This document shows, piece by piece, positions 1 to 64,000 of a stretch of 64,000 nucleotides of DNA. The DNA lies in assembly GCF_009827405.1 (NCBI RefSeq), contig NZ_WTYY01000002.1, forward strand, positions 496,001 through 560,000, given 5' to 3'. The stretch is from Alteraurantiacibacter aestuarii (GTDB taxonomy: Bacteria > Pseudomonadota > Alphaproteobacteria > Sphingomonadales > Sphingomonadaceae). Each line of letters opens with the position of its first letter. Positions within the stretch are counted from its first letter, which is position 1. The notes under the pieces are model-generated. The model did not search any database and was not told the origin of the DNA. It was given only the letters and a program-made list of their open reading frames with translations. Made by a program: the position numbers and the translations under genes.

Positions 1-347
1 TGCGGCAACACCGTCCTGAATGGCACCGCCCAAAGCGGCCGAATAGTCGATCAGGAAGTCATTGTCCGCGACCACGACGGTACCGCCATTGTTGGTGGTG
101 GTCACGTTGTCGCCATTGACCTTCACACCGTCGTTATCATCAACATTGATGCTGCCGGTATCGGTAACAGTGAGCGAATCATCGACGAGCACCACGACCG
201 GCGATGTGACTTCATTGTCGACCGCCTGCGTTGCCGTCTGCGTTGCCGCCTGCGCCGCAAGGCTGAAACCGCCGATTGCGCCAGTCACAAGGCATGTTCC
301 GATGGCAAGCTTGCTTTACCCAGAAAACCGGTGGTTGGCAGCGCCAT
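1..347 (-). pseudogene. Exported autotransporter-like protein, 5' part only, apparent frameshift
   Basis: The minus strand is open from 315 to the left edge. It encodes a hydrophobic export signal (SKLAIGTCLVTGAIGGFSLA then AQA) followed by a Thr/Val/Asp/Asn-rich stretch typical of the start of a secreted passenger domain. There is no ATG in this frame, and a TAA (316-318) lies directly before the signal sequence. A plausible ATG at 347 opens MALPTTGFLGK in another frame and would stop early. One extra A in the AAA run at 315-317 would join the two parts into a textbook signal peptide. This points to a one-base deletion, either real or a sequencing error. The alternative is a GTG start at 288, which would leave an unusually short signal. 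The rest of the gene lies outside the window. The sequence supports an exported protein; the autotransporter type is inferred from composition and from the neighbouring autotransporter. Confidence 0.5.
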
Positions 348-472
348 CACGGCGGTCTGGGAGCATTGCCCGGGGCCCTGCGTGATGGAAAATTTCAGCA
401 TTACCTATCAAAGTTGGGCCGCATGCCGGGGCCTTGCAGGTTGCACTTGTCTGTCAGGTATCGGCTGCGCGG

Positions 473-3400
473 TCAGAAGCTCCAGCGCAGCCAGGCGCTG
501 GCGGAAAAGCTGCTTGCGCCATTGGCAAGATAGGCGCCCCCTTCGCCGCCCACGGAGATAGTATCGCTCAGGTCGAAACTTGCCGTTCCGTCGAGGAGCA
601 GGCCCTTGTCGCCGCCGCGTGCCGGCAGGATGGAAAAGTCCCGCGGTGATCCGGCAAGCCGCAGGCTGGCGAGCATGTTGTCACTATCCTGCCCGGCATA
701 GCGGGCATCCAGCAGCAGGCGCGTGCCATCGGCGTTGAAGGAAATGAACCCGCCAGCCGCATAGCGCATCCGCCGATCGGAAAAGCCGCCGCTCGATAGC
801 GACAATGCGCCCGCTCCACTTTCGCTGAAACTACCGATCCGGGCCGATGCATGGTCAAGGCCCAGCGATGGCCCGATGGCCCAGCCATCCATGTCCACAC
901 CGTAACGCAGATCGATCGAAGCGGCGGTAAAGCTGCTGTCCACCTGCGCGCTGGCGGTGCGGTTGAGCGCCCCCACGGTGATGGCGCGCTGGCTGTTGCC
1001 ATCGAGCTGCGCATAGGAGGCGGCCGCGCTCAGGCTGACGCCCGCGCCCAGATCGCCATAGCGGGCAAATCCGCCGACGAACCAGCCGTCCAGCTGTGCG
1101 CGCGAACGGCGATCGTCATTGGTCACATCGGCCTGATTCCAGCCGCCGCTGATGCCGATGGCCCAGCTGTCCGACGGTCCGTGATAGTCGATCCCCAGCT
1201 CAAGCGCCTCACCATTGCGGGTGAAGCGGGCGCCATTGCCATCACCGGCCACTCTTGTGCGGCCGATCTGCCCCGATGCCCACGCATCCCAGCCTTGCGC
1301 GCCCGGCTCCAGCCCGCGCCGCAGCATGGCCGCGCCGCGCTCCAGCGCCGCCTGCTGGCCCGATGCCACGATATCGGCATAGATCTCGCCGGAAGCGGAA
1401 TCGAAGGCCGCCCGGGCACTTGCCGCGTCCAGAGGCAGGATGGCGTTATAGACCGCCAGACTGTCCGATCCGCTGGTCTGGCCGAGCTCCATCAGCCCCA
1501 GCGACGCCTGCCGCTGGTTGAAGGTCAGCGCCACATCGGGGAAAGTCAGCACCTGTTCCAGCGTCAGGAATGCCGTGGACGAGGTGTAGCCAAGGGTGAA
1601 ATCGAGGAAGGCGGAATTCTCGCTCAGGCCTGCGAACGTGCCGCTCAGCCCTTCCCCGCCCTCGGCAATCACGAAGGTCGAGCCATCGGTATAGGCCTGT
1701 TCCGGATCGAGCAGGTTTATCACCACGGTCCCGCCTTCGATGATCACATCGTCATCGGCGTAAACCCGGTCACTCGCTCCGCTGGCGGCCAGATCGACCT
1801 GATACGTCGATCCCGCGCGGAAGATGGCGTTGCCCAGCACGTTGAAAGTGGCCGTTCCCGTTCCCGGTGCGATCTCCCCTGCCAGATTCAGATTGCCGAC
1901 GGTGCCGTTGCCGGTGAGCGTGGTGCTGGCGGATGTGACCAGCCCTGCTCCCAGCAGGGTGGAGCCGATCTGCCCGGTCAGATTGATGCCACCTGCGGTC
2001 AGCCGCATCTGCCCCAGATAGGCGGACGAATTGCCGGAAATGGTCAGCACACCCTCGCCCTCCTTCAAAACGGCGCCCCGTCCTGAAAGCGTGCCGGCAA
2101 AGCTGCCCGCGGCCTGCTGGTTGAACAGCAGCGTGCCCGCCTGCTCCACTTCAATGGCACCGCCCAGCGTGGCAGATGTGCCCTGCAGCGTGCCCGAACT
2201 GACCAGTGTGCCGCCGGAATAGCTGTCGGCACCGGCCAGGATCAGCGTTCCCAGATCGGTCTTGATCAGCCTGCCCGCCCCGGTGACCGGCACGTCCAGC
2301 GTAGCGACGAAAGCCGCGCCATCGCTGGTCCCGTCGCCCACACGAATGGTGACATTGCCTGTCAGCCCCAGCGCATCGCCGGTGACGGTATAGCCATTGA
2401 TCGCGAACTGCGCGCCATTGGCCAGAGTGACCGGTCCCGCATCGTCCGAGATGGTGATTATGCCCGATGCGGAGGAAGGCTGCACCGCCTGCGTTGTGAT
2501 CGAGGGGGCGGACGCCTCCACGGGAGCGGTCGGCGCAGTGAAGATCAGGAAATCCGCCGGTTCAAAGGCTCCGTTGGCGCTGCCATTGGCAATGGTCCAG
2601 TTGGTGGCGCTGGCATTCCATGTGCCGCTGCCGCCATCGATCCGCCCGTTGGCCGCAGTATTCGCGCCATCCCAGAAGATGAAATCGAGCGCCGGTGAGG
2701 GTGTTGGGGTGGGAGTGGGAGTCGGCGTGGGCGTAGGCGTTGGAGTGGGCGTCGGGGTTGGTGTTGGTGTCGGAGTGGGTGTTGGTGTCGGAGTGGGCGC
2801 ATCCACGATCAGGTTGACCTGCCCCGTGGTGGCCAGGCTCAGGGTCAGCCCGTCAGCAACAAAGGCTGCGGGGACGCTGCCGATCTCCAGCCCGTTGTCG
2901 GTCAGCGTGCCGCCATAGTCGATCAGCCGGTACAGCCCGCCGCCAAAGCCGCCTGCATCGATCACATTGAGAGTGCCGTCGAGCGTGAGATTCCCGCCAA
3001 CGCTGATGAGGTCACTGCCGGTGCCCGGTGCAAGGTCCGGCGCGCCCAGTTCAAATTGCAGCAGGGATGCCGATGACAGCGACAAGGCCCCGCCAATCGT
3101 CAGCGTACCGGGAGAATTGCCCGCCGCCAGCGTGCCATCGGCAATGCTCACCGCGCCGCCGATGGTGCCCGATCCGCCCAGCGTTGCGCCATTGCTGACC
3201 GAAGTCTGCATGGCGTTTCCGCCCAGCGTACCGTTCACCCGCACGCGGCCGCCGGTGATGTCGAGCACGCCGCCATAGCCGCCGCCCGCGCCGGAAAAGA
3301 TCGTATCGCCGGCCAGATGCTCGATCCGCGGTGGACCGCTGCTGCCAGCGCTGCCGGTAATGACAGAGGATATGTCGTAGTTCTGCTGAGTATGGTTGAG

Positions 3401-5878
3401 CACCAGAGTATTGGCATTGGTCAGACCGACAGAGCCGACATTGAACAGCCCCGCGGCCCCCGCCGCGCTGGTGCGCGTGCCGCCGATATTGACGGTATTT
3501 CCGGCAACTGAACCAAGATTCAGCTGGCGTGCGGTGAAATCGGAATCGAGCAGGGTCAGGTTGGTGCCGGTAAAGCGCAGGCCGATGCTGACAATGCCCT
3601 CTGCCGACAGTGTGCTGTTATCAACCAGCAGGTCCGTTGTTTCGATCTGCAGGCCGGAATTTGCACCGCCGGTCATGATCCAGCTGCTGCCACCCGTGAT
3701 GCTCATGGTGCGCAGGACGCCGCCAAAGCCCAGGCCACTGTCGCTGGCACCGCGCGTAGTCAGGCTGCCCCCGTTGGTGACAAAAATCGTACCCACTGGC
3801 TCGCCCACGCTGGCACCGCCGAAGCTGATGTTGCCGGCTGTATCGAAAGTGCTGCCCGCGCCGGAGATCAGCACATCGGTGTTCGGCCGGAAGCTAGGAT
3901 TGATGGCGGAAAGGCTCTGGAACCTTGCGCCATTGAGGATGGACAGGTTCACATCCCCCGCACCGGCGCCGAAGTCCAGCGCGGTCGCGCCAGAGATGAT
4001 CTGCCACAGCGAATTCGCGCCGGTTACAGTCAGATTGACCACGCTGTTGTTGCTGTTCGTTGCAGCCAGCACCCGTCCGGTGACCAGCCTGCCGCCATTT
4101 TCCACCAGCACATTGGTGTTGAAACCGGTGAAGCGCGAGACAAAGAAATCCCCCGCTGTAAATTGGGAATTGGCGCCTGAAACCGTCAGGGAATTGGTCC
4201 GGGTGGCACTTCCCAGGTCGATGGCCTGGAAGCTGGCATTGCCGCCCGCTGACACGGTGACATCGCCGCCGACAACCGGTGCGCCCACCGCGATCAGGCG
4301 CGAATTGGCGCCGGTGACGATGAAATCGGTTTCGGCATCGGCGGACCAATTGCCGCCGCCGGTGCCATCAATCAGGCCGCCGCCCTGCACGGTCACGGTG
4401 GTGCGGCGATCAGCCTCGCCCGCCAGTTCCAGCCGCCCGGTCAGCGTGCCGCCATCGACCAGGATCGAACCATTGCGCACCGACAGGCCTGCGCCCGTCC
4501 CGCCAATGAAATTCAGCGCTCCCCCGCTGCGCACCACCACACTGCGGCTGACCGGACCGCCCAGCGATCCCAGCGCGCTCAGGCCATTGGCATTGACCGT
4601 CACCTCGCCGCCGTTTTCGATGATGAATGTGCCGGGGACCACGCCCACGGTGGTGGCGTTGAAATTCAGCACACCGCCGCTGAGCAATTGCGAGCCGACA
4701 CCAGACACCAGCACAGATGTCCCCTGACCGATCGACCAGTTGTTGATGCTGGCAGTGCTGTCTACCACTGCGCCGCCCAGGATCTGGAAATCCACCAGAT
4801 TGGTGCCAGCCCCCAGGTTCTGCGCACCGCCAGCGGCGATGATCCATTCCGATCCCGCACCGCTGATCAGCACATCAATGCTGGCCGGCACGCCGTTGGA
4901 AGCAAGGCCGAAGCCCACGCTGGTCAGCCGTCCGCCATTTTCCACCAGCAGCGACCCGCCAGTGGCATCTGTACCATGCGCCAGCGCCAGATTGCCGGTG
5001 GTGAAAGTGGAATTGACCCCGCTGACCGAGATTGATGCGCCGAATTGCCCTTGAATACTGTCAAAGCTGACGCTGCCCCCATTGCTGACATTGATCGCGC
5101 CGCGCGTTTGAATGGCAGTGGGCACGGTCAGCTGCGAGCCGGCCCCGGCCACATTGATCGTGCCGCCCGCCCCCAGCGTCCAGCCCACGCCGCCGGGATA
5201 GCTTACTACCCCGCCGTCCAGCACATTGAGCGTGCCCACCGCATCGGCGAAGTTGAGATTGCCGATGGTGATCCCTGCCGCATTGCTGGTGATGTCCCAG
5301 CGCGATCCGGCGCCGATCGCGTTGACGGTTCCGGCGCTGCCCTGGCCGGTGCCGATCCGGCCCGAGCTGGACGTCACCACCGCGCCATTGCGGATATCCA
5401 GCAGGCCGATGCTGTTTTGCGTAATCGCCACGCCCAGCGTCAGGCCGCCCGGGCCGGAGATGGTCGATCCTGTCCCGGTTACGAAAACTGATCCATTGCC
5501 GCCGGTGGCCGCAGTGGTCTGCGATCCGCCAATGGACAGGCTGCCGCCATTGCTCACATCGCCCAGCACCAGATCGCCGCCGGTCCTTATGGTCAGCTGG
5601 CCCGTGCCAGCCTCTCCCACAGCCAGATTGCGCGCTTCTTCTGTTGCGGTGTTCTCAATCACCGGAGCGTTGGTTGTGCTGTCGATCACCACGGCGGTTG
5701 CGGAATCGGGAATGGTGTTGGTGCTCCAGTTCCCGGCTTCGCCATAGTTGGTGCTCTCACTCCCGTCCCAGCGTGACTGGGCCTGTGCCGTTGCAGTCAC
5801 GGCGATGCTGGCGACACCGGCCAGCAGCAGGCTGCCAAGGCGGGCCCTGCGGGGAGCATTTGAAGAAGCGTGAAGCAT
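473..5878 (-). CDS. Very large autotransporter (type Va) with two passenger segments
   Basis: 1801 residues. ATG at 5878, with GGAG about 7 nt upstream. Residues 1-34 form a signal peptide ending AQA. Residues 35 to about 1025 are a repetitive beta-helix passenger with many 'VSGAGSxxxxxG' and 'VxNGGxLT' turns. Residues about 1027-1060 are an almost pure Thr-Pro spacer. A second passenger (about 1065-1500) has a 'WDGANTAANGRIDGGSGTWN' opening and PATR-like 'AGADSYSGGTLVSSGTL' repeats. The last 270 residues or so are an autotransporter beta-barrel ending in an aromatic Phe (WLRWSF), as outer-membrane insertion requires. The role is surface display, possibly adhesion or matrix; no catalytic motif was seen. 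It stands alone on its strand, downstream of the TPR regulator gene, which could control it (inference). The family assignment is secure; the function is unknown. Confidence 0.9.
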   Translation of the reverse strand: MLHASSNAPRRARLGSLLLAGVASIAVTATAQAQSRWDGSESTNYGEAGNWSTNTIPDSATAVVIDSTTNAPVIENTATEEARNLAVGEAGTGQLTIRTGGDLVLGDVSNGGSLSIGGSQTTAATGGNGSVFVTGTGSTISGPGGLTLGVAITQNSIGLLDIRNGAVVTSSSGRIGTGQGSAGTVNAIGAGSRWDITSNAAGITIGNLNFADAVGTLNVLDGGVVSYPGGVGWTLGAGGTINVAGAGSQLTVPTAIQTRGAINVSNGGSVSFDSIQGQFGASISVSGVNSTFTTGNLALAHGTDATGGSLLVENGGRLTSVGFGLASNGVPASIDVLISGAGSEWIIAAGGAQNLGAGTNLVDFQILGGAVVDSTASINNWSIGQGTSVLVSGVGSQLLSGGVLNFNATTVGVVPGTFIIENGGEVTVNANGLSALGSLGGPVSRSVVVRSGGALNFIGGTGAGLSVRNGSILVDGGTLTGRLELAGEADRRTTVTVQGGGLIDGTGGGNWSADAETDFIVTGANSRLIAVGAPVVGGDVTVSAGGNASFQAIDLGSATRTNSLTVSGANSQFTAGDFFVSRFTGFNTNVLVENGGRLVTGRVLAATNSNNSVVNLTVTGANSLWQIISGATALDFGAGAGDVNLSILNGARFQSLSAINPSFRPNTDVLISGAGSTFDTAGNISFGGASVGEPVGTIFVTNGGSLTTRGASDSGLGFGGVLRTMSITGGSSWIMTGGANSGLQIETTDLLVDNSTLSAEGIVSIGLRFTGTNLTLLDSDFTARQLNLGSVAGNTVNIGGTRTSAAGAAGLFNVGSVGLTNANTLVLNHTQQNYDISSVITGSAGSSGPPRIEHLAGDTIFSGAGGGYGGVLDITGGRVRVNGTLGGNAMQTSVSNGATLGGSGTIGGAVSIADGTLAAGNSPGTLTIGGALSLSSASLLQFELGAPDLAPGTGSDLISVGGNLTLDGTLNVIDAGGFGGGLYRLIDYGGTLTDNGLEIGSVPAAFVADGLTLSLATTGQVNLIVDAPTPTPTPTPTPTPTPTPTPTPTPTPTPTPTPTPSPALDFIFWDGANTAANGRIDGGSGTWNASATNWTIANGSANGAFEPADFLIFTAPTAPVEASAPSITTQAVQPSSASGIITISDDAGPVTLANGAQFAINGYTVTGDALGLTGNVTIRVGDGTSDGAAFVATLDVPVTGAGRLIKTDLGTLILAGADSYSGGTLVSSGTLQGTSATLGGAIEVEQAGTLLFNQQAAGSFAGTLSGRGAVLKEGEGVLTISGNSSAYLGQMRLTAGGINLTGQIGSTLLGAGLVTSASTTLTGNGTVGNLNLAGEIAPGTGTATFNVLGNAIFRAGSTYQVDLAASGASDRVYADDDVIIEGGTVVINLLDPEQAYTDGSTFVIAEGGEGLSGTFAGLSENSAFLDFTLGYTSSTAFLTLEQVLTFPDVALTFNQRQASLGLMELGQTSGSDSLAVYNAILPLDAASARAAFDSASGEIYADIVASGQQAALERGAAMLRRGLEPGAQGWDAWASGQIGRTRVAGDGNGARFTRNGEALELGIDYHGPSDSWAIGISGGWNQADVTNDDRRSRAQLDGWFVGGFARYGDLGAGVSLSAAASYAQLDGNSQRAITVGALNRTASAQVDSSFTAASIDLRYGVDMDGWAIGPSLGLDHASARIGSFSESGAGALSLSSGGFSDRRMRYAAGGFISFNADGTRLLLDARYAGQDSDNMLASLRLAGSPRDFSILPARGGDKGLLLDGTASFDLSDTISVGGEGGAYLANGASSFSASAWLRWSF
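2698..2799 (-). repeat. Thr-Pro coding low-complexity tract inside the autotransporter gene
   Basis: About 17 consecutive ACN-CCN codon pairs encode a (Thr-Pro)n spacer between the two passenger segments. Third positions vary, so this is selected protein low complexity more than a perfect DNA microsatellite. It could still change length by slippage. Confidence 0.85.
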
Positions 5879-6057
5879 GGGACATCTCCGCTGTCATGCG
5901 CCCTTGCCCGGCAATTGGGCGGTGGCGCGTCATCGCGGATGATTGTGCGGGCGCTAGTGGTCCCGCTCAAAGTGGCAAGATGCTGCAAATAGCGGTTTAT
6001 CGCGGTTTCCTGCGGCTTTGCGCGTGCAACTTCGGGCGCAATCGCTGCCAGAATGCG

Positions 6058-7455
6058 TCAACCCGCCGGTCTGGTCCGGGCACCCTGGCTGGCGGCGAGC
6101 AGCAGGCTGGGGTTGCGGCGCATTTCCAGCATGGCGGAAATCTGGCTGTCATCCTGCCAGCGCTTGGCCACCTGTCGCAGCAGGCCGGCGCTGCCCCAAT
6201 GTTCATTGCGGGCTTGCGCCATATCGAGCAACCGGCGGACCTGCGCCTTGCTGCCGGCCATGCTGGCGACATAGATCGGCCACACCAGCTGCGTGCGGTC
6301 GCCGCGCTGGAACTCGCCCATTGTCTCTGCCAGCAGCAGGTTCAGCACGGCCTCGCTTCCGCGCGGGAGTGAGGCTTCCAGCAGCTCAGCCTCCCGCAGG
6401 CTGCCTGCATCCTGGCGAATATCGGCCAGTGCCCTTGCTTCCTTCACGAAAGCGGGAATGGACCCGTCGGCCAGGTAGATCACCGCCAGATAATCGCGAA
6501 TAGTGGCCAGCTGCGGGTTGCGATCGCGCAGGTCCTCAAGGCTGCTGCGCGCCTCTGCTTCCTGACCGGCCGACCAGCGCGCCCAGGCAATATCGGCCTG
6601 CAGCGCCAGCGATGCCGGTTCAAGCAACCGCGCCCGGTCAAGCTGCGCCAGCCCTTCGGCAAAATCGCCATTGTCGATCAGGATGTTGCCATACCAGAAG
6701 TGGCTCTGCGCATCGCCAGGCCCCAGCGCCATCGACCGCTCGAAGCTGGCCTTTGCGGCCACACCGTCATTGCGCCACCAGTAATGCAGAAAACCATCCG
6801 CCCGCAGCGCCGCCGCATTTTCCGGGTCTATGCGCAAGGCCGCATCGGCTGCGGCCTGCGCGCGGGCGAAAGCCTCTGCATCGCCAAGCGAGCCAAATTC
6901 GCGCGCCAGCACGTAGCAATCGGCCAGCGCGGCATAGGCTGGCGCAAAGCCGGGCTCGCGCTCCACAACGCGTTGCAGCTTGGCAATGGCCTGTTCGATG
7001 GAGGCGCCGCTGCGCTCCGCCCAATCGCCGCGCGCATCCAGATACAGCGCGGCCAATGCGGCATTGGCAGGCAGTTCCGCGCGCGGCTGTTCCGCACCGG
7101 GCTGGGTGTAGGCATAAGCGCCAAGGGCCAGTCCGGCAAAACCGACCGGAGCCAGATATCGCAGCTTCAGCGCCCGCACCCGGGTGAAGATCGAGCTGTC
7201 TGGCGCGGTGGACACCGGCACATTGCCTGCCCCCTCGCCCGGTTGATCGACGCCCACCCCGGCTCCGGCTCCGGCACCAGCATCACCACCGGCCTTCAGC
7301 CAGGCATCGATTTCATCGGATAGAGCAAACACGCTGCCGCGCCCCGCGCCCGGAATGCGGTGGACAGGCATGCCGCGCTCCGCAGCCCAGCGCATGGCGG
7401 TGGTGCGTTCCCTGCCCAGATAAACAGCAATGGATTTCCAACCGTCAATCCGCAT
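6058..7455 (-). CDS. HTH - transmembrane - TPR regulatory protein
   Basis: 465 residues from the ATG at 7455; an in-frame TTG at 7500 would add 15 residues. Residues 3-53 (GWKSIAVYLGR.TTAMRW to SDEIDAWL) look like a small winged-helix/excisionase-type DNA-binding domain. Residues about 98-117 form one hydrophobic membrane segment after a Gly/Ala-rich linker. Residues about 140-440 carry TPR-like helical pairs (AIAKLQRVVEREPGFAPAYA, then AALRIDPENAAALRADGFLH). Proteins with this layout are common in sphingomonads and are presumed membrane-tethered transcriptional regulators. It lies 179 nt upstream of the autotransporter gene on the same strand and may control or be co-transcribed with it (inference). 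The target is unknown. Confidence 0.7.
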   Translation of the reverse strand: MRIDGWKSIAVYLGRERTTAMRWAAERGMPVHRIPGAGRGSVFALSDEIDAWLKAGGDAGAGAGAGVGVDQPGEGAGNVPVSTAPDSSIFTRVRALKLRYLAPVGFAGLALGAYAYTQPGAEQPRAELPANAALAALYLDARGDWAERSGASIEQAIAKLQRVVEREPGFAPAYAALADCYVLAREFGSLGDAEAFARAQAAADAALRIDPENAAALRADGFLHYWWRNDGVAAKASFERSMALGPGDAQSHFWYGNILIDNGDFAEGLAQLDRARLLEPASLALQADIAWARWSAGQEAEARSSLEDLRDRNPQLATIRDYLAVIYLADGSIPAFVKEARALADIRQDAGSLREAELLEASLPRGSEAVLNLLLAETMGEFQRGDRTQLVWPIYVASMAGSKAQVRRLLDMAQARNEHWGSAGLLRQVAKRWQDDSQISAMLEMRRNPSLLLAASQGARTRPAG

Positions 7456-7572
7456 CAAACCGTTTCCATTGGCAGGAATGCCTCCATGCAGGTTCCACAA
7501 GCATAACAGCGATGCAAGCGCACAACGGCCTCAGCACTCAATTGCAGGTGCGCAGATCGCATTCCGCACCAC

Positions 7573-10500
7573 CTAGTCGCGGCGCGTACCGGCCTGGGGC
7601 ATGTCCACACGATCAGCCTCCAGTTTGACCAGTTCATCTTCGGAAACCTCGGCTGCGCGGGCATATCCGATGCGGGTGCCCAGCTTTGATGCCTCAGCCA
7701 GAATGATGCGTGCGGCGTCCTTCTCATTCCTGCTTGCCAGAATACGGCCCAGCAGCATGCGCAAACCGATCTTGCGCAACCCAAATCCATTGCGCGCCGC
7801 GATGGCCGAGGCATCAGAGACATATTCGAATGCCGAATCCGTATCCCCCAGCTTCAGTTGCAGGAAGGCGATCTGCTGCAACGCCTCGATCTGGAGGCGG
7901 TACATATCGCAGGCCGTGGCATAACGCAGGGTTTCCTTGAGCTGGGGCAGCATTTGCGCCTGGTGCCACTGTTCCTGCTCACGACTGGCGAGGTAGCCAT
8001 GTTCGCCCAGCGCGATCCGGCCAGAGTGATCGATATCGGTCTGCCGCGAAGGGCCAGCGCTGCTGACGCACAGGCGCTGCGCTTCCAGGGCATCATCCAT
8101 CTTGCGAAGCTGCCGCAACAGCGAAACATTGTGACGCTGAAAGATTGCAAAGGCGCGCTGTTCGCCCAGCAATTCCATCAACCTGATCGCATCCTTGAAA
8201 TAATTCTCCGCCGGAGCCAGCGCGCCGCGCAAATGCTGGCACACGCCGCGATAACCCATGACCAGGCCGATCCCCAGAAACAGGTTGGCGGGAAAATACT
8301 GGTCCACAGCGCGTGTCGAGCGTGAACCGCCCCGTTTGGAGAAATGCCGCAGAGCATAGTCCCGGAAGCTGTCATAGGGCCCGCCGGGCAGGCTCTTCCA
8401 CTGCTTGTCGCTCAAGACCAGTCGGGCGTCGTTCTCGATCGCGGTTTCGACTTCTCTCAGCAGTTCCTCGGCACCTTCGATCATGCCCTGATCGATGGAG
8501 ACCTGCACCAGATTGATGGCAATGCGCCGCCAATTGTGATGGCGCTCCCCGAATTCGATCCATTTCGTGTTGATGGCCTGCGCCTGTTCCAGCGCTTCGC
8601 GGGCTTCGATCAGCTTGCCTTGCGTAACGAGCACCACGCCCAGTTCATTGTAAAGCCAGCACAGATCATCGGCATAGAACGCCGGAGAGCCAAGTTGCTT
8701 GTTCAGCTTGTCCAGATCCTTGGGCGGACATTTGGCCCGCATCATGCCGCGCAGCAGGCTGCCCTGGTCGTGCAGGCGGATCAGCCGCCGCAGGCGATCC
8801 GCGTGATCGGTCAGCGGCGCATTGCGCAGCCATACATCCAGCCCGTGATTGCCCTGCATCAGCAGGGACGAGGTGGAGAAATAGCTGCGCATGAGAGAGA
8901 GGGCAGCGCGCAGACAATCCGCCTGCCGGGCAGAGCTCATGCTGGCAATCTGGGGCGGGGTCAGATCATGCAATAATGCGGACTTGAGCTCAACCTGATT
9001 GTCCCGCCGCAGTTGAACTGCCAGATGGTGGAGCAGTGGCAAGACTGGTGAGGGATCCTGATACTGGCCGCACAGGAAATCGACCATTCGGGCCAACTCG
9101 TCATGCCATTCCTGTTCAGGCAGCACGCTGTTGAGCGGTTGCGCCGCAAAAAGCCCCAGATTGAAGCCTGCGGCAAGCCGGGCATCGGACAGCGGCACGC
9201 CGTATCGCTCGCGAATCTCGGCAACCAGCGCCTTGTGCATGCCCACCCGGCGCACCTGGCCGGGAAAGGACTCGATATTCAGGACCATCCCGTTGGCGAT
9301 CAGCCAGTCCAGTTCAGTATCAACTTCCTTGATCCGGTCCTTAAACGCATCCTTTGTTTCGGGATTGCCCTTGCCCTGTTCGGTGGCGACAACATGGGCC
9401 AGCACATGGCGCTCCACCGGCTGACCAATGAACGCCAGTGACCTGAGGATGGCAAAGGCCATGTTTGGTCGGCTCTTGCCCACATGCTCTGCCACCCGGG
9501 CAAGAAACTCCTGCCGGGTAACCGTGGCGTCAACACTGGTGGGCGGACTGGCGGACAGGTGAAGGTTGCCCGCCAGATGTTCAAAGAAAGTTGGCCCATC
9601 GCTCGTGATCCTGAATTTTTCGCCAGTCTCAGGGTCAACGATGCTGGATGTCTTCGGCTCGCTATCACGGACCAGCTGCAATTCCTTGAAGCTGCCCGGT
9701 GCCACCTGTCCGACATATCGCAGCAGGCGCGGACTGCCGACCAGGATCAGCCGCAAACGCTTTTCCAGTCGCCTCCTCATATTCGGATGCATGAATGCAA
9801 AGGCGTTGGGAATGAAACGGATCAGCATGTCCAGTTCCGTGCTGAGCGCGGTCCCGTTGTGTGCCACGAACCGTTCCATGCCGTTGATGATAATCACCAG
9901 TTCCTCTACTTCTCCGTCCGGTTCCGCCGACAGCTGCGAATGGACCGACTTCATCAGAAAACTGTGCATCTGCATTGTTGCCGTGAGCCGACTCTGCGCT
10001 TCCTCGAACGCAGTCTGGCCGTCGTAGGCACCAGACAGAATCGCAAAGATCGAATCCGTCTCGGTCGCGAAGGATCCGTTGATGACGACAACCCGTGTGG
10101 AGTTCGTCCTGCCATTCAGAAGTGAGGTCGCGAAGGTTTCCGTCCAGCTCCCGCGCCCGCTTCCGGCCTTTCCGGTAACAACCAGCATGGCAGGAAGACC
10201 GCGCAGGTAAGCTGCCACCTCCCTGGCGCTTTCATCTGCCAGAGACGGCGGATCTTTCATCTCTGCATGCCAGATATTGATACGTTCCGGCCCGCCTTTG
10301 AACTTGAGCTGCGGATTGCGAATATCATCTGTGACCGGAAGCTGGGCCTTGGTCGTGCGGCACCATTGGGCAAGGTAGCGCAGAGGGAGTTCGAGCCGTA
10401 ACCCGTTACTGATCGCTTCATCCGGCGCCTTGGCCAACGCCTCGACATATTCATCGGCCTTGCCGGAGATTTCGGCGATCTCCTTGTCGAACAGGACAGA

Positions 10501-11502
10501 GACGCCCAGCTTGCGGTTGAACAGCAACCTGAGTGCCCGATCAGCATTGGCATTACCTTGGGATTTCCACAGCAGGAACATCGGCACTGAACGACGATTG
10601 GGATTGTCGCTCAGGAACTGTTCGAAATGCTTCATGATTTCCTGTTCGGACATGCCCAGCCCGACAAACAATATGGGATTGCCCGACAGGATCGTGCGCA
10701 ATCCATATTCGAACGGGAGCCTTGAAAAACCATTCTGCCAATAAAGATCGCGGTAGTCGCGCCGGGAGACGATCATGGTCTCTGGGCAATCCTTGCGCCC
10801 GTGGAGGTGCAGAATGCGGCAGCGCGTATCATCATCATGCAAGGCAAAACTGATGAGCTCTGCACTTTGCTTGCGCCCCAGAACCTCGCTCACTACCGGA
10901 CCAAAACCGGGAACCACGCGCTTCCTGACCGGGCCTTTGCCGCCAAAGCAGCTGTCAAGGATGTCCTTGCGTTGTTGCCCATCCTTCCCGGATTTGTCCT
11001 GCGGCCCGACAAATGCGGTCCACTCATGCTCAAGATCATAGTTGAGTGTAATTATCCGGCGCAGGCCCAGATCGTGTATCAGTGCGGATGAAACATCGGG
11101 CAGATGGCCAAAATCTTTCAACGATTTTGGCAATGCGAACTTGCTGGCCAGATCCTCGCGATTCTTGTTGAACGCCTCTACGTCCACATGCCGGTCAAGA
11201 TGCGCACTGAGTTCCGCAATATCCATCAGATCGGTATCGTCAAACTGCCGATTATTGTCCGCCATCATTGCCTTGAGCTGCGCGACGAGCTGCGGATCCT
11301 TTTTTTCAACAGAATCCAGATACCCGGCGCTCATTGAACCCCAGCTGTCATATCCCAGATGTTGCGAAGCATAGGAGCCGGTGAAGGCAATCATCCGGCC
11401 ACTGCGCAGGGCGATGGCAAACTTTTCATAGGCCCGCCGCCGCAACCGATTGGAATCGGCCTGACGATTGAGCAGATATGTCTGAATATAGGCTCCGTCC
11501 AT
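7573..11502 (-). CDS. SIR2 - P-loop (STAND-like) - helical repeat protein, putative anti-phage NADase
   Basis: 1309 residues. ATG at 11502 with a GGGGGG ribosome site 5 nt upstream. Residues about 30-310 form a SIR2_2-type domain: TGSYASQ at 41, ITLNYD with Asn154, LHLHG with candidate catalytic His234, and ILFVGLGMSE near 277. Residues about 410-650 resemble a STAND/AAA NTPase. The P-loop is GKAGSGRGS (444-452), with Arg where Lys is expected, and the Walker B-like strand LVIIINGMERF (535-545) has Asn for Asp. Residues about 850-1300 are TPR-like helical repeats, a typical sensor arm. SIR2-STAND proteins (Avs5/DSR-like) degrade NAD+ on sensing phage. That role is inferred from architecture. 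The two altered P-loop residues suggest weak or absent ATP hydrolysis. It is divergent from the peptidoglycan hydrolase pair. Confidence 0.75.
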   Translation of the reverse strand: MDGAYIQTYLLNRQADSNRLRRRAYEKFAIALRSGRMIAFTGSYASQHLGYDSWGSMSAGYLDSVEKKDPQLVAQLKAMMADNNRQFDDTDLMDIAELSAHLDRHVDVEAFNKNREDLASKFALPKSLKDFGHLPDVSSALIHDLGLRRIITLNYDLEHEWTAFVGPQDKSGKDGQQRKDILDSCFGGKGPVRKRVVPGFGPVVSEVLGRKQSAELISFALHDDDTRCRILHLHGRKDCPETMIVSRRDYRDLYWQNGFSRLPFEYGLRTILSGNPILFVGLGMSEQEIMKHFEQFLSDNPNRRSVPMFLLWKSQGNANADRALRLLFNRKLGVSVLFDKEIAEISGKADEYVEALAKAPDEAISNGLRLELPLRYLAQWCRTTKAQLPVTDDIRNPQLKFKGGPERINIWHAEMKDPPSLADESAREVAAYLRGLPAMLVVTGKAGSGRGSWTETFATSLLNGRTNSTRVVVINGSFATETDSIFAILSGAYDGQTAFEEAQSRLTATMQMHSFLMKSVHSQLSAEPDGEVEELVIIINGMERFVAHNGTALSTELDMLIRFIPNAFAFMHPNMRRRLEKRLRLILVGSPRLLRYVGQVAPGSFKELQLVRDSEPKTSSIVDPETGEKFRITSDGPTFFEHLAGNLHLSASPPTSVDATVTRQEFLARVAEHVGKSRPNMAFAILRSLAFIGQPVERHVLAHVVATEQGKGNPETKDAFKDRIKEVDTELDWLIANGMVLNIESFPGQVRRVGMHKALVAEIRERYGVPLSDARLAAGFNLGLFAAQPLNSVLPEQEWHDELARMVDFLCGQYQDPSPVLPLLHHLAVQLRRDNQVELKSALLHDLTPPQIASMSSARQADCLRAALSLMRSYFSTSSLLMQGNHGLDVWLRNAPLTDHADRLRRLIRLHDQGSLLRGMMRAKCPPKDLDKLNKQLGSPAFYADDLCWLYNELGVVLVTQGKLIEAREALEQAQAINTKWIEFGERHHNWRRIAINLVQVSIDQGMIEGAEELLREVETAIENDARLVLSDKQWKSLPGGPYDSFRDYALRHFSKRGGSRSTRAVDQYFPANLFLGIGLVMGYRGVCQHLRGALAPAENYFKDAIRLMELLGEQRAFAIFQRHNVSLLRQLRKMDDALEAQRLCVSSAGPSRQTDIDHSGRIALGEHGYLASREQEQWHQAQMLPQLKETLRYATACDMYRLQIEALQQIAFLQLKLGDTDSAFEYVSDASAIAARNGFGLRKIGLRMLLGRILASRNEKDAARIILAEASKLGTRIGYARAAEVSEDELVKLEADRVDMPQAGTRRD

Positions 11503-11786
11503 TTGCCCCCCAGCATTTCAACCAGCGCCTCACGCGCCGCCAGGCATCGTTCCATGCCTGCCTGTAACTTTCGTTCCCGGCGAGTTTTGGAGCAATAGCC
11601 CACGTTTACAAGTTCTTATTGGTCACCACCGCTTGAAATTGGGAGCCTTCTCTGCTGAATTCACAATCAAGCGTCCAAGTGAATACTGCTGCGGCAGGAT
11701 GAATTTGTTTTGGCTTCATCAGAATTTTCATTACAAACCAGCCTATTACGAAAGAAAAGACCGTCAGGATTGCAGTGGAGCCAGAC
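11503..11786. promoter_or_regulatory. AT-rich divergent intergenic region
   Basis: 284 bases between the start of the SIR2-STAND gene (minus) and the start of the muramidase gene (plus). The part from about 11600 to 11770 is much richer in A and T than the flanking coding DNA, as expected for divergent promoters and for horizontally acquired DNA. I could not pick a convincing -35/-10 pair. A possible small membrane-protein frame lies within it. Confidence 0.45.
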
Positions 11787-11788
11787 AT
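11606..11788 (-). CDS. Possible small single-pass membrane protein
   Basis: A 60-residue reading frame from ATG 11788 (MSGSTAILTVFSFVIGWFVM start) with one clear membrane helix (residues 4-21), then a Lys-containing polar tail ending VVTNKNL. A GGGAAG site sits about 9 nt upstream. It lies about 100 nt upstream of the SIR2-STAND gene in the same direction, and its ATG overlaps the ATG of the divergent muramidase gene by 2 nt. The stretch is clearly more AT-rich than its surroundings. It may be a real partner of the SIR2 gene or only a chance frame in a promoter region. Confidence 0.25.
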   Translation of the reverse strand: MSGSTAILTVFSFVIGWFVMKILMKPKQIHPAAAVFTWTLDCEFSREGSQFQAVVTNKNL

Positions 11789-12422
11789 GGCAAATGAACT
11801 TCCCATAAGCCGCAAGCAGGCGATCAAGGCCACAGAATGGCTGATCGAACATTTCCGCTCACCGATGGAACAGGCCGTGGTCGGCAAGCCTTACCGGCTC
11901 AAGCATCTGTGTGCGATCGCCTGTCAGGAAACGGCTTACCGGTGGGTCGGCTGGATCGATCACCATGACCCGGCGACGATACTTGCGCGCTGCGTGTTCG
12001 ATGCCAGCGGCGATGCACCCAATTCGTCCCGAGGTGTCAGGCCCGTCAACGCAGCAGCCTTTCGCGCCGATTTTGGCGATGAATTTGCCCAGCTGCTGAT
12101 AGATGAGGCGAACAAATATCGCCGCCTGATGAACTGGTCCGCCAGGGACTGGCTCTACAAGGGATACGGCATCTTCCAGTATGACCTGCAATATTGCTAC
12201 ACCGATCCGGACTTTTTCCGGGAGCGGAAGTGGTATGACTTCGGCAATTGCCTGGCCAAGGTCACAGGCGAACTGGATGAGAAGCTCAAGGCCCAGAACG
12301 GTGACCTGTGGGAAGCGATCCGCGCCTATAACGGGTCAGGCCCGCGGGCCCGCGCCTATCGCGAGAACGTGAAGGAATTCACGCCAATCTGTGCCGAGGT
12401 TACCGGCGACGACCAGCCTTGA
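11787..12422 (+). CDS. Lysozyme/transglycosylase-like peptidoglycan hydrolase
   Basis: 211 residues from ATG 11787, chosen because GGAG lies 6 nt upstream; the in-frame GTG at 11775 has no site. The core looks like a lysozyme/SLT fold. AIACQETAYRW gives candidate catalytic Glu48. GYGIFQYDLQY matches the G-x-x-Q substrate motif seen after the catalytic Glu in SLT and goose-type lysozymes. AIRAYNGSGPRARAYRENV matches the closing 'AYN-G' repeat of transglycosylases. No signal peptide is visible, so export would need phage-like lysis, a secretion device or a partner protein. It is followed 50 nt downstream by the Tae4-like amidase gene, so the pair would attack both glycan and peptide parts of the wall. 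The enzyme class is an inference from motifs. Confidence 0.6.
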   Translation: MANELPISRKQAIKATEWLIEHFRSPMEQAVVGKPYRLKHLCAIACQETAYRWVGWIDHHDPATILARCVFDASGDAPNSSRGVRPVNAAAFRADFGDEFAQLLIDEANKYRRLMNWSARDWLYKGYGIFQYDLQYCYTDPDFFRERKWYDFGNCLAKVTGELDEKLKAQNGDLWEAIRAYNGSGPRARAYRENVKEFTPICAEVTGDDQP

Positions 12423-12472
12423 GCACGATGCCGGCACTTCGCTTGCCGGCAGCTGAAAAATGGGAGGTGACA

Positions 12473-12976
12473 ATGGCAATTTCATTCAAACAACTGCAGG
12501 CTGATTATCCGGCCCAGTATGCTGACGACCCGGACCGGTCGCGCAAACATCTGTACACCAATATTCTGGGCGGCGGATTTGCCGATCTGGTCGATCATCC
12601 CGACTACCAGAACACCTGTGCCATACGCATGTCGGTGGCGTTCAACGCCTCGCCGTCGCCGGTCGCCAGGAAATACGGCGTTGCCGACGGTAATCACAAG
12701 GACAAGAACGGCAATCACATCATCATCAGGGTCCGCACTCTCCAGACCTTTCTGGAAGATGTGCTGGGCGCAGAAACCTGGGGCATGTCGAAGCAGCCGG
12801 GCACGCCGTTCAATTTCGCCGACGTGCCGCGCAAGACCGGCATACTGATGTATCACGCCAATTTTTCGGACGCTTCAGGACACGCCGATCTGTGGAACGG
12901 CAAGGGCTGCGTTTACAAATGCCCCGTGCCCCACGTGGCCAAGGCATTCGATTTCCGCCTCTGGGCCGTCAGCTAA
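12473..12976 (+). CDS. Tae4-family peptidoglycan amidase
   Basis: 167 residues from ATG 12473, with GGGAGGTGA directly upstream; a TTG at 12419 would overlap the previous gene. The sequence follows the type VI amidase effector 4 pattern along its whole length. LGGGFADLV leads to NTCAIRMSVAFN with candidate catalytic Cys49. GHADLWNGKGC then gives His137 and Asp139, followed by the C-x3-C pair Cys146/Cys150 and a closing LW motif. Tae4 enzymes cleave the D-Glu-mDAP bond of the peptidoglycan stem. No Tai4-type immunity gene and no type VI secretion gene is visible in the window. The pairing with a muramidase suggests a wall-lysis cassette. Family is confident from motifs; delivery route and target are unknown. 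Confidence 0.82.
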   Translation: MAISFKQLQADYPAQYADDPDRSRKHLYTNILGGGFADLVDHPDYQNTCAIRMSVAFNASPSPVARKYGVADGNHKDKNGNHIIIRVRTLQTFLEDVLGAETWGMSKQPGTPFNFADVPRKTGILMYHANFSDASGHADLWNGKGCVYKCPVPHVAKAFDFRLWAVS

Positions 12977-12986
12977 TTCGCCAGCG

Positions 12987-13010
12987 CCGCCAGCACGATC
13001 ATGCTGGCGG
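12987..13010. terminator. Hairpin between converging genes, possible bidirectional terminator
   Basis: Perfect 9-bp inverted repeat CCGCCAGCA - CGATCA - TGCTGGCGG. It lies just after the amidase stop (12976) and spans the stop codon of the opposing giant-protein gene (12999). There is no T-tract, so it is a candidate rather than a classical intrinsic terminator. Confidence 0.4.
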
Positions 13011-16000
13011 AACCTTGACCCTGAAAAGCGGGCCGATGGTGACGATGCGCTCGGCCGGTTCCAGATCGGGCTGCGCAGGATCGATCCAGCGCCTGGGCGT
13101 GTTCTGCCGCGCCGCCTCTGCCGAGGCCGGCATGGTTACCCGTTCAACCTCCAGCAGACGGATAAAGCAATTGTCGGAAACATCGCCTGCATCGAGCACG
13201 GTCAGCTCCTCATCATCAACATCGACCTCACGCACATGCAGCGGGCGCAGCTGTTCCTCGCCATTGATATCGCGAATGATGGTGCCCACCACCGCGACCA
13301 GACCGGAAATCAGATAGGGCGCATTGTCGTCCGGAGCGTGGTCGCGATGCACCTCCTGCAAATGCTTGAAATAGGCATGGGCGGCAGTGTCTTTCGGAGT
13401 GAGCCGAATTTCGCCTGAATCCGCTTCCCTTGTCCATTCGCCGCTATCTTGCGAGCCGGGCACCATCGCGCGCATCTGCACCCAGATTTCTGCCGACCAG
13501 GGTGAAACTCGCTCACCCGAACCATCTTCCACCAATGCGGGATCAAGCTCCGTGCGCACGCGAATGCGCGCCATGGTCCCGGGTCTGAGGGCGTATTCCG
13601 GCTTTCCGCCGATCACGGGATCGAGCAGCGCCATGGAGAAATTCATGATGGGCGCCGATGCGCCCGGCTCCAGCGTAGAGCCAAGGATCGCCGAACAGGG
13701 CAGACGTGCCGTGCCCTGACTTGTGCCACCCGGAGTCCACAGCTGGGGATCATGACCATCCCAGCTTTCGCTTCCCGGATCGCGCGTGGCAATGCGGCTG
13801 CGGTGCACGGCATCGCCGGTATCTGGCGCGGTGAACGGATTGCCGTCACCGTCGCTGCTGACACCGTCCATGCCGACCATCAGCGCTGCTGTCTCGCCCG
13901 GCTCGGCAAGATCCTGATCGCCCACGCGCACCAGTCTGCGCGGGATTTGCTCTATGCAGATCTCAGCCACCAGCCGCTCGGCCAGACCGCCGCCGTGATC
14001 GGTATCGAACATCGGGTGGTCGAGGAACAGCAGTATACCGCCCGAAGCCGCTCCCGGTGCGGCGGTTGAGAACATCGGAGCGGCCACGGCGATGCGCGGG
14101 GTGGGCAATCTTGCCGCACCCCGGCACGCCAGCCCTCGCCCGCGCCAGCCGCCCAGCGGATCGCCCGTGGATTGCGCTCCATTGGTTGCAGCAGAGGACA
14201 GGCGTGATGACACCTGCAGCTGCGCTTCAGTAAAGCCCAGTGGCCTGCGCAAGGCATCATACCGGCTTGTCAGGCGGCATCGTATCCGCATGTATCCGGC
14301 ACCGCGATCGCTGCGCTGGCCCAGGGCAAAAAGCTCGTCCTGCGCAAATGCACTGTGCTGCACCGGCGGTTCGGCCAGCCCGGACAGGCCGCGTCCGGAG
14401 AAATAGTCCTCCTCGAACTCCACGAAATCCTTGCTGCGTGCAGCATTCGGCCTCGGCCCCACCTCCTCCAGCTTGGTGAAATTCCGCGGCAGTCCGTCGG
14501 GCAGCACCGGACCCCCATCCCAGATCCACGCCTGCCGTACCGTCTCGATCCGGCCGACATAATCGAAGGTTTCGTCATCCATTTCGGGAGACAGGCGCGC
14601 GATGGTGACGCCATTTGCGTCTTCTATGCGCATGGCCTTCCACACCGCCTCTGGCGTGGGCATGTCATCGGTCGCTGGCAGGCATTCGAAGGCCAGCACG
14701 GCGGCGCCAAATTCGCGATAGGGCTTGCCCGCGATGGCCCGGCCCAGATCACCAAAGCGCCGATCCACGCCCTCCTCGAAGAAGCCGCTGTCCACCACCG
14801 TGCGGATTTCGACCAGAAACTGCTGGCCCGCTGGCAGGGTGATAGCGAGTTTCTTGCCGACAACAGACAGGTCGGCAACCGTAGCCGGATCAACGGAAGA
14901 CGTGCTTGTGGCCTCTATCCGCTCACCGGCCGCCAGCGCGATATGTTTGGTATCTGCGATCTCCAGCCTGGCGCTTTTGCTGATCCGGTCGGGCTTGATC
15001 GCCCAAAGACGCACAACCACGCCGCCGTTACCGCTGGCCGCACCGGCCACGCCCGAAACCACGGCCGGGTCATCGACTTCTTCACTTTGCGGGCGTTCCT
15101 CCATGAGGCTTGCGGTAAAATCGCCGTCGCGCCGCACCCAGTACTGCCAGACCAGCGGATCGCTGACGTAGCCTTGCGTGCCTTGCTGGCCGAGCGCGAG
15201 CGAAGCGGGGGCAATGGTAAAACTGACCGAGCTTCGTTCTGCCTCCCGCCCCGGCAATGCCAACGGATCGAGGAACACCGTGGCAGCTTCCCGGGCAAGG
15301 TCCTGTGCTGCCTGATCCGGACAGTGGGAGAGATATTCCTTCCACAGCGGGCGCACCAATTTGTCTTCGCGGCGGCCCAGAGTCAGCGGCCTGTCCTGCA
15401 TATCCGCCCGATGGTTGAGCAGCCGCGGCGCACCCGGCTCCAGCGTTCGCAGCGGGGTGTTCTGCTTGATGATGGTCCTTTCAACACCCTGCGCGGCGGC
15501 AAATTGCGCCAGCATCTCGCCAGAGAATACCAGCGGCTGTTCCGGATCGCAGAATGCCGCCGGCATGGCACCGCCCAGCCCCTGATATCCGATCACGGTC
15601 TGATAGGTGCGGCCATAGGCAATTTCCGGCAGCGCATCCCCGGAGCCCGCAGGTGGCTGGCACAGAAAGGTGAACTGCGGCTCGAACGGCTCCGCCTCAT
15701 CCTGTTCAACCGGATTGCCGCGATCGGCGAACGGGATCATGCTTTCCCCGCGATAATGGGCGATGGCCTGGCGCGTCTCTTTCCCCGCCACATCGACCGT
15801 CAGATCGAAACTGACCGGGATCGGAACGGTGCAATCGCCGAACGGCAGGGACACCCCGTCCTGACCCTTCTGCAAGGTGACGCTGGCCTTGTTGGCAAGG
15901 ATGAAAGGACCCTGATCGCCCTTGGAGATATCGCGCACGGCAAGGCAATAGCCATCGACGATCTCGTGTATCTGGCCGGCGGCCTCATCTGCAAAGATCG

Positions 16001-17420
16001 CATCGGCCATGTGCACAATCCCGGTTTCTGCGACCCTGTCGACGCCGGGAGCAGCATCAAAGACGCTCTTCACAAGCCCTTCTGCCATGGTGTTGAGGCG
16101 CGGTAGCCACGCGGCATCCAGACCAAGCGCCGCCTGGACCTGCGGCCCAAAATTCTTGCGGAAAGCATCCATCGCCTGCTTCCGGTCATCGCCGGCTGCA
16201 GCGCATTCTGTCACGATCACTTCCAGCAGTCCGCCCTTGTGCGTGGCAATCGCAGTGCACATGCCACTGTCGCGCAGGGCGAGAATATTCTCGCTGTTGT
16301 TGAGCCAGTTCGATGCCAGATCGAAAATCGCCTTCGTCTCTGGCTTAGGGGGAGGGAGGACAGAACGCATCGTGGCAGCAAACATGGAGAGAAGCCCGTC
16401 CGCTTCGTAGCGTTCACGGATTTCTCCTGCTGTCGGCAGCGACGAGCTTGCAGGCCCGGAAATTTCAAGGACGATAGCCTTGGCAAGTCCGTCGTGCATC
16501 ACCGCCAGCCTGCTCGCCCATTCATCGGCGAATTTCATCTCCTCAGATTTCAGGTTGAAGAAGACGGCACCGGACTGGCACGCGCGCACCAGTGTTTCAT
16601 CGGTCAGGCCAGCAAGAAGGGACATGACCGCACTTTCCAGATTGTCTCTGGTCAGCGGAGCAGGCGCGTGATCGTCATGCATGTCCAGAAACCGCCCGAC
16701 GGGATCGAGCGCCCGGCCCAGTCTGACCGCCAGCTGCGCCAGCCAGTTATTCTTGGTCTGCCAATCTGCGGGATATTTGACCAGCCGGGTTATGCCGTTG
16801 ATCGGTTCCTTCCAGGATTTCAGCTCAGCAACCGGGATATCGGTATCGCGCTCTATGATGACCTTGACCCGAATCGTTCGGCCATCGACGTGAAGATCGC
16901 CTGTCTGGTCGCTGGTGAAACGGGTTCCGCCAATCTCAATGGAATCCAGATTCGGGAGTGCCGGCTCATCCTCGCCAAAGGAGAACAGATAGGCCAGTCC
17001 CAGGCCGTGGGATATTTGCGGTGCAGCCCTCGACAGCTGGATCAAAACTCCAGGCCAGCGCGGATCTTCCTCATCCTCCGTGGCCATCTCTTCATCGTCC
17101 ATCTGCGCGCCGGTGGCAGACATATCCAATGTCAGCAGGTGCCTGCGTTCCCAGTCGATTGCGGTGAGCAGCGCGTCAAGCGGGGGACAATCAGCGACAT
17201 GGCCAATGGTGTTGACAGGGGACGCACCCGACCACGTGCACAGCCATTTCCACGGCTTGAGCATGGCATCGCGCACATCGGCATAATCTGCCTCATCGCC
17301 AGCCGGATCATCGCTGGTGAGCACCGGGAACAGCGTCAGCCCCATGTAACTGTGGCCCACGCCCGCAGGATCGGTCGAACACGGGGCAGTTTCCATCTGG
17401 ACGGTCAAAGTGAAGGTCAT
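12999..17420 (-). CDS. Giant protein of unknown function (1473 aa), second gene of a two-gene operon
   Basis: Start taken as ATG 17420 (MTFTLTVQMETAPC), with GGGAGGA 9 nt upstream. A longer frame from 17519 would overlap the upstream gene and begin with Arg/Ser-rich nonsense. No signal peptide, membrane helix or known catalytic motif was recognised. The protein mixes acidic helical stretches (MDDEEMATEDEEDPRW near residue 105) with long beta-rich parts. A Gly/Asp-rich segment (FLDHPMFDTDHGGGLAE) lies roughly at residue 1150. It begins 16 nt after the stop of the 2258-residue gene, so the two are almost certainly co-expressed. Size and composition suggest a structural or scaffold protein. This is not an assignment. 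Confidence 0.8.
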   Translation of the reverse strand: MTFTLTVQMETAPCSTDPAGVGHSYMGLTLFPVLTSDDPAGDEADYADVRDAMLKPWKWLCTWSGASPVNTIGHVADCPPLDALLTAIDWERRHLLTLDMSATGAQMDDEEMATEDEEDPRWPGVLIQLSRAAPQISHGLGLAYLFSFGEDEPALPNLDSIEIGGTRFTSDQTGDLHVDGRTIRVKVIIERDTDIPVAELKSWKEPINGITRLVKYPADWQTKNNWLAQLAVRLGRALDPVGRFLDMHDDHAPAPLTRDNLESAVMSLLAGLTDETLVRACQSGAVFFNLKSEEMKFADEWASRLAVMHDGLAKAIVLEISGPASSSLPTAGEIRERYEADGLLSMFAATMRSVLPPPKPETKAIFDLASNWLNNSENILALRDSGMCTAIATHKGGLLEVIVTECAAAGDDRKQAMDAFRKNFGPQVQAALGLDAAWLPRLNTMAEGLVKSVFDAAPGVDRVAETGIVHMADAIFADEAAGQIHEIVDGYCLAVRDISKGDQGPFILANKASVTLQKGQDGVSLPFGDCTVPIPVSFDLTVDVAGKETRQAIAHYRGESMIPFADRGNPVEQDEAEPFEPQFTFLCQPPAGSGDALPEIAYGRTYQTVIGYQGLGGAMPAAFCDPEQPLVFSGEMLAQFAAAQGVERTIIKQNTPLRTLEPGAPRLLNHRADMQDRPLTLGRREDKLVRPLWKEYLSHCPDQAAQDLAREAATVFLDPLALPGREAERSSVSFTIAPASLALGQQGTQGYVSDPLVWQYWVRRDGDFTASLMEERPQSEEVDDPAVVSGVAGAASGNGGVVVRLWAIKPDRISKSARLEIADTKHIALAAGERIEATSTSSVDPATVADLSVVGKKLAITLPAGQQFLVEIRTVVDSGFFEEGVDRRFGDLGRAIAGKPYREFGAAVLAFECLPATDDMPTPEAVWKAMRIEDANGVTIARLSPEMDDETFDYVGRIETVRQAWIWDGGPVLPDGLPRNFTKLEEVGPRPNAARSKDFVEFEEDYFSGRGLSGLAEPPVQHSAFAQDELFALGQRSDRGAGYMRIRCRLTSRYDALRRPLGFTEAQLQVSSRLSSAATNGAQSTGDPLGGWRGRGLACRGAARLPTPRIAVAAPMFSTAAPGAASGGILLFLDHPMFDTDHGGGLAERLVAEICIEQIPRRLVRVGDQDLAEPGETAALMVGMDGVSSDGDGNPFTAPDTGDAVHRSRIATRDPGSESWDGHDPQLWTPGGTSQGTARLPCSAILGSTLEPGASAPIMNFSMALLDPVIGGKPEYALRPGTMARIRVRTELDPALVEDGSGERVSPWSAEIWVQMRAMVPGSQDSGEWTREADSGEIRLTPKDTAAHAYFKHLQEVHRDHAPDDNAPYLISGLVAVVGTIIRDINGEEQLRPLHVREVDVDDEELTVLDAGDVSDNCFIRLLEVERVTMPASAEAARQNTPRRWIDPAQPDLEPAERIVTIGPLFRVKVPPA

Positions 17421-17436
17421 CGGTCTGGATCCTCCC

Positions 17437-20400
17437 TCAAGTGAGCTTGTAGGTGAATGAGCGGGAGAACTTCTTCTTGTAGAAGCGGCTGATCTTGACC
17501 TGCACCTTGACGTAGCCATGGCCGAGCATCTTGCTGCCGTTATAGGTGATCTGCATGCGCACGGTCAGGCTGACAGTGACAAAGCCCCATGCGGTGACAG
17601 AGCCGTTGATCACGATCAGCGCGCTGATGTTGAGCCGGGCAGCCGATCCGCGGGAGACATAATGCGCTTCAAAACCGGCATAGACGATCACCGATCCGCG
17701 CAGTGGACCAAGCGAGAAGCCGGCACCCGCCGTCACGCCGATGCTGACAGTCACCGCCAGCGTCGTCTTGCCCGTGTCAGGACGATGGGTCGCCTCAGCC
17801 TCCAGATAGCCACCGCCGCCAAGCCAGGTGATGATCAGCGCAAACGGGCTGGCCTTGCGACCGAAATAGGCGAAGGTGCGTATCTCGAAATCATCGCGAA
17901 TGAGCAGGTCCAGATGGACCCCCATGCCCACATTCAGCGCGGTGGCAGCGCCGATGGTGATGATTGTGGGCGGCAGGTCATAGGTTGACCGCAGGCCGAT
18001 GGGGCGGCCGTTTTCATCCTGTGCGATCATGATCTTGAGCGGATCGTCCTCGCCGCCATTCATCGTGGACACAAGGTCCGTCATCAGCTTCATCGCGCCG
18101 GGAAATTCGATCTTGCCGGGATCGATATCGAAGCTGGTGCCGCTTTCCGGCGTGTAGCGAATGGCAGCGTCGCGAATGCGCACCACGCGAATTCCGCCCA
18201 TTTCCAGCACCCAGTCGGACACCAGGCTGGCCTTCACCTGCCGATCCTCGCCGCCGTTCAGGCCGCGCTCGTATCGTGCGACAGCATCCAGCCGCAGCTT
18301 CTCCGCCGTCAGGGCAAAGGCCTCCTGCCGGAAAAGGTCGGCGCGGCTGGACTTGTATTCGATGCTGGCCTGCATCCATGCGGAATTGCGCTTCTGGTCA
18401 TAGCCGTGCGAAATCTTGACCGCCTTGGCGAACTTCTCGTCCAGCTCCACATGCGGAAGCATGCTCTTGATCCCGGCAAAGTCCTTCAGGACATCCTTGG
18501 CCTTGAACTTGACTTCATCCAGCAGGTCCTGGGACTCTCTGGCCAGATTCTTGACGATCTTGTCAGCCGGAGCCAGCAGGCGGTCCCCAATCGCCAGTGT
18601 CGGCAAGGCCAGGCCAACGCCGCGCAAGGCCCGGTCTGCCTGATCGACAAAGGCAGTGACCGGCGTGACCACCACTTCCTTGTATTGCCGCTCAAAATGA
18701 TAGGCGATCTTCTCGCGGTTGAAGACCAGTTGCTCGACAATCGGCGGTGCGCCGGCAGCGCGCAGCAGGTTGAGCGACACCGCCTCGCCAAGAGTTTGCG
18801 GCTTTGCGGGATCGAATTCCCCGTCGATCAGGTCCTCAACGCCCTGGCGGATCTGGTCTGTACCTGTGCGCAGGGCCAGGACCAGCTTTTCTGCCTTCTC
18901 CTTCAGCTCGACAGGATCGGTAATCGCATCGATCTTGGCGCAGATATCGGCAACCGCATCCTTGCCCAGCGCCAGCAACGCATCGAGGAATTCATTGGCC
19001 GAAGCCAGAGCCGCGCAGATTTCGGTGCTGACCGTATCGACCTGCGTCCTGGCGCTGGCCAGTTCTGCCTTGAGCTCCCCAAGCTTGCCCGTCACTTCGC
19101 CGATCAGGTCTTGGGGATAGGCAGTCGCGTCTTCATACTGGCTCTCGATCTGATCCAGCTGGGTAAGAACCTTGCCCGTCGCCTCGTCCAGCGGCGGCGA
19201 GATTGCCGCCAGGGCAATATCGAGCTGATCGGTAATTGCGGTTGCAGCACCTTCACAATCACTGAGGACTTTGGTCCTGATTTCCTCGCCCTGTCGGTCG
19301 ATTTCTTCCTGCAGAGCATCAAGACGATCAACAACCAGTTTCAGCGGCTCCTTGCCCAAATCGAGCAGGCTGTCCGCCTGATCCAGGATCACCAGCGCCT
19401 CCGCCTTCAGGTCTTCAATCCCGTCGCCGCTTGCGCTGGCAATATCAGCCAGCAGCAAGTCCATCTGCGAAGTGGTCTGGCTGATCCGGTCGGAAAGAAC
19501 GCGGCCATTGTCCAGCATGGCAACACGCTGTTGACCGATTTGTTCAGCGACGCCGCGCAGCAGCAAGGATGCCTTGGGAACTGATTTCGCAATCTTCTTC
19601 GCATTTGCTTCCAGCTGCGATCCAGCGCGCAGCAGCCCGGCATCGGCTGACGCCAGTGCCGCTTCAAACCGGGCCCGCAGGTCCACAGAGCGTGTGCCGA
19701 ACTCGTCGCGCAGCCGCGGCAGGAAGGCCTGAATATCGGCCCCTTGTACGGCAATTTCCGTCCGCAGGATTTTCGCCTTGCCGCGCAGTTCCGCCGCCTC
19801 TGATTCCAGGACGTTTCTGGCCGCATTGATCTGCGTTTCGATTTCGGCTTTCAGCCTGTCAAACTGACCCAGAAGCGCGTCCACCTGCTCCCTGGCTTCG
19901 TCAGCAATCGGGCTGAGCTTGCGCCGAACGAAGGAATCGAACGGCGTCAGCGCCGCGATCTTGCGCCTCAGTTCCTGTACCGGCCTGATGGTCTTGTCGG
20001 CACGCGCATCCCACTGCGCCTTTGTCGGCAGCTGCCCGGTGCGGTTCTTCAGCCAGGACTCCGCCTGCGCCAACTCCTCCGATGGCCGGTGCACCCAGGC
20101 GCACATCTGGGTAAATTGTTCTTTCCCGGGAAGCAGGTTTTTCAGCTTCAGGACTTCCGCCTTGAGCTTTCCTTTGAGGGCATCCGGGTCATTCTGCGAC
20201 GGATCCCGCGCCAGCTCGGCGATGGTATTTGCCAGGTGCGGAACTTCTTCGACCTTGGCAATCGTATCATCGGGCACCGCGCCGGGCGCCTTTTCCGCGC
20301 GCATGATGGTGACGGTGTTGAGATCGGCCATCATCGGCTTTTCGCCGCGCCCATATGTCAGGTTGACGCCCGGGCCGGGTTCCAGCCGAAGGGTAAACCG

Positions 20401-23400
20401 CTCCAACCCCGGAGCGGTGACCTGCGCCGGAGGCAACATGGCACCGGGCCGCGCTGGATTGCTGAAATTGCAGTTGCGCAGTTTGCCACCCGACAGCGGA
20501 TCATCGAGCGACCGGTCGACGAAGTCGAGGCCATAGACCAGCGGCCACTCGTCAATATTCCCACTGGGGTCGCCGGGCGTTCCATCGGCACCGAAAACCG
20601 TGGTTATGGTGTAGAAATTCAGCCGCTCAGGGTCCTCGATCCGCCGCCCGGCCGGTTCAGGCTCGGCACGCTCGGGATCTGTGGCGATGAGGATTTCGGC
20701 TACTGGCCGCGGGTAGATATCCGCCTCCAGCCCGCGCTTCCACAAGGGGATCGAATACCCCTTTGGCCCGCTACCCTTCGGGCGGGGCAGCGCCTGCGCC
20801 CAGCTTCCCTCGACCGGAATCCGCTTCGATCGGAACCGTGCACCCAGGATCGGCCCGCTGTTGAGCGATGTCGCGCCTACCGTATCTGGATAGGTGCGCA
20901 GCGGCTGTTCGATCTCGATATATTCCTCGACCTTGCGAACAATCGGGCGGCCAAGGTGATGTTGCTGCCCCTTTCCGGCGAACTGCAGGCCAGGCAGCAT
21001 CGAACGGCGATAGACGATCACGTGTTTGGCCCGGTGATGGAGCGCGCCGATGCGGCCCTTGCGCTCAAAGCGCACTTCGCTGACGCGGCCCATTTCCAGT
21101 TCCGGAGTGATCAGCGTCAGGTCATTGTTGAACCGGGCTTTCTGCCGCGTCCAGGCTCCCAGTGCCGACAGCATCAGCCGCTCGACTTCGCCATGGCCGT
21201 TGCGGGAATCGCGCAGCAAGGCGCGGATCATTTCGTCGATCTCGAAACCGGCCAGCGCGCCGCCCAGTATGCCGCCCTGCTCGCCAGCGGTCCACCAGTT
21301 GGGCTGCGGCCAATCGGACTTGGTGGGTTGGACATAGCGGCCACCGCGATCCTTTGATCGCAGACCGTAATTCACATCTTCGATGACAAGGCCGGCCTGC
21401 ACGTCCTGTTCGTGCCGCGCGTCATAAATGGCCAGCCTGGTGGACGCGGCGAGGACGGATTTGCGCCACGCCATGTCTCGCCCGCGTTCATTGGATAGCT
21501 GCGGTTCGCGCGGATTCCCCCGCCACCCGCCCAGTTCGGCAATGCGGATGCCGCTGGTCAGGGTGCGGCTTATTTCCAGACCGTACAGCGCTTCCAGCTG
21601 GACGATCTCGATCATCCGCGCACCGGGCAGATCGCTGTCGGTCTCACTCAGGATCTGGCGAATGTTCCACGGCGCCAGAGGCTGCCGGGCGCGCTCCTCG
21701 CTCTCTATCCTCAGCCGCGTTGGCGGCGGCAGGCGGGCCGGGACACGGCTGTCATGGCCAATCTGATCGGGCGGAAGGTAACCGGCGCTGCGTTCCCACG
21801 CCTCTGCCACGCCTTGCGGCGGCAAATGCAGCAGGATTTCCGGCATTTGCGTGGCGCCTGCCCAGATCAGCCGCCAGCGGTCCTCCCCCGGATTCCATCG
21901 GGCGACAATGGCGTTGGTATCGCTCGCACGCCCGGGACGCGAAGTGACCACGGTGGCGATACTCATGGGCGAGGCGTCGATCACCGTTACATCGATCTCG
22001 TCCGGCAGCGCCTGTTCAGTCAGGGGTCCGGCCTGTTCGGTCAGGGGTCCGGCGTGCGGCTCCAGCGCAATCTCGATCAGTCGGCTTGCCTGATCCGAGG
22101 CAATCCTGTCACGCAGGACGATGGAGGCTTGCCCCAGCAAGGGCGATGCAAACACCAGCGGTTGCAGTTCCAGCGGGACGGCATAGCCATCCTGCCCGAC
22201 CACATTCACCGCCAATGCGCTCAGGCGGATTGCACCGTCAATTTCATAGCTCCACCGATCGCGCTGGGCGATCCTGGCGGGGCTGATGGTGAATTTCGAC
22301 TGATCGCCATCGAGCACTGGCTGCACGATTTCGAGGCCGCCGATACGAATGGCGTCGGACGTGGTGTCAGCCTGCTGTTTGGCAGTCGTTCTGCTGGATG
22401 ACAGAAAGGAAAGGTCCGTGGCCTCATCCAGTTGCCAGCCGGTCCCCAGCTTCCAACTGGCGAGGTATTTTTCTCCGGCATCGATGCTGCCAATGGCATC
22501 GACCGCAAGTGTTTTGCCGCGATGATTGCCGAGCGACAGGAACTTCAGCTGCGCCAGTTCAAGCTTCTGCGCGCCCGCCACCGGCAAGGGGCTGGAGAAA
22601 TATCCATTCCTGTCCACCGCATCGCTGGCCTTGAACAGGCATGCCGTGTTCACAAAGCCGGGTGCGAACTGCGGCTGGCACTGCGCCGGCCCCAATGTGA
22701 CCGGATCGCTCCAGTCTTCACTGGCATTGAGCTGGAGCACCCATTTGCCCGGTGCGACAAGCCCCTCCGCATCAGGCTCCACAAAGCCGACCAGATCGGG
22801 CAGCAGGCTGAAATCCGAACGGTCCGCAAACTGGCGATTGCCCTCACGCAGGGCTTCGGCCACACGCCGCGACCACAGATCGGCCGCGTGATAATCGGTT
22901 AAGCCCTCGATCCAGATCGTGCTGTGCTGGCAGGTTCGGGACGCATCATGGTTGGAAGCATTGCCCTGCCTGTCCCATTCCCCCTGCCGTACGCGGATCA
23001 GCGCCGGACTTCTAACGTCGGGGGTACATTCCAGCATGACCCAGCGGCGCCATTCAAGGCCCGTCCAGCCGCCGTCGCTGACCATTCGCGTGTGCATGTA
23101 ATGGAAGGGTCTGGCCTTGCCATCCAGCGCATCGCTGGCGATCGGCACGTCCACTTTTGCGGTCTTCAGGCCCGCCAGTTCCAGCAGGCCGATAACCGGA
23201 TCAACATCGGGGACAGGGTTCTGATGCGGACTTGCAGGCGCAAGCGCGGCAAGCACCGGGCGCGAATTGCTGGCTGGATTGGCCGCCAGACCGGCAATCA
23301 TGTCATCCAGATCGGGGAAATCGCCGTGATCGAATGACTTGTTTTTCTGCGCCCACCACAAGCCGTCAGCAAGACTGACCGCCTGCCTTTCGCGAATGCT

Positions 23401-24213
23401 CTTGGAAGGAATCCACTCGTCATTCAGGGCATGACCATCAGAGGCGCCGGTTTCCGACGCAAACCCATCCAGCATGGCAACGCCGCCAGCATTGCAGGCG
23501 AAGCCATCCAGATCGAGCTTGTTGTTCTGATGGCGGAATGTGCCCGCAATATAGGGAAGCTGGCGCATTGCTGGCGTTGCCAGCTCGGCACGGGCTGCGG
23601 CACTTGCCAGCCGCCGCCTGACGCCGCTTTGAGACAGGCCGACAGTGCCGCATGTCGCCACTTCGAACAGCAGATCGGGATCAAAGATCGTTGCGGGCAG
23701 GCTTTGCGCGCCATGGCGATAATTGCTCTGGCCAGTTTCATTGCCCAGCAGCGGCACCCGGAAGGGAAAGCGAAAATAGGCGCAGCAGTTGCCAGCGTCC
23801 CCGATTTTCTTTGTGACCCTTACGAAGCTTGCCGGATAGCCGCAGGCCTGGATCAGGCGCGAAAATGCCCATGACTTGGCGCCATCATCTTCGTCAAAAT
23901 CATAGGGGCCATTATAGCCATGCGGAAGGCCGGGATCGGGGACTTGCGGGAAAGTTGATCCGCCCAGATTGGGCATGCCGTTGATCCCGGAATTGAACTG
24001 AAAGCCCACCACACCGGGCAGGTTGATCGCATTGATTGGCGGGGAATGACCTGTTCCATTTTCAGTATCGAACGCCAAGGCGGTCGACCAACCTCCCGAA
24101 CCCTCATCCCACTGGCACACCTCAATCAGACCGCCATTGTCAAACAGCCCATATTTGAGTGTATCGGCGCTTCCGCTCGACAAGGTCCAGACGGTCAGGA
24201 ATGGCGCAGTCAT
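17437..24213 (-). CDS. Giant coiled-coil protein of unknown function (2258 aa)
   Basis: ATG 24213 with GGGGGAG about 9 nt upstream. Residues 1 to about 1400 are globular, beta-rich and Trp-rich with no recognised motif. Residues about 1410-1900 are a long heptad-like alpha-helical region (for example VRRKLSPIADEAREQVDALL and QLDQIESQYEDATAY). Residues about 2090-2258 are a Gly-rich, alternating hydrophobic beta domain (AGAGFSLGPLRGSVIVYAGF) that ends in a basic tail, KKKFSRSFTYKLT. No signal peptide is visible. The order globular head - long coil - beta tail recalls fibrous, tape-measure or toxin-like machines, but I recognise no family. Its operon partner is the 1473-residue protein; the converging neighbours are two wall hydrolases. 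Function unknown. Confidence 0.85.
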   Translation of the reverse strand: MTAPFLTVWTLSSGSADTLKYGLFDNGGLIEVCQWDEGSGGWSTALAFDTENGTGHSPPINAINLPGVVGFQFNSGINGMPNLGGSTFPQVPDPGLPHGYNGPYDFDEDDGAKSWAFSRLIQACGYPASFVRVTKKIGDAGNCCAYFRFPFRVPLLGNETGQSNYRHGAQSLPATIFDPDLLFEVATCGTVGLSQSGVRRRLASAAARAELATPAMRQLPYIAGTFRHQNNKLDLDGFACNAGGVAMLDGFASETGASDGHALNDEWIPSKSIRERQAVSLADGLWWAQKNKSFDHGDFPDLDDMIAGLAANPASNSRPVLAALAPASPHQNPVPDVDPVIGLLELAGLKTAKVDVPIASDALDGKARPFHYMHTRMVSDGGWTGLEWRRWVMLECTPDVRSPALIRVRQGEWDRQGNASNHDASRTCQHSTIWIEGLTDYHAADLWSRRVAEALREGNRQFADRSDFSLLPDLVGFVEPDAEGLVAPGKWVLQLNASEDWSDPVTLGPAQCQPQFAPGFVNTACLFKASDAVDRNGYFSSPLPVAGAQKLELAQLKFLSLGNHRGKTLAVDAIGSIDAGEKYLASWKLGTGWQLDEATDLSFLSSSRTTAKQQADTTSDAIRIGGLEIVQPVLDGDQSKFTISPARIAQRDRWSYEIDGAIRLSALAVNVVGQDGYAVPLELQPLVFASPLLGQASIVLRDRIASDQASRLIEIALEPHAGPLTEQAGPLTEQALPDEIDVTVIDASPMSIATVVTSRPGRASDTNAIVARWNPGEDRWRLIWAGATQMPEILLHLPPQGVAEAWERSAGYLPPDQIGHDSRVPARLPPPTRLRIESEERARQPLAPWNIRQILSETDSDLPGARMIEIVQLEALYGLEISRTLTSGIRIAELGGWRGNPREPQLSNERGRDMAWRKSVLAASTRLAIYDARHEQDVQAGLVIEDVNYGLRSKDRGGRYVQPTKSDWPQPNWWTAGEQGGILGGALAGFEIDEMIRALLRDSRNGHGEVERLMLSALGAWTRQKARFNNDLTLITPELEMGRVSEVRFERKGRIGALHHRAKHVIVYRRSMLPGLQFAGKGQQHHLGRPIVRKVEEYIEIEQPLRTYPDTVGATSLNSGPILGARFRSKRIPVEGSWAQALPRPKGSGPKGYSIPLWKRGLEADIYPRPVAEILIATDPERAEPEPAGRRIEDPERLNFYTITTVFGADGTPGDPSGNIDEWPLVYGLDFVDRSLDDPLSGGKLRNCNFSNPARPGAMLPPAQVTAPGLERFTLRLEPGPGVNLTYGRGEKPMMADLNTVTIMRAEKAPGAVPDDTIAKVEEVPHLANTIAELARDPSQNDPDALKGKLKAEVLKLKNLLPGKEQFTQMCAWVHRPSEELAQAESWLKNRTGQLPTKAQWDARADKTIRPVQELRRKIAALTPFDSFVRRKLSPIADEAREQVDALLGQFDRLKAEIETQINAARNVLESEAAELRGKAKILRTEIAVQGADIQAFLPRLRDEFGTRSVDLRARFEAALASADAGLLRAGSQLEANAKKIAKSVPKASLLLRGVAEQIGQQRVAMLDNGRVLSDRISQTTSQMDLLLADIASASGDGIEDLKAEALVILDQADSLLDLGKEPLKLVVDRLDALQEEIDRQGEEIRTKVLSDCEGAATAITDQLDIALAAISPPLDEATGKVLTQLDQIESQYEDATAYPQDLIGEVTGKLGELKAELASARTQVDTVSTEICAALASANEFLDALLALGKDAVADICAKIDAITDPVELKEKAEKLVLALRTGTDQIRQGVEDLIDGEFDPAKPQTLGEAVSLNLLRAAGAPPIVEQLVFNREKIAYHFERQYKEVVVTPVTAFVDQADRALRGVGLALPTLAIGDRLLAPADKIVKNLARESQDLLDEVKFKAKDVLKDFAGIKSMLPHVELDEKFAKAVKISHGYDQKRNSAWMQASIEYKSSRADLFRQEAFALTAEKLRLDAVARYERGLNGGEDRQVKASLVSDWVLEMGGIRVVRIRDAAIRYTPESGTSFDIDPGKIEFPGAMKLMTDLVSTMNGGEDDPLKIMIAQDENGRPIGLRSTYDLPPTIITIGAATALNVGMGVHLDLLIRDDFEIRTFAYFGRKASPFALIITWLGGGGYLEAEATHRPDTGKTTLAVTVSIGVTAGAGFSLGPLRGSVIVYAGFEAHYVSRGSAARLNISALIVINGSVTAWGFVTVSLTVRMQITYNGSKMLGHGYVKVQVKISRFYKKKFSRSFTYKLT
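22010..22051 (-). repeat. 21-bp tandem repeat (2 copies) in the giant-protein gene
   Basis: Two adjacent 21-base copies differing at one base encode a duplicated heptapeptide, GPLTEQA. It is in frame, so it extends the protein without breaking it; this looks like a recent slippage duplication. Confidence 0.8.
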
Positions 24214-24480
24214 TCAGCTCTCTCCCCCAAGTCGCCGACATTGCGGCGAATACTTTCCCCTGCGCCCGTTCAGCCTTTGGCCGTCACGAACGTTGTCCCC
24301 AGGGAGGCATTGCAAATGCCGATATTTTCTTGGCGATCCGAATCTGAATTCAAGAACAGAGTCGGTTACTTGCAGCTGTTTGACAAGGTGTTTCTCCAGC
24401 TCATTCAGAGCGGCCCGAAATTCTTGCGACCACCATGAAACGGGTTCCCAATTGCATCACCGGCCCATAAACACCTGCGC
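24214..24480. promoter_or_regulatory. Divergent region between the giant-protein operon and the tetR gene
   Basis: 267 bases with no supported gene. A TTGACA at 24380-24385 lies about 100 nt before the TetR start, but the matching -10 position (ATTCAG, 24403) is poor. I found no copy of the TTTAC-N4-GTAAA operator here, so autoregulation by that motif is not supported. Confidence 0.35.
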
Positions 24481-25131
24481 ATGGGGAGAGCCAATTTCGT
24501 CCGTGGAGATGCTGATTTCCGCCGCCAGAGCCTGATCGCGGCGGCGGCCGCCTGCCTTGCAGAGGACGGCGCGAAGGGCATTTCGGTGCGCACGATCTGC
24601 CGCCGCGCGGGCGTTTCCGCCGGCCTGTTGACCCATTATTTCGACGGCATAGATGACCTGATCATCGAAACCTACCGCGATACAGGCGCCAGGGTCGCCA
24701 ACGCCGTGGAGCAGGCGGTGAGCCAGGCAGGCGATGATCCGCGCGCCCGGCTGGAAGCCTATGTCACCGCCAGTTTCCGTCCACCCGTGCTCGATCCGGC
24801 GTTGCTGTCCACCTGGCTCGCCTTCTGGAGTCTGGTGAAGTCGGACCCGCAGATCGCCGCCGTGCACGAGGAGATTTACGCCGCGTTCAGGAGCGGGCTG
24901 GAACAGCTGCTGCGCGATTGCTGGGGCGAAGATGCCGATGCCAACGCCGTGCGGCTGGCGGCGATTGCCATCAATGCGCTGGTGGACGGACTATGGCTGG
25001 AGCTGTGCCTGGACGAGCGCGGGCCTTTCAGCGCCGACGAGGCCCGCGCAATCGTGCTGGAATCGCTGGGTTCACTGCTGGCGCGCGGACCCGCGCCCGC
25101 CCGCTCACCGGCGCAGGATACGCCCCAATAG
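24481..25131 (+). CDS. TetR family regulator, BetI-like
   Basis: 216 residues. The N-terminal helix-turn-helix spans residues about 17-57 (SVRTICRRAGVSAGLLTHYF). The remainder is a ligand-binding domain of the BetI/TetR_C_6 type, with the STWLAFWSLVKSDPQIAAVH and NALVDGLWLELCL signatures seen in choline/betaine and polyamine repressors. The ATG has no good ribosome site, so the exact start is uncertain. The last 27 bases overlap the end of the converging oxidoreductase gene. It is the only TetR gene near the catabolic island and is the natural candidate to bind the shared inverted repeats before 26712/26797, 33133 and 53708 (inference). Confidence 0.85.
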   Translation: MGRANFVRGDADFRRQSLIAAAAACLAEDGAKGISVRTICRRAGVSAGLLTHYFDGIDDLIIETYRDTGARVANAVEQAVSQAGDDPRARLEAYVTASFRPPVLDPALLSTWLAFWSLVKSDPQIAAVHEEIYAAFRSGLEQLLRDCWGEDADANAVRLAAIAINALVDGLWLELCLDERGPFSADEARAIVLESLGSLLARGPAPARSPAQDTPQ

Positions 25132-26712
25132 CGATCTGTCGCTGATGATCGCCTGCGCCGCATTATGGCCAGGAGCACCGGTAACACCGCCGCCCGGATG
25201 GGTGCCCGCGCCGCACATGTAAAGGCCCGAAATCGGCGCACGGTAGCTGCCATTGCCCAGCACCGGACGCGCAGACCACAGCTGGTCGATGGTCATGTTG
25301 CCATGCATGATGTCCCCGCCGATCAGTCCGAACTTGCGCTCAAGATCGAGCGGGGAGTGGATCTGGCGGGCGATAACGCTGGCCTTGAAACCGGGGGCAT
25401 GCGCTTCGACCGTATCGAAGATGGTATCGGCGGCAGCCTCGCGCTCATCATCCCAGCTGCGGCCATCGGGTAGTTCGGGCGCGAATTGCTGGCAGAACAG
25501 GCTGGCGACATGCTGCCCTTCGGGCGCAAGACTGTCATCCACGATGGACGGGATCAGCATTTCCACGATCGGCTTCTTTGACCAGCCATAGCGTTTGGCG
25601 TCGAGGAAAGCCTCGTCCATGTAATCCAGCGTGGGGGCGATGATGATGCCCGATTGCAGATGCTCGCCCGGTTCCGGCAGCGCGGAAAAGCGCGGCAATT
25701 CGGACAGCGCGATGTTCATGCGGAACGTGCCCGATCCGGCCTTGAACCCGCGCATCCGGCGGCGGAAATCGGCGTCCAGATCGGATGGCGCGATCAGCCG
25801 GTCGTATAGCAGCTTTGGCCCGACATTGGCGGCGATCACGCTGGCGGCGATTTCCTCGCCCGATTCCAGGCGCACGCCGGTGGCCTTGCCATTGTCCACC
25901 AGCACCTGTGCCACAGGCGCTTCCAGGGTGATTTCCACCCCAGCGTCGCGGCAGGCCTGCGCCATGCCTTGCGTGATTGCGCCCATGCCGCCGATTGCGT
26001 GGCCCCATGCACCCTTCTTGCCGTTCACCTCGCCAAACACGTGGTGCAGCAGGACATAGGCCGATCCGGGCGTGTCAGGGCTGGCATAATTGCCGACCAC
26101 CGCATCGAAGCCGAAGGCGGCCTTAACGGCTTCGCTTTCAAACCAGCTGTCGAGCATGGCACGGGCGCTCTTGGCAAACATGTCGAGCAGGTCACGCTTC
26201 TGTTCCAGCGGCAGCGTGGCCAGGCTGCGCCCCTGTGCAGCGGCGGAAATCAGCGTGAGCAGGCCCTCCCCCACATTGGGCGGAGCCTTGAGGGCAAGAT
26301 CGCGCAGGATATCGGCGATATTCTCCAGCGCCTCGTAATATTGCGGCAGCGCATCGGCATCCGCCTGCGAGAACTTGGCGAACTGCGCCTGCGTGCGCTC
26401 CAGACCGCCGCCGAGCATCAGATAGCCGCCATCTTCCTGCGGCAGGAAGTTGGAAACCGGCCGTTCGATCACGCGGTAGCCATAATCGGCCAGCTTCATG
26501 TCGGCGATCACTTTGGGTTGCAGCAGGCTGACAGTATAGCTGGCGGTGGAATTGCGGAAGCCGGGGTGGAATTCCTCCGTCACCGCAGCCCCGCCGATCA
26601 CGTCGCGCCGTTCCAGCACGCGTACAGACAGGCCCGCCCGGGCGAGGTAGAATGCACAGACCAGCCCGTTATGGCCGCCGCCGACAATCACTGCATCATA
26701 GGATTTCGTCAT
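25105..26712 (-). CDS. FAD-dependent oxidoreductase, phytoene-dehydrogenase/PYROXD2-like
   Basis: 535 residues. ATG 26712 with GAGGTGAT just upstream. Residues 6-35 give the Rossmann FAD motif (VIVGGGHNGLVCAFYLARAG) and ERR at the end of strand 2. The C-terminus has the second FAD signature, GLYMCGAGTHPGGGVTGAPG. These proteins oxidise or desaturate amine- or carotenoid-like substrates; the true substrate here is unknown. A close paralogue is encoded at 33133-34764, and both genes are preceded by the same type of inverted repeat. It is divergent from the exported amidohydrolase gene with an 84-nt shared control region. Confidence 0.85.
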   Translation of the reverse strand: MTKSYDAVIVGGGHNGLVCAFYLARAGLSVRVLERRDVIGGAAVTEEFHPGFRNSTASYTVSLLQPKVIADMKLADYGYRVIERPVSNFLPQEDGGYLMLGGGLERTQAQFAKFSQADADALPQYYEALENIADILRDLALKAPPNVGEGLLTLISAAAQGRSLATLPLEQKRDLLDMFAKSARAMLDSWFESEAVKAAFGFDAVVGNYASPDTPGSAYVLLHHVFGEVNGKKGAWGHAIGGMGAITQGMAQACRDAGVEITLEAPVAQVLVDNGKATGVRLESGEEIAASVIAANVGPKLLYDRLIAPSDLDADFRRRMRGFKAGSGTFRMNIALSELPRFSALPEPGEHLQSGIIIAPTLDYMDEAFLDAKRYGWSKKPIVEMLIPSIVDDSLAPEGQHVASLFCQQFAPELPDGRSWDDEREAAADTIFDTVEAHAPGFKASVIARQIHSPLDLERKFGLIGGDIMHGNMTIDQLWSARPVLGNGSYRAPISGLYMCGAGTHPGGGVTGAPGHNAAQAIISDRSLLGRILRR

Positions 26713-26726
26713 ATCACCTCGCTTGC

Positions 26727-26740
26727 TTTACAAGTGTAAA
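26727..26740. promoter_or_regulatory. Candidate TetR operator 1 (TTTAC-N4-GTAAA)
   Basis: Perfect inverted repeat TTTAC-AAGT-GTAAA between the divergent oxidoreductase (26712) and amidohydrolase (26797) starts. The same half-sites with the same 4-base spacer occur before 33133 and 53708. Confidence 0.55.
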
Positions 26741-26796
26741 CCTATAGGTTCAGCGCTGCAACACAAGCAAGTGACAGGCATCAAAAGGGGATCAAT

Positions 26797-28086
26797 ATGT
26801 TCGGCCATCTTCGTGGAATAATCCCCGGCCTGCTGGCCTTTGCCGTGCTGGCCGCAACGTCCGCATCGGCGCAGACCAGCTATGTCCATGCGGGCCGGCT
26901 GGTCGACACGATCGAAGGCAAGGTGCTGGAAGACCAGCTGATTACGCTGGACGGGGAGCGGGTTGTTGCGGTGGAGCCGTTCACGCCCCCGCCTGCCGGA
27001 TCGCAGGTGCTCGACTGGTCCGCCTATACCGTCCTGCCCGGCCTGATCGATGCGCACACGCACCTGTCCGACTGGGGCCAGTCCAACAATGTGGCCGAGC
27101 CGCTGCTCCATTCGGCGGAAGAAATTGCGCTGATCGGCGCGCTGAATGCGCGTGAGACGCTTGAGGCGGGCTTCACCAGCGTGCGCGATGTCGGTGCCTT
27201 TCGCGCCAATGGCGAAGTTGCCTTGCGCAATGCGATCAACCGCGGCTGGGTGCCCGGCCCGCGCATGTGGGTGGCAGGTGCCTATCTCACCGTACCGGGC
27301 GGCGGCGGCGAAGTGACCGGCCTTTCCCCTGACGCCGTGATCCCCGCCGACATGCGCGTGGGCGTGGTGCGCAATGCCGGGGAAATGCGCGAGAAGTCGC
27401 GTTACCTGTTCCAGCAGGGCGTCGATTTCCTCAAACTGATCGCCACTGGCGCAGTGCTGGCAGAAGGAACCGAGCCGGGCGCGCTTGAACTGACCGAAGA
27501 GGAAATGCGCGCCGCCGTGGAAGTGGCGGACAGCTTTGGCAGCTATGCCACCGCCCATGCCCACGGCGCAGAAGGCATCAAGGCCGCAATTCGCGCGGGC
27601 GTCCGCTCGATCGAACATGCATCCCTGATCGATGATGAGGGCATCCGCATGGCCCGCGATGCAGGCGTGTGGCTGTCGATGGATATCTACAACGGTGATT
27701 TCATCGAGGAAGTGGGCACGCGCGATGGCTGGCCCGCCGATATGCTGCGCAAGAACGAAGAAACCACCGACGCCCAGCGCGAAGGCTTTACCCGCGCCGT
27801 GGCCGCGGGTGTGCGCATTGCCTATGGCACCGATGCCGGCGTCTATCCGCATGGCGATAACGCCCGCCAGTTCGCCTATATGGTGCGCTATGGCATGACC
27901 CCGATGCAGGCGATCCAGGCCGCTACCATCAGCGTGGCGCAGATGATGGACGAAGATGCCAATATCGGCGCCATCGCCCCGGGCCGCTTTGCCGACATGA
28001 TCGCCGTCGCCAGCGATCCCCTGTCAGACATCACCGCGCTGGAGAATGTTGACCATGTGATGAAGGGCGGCGAGCTGGTGCGTTAA
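26797..28086 (+). CDS. Exported metal-dependent amidohydrolase (prolidase/dipeptidase-like)
   Basis: 429 residues. ATG 26797 with AGGGG 8 nt upstream. Signal peptide 1-26 (ending SASA-QT). The amidohydrolase metal ligands are all visible: His87 and His89 (DAHTHL), the carboxylated-lysine candidate Lys213 (DFLKLIATG), His254/His256 (TAHAHG), His274 (SIEHAS) and Asp346 (GTDAG). The family includes Xaa-Pro and Xaa-Arg/Lys dipeptidases described from Caulobacter and relatives. Its likely role is periplasmic hydrolysis of a dipeptide or related amide. It shares its stop region with the converging S9 peptidase gene (TTAA overlap) and the control region with the FAD oxidoreductase. Confidence 0.85.
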   Translation: MFGHLRGIIPGLLAFAVLAATSASAQTSYVHAGRLVDTIEGKVLEDQLITLDGERVVAVEPFTPPPAGSQVLDWSAYTVLPGLIDAHTHLSDWGQSNNVAEPLLHSAEEIALIGALNARETLEAGFTSVRDVGAFRANGEVALRNAINRGWVPGPRMWVAGAYLTVPGGGGEVTGLSPDAVIPADMRVGVVRNAGEMREKSRYLFQQGVDFLKLIATGAVLAEGTEPGALELTEEEMRAAVEVADSFGSYATAHAHGAEGIKAAIRAGVRSIEHASLIDDEGIRMARDAGVWLSMDIYNGDFIEEVGTRDGWPADMLRKNEETTDAQREGFTRAVAAGVRIAYGTDAGVYPHGDNARQFAYMVRYGMTPMQAIQAATISVAQMMDEDANIGAIAPGRFADMIAVASDPLSDITALENVDHVMKGGELVR

Positions 28087-30086
28087 CGCGCGCCGCCCTC
28101 ACCTTCGCCCTTCAGGTAGAAATCATACCAGCCCAGTTCGCGCTCCATCCGGTCGCGAATGTAGCTTGGCACGGAGAGCGAGTGCGTCTGCCCCGGGTAG
28201 ACCACCAGCCTGGTGGGCACATCCAGCGAATGGAGCACCTGATACAGCTGTTGTGAGCCGGTGCACGGCACGTTCCAGTCCACTTCCGAACACAGGAACA
28301 GCGTTGGCGCGGTGATCGTTTCCGGTTTGAAGAACGGGTAGCTCAGCTCCATCCAGCGATCGACGTTCTCCCACGGGCGGCCCAGCTCCAGCTCATAATC
28401 GCGGCTGTACTGATCAACCCCGTAGCCGCCGAAGAAATTGGCCATGCCGGCACCGCTGACGGCGGCCTTGATGCGCGGCTCGCGGGCGATCATGTAATCG
28501 GTCAAGATCCCGCCATAGCTCCAGCCGCCAACGCCAATCGCGTCCGGATCGGCCACGCCCATGTCCAGCACATGGCTGATCCCGGCGCTGATATCCTCCA
28601 CATCCACGCTGCCCCATGCGGCCATCTGCTCCTGCGCGAAAGCTGCGCCGCGGCCAGAAGATCCGCGCGGATTAATGCCCAGCACGGCATAGCCATTGGC
28701 GGCGAAAACCTGCCAGTCGCCCATGAATTCATGGCTGAACTGATACACCGGCCCGCCGTGCAGGCGCACCACCAGCGGATGGCGCTGTCCGGGCTGGTGA
28801 TCCGGCGGCAACAGCAGCTGGCCATGAATTTCGGTATCGCCGCTCATGAACGAAACGTCCTGCGTCGCGGAAAGGCGGCGACCGGCCACCCACGCATTTT
28901 GCGGGCTGAGCGTGCGCGGGCGCTGCTCCACGCTCATCAGGGCGGTGGGCGTGTTGCTGTCCCCATCCAGCACGGCGATGCGGCCATTTGGCGATGCTGC
29001 GAAGCCATACGCGAAGCGGCTGCCGCTGGTCAGATAGGTGATCCGGTCACTGGCAGGATCGATCCGGGCCAGCCAGGTATCGCGGTCCTGCTCCACCAGA
29101 GCCAGAATGGTCTTTCCGTCAGCCGACCAGCGCGGGAAATAAACCCAGCGGTCAATCCACGCCACGTTGCGCTCGGTCCCCGTCGCCAGATCGGCGGTGA
29201 CGAGCTGGTAGGGGGTGTACCAGTTGAAGCTTTCATCCCCTGCCCGCGTCCACACCAGCTGGCTGGAATCGGGCGACCATTGCGGCCTGCCAAATTCGCC
29301 CGACATATCCGAATCGGCATCCTTGAAGGTGCTGATCCGGCGCGGCTCTCCGCCTTGCGGGGACATCACATAGATATCGGTGCAGTAATGGCGGTCCGCA
29401 TCCTCGCAGCGCTTGGAAACAAAGGCGATCCACTGGCCATCGGGTGACCAGGCGGGAGAGGCGTTGTCATAATCGCCGCTGGTGATCTGCACGGCGTCTC
29501 CGCTGGCCAGGTCGACCCGGAACATCTGTGCGCGCCGATCATCCAGCCAGCCACGTCCGTCCTGCCGGATGATGAAACGGTCAATCACCACCGGCGGCGG
29601 AACATCGGGGTTCTGGCCCACGTGCACGCCCACTTCGGATACCACCACGGCACTGCGCCCATCGGGAGACAGCGTGTAGCTGTCCACGCCGCCCGGCAGG
29701 GTGGTTACCTTGCGTGCAGCCGCGCCTGCTTCACTGATCCACAGCTGGGTCGGCTCATCGTCCTTGCCGCTGCGCAGGAAAGCCAGCACGGTGCCATCGG
29801 CGTTATAGGTCGGCGCGCTTTCATCACGGTCCAGCGTGGCCTGCACCGCATGGGCATCCCCGCCCTGCCAGCTGACGGTCCACAGATCGCTCTGCGTGGT
29901 CTCGCCGTCACCCGGACTGGTGACGACATAGGTGATGTGGTTGCCATCGGGGGTGAACGCGGGCTCACTGACCCACTCGACCTGTAGCATGTCATCGGTG
30001 GTGAAGGCCTGCGACTGTGCCAGCAGCGGTGAAGCGGGAGCCACAACCAGCGCTGCAATCAAGATTCCGAAACGACCGACCTGCAT
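28083..30086 (-). CDS. Exported S9 (prolyl oligopeptidase) family peptidase
   Basis: 667 residues from the ATG at 30086, preferred over the ATG at 30119 because AAGGA sits 8 nt upstream and it gives a clean signal peptide (MQVGRFGILIAALVVAPASP then LLA). A seven-bladed propeller of 'SPDG' repeats (residues about 40-400) precedes the alpha/beta hydrolase domain. The catalytic triad is about Ser522 (GWSYGG), Asp603 (CSEVDWNVPC) and His635 (QTHSL). It would cut peptides, probably after Pro or Ala, in the periplasm. It is one of at least five exported peptidases in this island. Confidence 0.88.
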   Translation of the reverse strand: MQVGRFGILIAALVVAPASPLLAQSQAFTTDDMLQVEWVSEPAFTPDGNHITYVVTSPGDGETTQSDLWTVSWQGGDAHAVQATLDRDESAPTYNADGTVLAFLRSGKDDEPTQLWISEAGAAARKVTTLPGGVDSYTLSPDGRSAVVVSEVGVHVGQNPDVPPPVVIDRFIIRQDGRGWLDDRRAQMFRVDLASGDAVQITSGDYDNASPAWSPDGQWIAFVSKRCEDADRHYCTDIYVMSPQGGEPRRISTFKDADSDMSGEFGRPQWSPDSSQLVWTRAGDESFNWYTPYQLVTADLATGTERNVAWIDRWVYFPRWSADGKTILALVEQDRDTWLARIDPASDRITYLTSGSRFAYGFAASPNGRIAVLDGDSNTPTALMSVEQRPRTLSPQNAWVAGRRLSATQDVSFMSGDTEIHGQLLLPPDHQPGQRHPLVVRLHGGPVYQFSHEFMGDWQVFAANGYAVLGINPRGSSGRGAAFAQEQMAAWGSVDVEDISAGISHVLDMGVADPDAIGVGGWSYGGILTDYMIAREPRIKAAVSGAGMANFFGGYGVDQYSRDYELELGRPWENVDRWMELSYPFFKPETITAPTLFLCSEVDWNVPCTGSQQLYQVLHSLDVPTRLVVYPGQTHSLSVPSYIRDRMERELGWYDFYLKGEGEGGAR

Positions 30087-30222
30087 GGCTGCTGTCCTTG
30101 CAATTGAAACTTTCGCCATTGCTGCGCCATTCCCGGGATAGTTTCAAGCGCTGCAGTAGCGAATGCGGCCATTCGCGATCTAAATGGTTTCTTGCCGAAA
30201 CAAGCGGGCCTAGGATCGCAGG

Positions 30223-30246
30223 CCTGCCAGATAACCTGCCAGATAA
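30223..30246. repeat. 12-bp tandem direct repeat in the aminotransferase leader
   Basis: Two adjacent copies of CCTGCCAGATAA directly before the ribosome site of the aminotransferase gene. This could be a regulator site or a slippage duplication. Confidence 0.6.
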
Positions 30247-30257
30247 AGGGTCGGCTG

Positions 30258-31625
30258 ATGACGACAATCGCAAGTGCGCTGCTCCACCCAACCACCAATC
30301 TGCGGTCGGCTGCGCAGTCCGGCCCGCTGGTGTTTGCCCATGGCAAGGGCGTGCGCATCTTCGATCGCGAGGGCCGCGATTTTATCGAGGGGCTTTCGGG
30401 CCTGTGGTGCACCGCGCTGGGTCATGGTGACGAGGAGCTGGCAGAGGCCGCCGCCCGCCAGCTGCGCGACCTTTCCTATGCCACCCTGTTTGCCGGCAAG
30501 GCGCATGAGGGCGCGCTGGACCTGGCGGACAGGCTGGTGGCGATGGCACCGTTCGATGCCGCGCGCGTGTTCTTCGGCCAGTCGGGCAGCGATGCCAATG
30601 ACACGCAGATCAAGCTGGTCCGCCATTACAACAATCTGATCGGGCGACCGGGCAAGAAGAAGATCATCGCGCTCGATCGCGGCTATCACGGCGTCACCAT
30701 CGGCGCGGCCAGCCTGACCGGGCTTGCGGGCTTCCACCGCGAGTGGGACCTGCCGATCCCCGGCATTTTGCGCGCGCGCTGTCCCTATGCCTATCTGGAG
30801 GCGCACGCGGGCGAGGATGAAGATGCCTTCACCGCACGGCTGGTTGCCGAACTGGAGGCGATGATCGTTGCCGAAGGCCCCGAAACCATCGCCGCCATGA
30901 TCGCCGAGCCTGTGCTGGGCGCAGGCGGAGTGGTAATCCCGCCGCGCGGCTATTTCGCGCAGGTGCGGCAGGTGCTGGACCGGCACGACATATTGCTGAT
31001 CGCGGACGAGGTGATCACCGGGTTTGGCCGCACCGGAGAGGCCTTCGGCAGTCAGACGATGGGCCTCAGGCCCGATACGATGACCTTGGCGAAGGCGCTG
31101 TCCTCCGGATATGTGCCGATCAGCGCGGTGCTGTTGCCGCAGCAGATTTATCAGGCGTTCGAGGATGCCAGCGCCACGCTGGGCGTGTTCGCGCATGGCT
31201 ATACCTATTCGGGCCATCCGCTGGCCACCGCCATCGCGCTCAAGACGCTCGACATCTACCGCGAACGTGACATTTTCGGGCAGGCGCAGCGCATGGCCCC
31301 GGTGTTCGCGCGGCACCTGCAGGCGCTGGCCGATCACCCGCTGATTGGCGAGGCGCGCTCTGTCGGCATGATCGGCGCGCTGCAGATCGTGCGCGACCGC
31401 AAAACCAGGGCGTTGTACGATCCGGCCGACGGCGTGGGGGCATGGTGTGCGGATACGGCCGGAATACGACACGGCGTGCTGTTCCGCGCCACTTTCGATA
31501 CGCTGTGCTTCGCTCCGCCGCTGGTGATCAGTGAGGCGGAACTGGATGAAATGTTCGCCCGCGTGCGCGCCGCGCTGGATGACGCTCTGGAATGGCTGAC
31601 GGCCCGGGGGCTCGCCCCGAATTGA
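30258..31625 (+). CDS. Class III pyridoxal-phosphate aminotransferase (first of two)
   Basis: 455 residues from ATG 30258, with AAGGG 8 nt upstream; an upstream TTG at 30192 has no support. The fold-type I class III motifs are complete: [12 protein letters not shown] (109-120), Asp250 in [15 protein letters not shown], and the PLP lysine Lys279 in [13 protein letters not shown]. Relatives transaminate omega-amines such as putrescine and beta-alanine, using pyruvate or 2-oxoglutarate. No signal peptide, so cytoplasmic. It is followed after 29 nt by the exported M20 peptidase gene, so the two are probably one transcript. The amine substrate cannot be read from sequence. Confidence 0.88.
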
Positions 31626-31654
31626 ATGCAGCATTGAAACGAAAGGAACGCGCC

Positions 31655-33049
31655 TTGTATCGCACCCTCACAGCATTGCTGATCACATCAGCGCTGGCCT
31701 GTTCGGCCCCGGCAATGGCGCAGGCCGATATGCCGCTGGCGCGTGACCTGCTGGAACGCCTGATCGAAACCAACACCGCACCCAGCGGCGGCAGCGACAC
31801 GCGCGGCGCGGTGGCGCTGCTGGAGGCAGCCCTGCGCGATGGTGGCTTTGGCGATGATGAAATCACCGTGGTGGGCCTGACGGAAAAGCTGCCCAATCTG
31901 GTAGTGCGGCTGCGCTCGCCCGATCCGCAGGCCGGGGCCGTGCTGATGATGGCCCATCTGGATGTGGTGGAAGGTCTGGCGTCGGACTGGTCGGTCCCGC
32001 CCTATGAGGCGACCGAGCAGGATGGCTATATCTATGGCCGCGGTGCCACCGACAACAAGGCCGGTGCGGCGATACTGGTGGCCAATCTCATCGCCATGAA
32101 GCGCGAAGGCTTTGTGCCGGACCGTGACCTGATCGTGATGCTGACCGCCGATGAGGAGACGGACGGTTTCGCCGCCGATTTCCTCGCCACGCAAAGGCGC
32201 GACCTGATCGATGCCGATTTCGCGCTCAACACCGATGGCGGGCTGGTGATCGTGGGCGATGACCAGCAGCCGCGCGCATTCGTGATCCAGACGGCGGAGA
32301 AGGTGTACGTCACCTATGCGCTGAGCGCGTCCGATCCCGGCGGCCATTCTTCCGTGCCCAAGACCAACAGTCCGATCTCGCAGCTGGCGCGCGCGCTGGT
32401 GGCGCTGGAGGACCATCATTTCCCGATCAACCTGAATGAGACATCGCGCGGCTTCTTCGCCAACTGGAGCGTGGTTGCGCCCGATGAGGACCGCCCGCTG
32501 CTGGAAGCGCTGGCAGCGGCGCAAAACGGCACGGACGGGCCGGAAGGGATCGGTGACAACCCCTATTACAACTCGCTGGCGCGCACGACCTGCGTCGCCA
32601 CCCAGCTATCGGGCGGTCATGCAGAGAACGCCCTGCCGCAGACCGCCCGCGCGGTGGTGAACTGCCGCGTGCTGCCGCAGGAATCGACCGACGATATCGA
32701 GGCTTCGATCCGCGCAATGGTGGCGCCGTTCGGGGTGAATGTGGAACTCATTTTTCCAGCCAACCCCAGCCCGCCATCGCCCTTGCGCGATGATGTGCTG
32801 GGACCTGTGACCGCAACGGCGCACCGATACTGGGGCGACGTGCCGATCATTCCCGAACTCAGCACCGGCGCGACCGATGGCGCTTTCGTGCGCAAGGTCG
32901 GCATTCCGGTCTACGGCGTGGGCGCCATTGCCGAGGACCCGGACGATATCCGCGCGCATGGCATGGATGAGCGGATCGGCATCGATGCCTTCGCCGATGC
33001 ACTGGGCTTCTGGTACGATCTGACCAGGGATGTAGCCACCATAGACTGA
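31655..33049 (+). CDS. Exported M20 family metallopeptidase
   Basis: 464 residues from a TTG at 31655, chosen because AAAGGA is 8 nt upstream and the product then begins with a signal peptide (MYRTLTALLITSALACSAPA-MAQ). The upstream in-frame ATG at 31592 lies inside the previous gene. Zinc ligands and catalytic residues of the M20 family are present: His101 and Asp103 (MMAHLDVV), Asp133 (GRGATDNKAG) and Glu167/Glu168 (TADEETDG), plus a central dimerisation domain. The family includes carnosine-type dipeptidases, carboxypeptidases and aminoacylases. Predicted periplasmic dipeptide hydrolysis. Confidence 0.85.
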   Translation: MYRTLTALLITSALACSAPAMAQADMPLARDLLERLIETNTAPSGGSDTRGAVALLEAALRDGGFGDDEITVVGLTEKLPNLVVRLRSPDPQAGAVLMMAHLDVVEGLASDWSVPPYEATEQDGYIYGRGATDNKAGAAILVANLIAMKREGFVPDRDLIVMLTADEETDGFAADFLATQRRDLIDADFALNTDGGLVIVGDDQQPRAFVIQTAEKVYVTYALSASDPGGHSSVPKTNSPISQLARALVALEDHHFPINLNETSRGFFANWSVVAPDEDRPLLEALAAAQNGTDGPEGIGDNPYYNSLARTTCVATQLSGGHAENALPQTARAVVNCRVLPQESTDDIEASIRAMVAPFGVNVELIFPANPSPPSPLRDDVLGPVTATAHRYWGDVPIIPELSTGATDGAFVRKVGIPVYGVGAIAEDPDDIRAHGMDERIGIDAFADALGFWYDLTRDVATID

Positions 33050-33086
33050 GCAATTGCAGATCGGCGCCACGGCCCGATTGAAACAC

Positions 33087-33106
33087 TGTTTTACGTCTGT
33101 TAAACA
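33087..33106. promoter_or_regulatory. Candidate TetR operator 2
   Basis: Inverted repeat TGTTTTAC-GTCT-GTTAAACA (7 of 8 positions pair) starting 46 nt before the second FAD oxidoreductase gene. A second, overlapping dyad ACGTCT-N8-AGACGT spans 33093-33112. Confidence 0.55.
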
Positions 33107-33132
33107 AGACGTCTGACAGCGAGAGGAAGTTC

Positions 33133-34764
33133 ATGGCCGCAGCACCGCAATATGACGCAATCGTGATCGGTGGCGGCCACAACGGGCTGACCTGCGCCTT
33201 CTATCTCGCCCGCGCGGGCCACAAGGTCTGCGTGCTGGAGCGGCGGGAAATCGTCGGCGGCGCGGCGGTGACCGAGGAATTCCATCCCGGCTTTCGCAAT
33301 TCGGTGGCCAGCTATTCGGTCAGCCTGCTCAGCCCCACGGTGATCGCGGACATGGATCTGGCGCGCCACGGTCTGGAAGTGAAGATCCGTTCCGAAGGCT
33401 ATTTCGTGCCGCTGGGCGACGATGATTATTTCCTGATGGGCAAGGATGAGGACCGCAAGCTGGCAGAGATCGCCCGCTTCTCTGAAAAGGACGCGGCGGC
33501 CTTCCCTGAATACAACCGCAGGCTGGACCAGCTGATGCACCTGCTGCGCGAAACGCTGCATGTGACCCCGCCCAATGTCGGCGGCGGCCTGGGCGAGCTG
33601 CTGGGCGCGGCGGGCCTTGGCAACAAGCTGCGCAAGGTCGGGATCGAAGGCCAGCGCGACCTGCTCGACCTGTTCGGCAAGAGCGCGGGCGAAACCCTCG
33701 ACAGCTGGTTTGAGACCGATGTCCTCAAGGGCGTGCTCGCCTTCGATGCGATGACCGGCAATTACGCCACCCCCTATACGCCCGGATCCGCCTACGTGCT
33801 GCTGCACCACGTGTTTGGGGAAGTGAACGGGGTGGAAGGCGCATGGGGCCATGCGATGGGCGGCATGGGTTCGATCACCCAGGCGATGGCCGCGGCCTGT
33901 ATTGAGCAGGGCGTGGAAATCCGCACCGAATGTCCGGTGGCCAAGGTGCTGACAGACGGCAATCGCGCGGTTGGCGTGAAGCTGGAAAGCGGCGAAACCA
34001 TCACCGCCCGCGCGATCACATCCAACCTCAATCCCAAGCTGCTGTTCGGCAAAATGGTGGAGGAAGAGGCGGTCCCGCCCGCCTTCGCCCGCCGCATGCG
34101 TGACTGGAAATGCGCCAGCGGCACCTTGCGCATGAATGTGGCGCTGAAGGAATTGCCGCAGTTCACCTGCCTGCCGTCAGACGGCATCGGCCGCCACCAC
34201 AAGGCCAGCATCCTGATCACCCCGTCGCTGAAGTATATCGAGACAGCTTACGACGAGGCCCGCGCGCATGGCTGGGCCAGCCAGCCGGCCATTGAAATGC
34301 ACATCCCCAGCTGCATCGATGACAGTCTGGCACCTGCGGGCCAGCATGTGGCCAGCCTGTTCTGCCAGCATTTCGCGCCCGAACTGCCCGATGGCAAAAG
34401 CTGGGACGATCACCGGGAACAGGCAGCAGACACGGTGATCGACACCATCACCCGCTATGCCCCGAATTTCCGCGACGCGATTGTCGGCAAGATGGTGCTG
34501 ACGCCGATGGATCTGGAGAACAAGCTGGGCCTCACCGGCGGGGATATCTTCCACGGCCAGCTGCGGCTGGACCAGCTGTTCAGCGCCCGCCCGATGCTGG
34601 GCTATGCCGATTACCGGATGCCGCTGGACGGGCTGTATATATGCGGATCGGGCGCGCATCCCGGCGGCGGAGTGACCGGAATTCCCGGCTATAATGCGGC
34701 GCGTGAAATGCTGCGTGACCTGCGCAAGAACAGGTTGCCAAAGCGGCGGCATAAAGCCGCATGA
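33133..34764 (+). CDS. FAD-dependent oxidoreductase, PYROXD2-like (paralogue)
   Basis: 543 residues, ATG 33133 after GAGAGGAAG. FAD-binding motif IVIGGGHNGLTCAFYLARAG at 10-29 and the C-terminal signature GLYICGSGAHPGGGVTGIPG. Long stretches match the 25105-26712 protein nearly word for word (for example AVTEEFHPGFRNS and GSAYVLLHHVFGEVNG), so the two are duplicates that have since diverged. It overlaps the following M16 peptidase gene by ATGA, so it starts an operon running through the Rieske oxygenase gene. The substrate is unknown; the amine-related surroundings suggest an amine or amide. Confidence 0.85.
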   Translation: MAAAPQYDAIVIGGGHNGLTCAFYLARAGHKVCVLERREIVGGAAVTEEFHPGFRNSVASYSVSLLSPTVIADMDLARHGLEVKIRSEGYFVPLGDDDYFLMGKDEDRKLAEIARFSEKDAAAFPEYNRRLDQLMHLLRETLHVTPPNVGGGLGELLGAAGLGNKLRKVGIEGQRDLLDLFGKSAGETLDSWFETDVLKGVLAFDAMTGNYATPYTPGSAYVLLHHVFGEVNGVEGAWGHAMGGMGSITQAMAAACIEQGVEIRTECPVAKVLTDGNRAVGVKLESGETITARAITSNLNPKLLFGKMVEEEAVPPAFARRMRDWKCASGTLRMNVALKELPQFTCLPSDGIGRHHKASILITPSLKYIETAYDEARAHGWASQPAIEMHIPSCIDDSLAPAGQHVASLFCQHFAPELPDGKSWDDHREQAADTVIDTITRYAPNFRDAIVGKMVLTPMDLENKLGLTGGDIFHGQLRLDQLFSARPMLGYADYRMPLDGLYICGSGAHPGGGVTGIPGYNAAREMLRDLRKNRLPKRRHKAA

Positions 34765-37205
34765 CACTGCGCTCCGCCTTGGCCCTGCTGATTGCGCCAG
34801 CCCTGCTGCTGCCCGCCGTTCCGGCGCAGGCGCAGCTGGACCTGGCGCGCGCCGGCATCACCAGGCTGGATAATGGGCTGACGGTCATCGTGCTGGAGGA
34901 AAACAGCCTGCCGGTCGTCTCCGTGCAGGTGCTCTACAAAAGCGGGTCGCGTGATGAGACTTCGGGCAAGACCGGCCTTGCCCACATGCTGGAACACCTC
35001 GCTTTCCGCGCCAGCGAGAACTTCCCCGATGGCTCGGCCACCGATACCGTCTATGATGCGGGCGGCGAATGGCACGGCTACACCTGGATCGACCAGACGA
35101 CCTATTTCGCCACCGCGCCCGCTGAAAAGCTGGACCTGTTGCTGGCGATAGAGGCGGACCGCATGGCGCGCGTCACCATCGATCCTGCGGCGATGGAGGC
35201 CGAAGCCGGGGCCGTCATCACAGAGATGCGCGGCTATCAGAACGATCCATCCACCGTACTGTTCGATGCCGTGGTCGCCAGCGCCATCCAGGCACACCCC
35301 TATCGCAACAACACCATCGGCTATGAAAGCGATGTCGCCGCGCTGACTGCGCAGGATGCGGAGGATTATTACGCGCGCCACTATGCCCCGGAAAACGCAG
35401 TGCTGGCGATTGTCGGCAATGTCGATCCGCAGGCCGCACTGGCGCAGGCGCGCGCGTATTTTGATGAACTGGCGGCGCGCGAAGCGGCCCCGCGCGTAGT
35501 ATCGGTGGAACCCCCGCAGGCCGGGCTGCGGCGCGTCAATCTGGCGGGGCCGGTGGAGCGGCAATATCTGCGCATCGCCTATCCCGCACCGGCGGCATCG
35601 AGCGCCGATTTCGCGCCCTTCCTGCTGATGCAGCAATTGCTGTCGGGCGGATCGGGCGTCAATTTCCGCCAGAATGACTGGGGCACCCCAGCTGCCGATG
35701 GTTCCGTGCTGGCAGGCGCCGTGGATGACATGGCGAGCTGGTTCATCCCCACCGCAGACCCTTACCTGTTCATGCTCTCGGCCTCGCTCGATACCGCTTC
35801 TGACCGATCAGAGCTGGAGCGCGAACTGGAAAGCCGGATCGCTGCTTTTCGCAGCGCCGCGCCCTCTGTTGCCGCGCTGGACGCGGCGCGGGCGGCGGTG
35901 CGCGCGCAACTCGCCTTCGATCTGGAGACGACCGAGGACGCCGCGCACCAGCTGGCTTTTTTCGAAGGGATTGGCGCGCTGGAGCAACTGCTCGCGCTCG
36001 ATGATGCGCTGGCGCGGACCATGCCTAACGACATAAGGCGCGCGGCGCAGGCATATCTGGACCCCGCCCGCCGCACGATTGGCTGGTATGGACCGGGCAG
36101 CGCGCCGGGCGCTCTGGCCACAGCGTCTGGCAACCTTTCCCCGTCAGCCCAGCGCCCCGCTGTGCGCGATGTGGGCACCGCCGCCTCACCGGCCCAATTG
36201 CGGCACCTGCCGTCCGGTCTGCCGGTGATACTGCGCCCCGTTTCGCAATCTCCCTTGGCCAGCGTGATGCTGGTGCAGAGCGGCGCGCGGCTGGGGCTGG
36301 AGGGATCACCCGATGGCATCGGCGTGGCGCAGGCATCGGGCCTTGCCGCCGATCTGCCGCGTCTGGTGGCACAGGCCGCCGCCGCGCTGCGCGAAGCTTC
36401 TCCACCGAGTGCCGAGGAGCCGAGCAACGACCCCTCCACAAGGCTTGGCCAGATGCTGGCCGCACAGCGCGATGGAAGCAGCAGTTCAGCTGGCCCAACA
36501 GGCGGCATTGCCTTTGCCGTGGTCAGCGGAGCGGTCGATACAGACAGCGCCTATGCTGCGCTGGCTAGCGAACTGGGCACCGCAAGCCCCGCCGCTCTGC
36601 CAAGCCCAGCGCGTTTCAGGCCGGGCCGGAACGGAATGGGGATGGAAAAGGCACTGATCCCGTTGCCGCTGGCGCAATCCGCCATCGGTTACAGCGTGGC
36701 CGCCCCTGCACCGGCCAGCCGCGAAGGACTGGCTTGGCGGATGCTGCTGTATGTGCTGACGCATGATTATGGCGGCAGGCTGGGTGACGCGGCGATCAGC
36801 GAGCGCGGCCTCGTCTACTATATCGGCAGCGATTACATTGGCGACGCCGCGCAGGGCCGGATCGAGATCACCGCCGGTGTCGATCCGGGCAAGATCGATG
36901 CGTTTGAAGCGATGCTGCGCGATCATATCGCCCAGCTTTCGACCCAGCCGCCCGGCGCGGCGGAGATCGCCGCCGCCCGCGCACATATCCTTGGCCGGGA
37001 GGCGAGCGCGGCGATGGACAATCAGGAAATCGCCACATCGCTGGCCCGCCACTTCCTCACCAGCGGGGGCCTGTCGGACAATGCGGCCCTTTCCCGCCAA
37101 CTCGCCGCAATCGGTAGTGAAGACCTCGCCCGCGCCGCACGCGGCTTTGCCAATGGAACAATATTGCGCGTCGATGTGACACCGGCGCCGGAAGGAGACG
37201 ATTGA
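34761..37205 (+). CDS. Exported M16 (insulinase/pitrilysin) family peptidase
   Basis: 814 residues. Signal peptide 1-24 (ending PAQA). The N-terminal half carries the inverted zinc motif His75-x-x-Glu78-His79 (HMLEHLAF), with the third ligand near Glu155 (VITEMRG). The C-terminal half is a second, inactive M16 domain. The length fits a fused two-domain periplasmic peptidase. It would degrade short to medium peptides. The start ATG overlaps the stop of the oxidoreductase gene, and its stop overlaps the ATG of the Rieske gene by one base (TGATG), so the three are translationally coupled. Confidence 0.87.
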   Translation: MTLRSALALLIAPALLLPAVPAQAQLDLARAGITRLDNGLTVIVLEENSLPVVSVQVLYKSGSRDETSGKTGLAHMLEHLAFRASENFPDGSATDTVYDAGGEWHGYTWIDQTTYFATAPAEKLDLLLAIEADRMARVTIDPAAMEAEAGAVITEMRGYQNDPSTVLFDAVVASAIQAHPYRNNTIGYESDVAALTAQDAEDYYARHYAPENAVLAIVGNVDPQAALAQARAYFDELAAREAAPRVVSVEPPQAGLRRVNLAGPVERQYLRIAYPAPAASSADFAPFLLMQQLLSGGSGVNFRQNDWGTPAADGSVLAGAVDDMASWFIPTADPYLFMLSASLDTASDRSELERELESRIAAFRSAAPSVAALDAARAAVRAQLAFDLETTEDAAHQLAFFEGIGALEQLLALDDALARTMPNDIRRAAQAYLDPARRTIGWYGPGSAPGALATASGNLSPSAQRPAVRDVGTAASPAQLRHLPSGLPVILRPVSQSPLASVMLVQSGARLGLEGSPDGIGVAQASGLAADLPRLVAQAAAALREASPPSAEEPSNDPSTRLGQMLAAQRDGSSSSAGPTGGIAFAVVSGAVDTDSAYAALASELGTASPAALPSPARFRPGRNGMGMEKALIPLPLAQSAIGYSVAAPAPASREGLAWRMLLYVLTHDYGGRLGDAAISERGLVYYIGSDYIGDAAQGRIEITAGVDPGKIDAFEAMLRDHIAQLSTQPPGAAEIAAARAHILGREASAAMDNQEIATSLARHFLTSGGLSDNAALSRQLAAIGSEDLARAARGFANGTILRVDVTPAPEGDD

Positions 37206-38395
37206 TGACTGGCTCTGCAAGTCAAACGCAAGGCAGCCCGCGCCTGGTATCCGATCAGGCATCGTGGAGCCTGCCCGCATGGACCTATAATGACGAGAGC
37301 TTCCTGGCGCTGGAGCGGCAGCAGATCTTCATGCCTGCCTGGCATCTGGTGTGCCACGTCAGCGACATACCCAATCCGGGCGATTACCGCGCCTTTGCCA
37401 TGATGGGCGAGCGCGCCATCGTGGTGCGCGGCAAGGACGGGCAGGTCCGCGCCTTCCACAATGTCTGCCGCCACCGCGCCGCGCGCCTGCTGGATGGCAG
37501 CGAAGGCAATTGCGGCGGGCGCATCACCTGCCCCTATCACGCGTGGAGCTTTGCGCTGGACGGCAAGTTGCTGGGCGTGCCGTTCATCGAGGAATACGAG
37601 AACTTCGCCAAGGGAGACTTCGGCCTGTTCCCCATCGAACAGGATATCAGCGGCGGCTTTGTCTATATCCGTTTCCAGCCGGGCGGGCCTTCGCTGGCCG
37701 AATATCTGGCTCCGATCACGCAGGAAATGGGCATTTACCGCTTTGACGAGATGCAGCCAATCGGCCCGATCCGCAGCCGCATCCGCAAGGTCAACTGGAA
37801 GAACGCCTGCGATAATTATGTCGATGCGCTGCATATCCGCGTGGCGCATCCGGGGCTGAGCAGCCTTGTGCGTGACAGCTACCGGCTGGAGGTGGATCAG
37901 GGCGTGGACAAGATCTTTGCCGATGTTGGCGCGGTCCATTCCCCCGGCCTCTCGGTTCAGGCCTACCGCGATCTGCTGCCCGATGTCGATCACCTGCCCG
38001 AAGATCGCAAGCGCATGTGGACATATTACCGCATGTTCCCCGCGCTGATGTTCGATGTCTATCCCGACCAGATCGATTTCATGCAGTTCATCCCCGTCGA
38101 TGCCACCACCTGCATCCTGCGCGACGGGGCCTATGCCCTGCCCGATGACCGGCGCGAAATGCACCTGACGCGCTATCTCAACCAGCGCCTCAACCGCGAT
38201 GTGAATACCGAGGACAAGGGGCTGATAGAGCGCGTGCAGGACGGCATGGGCTCGTCCAGCTTCTCCGTCGGGCCGCTGGGCAGGAACGAGATCTGCCTGC
38301 GCAGTTTCGCCAACCGGATGCGCGACACAATCCCGATATCGCGGGAGCCGCAGCGCCCCTCGCGTGAACGGCTGGAAGCAGCGCTGGAGGCCTAG
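37205..38395 (+). CDS. Rieske non-haem iron oxygenase, alpha subunit
   Basis: 396 residues. ATG 37205, with AGGAG 7 nt upstream. Rieske [2Fe-2S] ligands Cys88-x-His90 (NVCRHRAAR) and Cys109-x2-His112 (CPYHAWSF). Mononuclear iron ligands are His210 and His215 in ACDNYVDALHIRVAHPGL. The length and overall pattern resemble the oxygenases that demethylate or cleave quaternary amines (glycine betaine GbcA, carnitine CntA) as well as aromatic-ring hydroxylases. With a BetI-like regulator nearby the amine option is attractive (inference). No reductase gene is visible in the window, so electrons must come from elsewhere. Its TAG shares bases with the stop of the converging gene. Confidence 0.85.
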   Translation: MTGSASQTQGSPRLVSDQASWSLPAWTYNDESFLALERQQIFMPAWHLVCHVSDIPNPGDYRAFAMMGERAIVVRGKDGQVRAFHNVCRHRAARLLDGSEGNCGGRITCPYHAWSFALDGKLLGVPFIEEYENFAKGDFGLFPIEQDISGGFVYIRFQPGGPSLAEYLAPITQEMGIYRFDEMQPIGPIRSRIRKVNWKNACDNYVDALHIRVAHPGLSSLVRDSYRLEVDQGVDKIFADVGAVHSPGLSVQAYRDLLPDVDHLPEDRKRMWTYYRMFPALMFDVYPDQIDFMQFIPVDATTCILRDGAYALPDDRREMHLTRYLNQRLNRDVNTEDKGLIERVQDGMGSSSFSVGPLGRNEICLRSFANRMRDTIPISREPQRPSRERLEAALEA

Positions 38396-40947
38396 CGCAT
38401 CGCCTCATACACGGCGCGGGCGCGGGCGATATTGCCCAGCACCGTCTCGCGTTCAGCGGCATCGTTATAGTCCTCGCTCGTCCGCGCGTGCTGTTCGATC
38501 AGGTCGATCCAGGTGAGCATGTACTGGCGGTCTTCCTCGGACCGGGCGGGCTTTCCGTCGACGCTGACATAGACCGGGCTGGTGGTGCCATAGGGATAGA
38601 GGTCGAGCACTTCGGGTTGATCTTCGGAGCTCCACGCGCGCAGCAATATCCACCCGCTTTCAGAAATCGGGATAGTGCCCCTCGCCGCTGCAAATTTGCC
38701 ATCCGCATCCAAAGTCAGCGTGGCCGCAACCTGACCATTGTGGATGATCTCCACATGATCCACCCTGGCCAGCGATATCATTGCCGCCGTCCATTCCAGT
38801 TCGCCACCTTCGGCAGGCAGAGAAATGTCACCGCCCGGTCCTTCGCCATTCAGATCAAAGACCAGCAGCGGCGCATTGGTGGCGATCGAGCGGCCCGCGC
38901 GCAGGCCGGCAATCCACGCATCGCGGCGCTCTACGGGGCTTGGGCCTTCCGCCAGTTCACCGGGCAGAACATATGTGCGGTTGAGGCCCACCGGGCCGCG
39001 CAGGGAGGCGTAATTGGCCATCGCATCGGTCCCGCCTGCGGCAGAAATGCGGAAGCCCAGATTGAGCAATCGGTACCAGATATCCGCCGATGTGTGGAAA
39101 TCGGCAAAGCCCACGGTCTCGTAATAATCCATGTTGCCCAGCGCCGCATCCACGGGGACCTGGTGCGTGGAATAGGTGTTCGCCTCAGCGCCGGGATCGA
39201 ACGGATGGACATAGCCAACGACCGCGCCCTGCTGGTGCGCCAGATCGGCGATGGTGGGATTGTCCGGGAACAGGCTGAACAATCCGGTGCCGGGATAGGA
39301 CGAATAATCGGGCAGCAGGAAATGGCTGGTCAGCCCCAGCAGGCCCAGATGGCCCCAAACGCTGGTGTGGAATTCCTGCGCAGGCACCAGCAGCGTATCG
39401 GCGGTGGAGGCTGGGTCAGGCTGCGTCCCGGCATATTCGATATCGGGAATGCGCTGCTCCTTGTTGACCAGCGTGTTGAACACGATGTCGAGGTCTTCCG
39501 CTGCCGCCTGCGCCACCATGCGTTCGGGCGTCATGCGGTAGGACCCGCCATAGTTCATATGCACATGCACATCGGCGCTCTGCCATGCGTCAAAACCGGG
39601 CAGTGTGATCGGCTGCATCTGCACGGTCAGGCGCGTTGCGGGACCCGGGCGGATATCGACAGTGCGATGTTCGACTGCATGTTCCAGCCCGCGCCACACG
39701 GTTACTTCGGCTGGCCCCACGGGCAGGGTGATCCCGGCATGGCCGTTTGCGTGGAAATAGCGCTGTTCCTGCGCACGGTCGGCACGGTCGAAATTGTCAT
39801 CCGCATGGATCATCGCGGTTTCGGGCGCATAGCTTCGGCCATCGCTGCCGGTGACCGATATGCGCGCGGCAACGGGCCTGCCGTCCTCATCGGTCAAGGT
39901 CAGCGCCAGCGTGCCCACATCGTGCAGGTAGACAGGGGCACTGATCGCCAGTTCGCGGCGCGCGCCGCCCGGCAGGTCCAGTATCTCGATACGCCCGTCG
40001 CCGCTTTCGTTGGAGACGAAGGCGATGTGGCGGCCATCGGGTGACCAGCGCGGCGAGAAGATATCGAAATCGCCATAGGTCAGCGGAATCGGCAGGCCGC
40101 CCGCCGCATTCACGATCCACAACTGGTGCCATTGCCGCCCGGCATAGGAAGACCAGATTATGCGGCTGCCGCCCGGACCCCAATCGGGCCGCGCGCGCCA
40201 GCTGGTTTCCTCCTCGCGCACAAGCTGCGGCTCTCCGCCTGCAACCGCGCGGCGCCACAGCGATCCTGTACCATATCCGGTCTCCGGATTGGTGACATAG
40301 ATGATCTCGCTGCCATCGGGGGACCAGCTGGGGCTCAGCTCATGATCGAAGGTGGAATAATAATAGCGCGAAATCGCGCTCTCGCGTTCGGGAGAGAACT
40401 GCACCGGTTCAAATGCGCCGCCATCCATTGCCGCGGTGAAGATGCGGAAACGGCCGGTGGCAAAGGTGGAGACAAAGGCGATGCGGTCCCCGGAGGGCGA
40501 CCAGCGCGCCTCCAGATTGACGCCGCCATTGCTGGTGAGCCGCCTTGCAGCGCCGCTGGCGACATCCAGCGTCCACAGCTCGATCGCGTCCTCATCATAG
40601 CGTGAAAAGATGATCGTGCTGCCGTCGGGCGACCAGTCCGGCTGATAGTCATAGCCCGGCCCCGCGGTCAGCTGGAACGCCTCACCGCTGGCGATGTCCT
40701 GCCGCCACAGGCTGCCCTGCATCGAATAGACCAGCGCGCTGCCATCGGGCGACCAGCTGAGCGAACTGGCTCCGCTGGTAAGCTGGGGAATATACATTTC
40801 GCGCCAGTAGTAATTATGCGGCACGTCCACCTGTCGCAGCACCGGTTCGCGGCCCGGTTGAGGTTCGCTTTGAGCCTGATCCTGGGCATTAACAGGAATG
40901 GCCAGCGCAAAGGCGAGGAGGATTGCGGCGGCGAACGAGCGGATCAT
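38392..40947 (-). CDS. Exported TolB-type propeller fused to a CehA/McbA-like metallohydrolase
   Basis: 851 residues. Signal peptide 1-21 (ending PVNA). Residues about 50-330 contain six or more 'WSPDGS' propeller blades. From about 455 on there is a PHP/CehA-like domain with a His-x-His metal motif (SADVHVHMNYGG), further His residues in AQEFHTSVWGHLG and GYVHPF, and an Asp in AGGTDAMAN. The combination suggests a periplasmic hydrolase that recognises a large substrate through the propeller. It overlaps the upstream P1 peptidase gene by ATGA and is the last gene of the minus-strand operon that starts at 45189. Confidence 0.8.
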   Translation of the reverse strand: MIRSFAAAILLAFALAIPVNAQDQAQSEPQPGREPVLRQVDVPHNYYWREMYIPQLTSGASSLSWSPDGSALVYSMQGSLWRQDIASGEAFQLTAGPGYDYQPDWSPDGSTIIFSRYDEDAIELWTLDVASGAARRLTSNGGVNLEARWSPSGDRIAFVSTFATGRFRIFTAAMDGGAFEPVQFSPERESAISRYYYSTFDHELSPSWSPDGSEIIYVTNPETGYGTGSLWRRAVAGGEPQLVREEETSWRARPDWGPGGSRIIWSSYAGRQWHQLWIVNAAGGLPIPLTYGDFDIFSPRWSPDGRHIAFVSNESGDGRIEILDLPGGARRELAISAPVYLHDVGTLALTLTDEDGRPVAARISVTGSDGRSYAPETAMIHADDNFDRADRAQEQRYFHANGHAGITLPVGPAEVTVWRGLEHAVEHRTVDIRPGPATRLTVQMQPITLPGFDAWQSADVHVHMNYGGSYRMTPERMVAQAAAEDLDIVFNTLVNKEQRIPDIEYAGTQPDPASTADTLLVPAQEFHTSVWGHLGLLGLTSHFLLPDYSSYPGTGLFSLFPDNPTIADLAHQQGAVVGYVHPFDPGAEANTYSTHQVPVDAALGNMDYYETVGFADFHTSADIWYRLLNLGFRISAAGGTDAMANYASLRGPVGLNRTYVLPGELAEGPSPVERRDAWIAGLRAGRSIATNAPLLVFDLNGEGPGGDISLPAEGGELEWTAAMISLARVDHVEIIHNGQVAATLTLDADGKFAAARGTIPISESGWILLRAWSSEDQPEVLDLYPYGTTSPVYVSVDGKPARSEEDRQYMLTWIDLIEQHARTSEDYNDAAERETVLGNIARARAVYEAMR

Positions 40948-42080
40948 TGGGCAAGCCTTCCGTGGCGGGCGAGTATCTGGCGCAACTGGTCATGGTCGAG
41001 CGCGGGAACGTGGTGCCCCTCGGCCCCGGTCATCGGCTGGCCCGCAACCATCGCGTTGACGATGGCTTCCTCCACCGCCTGTACCGTGGCGGTGAACAAC
41101 GGGTCCATATTGCCATTGGCGATCATTTCGACCGGTGGCGGATTTTCCGAAGCGGCATCGGGATTGGCGGTGGAAAAGGCAATGAAGATATCGCCCGATC
41201 CATTGCCGCTGACCGCGCCCGTGCGTGCCAGCCCCAGCGATGCGCGGCGGGCCAGCCGCTGCAATTGCGTGGGCAGCAGCGGCGCGTCGGTGGCGACCAC
41301 GATGATGATCGATCCGGTTTCCTCATTCCACACACGCGGCGTATCAAGCTCGCGCCCGATCGGCACACCGGCGATGGTCGCCTGATCGCGCAGTCCGTGA
41401 TTGGCCTGCACCAATACGCCCACGGTAAAACCGCCCTCCTCAGCCGTCAGCACGCGAGAGGCGGTGCCGGTGCCGCATTTGAGCTCGTAGCAGATCATGC
41501 CCGTGCCGCCGCCGACATTGCCTTCCTCGACAGAGCCGCCATGCGCGCCTTCAATCGCTTCGAAGACATGTTCGGGCTTCACGTGGAAGCCGTTGATATC
41601 ATTGAGATGGCCGTCCCATGTCTCGGCAACAACGGGCAGCGACCACCAGTAGCCGGTGGCATCGGCCCCGCCCTGCGCCACGCGCCACTGGATCACCGCA
41701 TCGCGCACCACGCCCACGGAATGGGTGTTGGTGATCATCACCGGGCCTTCCAGAAAGCCGGATTCGTCGATCCATGCCGTCCCGGTCATCTCGCCATTGC
41801 CATTGAGGGAGAACCAGCCGGCAAAGGCGGGCCTGTGCATCGTGTCCGCCCCGCGCGGCAGCACGGCGGTTACACCGGTGCGCACATCGTCGTCCTCAAC
41901 AATGGTGGCAAAGCCCACGGTCACCCCGGCCACATCGGTAATGGCGTTGAGCGGACCTGTTTCGCCATCGAAAGGCACGCCCAGATCGCGCGCGCGCGGT
42001 TCATGGGTGGGTGCGGTCTGGGCAAGAACGGGCGCGCTGCTCAGCGCGGTGAGGGCAATGGCGGCAGCGATCTTCAGCAT
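40944..42080 (-). CDS. P1 family (DmpA/BapA-like) self-processing aminopeptidase, exported
   Basis: 378 residues from ATG 42080, with AGAGGA 6 nt upstream; the TTG at 42095 and ATG at 42086 have worse spacing. Signal peptide 1-20 (MLKIAAAIALTALSSAPVLA). The family's autocleavage site is visible as Gly256-Ser257 in EETGSIIIVVATDAPL; the new N-terminal Ser would be the nucleophile. Other family marks are GVTVGFATI and GNVGGGTGM. DmpA/BapA enzymes remove N-terminal D-Ala/Gly or beta-amino acids from peptides, and BapA comes from sphingomonads. Whether this one prefers beta-residues is not decidable here. Confidence 0.85.
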   Translation of the reverse strand: MLKIAAAIALTALSSAPVLAQTAPTHEPRARDLGVPFDGETGPLNAITDVAGVTVGFATIVEDDDVRTGVTAVLPRGADTMHRPAFAGWFSLNGNGEMTGTAWIDESGFLEGPVMITNTHSVGVVRDAVIQWRVAQGGADATGYWWSLPVVAETWDGHLNDINGFHVKPEHVFEAIEGAHGGSVEEGNVGGGTGMICYELKCGTGTASRVLTAEEGGFTVGVLVQANHGLRDQATIAGVPIGRELDTPRVWNEETGSIIIVVATDAPLLPTQLQRLARRASLGLARTGAVSGNGSGDIFIAFSTANPDAASENPPPVEMIANGNMDPLFTATVQAVEEAIVNAMVAGQPMTGAEGHHVPALDHDQLRQILARHGRLAQ

Positions 42081-42091
42081 GGTCATTCCTC

Positions 42092-42565
42092 TCAAACCTT
42101 GTCACGCAGGGCCTTCAGCCCCTCGCCCTCCAGCACGAATATCCGCTCGGCACTGGCTTCGGAAAAACCGGCCGCCTCATAGAAGCGGGCACCGGCCTCA
42201 TTGGATGCGGCAACCGACAATCGCAGATATTGCGCGCCGCGCGCCGCGCGCGCCAGCAAGGCAAGCGCCACGCCGGCACCGCGGTGATCGGGCGCGACAT
42301 AGAGATCCTGCACATAGATGCCGGGCAGGCCGCGCCAGCTTGAATATTCGGGGAAGCACAGCGCCATGCCCACGGCCTTGCCATCGCACATGGCAAGGTG
42401 CGCGGTGAACAGCGGGCGCGGTCCAAATCCATGCGCCAGAATGGCCGTTTCACCGCCCTTGATGGCACCGGGATAGCCGGTTTCTGCCGCCAGCGCTTCC
42501 AGCATCGCCTGGATCAGCCCGGCATCCTCGGCGCGGGCAAGGCGCAATGTTACCTGGTCTGTCAT
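42092..42565 (-). CDS. GNAT family N-acetyltransferase
   Basis: 157 residues. The acetyl-CoA binding motif is visible as DLYVAPDHRGAGVALALLAR (about 86-105), followed by NEAGARFYEAAGF near the C-terminus. Cytoplasmic. It lies 2 nt after the BKACE stop and 11 nt before the P1 peptidase start. It could acetylate an amine made or used by the pathway; the acceptor is unknown. Confidence 0.85.
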   Translation of the reverse strand: MTDQVTLRLARAEDAGLIQAMLEALAAETGYPGAIKGGETAILAHGFGPRPLFTAHLAMCDGKAVGMALCFPEYSSWRGLPGIYVQDLYVAPDHRGAGVALALLARAARGAQYLRLSVAASNEAGARFYEAAGFSEASAERIFVLEGEGLKALRDKV

Positions 42566-42567
42566 CG

Positions 42568-43530
42568 TCAGAACGCCACCTTGTCATGGCCCTTGAGCGC
42601 CAGCATTTCGCGGGTTTCCCCGGCTGTCGCCACTTCAAGGCCGAGCTCTTCCAGAATCCGTCGCATGGCCGCAACCTGCGCGGCATTGCTGGGGGCCAGT
42701 GCGCCGCCGGGAAGGCTGAGCGAATCCTCCAGCCCGACGCGCACATTGCCGCCCATCACCGCGCCCACCGTGGCCAGCGGCAATTGCTGCTTGCCCGCCG
42801 CCAGCACGGAGAAGCGATAATCATCGCCCAGCAGCCGGTCCGCGGTGTTCTTCAGGTGCACCAGATTGTCCACCGTGGCGCCGGCCCCGCCCAGCACGCC
42901 GAGCACGAATTGCAGATAGATCGGGCCTTTCACCAGCCCCTTGCGGTAATAGTATCCGAGTGTTTCGACGTGGCCCAGATCATAGCATTCGAACTCGAAC
43001 CGGGCGCCGGTCGCCACGCCCATTTCGAGGATTTCCTCAATATCGGCAAAGCTGTTCTTGAAGATCGCATCGCGCGTCTTGAGCAGCAATTCAGGCTCCC
43101 AATTGTGCTGCCAGTCGGAATAGCGATCAGCCAGCGGGAAGGTGCCGAAGTTCATCGATCCCATGTTTAGCGAGCACATTTCAGGCTGCGCGGCGCGCGC
43201 CGGGGCCAGCCGCGTTTCCAGCGGCATCAGTGACGATCCGCCGGTGGAAATGTTGAGCACGGCATCGCAGCGACCGGCGATATCCTCCAGAAACGGGCGG
43301 AAATGCTCAGGATCGGCGCTGGGATAGCCGCTGTCCGGATCGCGCGCGTGCAGATGGATGATCGCCGCGCCCGCCTGCGCCGCCTCGACAGAGGCATCGG
43401 CGATCTGGCGCGCGGTGATGGGCAGATGCGGGCTCATCGTGGGCGTGTGGATCGATCCGGTCACGGCGCAGGTGACGATAACCTTACGCGCAGGACGGGC
43501 CTTGGAGATGCGATCAGTCTGTACGTTCAT
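42568..43530 (-). CDS. BKACE family beta-keto acid cleavage enzyme
   Basis: 320 residues, the usual length. The zinc-binding HLHARDP motif (His59, His61) and later ISTGGS and MCSLNMGSMNFG segments identify the family (formerly DUF849, includes 3-keto-5-aminohexanoate cleavage enzyme Kce and dehydrocarnitine cleavage enzyme). Reaction type: beta-keto acid plus acetyl-CoA gives acetoacetate plus a CoA thioester. The first 17 bases overlap the upstream permease gene. The substrate amine or acid side chain cannot be read, but operon partners point to products of beta-amino acid transamination or of quaternary amine oxidation. Confidence 0.88.
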   Translation of the reverse strand: MNVQTDRISKARPARKVIVTCAVTGSIHTPTMSPHLPITARQIADASVEAAQAGAAIIHLHARDPDSGYPSADPEHFRPFLEDIAGRCDAVLNISTGGSSLMPLETRLAPARAAQPEMCSLNMGSMNFGTFPLADRYSDWQHNWEPELLLKTRDAIFKNSFADIEEILEMGVATGARFEFECYDLGHVETLGYYYRKGLVKGPIYLQFVLGVLGGAGATVDNLVHLKNTADRLLGDDYRFSVLAAGKQQLPLATVGAVMGGNVRVGLEDSLSLPGGALAPSNAAQVAAMRRILEELGLEVATAGETREMLALKGHDKVAF

Positions 43531-44302
43531 GATAACTCACCCGCATGGCCGAAAGGCCGACAAGAAAAACCAGCACCGTGCCCACCACCATCACCGCGCC
43601 CAGCGCGTTGACTTCCGGGCTGACGGAATCGCGCAGCATGGCGTAAATCTGCGTCGGCACAGTCTCCGTGCCGCCCGGCTTCCAGAACAAGGTGCCGGTG
43701 ATGTTGTCGAAACTGATGGTGAAGGCGAACAGGGCGCCTGCCAGCAGCGCCGGAGTCAGCAGCGGCAATGTGGTGCGGAAAAAGGCCTGCACCGGGCTGG
43801 CGCCAAGGCTTTTGGCCGCATCCTCATAGGCCGGATCGAGCCCGGTCAGCCGCGCCTGAATCACCAGGATCACGAACGGCAGGGCAAAGATCACATGGCC
43901 CGCCAGCAGCAGCGGAAAGCTGCGCGGCACGCCCATCCATGACAGGAACAACAGCAGTGCCGCCGCCAGCACCACTTCGGGCACCAGCAGCGGGGCCAGC
44001 AGCACGCCCGCCACCCACGCCTTGCCGGGGAAATCATGGCGCACCATCGCCAGCGCGGCCAGCACGCCGATGGCGGTGGAGATCAGCGCCGTGGCCAGCC
44101 CCAGCACCAGCGAGGTGCGCACCGCGGCAAGAATTGCATCATTGGCCCACAGATCGGCGAACCATTGCAGCGTCACGCCCTCAATCGGGAAACCGCCGAA
44201 CTGGTTGGTGGCAAAGGCCAGCAGGATCACCGCCGCCAGCGGCAGGAACAGAAAGGCATAGATCGCCCCGGTGGCCAGACCCAGAACCGTGCGCGAGGTC
44301 AT
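43514..44302 (-). CDS. ABC transporter permease, spermidine/putrescine type (PotC-like)
   Basis: 262 residues with six predicted membrane helices. The EAA loop that contacts the ATPase is visible as YEDAAKSLGASPVQAFFRTT (about 162-181). It overlaps the upstream permease by ATGA. Together with the other permease, the binding protein (46263) and the ATPase (47450) it makes a complete importer split over two divergent operons. Confidence 0.87.
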   Translation of the reverse strand: MTSRTVLGLATGAIYAFLFLPLAAVILLAFATNQFGGFPIEGVTLQWFADLWANDAILAAVRTSLVLGLATALISTAIGVLAALAMVRHDFPGKAWVAGVLLAPLLVPEVVLAAALLLFLSWMGVPRSFPLLLAGHVIFALPFVILVIQARLTGLDPAYEDAAKSLGASPVQAFFRTTLPLLTPALLAGALFAFTISFDNITGTLFWKPGGTETVPTQIYAMLRDSVSPEVNALGAVMVVGTVLVFLVGLSAMRVSYHERTD

Positions 44303-45189
44303 GCTGCCGCCCTCCCGATCCGTTCCAGCCCCAGGAAGCGGGCGGCAATGGCGGTGACCATGCCCAGCGCGCCCAGCAGCAACAGCGCCAGCACCGCGCC
44401 GGTGCGCCAGTCGAGCTGGATGATCATCGCCTCATAGATAAGATTGGCGAACATCGCGTCCTTCGGGCCACCCAGGATGATCGGCGTGACATAACTGCCC
44501 GCCGCCAGCAGGAAACAGATCAGCGATCCGGCGGCAAGGCCGGGCACGGACAGAGGCAATGTGACGCGGCAGAATGCCTGCCAGCTGCTCGCCCCCAGCG
44601 ATTTTGCGGCACCGGGCAGGCTCTCATCCAGCCCATCGAGCGCGACATAGATGTTGAGGATCATGAACGGCAGGATGAAATGGACCAGCCCGACGATCAC
44701 CGAAACCTGATTATACAGCAGCGGCCACGGCGTATCGATCAGCCCCAGCCCCATCGCCGCCTCGTTGATCGCGCCGCTGGCACCCAGCACGTTGATCCAG
44801 CTCATCGTGCGGATGATATAGCTGATCCAGAACGGCAGCACGATCAGCAGCAGCAGCAGGGGCCGCCAGCGCGAGCGCGACGTGGCCAGGAAATAGGCTG
44901 GCGGATAGCCCAGCAGTGCGGCCACCAGCGTGGAAACGCCGGCAACCAGCAGGGTCTTGACCAGAAACCACCAGTAGAAGCCATCGCCCAGAACGGACTG
45001 CCACGCGCCCGTTCCGGCGGTGTTTTCGGAATTGCCGACGTTCAATATGCCCAGCGACAGCAGCACGGTGAACAGCAGCGGCACCAGCAGCAACAGGGTG
45101 ATGGCGATGATGGCGGGCGCCAGCAGCCAGCGATGGGCCAACGCTCTTTTCGAATCTGCACCTTTCGAATCTGTACCCGGCATTTTCAT
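44299..45189 (-). CDS. ABC transporter permease, spermidine/putrescine type (PotB-like)
   Basis: 296 residues, six membrane helices, EAA loop LPGAAKSLGASSWQAFCRVT. First gene of the minus-strand operon (permease, permease, BKACE, GNAT, P1 peptidase, TolB-CehA hydrolase). ATG 45189 is taken; an ATG two codons later is also possible. Confidence 0.85.
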   Translation of the reverse strand: MKMPGTDSKGADSKRALAHRWLLAPAIIAITLLLLVPLLFTVLLSLGILNVGNSENTAGTGAWQSVLGDGFYWWFLVKTLLVAGVSTLVAALLGYPPAYFLATSRSRWRPLLLLLIVLPFWISYIIRTMSWINVLGASGAINEAAMGLGLIDTPWPLLYNQVSVIVGLVHFILPFMILNIYVALDGLDESLPGAAKSLGASSWQAFCRVTLPLSVPGLAAGSLICFLLAAGSYVTPIILGGPKDAMFANLIYEAMIIQLDWRTGAVLALLLLGALGMVTAIAARFLGLERIGRAAA

Positions 45190-45264
45190 ATTGCCATATC
45201 CACCTGCTGCATGGCATTCTCTCTTCTGATAGGCTTCCCGTCAATCATAGCTTGAGGGAATGGT
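45190..45264. promoter_or_regulatory. Divergent promoter region between the permease operon and the LysR operon
   Basis: 75 bases between the two divergent transcripts. LysR proteins usually bind such shared regions. A weak T-N11-A candidate (ATAT-TGCC-ATAT, 45188-45199) overlaps the permease start codon; I do not consider it proven. Confidence 0.4.
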
Positions 45265-46266
45265 ATGATGTCAGAAGACAAAGGCGAACTTGCCTGGCGG
45301 CTGGACTGGAATCTGGTGCGCACCTTCCTTGTCATCGTCCAGGAAGGCTCCATTACCGGCGCTGCCCAGCGGCTCGATCTCAAGCAGCCCACCGTCAGCA
45401 ATGCGTTGCGCCGGCTGGAGGATACGCTGGGCCACCGGTTGATCGATCGCGGGCCGCGCAAGTTTGCCCCCACCACCCACGGCGAGGCATTGTTTGCACA
45501 GGCGCTCGACATCTTCGGATCGCTGGACCGGCTGCCGCTGATCCTTGGCGATATTGACGAGGAGGTTTCGGGCGAAGTGGTACTTTCCATGGCCAGCCAC
45601 GTGGTCAGCCCGCTGGTGGATGCCACGCTGGCCGATTTCCAGCAGCATCATCCGCGCGCCCGGCTGGCGATCCGCGTGCGCCCGTCGCTCGACGTGATCG
45701 AAGATGTGCTGGGCAAGAAATGCTCGCTGGGCATCTGCCTTGTGCGTGAGCGTGATGCGGATCTGGAATACACCCATCTCTATACCGAGCATTTCGGCTT
45801 CTTCTGCGGTCCTGCCCATCCGCTGTTCGGCAAGAGCGACCTGACGCTGGCGGATATGCGTGAGGAGCGCAGCGTCTCCTTCGATACCGACCAGCTCAAC
45901 GATGTGCTGCGCCCCGTCGCCATGCTCCGCGCGCGCGCCAGCTTTGCCGGTCAGCCGGTGGGCGTATCGAACAATCTGGAAGAGGTGCGCCGGATGGTGA
46001 TTGCCGGAATGGGCATCGGCCCGCTGCCGATCCACGTGGTGACCCGCGACGTGGCAGACGGCCTGCTCTGGCGCCTGCCGCCCTATGATGATCCGCCCGC
46101 CGTGGATGTTTCCGTCGTGCGCCACCCTGCCAACCGGCTGAGCCGCGCCGAACAGGCTTTCTGGACCCTGCTGTCGAAGCGGATAGAGGAAACTCCGCGC
46201 GATCAGCGCACCTATGGGCTGGATGGCCGCAGCCTGGTGGCCAGCAGCGTGGCCAGCAGCGCATGA
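45265..46266 (+). CDS. LysR family transcriptional regulator
   Basis: 333 residues; GAGGGAA lies 4 nt before a double ATG. Helix-turn-helix at about 30-50 (SITGAAQRLDLKQPTVSNAL). The co-inducer domain fills the rest. It is divergent from the ABC permease/BKACE operon and overlaps the binding-protein gene downstream by ATGA, so it very likely controls both arms in response to the imported compound (inference from the classic LysR layout). Confidence 0.9.
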   Translation: MMSEDKGELAWRLDWNLVRTFLVIVQEGSITGAAQRLDLKQPTVSNALRRLEDTLGHRLIDRGPRKFAPTTHGEALFAQALDIFGSLDRLPLILGDIDEEVSGEVVLSMASHVVSPLVDATLADFQQHHPRARLAIRVRPSLDVIEDVLGKKCSLGICLVRERDADLEYTHLYTEHFGFFCGPAHPLFGKSDLTLADMREERSVSFDTDQLNDVLRPVAMLRARASFAGQPVGVSNNLEEVRRMVIAGMGIGPLPIHVVTRDVADGLLWRLPPYDDPPAVDVSVVRHPANRLSRAEQAFWTLLSKRIEETPRDQRTYGLDGRSLVASSVASSA

Positions 46267-47456
46267 GCTTTGAAAATCACGCCTACCGCCTGTTTGCCAC
46301 CTTGCGCGATGATCCGCGCGGCAGGCGAGATTTCCTGCGCGCAATGGCAAAGCTTGGCGCGGCGGCGGGTGTGGTTGGCGGCCCGCTGGGCATGGCCGCG
46401 CTCGCTCAAACGCAGGCCCAGACGCAAAGCCGGCCGCAAAACCGACCACAACGCCAGCCGGTGCGCCAGGTCCGCTTTGATGGCTGGGGCGGCGTGGTAT
46501 CGCAGGCCTTCGAGGATTACGCCTTCGCCCCGTTCGAGCGGGAGACCGGTGTCGAGGTGGTGAGCGGAACCTTTGGCGGCAGCGATGAATTCCTTGCCCG
46601 GGTGATCGCCAACCGGCCCGGCGAATATAATGTCGCGCATCTTTCCGGCGTGTTCGATTACGCCCGCTTTCACGATCAGGGGCTGACCTCGGCGCTGGAT
46701 GAAAGCAACATCCCCAATCTGGCGCTCACCATCCCGCAGCTCGCCGCGCCGCTGCGTGCTGTGACCGGCGGATCACTGTCCGCCATTCCCTATGATTACG
46801 GGACCACCGGGATCGCCTTCAATCCAAGGCGCGTGTCCGCCGAACATGTGGCGCGGGCGGGATCGCGCATATTGATCGATCCGCAATTTCGCCACCGCAT
46901 CGGCGGTTGGGACGAATGGCGCACGCGCATCTGGTATGCCGCCGCCGCCGCTGGCCAGAACCCCAATGCCATCACCGATATGGACGCGGTCTGGGCGATG
47001 ATCCGCCGCCACCGCGACCTGACGGTCAAATACTGGTCCTCCGGCGCGGAACTGATGAACCTGCTGGCGCAGGAGGAACTGTTCGTCACCGATGCCTGGT
47101 CCGGTCGCATTGCCGCGCTGCGCAATGCCGGCGTGGAGATGGGCTTTCACCAGCCTGCCGATGGCGTGGCCTGGCAGGAATGTATCTTCGTACTGAGAGG
47201 ATCGCCGATGCGCGAATGCGAAAAACTGCTCAACTTCATGCTCGAACCCGAAGTGGCGATCATGGTGGCAGAGGCGCAATATTACCCGCCCTCGCTCGAT
47301 CCGACCAAGGTCGACCTGCCCGCCTCGATCCGCTCGCTGCCCGGCTTCGTGGCCGATGGCGACCTGTCGGGATATCGCTTTTTCGATCCCGCCTACTGGA
47401 ACGGGCATGAGCGCGACTGGGCGCCGATGTTCAGCCGGGTGCAAAAGGGATGGTAA
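46263..47456 (+). CDS. ABC transporter substrate-binding protein (polyamine type), Tat-like signal
   Basis: 397 residues. A twin-arginine-like signal, GRRDFLRAMAKLGAAAG, at 20-36 is followed by a Gln-rich linker and a PotD/extracellular solute-binding fold (YDYGTTGIAFNPRRV, then LLAQEELFVTDAWSGR). It would capture the substrate in the periplasm. PotD-like proteins bind polyamines, but many relatives bind other small cations or amino acids. It overlaps both neighbours, LysR upstream and the ATPase downstream. Confidence 0.85.
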   Translation: MSFENHAYRLFATLRDDPRGRRDFLRAMAKLGAAAGVVGGPLGMAALAQTQAQTQSRPQNRPQRQPVRQVRFDGWGGVVSQAFEDYAFAPFERETGVEVVSGTFGGSDEFLARVIANRPGEYNVAHLSGVFDYARFHDQGLTSALDESNIPNLALTIPQLAAPLRAVTGGSLSAIPYDYGTTGIAFNPRRVSAEHVARAGSRILIDPQFRHRIGGWDEWRTRIWYAAAAAGQNPNAITDMDAVWAMIRRHRDLTVKYWSSGAELMNLLAQEELFVTDAWSGRIAALRNAGVEMGFHQPADGVAWQECIFVLRGSPMRECEKLLNFMLEPEVAIMVAEAQYYPPSLDPTKVDLPASIRSLPGFVADGDLSGYRFFDPAYWNGHERDWAPMFSRVQKGW

Positions 47457-48547
47457 AGGCAGTGGAACTTCGCGGCGTGGTCAAGCGCTATGGCCCCACG
47501 CTGGCGGCAGACCATGTTTCGCTGACTGCAAAGCAGGGCAGCTTCACCACATTACTGGGCCCCAGCGGCTGCGGCAAGACCACGCTGCTGCGCCTGATCG
47601 CCGGGCTGGAACAGCCGGATGAGGGCGAGATATTGATCGGCGGACGGTCGATGGCGGGCGTGCCGCTGCACAAGCGCAAGATCGGGCTGGTGTTCCAGAA
47701 TTACGCGCTGTTCCCGCATCTTTCCGTGCACGAGAACATAGCCTTCGGCCTGCGCTATCACGGGATCGACAAGGGAGAAGAGCAGGACCGCGTGCTGGCC
47801 ATGCTGGATCTGGTGCGCCTGCCCGGACGCGGCGATGCGCGCCCCGGCATGCTTTCTGGCGGACAGCGCCAGCGCGTGGCTCTGGCCCGGGCGCTGGTGA
47901 TCGAACCGGACGTGCTGCTGCTGGACGAGCCATTGTCCGCGCTCGATGCCAATTTGCGTGACGAAATGCGCATTGAACTGCGCGCAATTCAGGAACGGCT
48001 GGGGGTGACCACCATCTTCGTCACCCACGATCAGGGTGAAGCGCTGGCCATGTCGGACGCGATTGCCGTGCTGCGCAGCGGGCGGCTGCAACAGGTCGGC
48101 AGCCCGGCAGAGATATACAACCGCCCCGCATCGCCCTTCGTCGGCAATTTCCTGGGCCAGTGCAACATCCTGCGCGGCACCGTTCAGCAAGCCAACGGAG
48201 ACAAAGTGACCGCAGAGGTGGACAATATCGGCGCTGTTCATGCGGTGACGGGCGGTGATGCGCTCTCTCCCGGTATGCCGGTGGATCTGGTGGTGCGCGC
48301 GGAAAAGCTGCGCCTGTCCGTTGCTGGCAGCGAACCCGGCGATGCCAGCGGCGCAGCCTTCGCGGGCCGGATCGAAGCCGTCGACTATCAGGGGCAGGCC
48401 GTGCGCTATCTGGTCGATGCGGCTGGCCAATCGCTTTACGTGCAGACCTTTCTGGAGGGCGCACCACTGCCTGCCGGCACCGATGTCGCGCTGACATTTG
48501 CCGCCGATGACTGCCTTGCCTTTGCCGCCGTGGAGGAGCCCGCATGA
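47450..48547 (+). CDS. ABC transporter ATP-binding protein (PotA-like)
   Basis: 365 residues. Walker A GPSGCGKTT (37-45), Q-loop VFQNYALFPH, signature LSGGQ (135-139), Walker B LLLDEP with Glu160, H-loop VTHDQ. The C-terminal 120 residues are a TOBE-type regulatory domain. It energises the two permeases encoded on the other strand. It overlaps the binding-protein gene by 7 nt and the aminotransferase gene by ATGA. Confidence 0.93.
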   Translation: MVKAVELRGVVKRYGPTLAADHVSLTAKQGSFTTLLGPSGCGKTTLLRLIAGLEQPDEGEILIGGRSMAGVPLHKRKIGLVFQNYALFPHLSVHENIAFGLRYHGIDKGEEQDRVLAMLDLVRLPGRGDARPGMLSGGQRQRVALARALVIEPDVLLLDEPLSALDANLRDEMRIELRAIQERLGVTTIFVTHDQGEALAMSDAIAVLRSGRLQQVGSPAEIYNRPASPFVGNFLGQCNILRGTVQQANGDKVTAEVDNIGAVHAVTGGDALSPGMPVDLVVRAEKLRLSVAGSEPGDASGAAFAGRIEAVDYQGQAVRYLVDAAGQSLYVQTFLEGAPLPAGTDVALTFAADDCLAFAAVEEPA

Positions 48548-49896
48548 CCGCCGGTCTGGTGCCATCGCACCTGTTCTATCAATCGCGCCTGCGCCGCCCG
48601 ACAATCGCCCGGGCCGAGGGCGTGTATATCTGGGATGTCGAGGGACGCCGCTATCTGGACGGGTCGAGCGGGGCGATGGTCTCCAACATCGGCCATTCCA
48701 ACCCGCGCGTGCTCGAAGCCATGCGCGAACAGATGAACCGCGCGACCTTCGGCTATCGCCTGCATTTCGAGAATGAACCGGCAGAGCAGCTGGCCTCGGT
48801 CATCGCCGATCTGTGCCCCGGAGACCTCGACCGGGTGTTCTTCGTATCGGGGGGGTCGGAAGCGACCGAAACTGCGATCAAGCTGGCCCGCTCGCACAAG
48901 CTGGCGGTGGGCGAGACCACCCGCTGGAAAGTGATCTCGCGCGCACCGTCATACCACGGCTGCACTCTGGGCGCGCTGGCGGTCAGCTCCTACGATCCGC
49001 TGACAGAGCCGTTTGCGCCGATGATGCGCGAGATGCCCAAAGTCCCCGCGCCGCGCTGCTATCTGGACCGCGACGGCCTCGATCCCGAACAGGCCGGGCT
49101 GCGCTATGCCGAAATGCTGCGTGACAGGATTCTGGCGGAAGGCCCCGAAAGCGTGCTGGCCTTCATGATGGAACCTGTCGGAGGAGCCACCACCGGCGCA
49201 TTGGTCGCGCCCGATTCCTATTATCGCCGCACGCGCGAAATCTGCGACGAATTTGGCATATTGCTGATCTATGATGAGGTGATGACAGGCGTGGGCCGCA
49301 CCGGCCGCTTCCTGGCAGCCGAGCACTGGGACGCCATGCCCGACATTGTCGCGCTGGCGAAAGGTTTCGGGGCCGGTTATGCGCCTTTAGGTGCCGTTGT
49401 GGCCCCGCAGCGCATCATTGAACCGGTGCTGGATGCGGGCGGTTTTGCGCATGGATTCACCTATGCCGGCAACCCGCTCGCCTGCGCCGCCGGCCTGGCG
49501 GTAACGCGCGAAATCGTGGCGCATGACCTGATGGGCAATACCGCGCGTATCGGCGATCTGCTCAAAGCCGGGATGGAAGGGCTGATGGCGCGTTTCCCGT
49601 TCATCGGCGATGTCCGCGGCAAGGGCCTGTTGCTGGCCTTCGAACTGGTGGCAGACCGGCAGACAATGGCCCCCCTGCCCGCGCATCTGGATGCCTATGT
49701 GCGACTGGTCGATATCGCCTATGAGCGCGGCCTGATCATCTATTCCCGGCGCACGCGCGGCGGGCGAGAGGGGGATCACTTCATGGTCTGCCCGCCGATG
49801 ATCAGCGATGAAAACCACGTCGATGAAATTCTGGGCAAGCTGACAGAAAGCCTGCAAGTGCTGGAGGCGCAATTGAACCTGAGCGTGGCGGCATGA
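48544..49896 (+). CDS. Class III pyridoxal-phosphate aminotransferase (second)
   Basis: 450 residues. VSGGSEATETAIKLARSH (101-118), Asp244 in LLIYDEVMTGVGRTG and PLP lysine Lys273 in LAKGFGAGYAPLG. Only distantly similar to the 30258 aminotransferase, so it probably has a different amine substrate. It is co-transcribed with the ABC importer and the deacetylase, so the imported compound or its deacetylated product is the likely amine donor (inference). Confidence 0.9.
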   Translation: MTAGLVPSHLFYQSRLRRPTIARAEGVYIWDVEGRRYLDGSSGAMVSNIGHSNPRVLEAMREQMNRATFGYRLHFENEPAEQLASVIADLCPGDLDRVFFVSGGSEATETAIKLARSHKLAVGETTRWKVISRAPSYHGCTLGALAVSSYDPLTEPFAPMMREMPKVPAPRCYLDRDGLDPEQAGLRYAEMLRDRILAEGPESVLAFMMEPVGGATTGALVAPDSYYRRTREICDEFGILLIYDEVMTGVGRTGRFLAAEHWDAMPDIVALAKGFGAGYAPLGAVVAPQRIIEPVLDAGGFAHGFTYAGNPLACAAGLAVTREIVAHDLMGNTARIGDLLKAGMEGLMARFPFIGDVRGKGLLLAFELVADRQTMAPLPAHLDAYVRLVDIAYERGLIIYSRRTRGGREGDHFMVCPPMISDENHVDEILGKLTESLQVLEAQLNLSVAA

Positions 49897-50930
49897 GGAC
49901 ATTTCTTGCCCAACAGGCCCAGTCCGCGCATTTCCCGCGCACCTTCCTGGTCAACGGGGTGATGCAGGACAATCCCGAACACCCTGACCGGATCGCCCGC
50001 CTGCGCCAGGGGGCCGAGGCTGCCGGGTGCCGGATCGAGCAACCCGCGGACAGCGGAATGTCGGCCATTTCGGCGGTGCACACGCCCGAATATCTGCAGT
50101 TCCTGCGCCATGCCCACAAACGCTGGAGCTACATCGCGGGCGCTTCTGAATCGGTCACGCCCAATATCCATCCAAGCCGCCGCAATGGCACCTATCCGGC
50201 GTCCGTTGTGGCGCAGGCGGGCTGGCATATGTCTGATGCCTCCTGCCCGATTGGGGCCGAAACCTGGGACGCTGCATACTGGAGCGCGCAGGCCGCGATC
50301 GGTGCCGCCGATGCGGTGCTGGCAGGCGAGCGCCATAGCTATGCCCTGTGCAGGCCGCCCGGCCACCATGCGTCGGCAGAGCTGGCCGGTGGTTTCTGCT
50401 ACCTGAGCAACAGCGCCATCGCCGCGCGCCGGTTGCAGCGGCAATATCCGCGCGTGGCGGTGCTGGATGTGGACCTGCACCACGGCAATGGCACGCAGGA
50501 GATATTCTACCGCGATGCCAGCGTGCTGACCGTCTCCATCCATGCCGATCCGGTGCGTTTCTATCCTTTCTTCTGGGGCAGCGCGTGTGAGCGCGGCGAG
50601 GGAGACGGACTGGGGTTCAATTACAACCTGCCGCTGCAACGCGGATCGGGCGATGCCGAGTTCCTGTCGGCGCTGGATCAGGCGCTGGACCGCACCGCCG
50701 CTTTCGCGCCCGATGCGCTGGTGATCGCGCTGGGTCTCGATGCCTTTGAAGGCGATCCGTTTGGCGGACTGGCCGTGACCACGCCGGGTTATGGCAAGAT
50801 CGGCAATGCCATCGCCAAGCGCCTGCCAATGCCTGCGGTCATCGTGCAGGAGGGCGGCTATCTGTGTGACGCGCTGGGCGACAATCTTTCCGCTTTCCTA
50901 AGCGCCTTCACCGCCGGTCACGGAGGTTGA
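49893..50930 (+). CDS. Histone-deacetylase superfamily amidohydrolase, acetylpolyamine-amidohydrolase-like
   Basis: 345 residues. Catalytic and zinc residues are complete: RPPGHHA (His158/His159), LDVDLHHGNG (Asp194 and His196) and GLDAFEGDPFG (Asp283). The insertion and length resemble bacterial acetylpolyamine amidohydrolases, which remove acetyl groups from acetylputrescine and acetylspermidine. ATGA overlap with the aminotransferase gene; the last 33 bases overlap the converging thioesterase gene. Deacetylation of the imported compound before transamination is a reasonable order of steps. Confidence 0.85.
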   Translation: MRTFLAQQAQSAHFPRTFLVNGVMQDNPEHPDRIARLRQGAEAAGCRIEQPADSGMSAISAVHTPEYLQFLRHAHKRWSYIAGASESVTPNIHPSRRNGTYPASVVAQAGWHMSDASCPIGAETWDAAYWSAQAAIGAADAVLAGERHSYALCRPPGHHASAELAGGFCYLSNSAIAARRLQRQYPRVAVLDVDLHHGNGTQEIFYRDASVLTVSIHADPVRFYPFFWGSACERGEGDGLGFNYNLPLQRGSGDAEFLSALDQALDRTAAFAPDALVIALGLDAFEGDPFGGLAVTTPGYGKIGNAIAKRLPMPAVIVQEGGYLCDALGDNLSAFLSAFTAGHGG

Positions 50931-51383
50931 GGCATCGATCATCTGCCCGATCCGCGCGCGCATGGCCGCTTCCACCGCAACGCCTTCGCGCGCCTTGAGA
51001 TCGAGCCGGACAAGTGTGGAGCGCATCGTCGCCACCGCAGACCCGTCCTGCGTTCGCACCATGCGATATTCGACATCGATGGATTTGGTACCCAGCCGCA
51101 CCGGTGCGCCGGAAATAGAGAACATCGTGCCGGGCAGCATCTCCGCATGATATTCATAGACCTGCCGCACATCGGCCCAACCAAGGCCATCGGCCTGCGA
51201 AACAGGGCTCGTCCCGCTCAGGCGGAACAGCAGCTGATAGCTCGCATCGTCAAACGCAGCGGCATAGCGGCGGACGGTAAAATGACCCATGACATCGCAG
51301 TCCCAAGGCTGCACAATACCAAGATGCAGGGGGCCAGGATGCAGGGGTCCAGCGAGAAATTGGGGTTCAGATTGAGAATTCAT
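50898..51383 (-). CDS. Hot-dog fold acyl-CoA thioesterase
   Basis: 161 residues from ATG 51383; a longer frame to 51557 starts inside the divergent gene and is rejected. The 4HBT motif is D30-VMGHFTVRRY, where Asp30 is the likely catalytic residue. In carnitine pathways a similar thioesterase follows a BKACE enzyme and releases the free acid from its CoA ester; a parallel role here is an inference. Confidence 0.75.
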   Translation of the reverse strand: MNSQSEPQFLAGPLHPGPLHLGIVQPWDCDVMGHFTVRRYAAAFDDASYQLLFRLSGTSPVSQADGLGWADVRQVYEYHAEMLPGTMFSISGAPVRLGTKSIDVEYRMVRTQDGSAVATMRSTLVRLDLKAREGVAVEAAMRARIGQMIDASTSVTGGEGA

Positions 51384-51460
51384 GGAATTGATCCCGTCAG
51401 GTCGCAGGGCAAAGGCATGATTGGCCGCAATCGCCCGGATTGGCAACCGGAGGCGCGCAG

Positions 51461-53452
51461 GTGAGCGAAGACCTTCAGGCGCAGTTGCGCCACACCAGCA
51501 AGCTGCTCTCCACCAACCCGGCAGCGGCGGAAAGCCAGGCACAGGCGATACTGGCAAAGGCTCCCGAAAACCCGGACGCGGTGTTGTTGATGGCTGCCGC
51601 CGCCCGCCGTCAGGGCGATCCGGCGCGCGCCGCGCACTTGCTCAGCCCGCTGGCGCAGAGCGGAAAGGGCCGCGCCGACGTGCATCAGGAACTGGGTCTG
51701 GCGTGGGCATCGCTGGGACGCAGCGATGATGCGATCGAGCAGCTGGAAATGGCCGTCACGCGCAACCCCGGCCTGTCTGCCGCATGGCGCGCGCTGGGGG
51801 ACCAGCATACCGCGCGCGGCGACAGCGGATCAGCCGATACCGCCTATGCGCAGGCGATCCGCGCATCCGTCAACGATCCGGAACTGATGCGCGCGGCCGA
51901 TGCGCTGGTTTCCGGCGAGCTTGCCGTGGCCGAGCCGATCCTGCGTGACAGGCTGAAACGCGCGCCCACCGATATCGCCGCCATTCGCATGCTGGCAGAG
52001 CTGGCATCGCGGCTGGGCCGCTATGGCGATGCGGAAAAGCTGCTGTCGCGCGCGCTGGAGCTGGCACCTGGCTTCCGCCCGGCGCGGCACAATTATGCGC
52101 TGGTGCTGCACCGGCAGAACCGCGCGGCAGAAGCGCTGGAACAGATCGACATGCTGCTGGCGGATGATCCGCACAATGCCGGCCTTGCCAATCTCAAGGC
52201 CGCGGCGCTGGGCCGGATCGGCGAGTTCGAGGACGCCATTGCCCTGTATGACGATGTGCTGGATCGCCATCCGGACCAGCCCAAGGTGTGGATGAGCTAT
52301 GGCCACGCGCTCAAGACCGTGGGCCGCCAGCAGGACAGTATTGACGCCTATCGCAAGAGCATCGCGCTACAGCCGGGCCTTGGCGAAGCATGGTGGAGCC
52401 TCGCCAATCTCAAGCGGGTGACTTTCGCAGATGCAGACCGGGCCACCATGCGCGGCGCTCTGTCAGACGATCTGGAGCCCGAAGACCTGTTCCACCTCCA
52501 CTTCGCGCTGGGAAAGGCAGAGGAGGATGCTGGCAATTATCAGGCATCCTTCACCCATTATGCGCAGGGTAACCGCCTGCGCCGGGACATGGTGCGCTAT
52601 GATTCAGCGGACATTGCCGATCACCTCGTCCGGTCCCGCGCGCTGTTCACACCGCAATTCTTCACAGACCGGGCAGACGCTGGTTGCAGCGCGCCAGACC
52701 CCATATTCATCCTTGGCATGCCGCGCGCCGGCTCCACCCTTATCGAACAGATCCTGTCCAGCCACTCGCAGGTGGAAGGGACGATGGAACTGCCCGACAT
52801 CCCGCAGATGGCCGCGCAGATCGGCGGGCGCAAATTGCGTTCGCAGGAGACTGATTATCCAGAGGCGCTGGCCGATCTCTCGCCCGATCAGCTGACCGCA
52901 ATGGGTGAGGAATTTCTGACCCGCACACGCGTGCAGAGAAAGACCGACGCACCGTTCTTCCTCGACAAGATGCCCAATAATTTCATGCATGTGGGGATGA
53001 TCAAACTGATCCTGCCCAATGCCCGGATCATCGATGCGCGGCGCCATCCGCTGTCTTGCTGCTTCTCCAATTTCAAGCAGCATTTCGCCCGTGGTCAGGC
53101 GTTCACCTATGACCTGGCCGAGCTGGGCCATTACTACCGCACCTATACCGAGCTGATGGCGCATTTCGACGATGTGCGGCCCGGCGCCGTGCACCGTGTT
53201 TTCTATGAACAGGTGGTGGCCGACGTGGAGGGTGAAACGCGCGCGCTGCTGGATTACCTGAACCTGCCGTTTGAGGAATCCTGCCTGCGCTTTTACGAAA
53301 GCGACCGCGCCGTGCGCACTGCAAGTTCCGAACAGGTGCGCCAGCCGATCTTTTCCGACGGGCTGGCCCAGTGGAAGAATTTCGAACAATGGCTGGGCCC
53401 GCTCGAACAGGCGCTGGGTCCGGCCCTGACCGATTATCCGTGCAAATTGTAA
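51461..53452 (+). CDS. TPR-repeat sulfotransferase
   Basis: 663 residues from a GTG at 51461, supported by GGAGG 7 nt upstream; a TTG at 51440 lacks a site. Residues about 1-380 are TPR repeats (SDDAIEQLEMAVTRNPGLSA, RYGDAEKLLSRALELAPGF). Residues about 415-640 are a PAPS-dependent sulfotransferase domain with the phosphosulfate loop FILGMPRAGSTLIEQ near 418 and the 3'-phosphate site around RRHPLSCCFSN. The acceptor is unknown. A sulfatase gene lies 4 kb downstream. Confidence 0.85.
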   Translation: MSEDLQAQLRHTSKLLSTNPAAAESQAQAILAKAPENPDAVLLMAAAARRQGDPARAAHLLSPLAQSGKGRADVHQELGLAWASLGRSDDAIEQLEMAVTRNPGLSAAWRALGDQHTARGDSGSADTAYAQAIRASVNDPELMRAADALVSGELAVAEPILRDRLKRAPTDIAAIRMLAELASRLGRYGDAEKLLSRALELAPGFRPARHNYALVLHRQNRAAEALEQIDMLLADDPHNAGLANLKAAALGRIGEFEDAIALYDDVLDRHPDQPKVWMSYGHALKTVGRQQDSIDAYRKSIALQPGLGEAWWSLANLKRVTFADADRATMRGALSDDLEPEDLFHLHFALGKAEEDAGNYQASFTHYAQGNRLRRDMVRYDSADIADHLVRSRALFTPQFFTDRADAGCSAPDPIFILGMPRAGSTLIEQILSSHSQVEGTMELPDIPQMAAQIGGRKLRSQETDYPEALADLSPDQLTAMGEEFLTRTRVQRKTDAPFFLDKMPNNFMHVGMIKLILPNARIIDARRHPLSCCFSNFKQHFARGQAFTYDLAELGHYYRTYTELMAHFDDVRPGAVHRVFYEQVVADVEGETRALLDYLNLPFEESCLRFYESDRAVRTASSEQVRQPIFSDGLAQWKNFEQWLGPLEQALGPALTDYPCKL

Positions 53453-53528
53453 TTTTGCCGACTGTTGTCAGTTTGCCATAGCGGCCCGGCTTTAGACCGA
53501 CCTTGGGAAGCCGTCCGACGAGCACCTC

Positions 53529-53534
53529 TTGACA
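53529..53534 (+). promoter_or_regulatory. Possible -35 element of the TonB receptor promoter
   Basis: TTGACA with a weak -10 (TCTTTT at 53552) 17 nt later, directly overlapping candidate operator 3. The surrounding stretch is AT-rich compared with coding DNA. Confidence 0.35.
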
Positions 53535-53552
53535 CATAGGTAAATTACAGTT

Positions 53553-53570
53553 CTTTTACACCTGTCAAAG
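53553..53570. promoter_or_regulatory. Candidate TetR operator 3
   Basis: Inverted repeat CTTTTAC-ACCT-GTCAAAG (6 of 7 positions pair), with the same half-sites and 4-base spacer as operators 1 and 2, 137 nt before the TonB receptor start. Confidence 0.5.
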
Positions 53571-53707
53571 TGGCTGGAACGCAAGCATTTCCGCCATTTA
53601 TGGCACCATTTCTAGGGGGAATACCGCAGACGGATCTGAGCGCCCGATTGGTCACCGACAGCACTAGCTGCGCAGATCTGATCCGCTCGCAACATGAGGG
53701 TTTTACA

Positions 53708-56221
53708 ATGGGTATGGAATCACGCGATCGTCGTTCGGGCCGGGCCTTGCGGGCCGTCACAGGCCTGCTTCTTGGTTCCAGCATATTGGCAAGCGGTGCG
53801 GCATTCGCCCAGGAAGCCGTGGATGACAGTGCCGCCCCGACCGCGTCCAGTTCCCAGAACAACACCATCCTCGTGACCTCGCAGCGGCGGGTCGAAGATC
53901 TTCAGGACGTTCCGATCAGCGTCCAGGTGCTCAATACGGAGCGGCTGGAGAACCTGCAGGTTGACGGGCTTGAGGACTATGTGAAGTTCCTGCCCAGCGT
54001 CTCGACGCAGAATTACGGTGGCCCGTTCTACCAGCTCGTCTACATGCGCGGCGTGGCCAGCGGCGGTGACGGCAACCACTCCGGCCCGCTGCCCAGCGTG
54101 GGCACCTATCTCGATGAACAGCCGATCACCACGGCGCAGGGCAACCTCAACGTCCATCTGTATGACGTCGCCCGCGTGGAGGCTCTGGCAGGCCCGCAGG
54201 GCACGCTGTTCGGCGCATCCAGCCAGGCCGGCACCATCCGCATCATCACCAACCAGCCCGATGCGAGCGGCTTCGACATGGGCTTTGATGTCGAAGGCAA
54301 TTATGTCGATCACGGCGAATTCGGCGGCGCCCTCGAAGGCTTCGTGAACATGCCGATCAGCGATACCATCGCTGCTCGCCTGGTGGGCTGGTACGTCAAG
54401 GATGGCGGCTATATCGACAACATCCGCGGCGTGCGCACATTCCCCAGTTCGGGTGAAACTGACGACAATCTGGCGCTGGTCGAGGACGACTTCAACGACG
54501 TCGAGACCTATGGTGCCCGCCTCGCGCTGGGCATTGAGCTGGATGACAACTGGACCGTCACGCCGTCCATCATGGCGCAGAAGCAGAACACCTCCGGCAC
54601 GTTCGCCTTCCTGCCCAGCCTCGGCGATCTGAACGTCCAGACCTATCGCGACAATTTCCAGGACGATGAGTGGGTGCAGGCGGCGATGACCGTCGAAGGC
54701 CGCATCGGCAATTTCGATCTGGTCTATTCGGGCGCCTATCTGGAACGCGGCATCGATGGCCTGGCCGATTATTCGGACTACGCCTATTTCTATGACGTGC
54801 TGTACGGCTATGGCTATTACTTCGTGGCCGATTGCCCGGCGCAGGATTTCAGCTGCCCGCTGGTCAATCCCTCGCAGTATTTCTCCAGCCGTGACCGCTT
54901 CAACAAGGTGAGCCAGGAACTGCGCCTGTCCTCACCGCAGGATGAGAGCGTGCGCTTCCAGGCAGGCCTGTTCTACCAGCGCCAGGAACACGACATCCAG
55001 CAGCGTTACCAGATCGACAATATCGCCAGCTTCATCGAAGTGCCCGGCTGGTCCGACACGATCTGGCTGACCAAGCAGACGCGTATTGACCGCGACTATG
55101 CCGCGTTTGGCGAAGTGGCCATTGATCTGACCGATCAGCTGACAGTGACCGGCGGCCTGCGCTATTTCGAATATAACAACACGCTGATCGGCTTCTTCGG
55201 ATATTCCGAAAACTTCAGCGGATCGACCGGCGTTGCTGCGTGTCGTTCTCCGATCGACGATTCGCTTTCGCCCCCGTCAACCGATGGCGCGCCGTGTACC
55301 AACCTTGCGGTCACCGATGCCGACGGCAATGTGATCGTCAATCCCGATGGCACGGTCAGTCCGCGCCGGTCCAAGAACGACGGCCTGATCCATCGCCTGA
55401 ACGTCACCTACAACTTCACCCCCGATGTGATGGCCTATGCCACATGGTCGCGCGGTTTCCGTCCTGGCGGCACCAACCGGCGTGGCGGTCTGTTCGGCTA
55501 TCAGGCGGACTTCCTGACCAATTACGAGCTGGGCCTGAAGACCAGCTTTGCCGATGGACTTGTGCGCTGGAACGCGGCCATCTTCCAGCTGGACTGGGAC
55601 AAGTTCCAGTTCGCCATCCTTGGTCCCAACGGGCTGACCGAAATCCGCAACGCCGCACAGGCGCGCATTCGCGGGTTTGAAACGGATGTCACGCTGCAGC
55701 CGGCAGACGGCCTGACACTGGCCGCCGGGATGACCTATCTCGATGCCAAGCTGACGGATAATTATTGCGGCTTCACCGATGCCAATGGCGATCCGGTGAC
55801 GGTCTGCGCCAATCCGCCCGCACCGGCTGGCACGCGGCTTCCCGCATCGCCCAAGTTCAAGGGCAATGTCACCGCGCGCTACGAATGGTTCCTGAACCGC
55901 GACCTGCTGGCCCACGTGCAATTTGCCGGGGTTCTCCAGTCCGATATCCGTTCCAACCTGCTGCTTGAAGACAACCGTCTGGTTGGCACGCAGGATGGCT
56001 ACGGCACGGTCGATCTCGCTGTCGGCGTGAAGAAGGATCTGGGCGGCTGGAATGCCGAATTCTACGTCACCAACGTGTTTGATGAGCGTGGCCAGGCCTA
56101 TCTCTACGCGCAGTGCGGTTCTTCGGTCTGCGCCAATGATGTCCCGGGCATCGGCGGCAATGTCTATCAGGTTCCCAACCAGCCGAGGACGTTCGGCCTG
56201 CGGTTTGGATACAGCTATTAA
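53708..56221 (+). CDS. TonB-dependent outer-membrane receptor
   Basis: 837 residues from ATG 53708, with GAGGG 7 nt upstream; the long upstream extension from a GTG at 53570 is rejected. Signal peptide ends ASGAAFA-QE. TonB box-like ILVTSQRR and plug (DLQDVPISVQVLNTERL) follow, then a 22-strand-type barrel ending in RFGYSY with a terminal aromatic residue. It would import a bulky or scarce substrate across the outer membrane using TonB energy. Its promoter carries the same inverted repeat as the two FAD oxidoreductase genes, so it is probably the outer-membrane door of this catabolic island. Confidence 0.9.
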   Translation: MGMESRDRRSGRALRAVTGLLLGSSILASGAAFAQEAVDDSAAPTASSSQNNTILVTSQRRVEDLQDVPISVQVLNTERLENLQVDGLEDYVKFLPSVSTQNYGGPFYQLVYMRGVASGGDGNHSGPLPSVGTYLDEQPITTAQGNLNVHLYDVARVEALAGPQGTLFGASSQAGTIRIITNQPDASGFDMGFDVEGNYVDHGEFGGALEGFVNMPISDTIAARLVGWYVKDGGYIDNIRGVRTFPSSGETDDNLALVEDDFNDVETYGARLALGIELDDNWTVTPSIMAQKQNTSGTFAFLPSLGDLNVQTYRDNFQDDEWVQAAMTVEGRIGNFDLVYSGAYLERGIDGLADYSDYAYFYDVLYGYGYYFVADCPAQDFSCPLVNPSQYFSSRDRFNKVSQELRLSSPQDESVRFQAGLFYQRQEHDIQQRYQIDNIASFIEVPGWSDTIWLTKQTRIDRDYAAFGEVAIDLTDQLTVTGGLRYFEYNNTLIGFFGYSENFSGSTGVAACRSPIDDSLSPPSTDGAPCTNLAVTDADGNVIVNPDGTVSPRRSKNDGLIHRLNVTYNFTPDVMAYATWSRGFRPGGTNRRGGLFGYQADFLTNYELGLKTSFADGLVRWNAAIFQLDWDKFQFAILGPNGLTEIRNAAQARIRGFETDVTLQPADGLTLAAGMTYLDAKLTDNYCGFTDANGDPVTVCANPPAPAGTRLPASPKFKGNVTARYEWFLNRDLLAHVQFAGVLQSDIRSNLLLEDNRLVGTQDGYGTVDLAVGVKKDLGGWNAEFYVTNVFDERGQAYLYAQCGSSVCANDVPGIGGNVYQVPNQPRTFGLRFGYSY

Positions 56222-56260
56222 GCCTGGTCAGGATGACCTGCAGCGGACCGGGCGGATAGC

Positions 56261-57586
56261 GTGAGCGCCGCCCGGATCGCGGCAGGGGACGAGCCTGCCA
56301 AAGGCGGCAAGCTGGGCCGCTGGATGACGATATCGCTGGTCATGGGCAACATGATCGGTTCCGGCATATTCCTGCTGCCCGCCACGCTGGCCCCGCTGGG
56401 CTGGAATTCGATTGTCGGCTGGCTGTTCACCATAGCGGGCGGCCTGTGCCTTGCCGCGACCTTCGCCTGGCTGGCGCGGCAGATGCCCGTTGAGGGCGGG
56501 CCTTACGCCTATACCAACGCCGCGTTCGGCCCCCTGCCCGCCTTCATGGTGACATGGAGCTACTGGATATCGTTGTGGATCGGCAATGCGGCCATTGCCG
56601 TGGCCGGTATCAGCTATCTGGGCGTGTTCGTGCCCGGCATGTCTGCCACCACCGGCGGCGATGCACTGGCGGCAGTGGTGCTGATCTGGGCGCTGACCTT
56701 CCTCAACCTGACAGGATCGCGATCGGCCGGGGGGTTCCAGCTGGTCACCACCGTCATCAAGGTGCTGCCGCTTCTGCTGGTGATTGTACTTGCCGCAGTT
56801 GCGATGGGCACGGGCGAGGCAGAGCTGCGGCCGATGGAGCCGGGCGGCATCCAGCCCGGCATCGTGACCGCCGCCGCCACGCTGACCCTGTGGGCCTTGC
56901 TCGGCCTGGAATCGGCGACCGTTCCGGCGGGCAAGATCCGCGATCCGGAGCGCACCATTCCCTTTGCCACGCTGGTCGGCACGGCGCTGACCGGACTGCT
57001 CTACCTGGTCACCTGTTCGGCCATCATCCTGCTGATGCCAGAGGATATCATCGCCAGTTCGGGAGCGCCCTTTGCCGATTTTGTCGAGCGTTTCTGGGCG
57101 CCCGGCCCCGCCCTGCTGATTGCCGGTTTCGCCGCCATCAGCTGCTTTGGCGCGCTCAATGGCTGGATCATGGTGCAGGCCGAACTGCCCTATGCGATGG
57201 CCCGCGCCGGCGCCTTTCCGCGCTGGTTTGCAAAGGAAAACGCGGCAGGGTCACCCGCCCGCGCGCTGGTGGTTTCCAGCGCCCTGATGACGGTGGTGGT
57301 CTTGCTCAATTACGATAGCTCGGCGGCGGAGATATTCGGCTTCCTGCTGCTGATTTCCACCGCCTGCAGCCTGTTCATGTACCTTGTGTGCATGGCCAGT
57401 GCACTGCGGCTTCGGTTTGGCGGCGGCATGGCTTCGCGCAGATATCTGCCGTGGGTGGCCGCGCTCGCCACGCTCTATTCCGCTTGGACCATCTATGGCG
57501 CAGGCGGAGAGGCCGTGGCGTGGGGCGTGGGGCTGCTGCTGGTGTCGCTGCCCGTCTATGCACTGATGCGCTGGCGCGCTGCATGA
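56261..57586 (+). CDS. APC superfamily amino acid/amine permease
   Basis: 441 residues with about 12 membrane helices. The hallmark first-helix motif GNMIGSGIFLLP (29-40) is present. GTG start at 56261; an ATG at residue 22 would remove the cytoplasmic N-terminus. It lies 39 nt after the TonB receptor stop, so it is likely co-transcribed. Substrate could be an amino acid, polyamine or small peptide product. Confidence 0.85.
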   Translation: MSAARIAAGDEPAKGGKLGRWMTISLVMGNMIGSGIFLLPATLAPLGWNSIVGWLFTIAGGLCLAATFAWLARQMPVEGGPYAYTNAAFGPLPAFMVTWSYWISLWIGNAAIAVAGISYLGVFVPGMSATTGGDALAAVVLIWALTFLNLTGSRSAGGFQLVTTVIKVLPLLLVIVLAAVAMGTGEAELRPMEPGGIQPGIVTAAATLTLWALLGLESATVPAGKIRDPERTIPFATLVGTALTGLLYLVTCSAIILLMPEDIIASSGAPFADFVERFWAPGPALLIAGFAAISCFGALNGWIMVQAELPYAMARAGAFPRWFAKENAAGSPARALVVSSALMTVVVLLNYDSSAAEIFGFLLLISTACSLFMYLVCMASALRLRFGGGMASRRYLPWVAALATLYSAWTIYGAGGEAVAWGVGLLLVSLPVYALMRWRAA

Positions 57587-57671
57587 CCGGCACCGCAACC
57601 GCTCAATCTCCACTATCACCGAAGCCATATTCGATGTAGCTTTGCCTCAAAGTCTGGGAGGGCTGAGAGGG

Positions 57672-59276
57672 ATGCTGGAAACCACATCGAAAATTGCGAT
57701 GGCCTGTGCGCTTTGCTTGGGCCTCACGGCGGTTCCGGCCAATGCTGCCGATGAGGATACACCGCGCAGGCCCAATATCCTGCTGATCATTTCCGATGAT
57801 GTCGGCCTCGACGTCACACCCGGCATGGTGCCCGGACTGATGGAACAGCTGATCGCCCAATATGGCCCCGAAGGCCACGATCATCCCGATTACCAGGCCA
57901 TCAATGGCCATCCCGCCTCCACGCCGGTGCTCGATCAGCTGGCCGATGACGGCATGGTCTTCACCGATGCCTGGGCGCAGCCCTTCTGCTCTCCCACGCG
58001 GGCATCCCTGCTGACCGGCCTGTTCGCCGGGCGTACCCATGTGCAGACCTATGCCGACGCGCTGAGCCAGAACCACGATTCCTTCGTCCGCACGCTGGCC
58101 GACAGGGGCGGATACAGCACGGCGGTATTCGGCAAGTGGCACATGGCGGGCCTGCCTGCTGAAGGCGGCGATTATCCCGGCATGAAGCCGAAGGAGGCCG
58201 GGTTCCAGCTGTTCCGCGGCAATATGCATGCCGCGCTCCCGTCGTTCTGGGATTATCCGCTGCATGTGCAGGATGCGGGCACGCCTGCGGGACAGTGGCG
58301 CACCGAAGAAGCGCCGGTCGCATCGCTGCCCGGCATCGCGCCCAGCACCTATGCCGCAGTGGCCAAGGGGTCGGACACGATCGACTGGATCAGGGCGCAG
58401 GAAGAAGCCGATCCGGACAGGCCGTGGTTCACCTGGCTGGCCTTCAACCTCTCCCATGCCACCGCGATCCAGCAGCCAAGCGCGATGATGGTGCCCAATG
58501 CCGATACGCTGGACGATGTCAGCCGGGCCGAGATGGAAGCATGCGGCGGCACGTTCGGCACCAATGAAGTGGGCAATTGTTCGGGCGAGGCCCTGATGCG
58601 CGCCATGACCAATTCGATGGACACGATCATCGGGCAGGTGCTGGCGGCGGTGGACGATATCGACCCCAATACCTACGTCATCTATATCGGCGACAATGGC
58701 ACGCCGATGTACGGGCGGCCCAACCTCGATTTCATCGACAACATGTACATCACCCGCACCGGACGCGGCAAAGGCAGCGCGTTTGAAAGCGGCGCGCACG
58801 TGCCGATGGTCATTCGCGGACCCGGCATTGAGGCGGGCAGCCAGAACGGCGAGTTTGTCCACGTGGCCGATCTGTTCGCCACCATCCTCTCGCTTGCCGG
58901 TCTGGAAGTGCCGGAGACTGTTTCGAACAGCGCGGGCGATGCACAGATTGCGCTGGATTCGGTCTCGCTCGACCCCATTCTGCGCGGCGGAGCGGACAGG
59001 GTGCGCGATCCCGATCACGATTTCATCCTGACAGAATCGTCCAATCTGATGACTGGCGGAACCAAGGTGATCGGCGCGCGCAATGCCACTTTCAAGCTGG
59101 TGTGCACCGACAGCACCGAAGATTGCGACTTCTACAATCTGACCAGCGATCCGCTGGAGGAATATCCGCTCCCCGAACCCGGCAGCTGCGCCGCATCGGA
59201 GGACTGGACCACTGCCGATCCGTTCTGGCATTACTGCTTCTTGCTGGATGTGGTCGCCAAACGATCGATCCTGTGA
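57672..59276 (+). CDS. Exported type I sulfatase
   Basis: 534 residues from ATG 57672; a TTG at 57642 is possible but weaker. Signal peptide MLETTSKIAMACALCLGLTA-VPANA. The FGly motif is Cys106-Ser-Pro-Thr-Arg110 within FCSPTRASLLTG, so Cys106 must be oxidised to formylglycine. Calcium ligands Asp42/Asp43 (LIISDDVG) and KWHMAG are present. The gene for the modifying enzyme follows 21 nt later. The sulfated substrate is not known; a TPR-sulfotransferase upstream shows that sulfate esters are handled in this region. Confidence 0.9.
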   Translation: MLETTSKIAMACALCLGLTAVPANAADEDTPRRPNILLIISDDVGLDVTPGMVPGLMEQLIAQYGPEGHDHPDYQAINGHPASTPVLDQLADDGMVFTDAWAQPFCSPTRASLLTGLFAGRTHVQTYADALSQNHDSFVRTLADRGGYSTAVFGKWHMAGLPAEGGDYPGMKPKEAGFQLFRGNMHAALPSFWDYPLHVQDAGTPAGQWRTEEAPVASLPGIAPSTYAAVAKGSDTIDWIRAQEEADPDRPWFTWLAFNLSHATAIQQPSAMMVPNADTLDDVSRAEMEACGGTFGTNEVGNCSGEALMRAMTNSMDTIIGQVLAAVDDIDPNTYVIYIGDNGTPMYGRPNLDFIDNMYITRTGRGKGSAFESGAHVPMVIRGPGIEAGSQNGEFVHVADLFATILSLAGLEVPETVSNSAGDAQIALDSVSLDPILRGGADRVRDPDHDFILTESSNLMTGGTKVIGARNATFKLVCTDSTEDCDFYNLTSDPLEEYPLPEPGSCAASEDWTTADPFWHYCFLLDVVAKRSIL

Positions 59277-59297
59277 AGCGCGGCGGCAGGTGAGGAC

Positions 59298-60176
59298 ATG
59301 AAGCGCATCGAAGGCGGCAGCTTTCGGATGGGATCGGACGATCACTATCCCGAGGAAGCGCCTGCGCGCATGGTTACTGTCGAGCCCTTCCTGATCGACC
59401 CGTCGCCAGTCACCAATGCCCGGTTCGCGCAGTTCGTGCAGGAAACAGGCTATGTGACATTGGCCGAGCGGCCCCCAGACGCGGCGAAATATCCCGGCGC
59501 AGACCCCGGCCTGCTGGTGCCGGGATCATCGGTGTTCGTGCCGCCGGTCAAATATCCGATCACGCCCGACCCGATGAACTGGTGGGCTTATGTTCCCGGC
59601 GCGTGCTGGCACCGCCCGCAAGGTCCCGGCAGCTCCACCGCAGGGCTGGAGGACCACCCGGTCGTACATATCGCCCACGAAGACGCGCAGGCTTATTGCG
59701 CGTGGGCGGACAAGCGCCTGCTGAGCGAGGCGGAATGGGAATTTGCCGCGCGCGGCGGGCAAGAAGGCCTGGCCTTTGCCTGGGGCGACGAGCTGGCGCC
59801 GGGCGGCGCCATGCTGGCCAATTACTGGCAAGGGCCCTTCCCCAAGACCAATATGTGTCTCGATGGCTATGATCGCACGTCCCCCATCGGGGCGTTCCCG
59901 GCCAATAGCTATGGCCTGTACGACATGATCGGCAACGCCTGGGAATGGACCAGCGACCCCTACCGGCTGGCCAGCGAGCCGGTGAAGAAATGCTGCGCGT
60001 CCGGCGGCAAGGGAGCTGGTTCCGGGGAGGATTTCCCGGTCATGGTGATCAAGGGCGGATCACATCTGTGCGCCGAGAATTACTGCCAGCGCTACCGCCC
60101 CGCCGCCCGCTATCCGCAGACGGTCGACACGTCGACCTCGCACATCGGCTTCAGATGCGGGAAAGACGCCGCCTGA
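59298..60176 (+). CDS. Formylglycine-generating enzyme (SUMF1 family)
   Basis: 292 residues, no signal peptide. The active-site Cys pair is Cys258 and Cys263 in KGGSHLCAENYCQRYRP, followed by STSHIGFRC, matching aerobic formylglycine-generating enzymes. These use O2 and copper to convert the sulfatase motif Cys to formylglycine before export. Direct pairing with the Cys-type sulfatase makes the role clear. Confidence 0.92.
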   Translation: MKRIEGGSFRMGSDDHYPEEAPARMVTVEPFLIDPSPVTNARFAQFVQETGYVTLAERPPDAAKYPGADPGLLVPGSSVFVPPVKYPITPDPMNWWAYVPGACWHRPQGPGSSTAGLEDHPVVHIAHEDAQAYCAWADKRLLSEAEWEFAARGGQEGLAFAWGDELAPGGAMLANYWQGPFPKTNMCLDGYDRTSPIGAFPANSYGLYDMIGNAWEWTSDPYRLASEPVKKCCASGGKGAGSGEDFPVMVIKGGSHLCAENYCQRYRPAARYPQTVDTSTSHIGFRCGKDAA

Positions 60177-60185
60177 TCGCCCTGT

Positions 60186-61964
60186 TCATCGCTGGCTCAG
60201 CGGCTGCATGGCGTAGGGCAATTCGGAGGTGAAAGCCTCCACCCTGATCACCCGGCCTGCATCAAAATGATAGAGCTCCACCACCTGATAGGTGAGCGGA
60301 TAGCCCTCGCCTCCAGCAGCCGGAAGATCCTCGAAGAAGCGATAGACGGCCAGGCCGCGCTCCTCATCCACGGCCAGCAATTGCCGGTCGCGCACTTCCT
60401 CGATCCGCGCCAGTACGGGCGAGCCGAACGGTGCGGCACATTCGCCCACATCCTGCCCGTTGACCGACCAGTGACATTCAGCGCCGAAAATATCGGGAGC
60501 AGCCCCGTTGGAGCCAAGCGCGTGCATGAACTGCGGCGCGGCGGCCAGCATGTCCGCGCGCGATGTGCGGCGGCTGGCGGGCAGTACGCCATAATCGCTG
60601 GCGGACACAGGCTCGGCATAGGGCGGGCCATACTGGCTGCGGCGGATCAGCGCGTCCACGCTGCCGATCGCATCGCCATCGGCAGCGACGGTAAAGGCCG
60701 CCCATCCCGGCTGGCCATGTTCCTCGATCCGGCCGATCCACACCGCCTTGCCGGTCTGCGCATCGGCAATCACCAGAGGGTCTGCATCGATGGCGGTGAC
60801 GGTCGCCCAGATGCCCTCGCCCACGCGGATGCCCACGCTGTTTTCGGCATAGCCGACGCGCTCACCCCAGTTCAGGCCCTGCCAGTTGTTGCCGACCATG
60901 CCAGAGGCGACCAAGCGCGCATTGGCGGCAAGGCAGGCATCATCGCACAGATCGGGCTGCGGGGCATATTCAGGGAAGTCCGCATCATCGCCCCAGAAGG
61001 GGTTATGCATGAAATAGGGAACATAGGTGAACGTCGCTTCGATCCGCTGGATCTCGGCATCGCGAATGCGGAAGGCTTCAATCAGCGAAATCGAATTGGG
61101 CCATTTGAGCGCGGTCATCATCTCGCGCCCATTGGTCAGCAGATAGCGATCGAACTCATTGGCATGATCGAAGAAACCCGATCCGACCACCACGCCGCGC
61201 TGCACATCGACCAGCGGCAGTTCGCGCCTGATACGCTTGTTGATGCGGTACAGCCCCAGCTCGAACTGAGCGCGGCAGCCGCTGGCAATATTGGCAGCAC
61301 TGGCCTGTGCGCCGGGGCGCGGGGCAGTGGTGGAAATGCCGTTTTCCAGCCGCGAGCAGTCCTCCGCAAAAGGCGCGAAGACCTGCCCGTCGTTCAGCTC
61401 CACCGTATCGAAATAGGCATCGGCAATGGCCAGCATGCGCTCGCGCGGGCGGCGTTCTTCCTCTGGCAGGATTTCGTAGAATTCGCTGAAATGCTCCATG
61501 TTCTCCCAGTCGCCAAAGGGAGCAGGCAGCGATGTGCGGCGGTGGACCACGCTCTCGATCTCATCGATCAGGCCGCCTTCCACATGGATGCGCACGGCGT
61601 AGAAAACGGGCGTGCCATTCTCCCGCACGGAGCCAAACCATGCGGCATGGCCGGTGGTCTCGTCCGCCACCGCCAGCCCATCTGCATCCACATCATCGGC
61701 GGTGCGCCAAAGGCCATGGCCGACCGGCAGGATCACATTGTTCTCTGTGAACATCACATCGCCGGCAAGCGGCAGGCCGCTGGCATCGCGCGCGCCCAGT
61801 GCCTGCATATGCTGGCGGACCATGGCGATCAGGCAGTCATACTGGCAGGAGGTGTCCGGAACCGCGCTTGCCTCTCCGGGAGCCTGCGCAAGGGCCGGTG
61901 CGGCAAACGAAACTGCGCCCGCCAGCGCGATGGCGGAAATCGTGGTTTTCAAGGCTCGCATCAT
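60186..61964 (-). CDS. Exported protein with two repeated NTF2/SnoaL-like domains, function unknown
   Basis: 592 residues. Signal peptide ends APALA-QA. Two copies of one unit are visible: around 65-145 (GLAVADETTGHAAWFGSVRE) and around 370-450 (PLVIADAQTGKAVWIGRIEE), each followed by a 'HxRTS/IRRSQYG'-like turn. The fold is probably cone-shaped NTF2-like (inferred from similar exported proteins of the DUF8021 kind). It overlaps the PQQ dehydrogenase gene by ATGA, so it may be a periplasmic helper or second enzyme of that pathway. Convergent with the formylglycine enzyme gene, 9 nt apart. Confidence 0.65.
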   Translation of the reverse strand: MMRALKTTISAIALAGAVSFAAPALAQAPGEASAVPDTSCQYDCLIAMVRQHMQALGARDASGLPLAGDVMFTENNVILPVGHGLWRTADDVDADGLAVADETTGHAAWFGSVRENGTPVFYAVRIHVEGGLIDEIESVVHRRTSLPAPFGDWENMEHFSEFYEILPEEERRPRERMLAIADAYFDTVELNDGQVFAPFAEDCSRLENGISTTAPRPGAQASAANIASGCRAQFELGLYRINKRIRRELPLVDVQRGVVVGSGFFDHANEFDRYLLTNGREMMTALKWPNSISLIEAFRIRDAEIQRIEATFTYVPYFMHNPFWGDDADFPEYAPQPDLCDDACLAANARLVASGMVGNNWQGLNWGERVGYAENSVGIRVGEGIWATVTAIDADPLVIADAQTGKAVWIGRIEEHGQPGWAAFTVAADGDAIGSVDALIRRSQYGPPYAEPVSASDYGVLPASRRTSRADMLAAAPQFMHALGSNGAAPDIFGAECHWSVNGQDVGECAAPFGSPVLARIEEVRDRQLLAVDEERGLAVYRFFEDLPAAGGEGYPLTYQVVELYHFDAGRVIRVEAFTSELPYAMQPLSQR

Positions 61965-64000
61965 GGGTGTCCTCCCGCCGCAGCGTCTGTGTAATCCTCA
62001 TTGGCGCGGGCGATGAGGAAGGCATGGATGTCGGCGGCGTCTTCCTCGCTCAGAATGTCGGAGAAGCCCGCCATTCCGCGATCGATGAACAGGCCGTGCA
62101 GCACGATGTCGTTGAACTGCGCGCGGGTTTCCTGTGTCATCCAGCGCAGGTCCTTCACCCCGCCCACGGCATTCTCACCGTGGCAGCGCACGCATGTGTC
62201 ACCGTAAAGCTGGCGGCCATGCGATACCTGCGCCTCATTGGCGGACAGGTATGGCGGACGCGGCAGGCTGGTTGGTGGCGGCGGAGGCGGCAGGGTTACG
62301 CCTGTCGCGCCCAGACGGAACACCAGCAGCTTTGCGGTCGATGTCTGGAATGGGCCAAGGTTATAGACGGGCGAGCCTCCCCAGCCGGCGTTGATGGCGA
62401 TATATTGGACCCCGTCCACCATATAGGTGATGGGTCCGGCCACCGGAGCCTGGTCAATATCCATCTCCCACAACTTGGCGCCAGTGTCGGCGCGGTAGAT
62501 GGCCAGCGTCTTGTCGATCGTGCCCTGCACCAGCAGATTGCCCGCCGTGGCCAGCACGCCGCCAGAGCCGGGGTGCGCATAGGGCACGCGCCACGCCTCG
62601 CTCTGCGTCACCGGGTCCCAGGCGAGCAGATAGCCCTTTTCCTTCTCATTCGCCTCGGCCTGAAGCGCGGCCCGCAGTTCGGGCATATTGCCGCGCGACT
62701 GGCCGCTGTTGGACCGGTGATGGACGAAGTTGAAGCCGCCATCCTCGGCGCGGGCATAGGTGGAGGGCTGCTCCTGCGCGCTGAGATAGACCAGCCCGGT
62801 GTCAGGGCTGAACGCCATCGGATGCCAGCTGTGCGCCGCCAGCCAGCTGGGACTCATCAGATGCGGCGTGGTGGTGTTATGTGCGCCGGGCTGAAGCACC
62901 GGACGGCCTGTTTCCAGATCGATGCGGCTGGCCCAGGTGTTTTCAGAGACATAGGTTTCCGCGCTGATCAGTTCCCCGCTGGCGCCGTCAATCACATAGA
63001 AAAAGCCGTTCTTGGGTGCCTGCATGATGACCTGGCGTTCACGCCCGCCGATCTCCAGATCGGTCAGGATCATCGGCTGGGTGCAGGTGTAATCCCACTC
63101 CTCCTCGGGCACCATCTGATAGTGCCACTTGTACTCGCCCGTATCGGCATCGACCGCGACGATGGAGCACAGGAACAGGTTGTCCCCCTCATCATTGCTG
63201 CGGAAATACCACATGTGCGGGCTGCCATTGCCGGTGCCGATATAGACCAGGTTCAGTTCAGGATCGTAGGCGAAGCTGTCCCACGCCGTGCCGCCGCCGC
63301 CATAGCGCCACCATTCGCCCGCCCATGTGGGCAAGGCGATGTCCATGGCGCTGTCCGACGCTTCACCGTCAGGGCCATCCGCCGGATTGCCGGGCACGGT
63401 GTAGAACTTCCACAATTGCTCGCCCGTCTCGGCATCATAGGCGACCACGAAGCCGCGCACGCCGTAATCCGCGCCGCCATTGCCGATCACCACCTTGCCA
63501 TCATAGACGCGCGGCGCACCGGTGATGGAATAGGCGTTCAACTCGCCTTCGGTTTCGAATGTCTGGGCAGACCACACTTCTGATCCTGTGGCCGCATCCA
63601 CAGCGATCAGCCGGCCATCGAGCGCGCCGATATAGAGCTTGCCGTTCCACGCCGCGATCCCGCGCGAGGAAGGCCCGCAGCATGCCAGCCGCGCCCATTC
63701 GGGGCCGACTTCGGGATCATAGGTCCACAATTTCTCACCCGTCGCCGCATTATAGGCGGTGACGATGTTGTAGATGCTCTCATTGTAAAGCACGCCATCG
63801 ACCACCAGCGGGGTCGCCTGCACGCCGCGCATGGTCGCAAGGTCATCGAACCATGCCAGGCCCAGCTGGCTGACATTGCCATCGTTGATCTGGGTGAGTG
63901 GGCTGAACCGGTCCTCTGACCAGCCGCGCCCGTGGCTCATCCAGTCGCCGATATTGGCCGGGGCATTGATATTGCGCAGAGACTGGCCGTTCACCACGGT
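61961..64000 (-). CDS. PQQ-dependent quinohaemoprotein alcohol dehydrogenase, 5' end cut off
   Basis: 680 codons are visible; the frame runs off the right edge, so the signal peptide is missing. An eight-bladed PQQ propeller is evident from GW and AxTG repeats (AYNAATGEKLWTYD, AVDAATGSEVW). The vicinal disulfide Cys-Cys of PQQ enzymes is in LACCGPSSRG. WDYT near 63090 fits the region of the catalytic Asp. After a Pro-rich linker the C-terminus is a cytochrome c domain with CVRCH (62180-62194) and a downstream Met (GMAGF) as the sixth haem ligand. Type II enzymes oxidise alcohols or polyol-type polymers in the periplasm. Substrate unknown. Confidence 0.9.
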   Translation of the reverse strand, partial: TVVNGQSLRNINAPANIGDWMSHGRGWSEDRFSPLTQINDGNVSQLGLAWFDDLATMRGVQATPLVVDGVLYNESIYNIVTAYNAATGEKLWTYDPEVGPEWARLACCGPSSRGIAAWNGKLYIGALDGRLIAVDAATGSEVWSAQTFETEGELNAYSITGAPRVYDGKVVIGNGGADYGVRGFVVAYDAETGEQLWKFYTVPGNPADGPDGEASDSAMDIALPTWAGEWWRYGGGGTAWDSFAYDPELNLVYIGTGNGSPHMWYFRSNDEGDNLFLCSIVAVDADTGEYKWHYQMVPEEEWDYTCTQPMILTDLEIGGRERQVIMQAPKNGFFYVIDGASGELISAETYVSENTWASRIDLETGRPVLQPGAHNTTTPHLMSPSWLAAHSWHPMAFSPDTGLVYLSAQEQPSTYARAEDGGFNFVHHRSNSGQSRGNMPELRAALQAEANEKEKGYLLAWDPVTQSEAWRVPYAHPGSGGVLATAGNLLVQGTIDKTLAIYRADTGAKLWEMDIDQAPVAGPITYMVDGVQYIAINAGWGGSPVYNLGPFQTSTAKLLVFRLGATGVTLPPPPPPTSLPRPPYLSANEAQVSHGRQLYGDTCVRCHGENAVGGVKDLRWMTQETRAQFNDIVLHGLFIDRGMAGFSDILSEEDAADIHAFLIARANEDYTDAAAGGHP

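Follow-up and report, generated by a model that had tools for sequence, protein, structure and literature searches.

The open reading frame under study lies on the reverse strand of a 64,000-nucleotide stretch of the Alteraurantiacibacter aestuarii genome (the window), and its 1309 codons are open throughout. The product combines, from N- to C-terminus, a SIR2 domain, a STAND-like module and a TPR superhelix (Table 1).

Table 1. Features of the SIR2-STAND-TPR gene and their positions in the window
Feature	Positions	Strand	Evidence
SIR2-STAND-TPR gene, 1309 aa	7573..11502	(-)	ORF and Pfam
SIR2 domain, residues 17-387	10342..11454	(-)	Pfam SIR2_2 at 150-319; DSR2 and ThsA fold matches
Asn154, predicted SIR2 catalytic Asn (TLNYD)	11041..11043	(-)	41/41 aligned members
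His234, predicted SIR2 catalytic His (LHLHG)	10801..10803	(-)	41/41 aligned members
STAND-like module (P-loop domain, helical domain, winged helix), residues 394-817	9052..10323	(-)	Fold match to 6mfv, MalT, Apaf-1, NRC1; model confidence low after residue 768
Altered Walker A GKAGSGRGS, residues 444-452 (Arg450 = 10153-10155)	10147..10173	(-)	Sequence
Altered Walker B ELVIIINGME, residues 534-543 (Asn540; acid Glu543 retained)	9874..9903	(-)	Sequence, family alignment
MHD-like motif RVGMHK, residues 752-757, His756	9232..9249	(-)	His in 37/41; directly N-terminal of helix 757-767 in model
TPR superhelix, residues 856-1300, predicted sensor	7603..8937	(-)	AF2 model; MalT domain III match

An earlier note, made from the letters, had described an N-terminal SIR2 domain, a central NTPase and C-terminal helical repeats, and this description stands. 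In Pfam, SIR2_2 was matched well above its cut-off (9.4e-14, 52.1 bits against 24.5) and TPR_12 at residues 947-1019 (7e-11). The match of AAA_22 at residues 438-595 was weak (0.0059, 17.4 bits, below the cut-off of 27), and in NCBIfam no match was found up to E 1. The AlphaFold2 model of residues 1-833 is of moderate quality (pLDDT 72.4, pTM 0.55), so the packing of the domains is unsure; the values for the TPR part are 81.0 and 0.84. The model supports the domain order and the folds. Residues 18-387 resemble DSR2 (8wy8, Z 19.9) and the N-terminal part resembles ThsA (8bto, Z 19.3). The STAND-like module resembles the STAND-TPR protein PH0952 (6mfv, Z 14.3), MalT (Z 13.2) and Apaf-1 (Z 13.1), and the TPR superhelix resembles MalT domain III (Z 22.7). 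Residues 18-613 also match EfAvs5 (9jap) with Z 14.8 and an rmsd of 7.4.

The likeness to phage sensors, which the note had also proposed, is one of fold. PADLOC (PADLOC-DB 2.0.0) matched the SIR2 stretch of the query alone, and weakly, to LmuA (1.4e-05), Dsr1 (0.0032) and ThsA (0.02); for four relatives, most of the matches to models of SIR2 type (LmuA, ThsA, Dsr1 and PDC-S25) were weak to moderate. Membership in Avs5, DSR1, ThsA or LmuA was dropped, the PADLOC matches being confined to the SIR2 stretch of the query. No PADLOC model named for Avs5 was matched up to E 1, and the family profile, run against PDB sequences to the same limit, listed no Avs5 chain, both searches being without a positive control. 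Pfam, searched to E 1 within the filters of HMMER, did not list the nSTAND3 domain (PF20720).

Comparison with individual systems gives a mosaic of likenesses. The SIR2 NADases DSR2, ThsA and KomC share the SIR2 fold (Z 18.5 to 19.9) and the Asn and His, the match being carried by the SIR2 part of the query; none of the three is known to have a STAND P-loop module. PH0952, MalT and Apaf-1 share the order of P-loop, helical domain and winged helix, and the first two are STAND proteins with a TPR sensor. All three have canonical Walker motifs and are not known to carry a SIR2 effector. Avs5 (AVAST type 5) has the same order of SIR2, STAND and C-terminal repeats in a single chain but is reported to have the nSTAND3 domain. 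PaAvs5-1 is reported to keep GPAGSGKT, unlike the query, and its Walker B-like motif contains a single acid; protection survives the change of Glu410 (Walker B) to Gln and is lost when Glu410 or Lys363 is changed to Ala (PMC12931631). A degenerate Walker B, such as the query bears, is thus tolerated in PaAvs5-1. The SAMD9 family has a variant SIR2-like domain, a STAND-like P-loop with the Lys replaced and a TPR array, but there the replacement is Gly and in the query family Arg or His (PMC5445408). The SAMD9 core also has AlbA_2 and OB-fold domains, neither of which is among the Pfam matches of the query, and the SIR2 catalytic residues, as a further difference, are kept in the query family. 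Membership in the SAMD9 family was rejected on the Pfam result and on the Arg in place of Gly in the P-loop. LypA of Caulobacter, a CARD-NLR-like protein, is another bacterial immune-type ATPase domain without the conserved Walker residues that is apparently still required, since its authors think the pocket is needed; it differs in having a peptidase effector and a three-gene system, and SIR2 is not mentioned in the text on it (PMC13236601).

The note had reported that the P-loop Lys is replaced by Arg and the Walker B Asp by Asn, and both readings are correct. The P-loop, G444-K-A-G447-S-G449-R450-G451-S, departs from GxxxxGK[ST] in having Arg for Lys and Gly for Ser/Thr. In the model it is placed as expected, between strand 439-443 and helix 450-463. 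The Walker B strand, I-I-I-N540-G-M-E543, has lost the first acid and retains the acid at +3; strand 534-540 of the model ends at N540, again as expected. The stretch IIINGMER does not conform to the NACHT form of Walker B, hhhhD[GAS]hDE (PMC12258605). The Asn540 codon (AAC) is one step from an Asp codon.

A scan of genome contigs with the single sequence found no relative; an alignment of nine rows lacked a sufficiently conserved stretch, and one of three rows led to 37 loci. Near full-length relatives exist (L011, 29.5% over 3-1294; L046, from Robiginitomaculum and the closest in the sample, 39% over 1069 columns), so the observation is more than chance. Residues were counted in an alignment of 41 members, of which 40 have a residue at the Walker B position. 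The Walker B acid is missing in 39 of these 40, Asn being present in 27, and Gly directly follows the P-loop Lys position in 40/41. A single outlier, L077, keeps both canonical residues. Residue 450 is basic in all members (Lys in 30, Arg in 9, His in 2), and the change from Lys to Arg or His is sporadic, with at least seven changes on a 40-row tree. Judged from this alignment, the changes in Walker A and Walker B are different in kind. The earlier note had treated both as oddities of one protein; in our sample the Walker B change is family-wide, and only the Lys to Arg change is local and recurrent. NACHT proteins of the same class have GK[ST] and D-G-x-D-E in eight of nine cases, the ninth being unreadable by the pattern.

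The pocket is eroded at more sites than the note had it, as two other positions vary: position 444, the first glycine of the P-loop, has kept Gly in only 14/41 members and has Ala in 23, and Arg occurs in only 16/41 at position 592, which directly follows the presumed sensor-1 strand. Other residues are kept, namely Gly447 (41/41), Gly449 (40/41), the basic residue 450, the +3 acid of Walker B (36/40) and the MHD-like His, which argues for selection on the pocket and against decay. The alignment thus looks like that of a clade of nucleotide-holding switches under selection, not of a single decayed protein. Every aligned member keeps the SIR2 residues Asn154 and His234. The GxG motif of this domain reads G42-S-Y44 in the query, its second glycine being changed: the position holds Tyr, Met or Leu in 11/11 members of the query's branch, and Gly in 29/41 overall. 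Loss of this glycine could weaken NAD+ binding.

We favor the view, to our mind evenly poised between right and wrong, that the protein is a single-gene NLR-like suicide receptor in which a nucleotide-holding STAND-like switch drives a SIR2 NADase. While the switch is closed, the nucleotide, most likely ADP, would be held by whichever basic residue the P-loop carries (Lys, Arg or His) together with the His of the winged helix. The TPR superhelix, the predicted sensor, would sense the trigger, probably a phage protein. The trigger would open the switch and copies of the protein would assemble. Assembly would activate the SIR2 domains, these would consume NAD+, and the infected cell would stop. 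Since nearly the whole sampled family is without the Walker B acid and without the usual Ser/Thr next to the P-loop Lys, the switch probably hydrolyses little or nothing and depends on nucleotide binding, exchange or release; binding without hydrolysis fits the motif pattern. More tentatively, the proteins may form a clade of NLR-like SIR2 receptors, mostly of Alphaproteobacteria, in which STAND hydrolysis was lost by selection, leaving a nucleotide lock that works once, without Mg2+, and is read by the His of the winged helix. The P-loop Lys would then have been swapped repeatedly for Arg or His because the charge alone is still needed.

The family bears on the question of whether NLR-like receptors work by ATP hydrolysis or by nucleotide binding and exchange alone. 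Nearly all of its sampled members naturally lack the usual Mg2+-binding residues and keep much of the remaining pocket. As its members carry Lys, Arg or His in the P-loop, the question can be addressed in native proteins. The family would also add a SIR2 branch unnamed in PADLOC-DB 2.0.0, and among the titles and abstract openings listed by our searches of the open-licence literature we found no description of it or of its Walker pattern.

It is doubtful that the P-loop domain is a dead scaffold without nucleotide, the protein being activated purely by assembly through the TPR part in the manner of DSR2, which is not known to have a STAND-type motor. DSR2 is the nearest SIR2 fold, both Walker motifs are degenerate, and the first P-loop glycine is lost in 27/41 members, but over a deep tree the family keeps Gly447, Gly449, a basic residue 450, the +3 acid of Walker B and the His of the winged helix, none of which a pure scaffold would need. 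An ordinary ATP-hydrolysing STAND switch is unlikely. Here Arg450 would act for Lys, and the lost acid might be replaced in Mg2+ binding and catalysis by Glu543, which corresponds to the second acid in motifs of NACHT type. However, both usual Mg2+ ligands are absent nearly throughout, and in RecA-type ATPases turnover, but not ATP binding, is usually lost when the Walker A Lys becomes Arg. What favors such a switch is the high conservation of the +3 acid and of a basic residue 450, together with the single acid noted for the Walker B-like motif of PaAvs5-1 (PMC12931631).

The distribution of the family is patchy: matches were found in at least 4/148, at least 6/385 and at least 3/398 genomes, the genome of the query being included each time and few candidates being scored per genome. 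The GC content across the gene is 0.54-0.60, and the region from about 7.46 to 24.48 kb of the window has no match in the fetched stretches of three congeners. On these grounds we call the gene accessory. In one congener (G015) 421 bases separate the regulator gene from the FAD gene and one of the two is inverted relative to the window, and in two others (G004 and G031) the right flank alone is matched; the region is thus better called accessory than a proven insertion. The accessory neighbors of the query are a Tae4-like amidase, a 215-aa gene and two giant unknown proteins.

A role in phage defense is suggested by the fold match to phage sensors and by the defense-type genes that adjoin some relatives; housekeeping genes surround some close relatives. 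We think it quite improbable that the protein serves instead in SIR2-based signaling or regulation, or serves neighboring accessory genes. Consistent with such a role, no known defense gene was seen beside the query copy, the Tae4-like gene begins 0.9 kb away, and the GxG motif is changed. Against it, besides the defense-type genes just mentioned, is a comparison of seven neighbor proteins of the window with 471 selected neighbor ORFs of relatives, in which the TPR regulator alone was matched, to a TPR protein. A sequencing error or a gene in decay is barely credible even in an incomplete genome (69.7%), because no base of the Arg450 codon (CGC) agrees with either Lys codon, which a single wrong base does not explain, the frame is open, and the same substitutions are present in other genomes.

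Some relatives have a candidate partner gene (about 700-950 aa), found at most 1.3 kb away in 9/40 of their loci. A two-gene system was rejected for the query because no such neighbor was seen next to it in the window. All nine loci encode SIR2 proteins of more than 2000 aa, none of them in the query's branch. Of five partner copies searched in Pfam, the one at L065 had no match, three had weak AAA matches, and that at L010 carries a RyR domain.

The query behaves like a SIR2-STAND receptor, yet it is filed neither as a STAND NTPase nor as an Avs5 member, because tests for the canonical STAND NTPase motifs and for the Avs5 nSTAND3 domain found neither in it. Its Pfam matches are SIR2_2 (9.4e-14) and TPR_12 (7e-11), with AAA_22 weak (0.0059, below its cut-off); no Avs5 model or chain was listed up to E 1 by the PADLOC and PDB profile searches. 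The open frame, these two matches and the motif counts bear out what the earlier note had observed in the sequence. Its interpretation, a SIR2-STAND-like defence protein that may bind nucleotide without hydrolysis or sense in a new way, is partly supported: the SIR2, STAND and TPR folds agree with it, and binding without hydrolysis would fit the motif pattern.

Structure matches were obtained with Foldseek, followed by a second look at PDB chains that gave Z scores. In the AlphaFold2 model of residues 1-833 (34 sequences; mean pLDDT 72.4, pTM 0.55), residues 18-387 match DSR2 (8wy8; Z 19.9, rmsd 3.6, 277 aligned) and residues 394-817 match 6mfv, a STAND protein with a TPR sensor (Z 14.3, rmsd 4.3, 271 aligned). 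The model also matches ThsA (8bto; Z 19.3, rmsd 4.0, 268 aligned), EfAvs5 (9jap, over 18-613; Z 14.8, rmsd 7.4, 393 aligned) and, among STAND-type proteins, MalT (8bob, Z 13.2), Apaf-1 (3sfz, 13.1) and the NRC1 NB-ARC domain (12.8). Residues 740-1309 (32 sequences) were modelled as a TPR superhelix (pLDDT 81.0, pTM 0.84); its best matches are to chain O in APC/C entries (Z 23.3), followed by MalT domain III (1hz4, Z 22.7). TPR arrays of unrelated proteins readily match one another, and fold likeness proves no function.

Relatives were collected from genome samples, plasmid records and 37 genome_contigs loci. From 49 loci with a matching ORF, duplicates (L042, L066, L074, L076) and fragments or short matches (L035, L038, L039, L040, L055) were dropped, leaving 40 relatives and, with the query, 41 rows; since near-identical pairs were retained (L045/L048, L050/L062, L063/L065), the motif counts are not fully independent. 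Alphaproteobacterial titles stand on 31 of the 37 genome_contigs loci, a share biased by search patterns derived from alphaproteobacterial sequences. L072, titled Binataceae, equals L076, titled Xanthobacteraceae, in protein length and score, and metagenome-bin titles may err. Counting the own genome each time, a relative occurs in at least 4 of 148, 6 of 385 and 3 of 398 genomes, with two candidates scored per genome in the last two samples; part of the genome-sample hits span the SIR2 region only.

The Walker A glycines are well kept (Gly447 41/41, Gly449 40/41), and residue 450 is Lys in 30 rows, Arg in 9 and His in 2. Position 444 is more varied (Ala 23, Gly 14, Phe 2, Val 1, Trp 1), and position 451 (K+1) is Gly in 40 rows and Ser in one. 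Most rows read hhhh-N-[GA]-h-[ED] at Walker B, without the first acid but with the acid three residues on: position 540 is Asn in 27, Ser in 4, Gly in 3, and Thr, His, Cys, Tyr, Leu and Asp once each (gap 1), and position 543 is Glu in 23, Asp in 13 and Gly in 4 (gap 1). The outlier L077 alone combines Asp540 with Ser451. Position 592, directly after the presumed sensor-1 strand, is Arg in 16/41, and winged-helix position 756 is His in 37 and Pro in 3 (gap 1). Alignment A3, a second one with 34 rows, is concordant: at position 450 it has 25 Lys, 7 Arg and 2 His, and at 540, among the 33 rows that have a residue, 21 Asn and 1 Asp. The NACHT form of Walker B is given as hhhhD[GAS]hDE in PMC12258605. 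As a control, 9 NACHT proteins were found at E <= 1e-8 in 289 genomes of the same class; GK[ST] and D-G-x-D-E were read by pattern in eight, and the ninth (L114) escaped the pattern.

With the first Walker B acid lost and Gly at K+1, both usual Mg2+ ligands are, by sequence, gone. Adenylate kinases also have GKG, so a loss of activity is not certain, and Glu543 could support ATP hydrolysis. Retention of Gly447/Gly449, an always basic residue 450, the +3 acid and the MHD-like His argues for a nucleotide pocket under selection, against which the frequent loss of Gly444 speaks. For plant NLRs, PMC8813719 describes the MHD motif as required for ADP binding, places the WHD in contact with the beta-phosphate of ADP in resting ZAR1, and regards a sensor-1 Arg as seemingly needed for ATP binding; if 592 is the sensor-1 equivalent, its poor Arg conservation would fit ADP over ATP. 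In PaAvs5-1, immunity is abolished by Lys363 to Ala and Glu410 to Ala, not by Glu410 to Gln, and the authors take Walker B to serve chiefly nucleotide binding (PMC12931631). In SAMD9 proteins, which also carry TPRs and a variant SIR2, the P-loop Lys is replaced by Gly (PMC5445408). On these grounds we favour a switch in which nucleotide binding or exchange would release the NADase activity of SIR2. Within this scheme the binding of nucleotide, the NADase reaction, assembly and triggering by phage are inferences.

Asn154, Asp156, His234 and Gly281 are each present in 41/41 rows. Position 44 of the SIR2 glycine motif is Gly in 29, Met in 7, Tyr in 2 and Leu in 2 (gap 1), and is Y, M or L throughout the query's branch of 11 (window 11371-11373 and ten relatives), which comprises ten on the tree and L047, a contig-end fragment placed by similarity. 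With the second GxG glycine replaced, the branch's NAD+ pocket may differ; the change could weaken NAD+ binding, which counts against an NADase receptor.

In a quick tree built with IQ-TREE from 40 rows (L047 omitted, Walker columns excluded), residue 450 requires at least 7 changes among Lys, Arg and His, and the presence of the Walker B acid one, so the acid loss looks old and the Lys exchange recent and recurrent, gain and loss being indistinguishable in such counts. Asn versus other residues at 540 requires 11 changes. The query's sister, L046, has Lys at 450; L077, L073, L060 and L051 are on long branches and unsurely placed.

GC is 0.54-0.60 over the query gene and its upstream flank vs about 0.64 around, and 0.59-0.61 at 15.7-20 kb. 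The source assembly (G000; 2.24 Mb, 69.7% complete) holds the window at G000:C2:496001-560000. Between about 7.46 and 24.48 kb, blastn gave no match above 120 bases in fetched stretches of three congeners; the right flank is matched in all three, the left in G015 only. Among 114 neighbour proteins of relatives (the nearest of 370 candidates, one antisense ORF swapped for the annotated gene), PADLOC at 1e-8, with 25 of 108 families listed, gave among others PtuA, PtuB, mad3, DrmD, a BrxH/DpdJ-type helicase and REase_II, mostly 1-2 proteins per model. On rescanning ten, a mad3-like gene adjoins L032 and a helicase L034; eight of them had no match at 1e-15. Such neighbours lend slight support to a defence role. 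Close relatives, e.g. L011 and L049, adjoin translation-factor genes outside visible defence islands, which counts against a defence receptor.

Beside long SIR2 relatives, a related gene of ~700-950 aa stands in 9/40 loci, none in the query's branch. The L010 copy has a RyR domain, and 3/4 other scanned copies have weak AAA matches; a two-gene system is possible.

Coordinates of the query gene, its neighbours and the possible partner gene
Feature	Sequence	Position	Strand	Remark
SIR2-STAND-like-TPR gene	window	7573-11502	-	single open frame, 1309 codons
215-aa gene	window	11775-12422	+	directly before Tae4-like gene; one weak Pfam match
Tae4-like amidase gene	window	12419-12976	+	Pfam 8.1e-19
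1506-aa giant protein gene	window	12999-17519	-	
2258-aa giant protein gene	window	17437-24213	-	
Partner-gene copy	L054	5474-7657		
Partner-gene copy	L056	5092-7185		
Partner-gene copy	L057	5189-7507		
Partner-gene copy	L059	2922-5042		
Partner-gene copy	L061	5214-7379		
Partner-gene copy	L063	5319-7406		
Partner-gene copy	L064	5328-7412		
Partner-gene copy	L065	4957-7407		
Partner-gene copy	L010	544-3384		

Tae4-like amidases are usually type VI secretion effectors; a VipB sheath gene was not found in the own genome, at its 69.7% completeness. The 215-aa protein looks lysozyme- or transglycosylase-like by eye, has no PHROGs match and has a relative in 1/98 other genomes searched. For the two giant proteins Pfam and PHROGs gave nothing convincing; the 2258-aa protein has matches in 2/98 other genomes searched, one marginal. 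Further on, the block at 24481-38400 encodes peptidases, a Rieske dioxygenase and two paralogues that resemble FAD amine oxidoreductases; portions of it match the congeners G004, G015 and G031 in differing arrangements.
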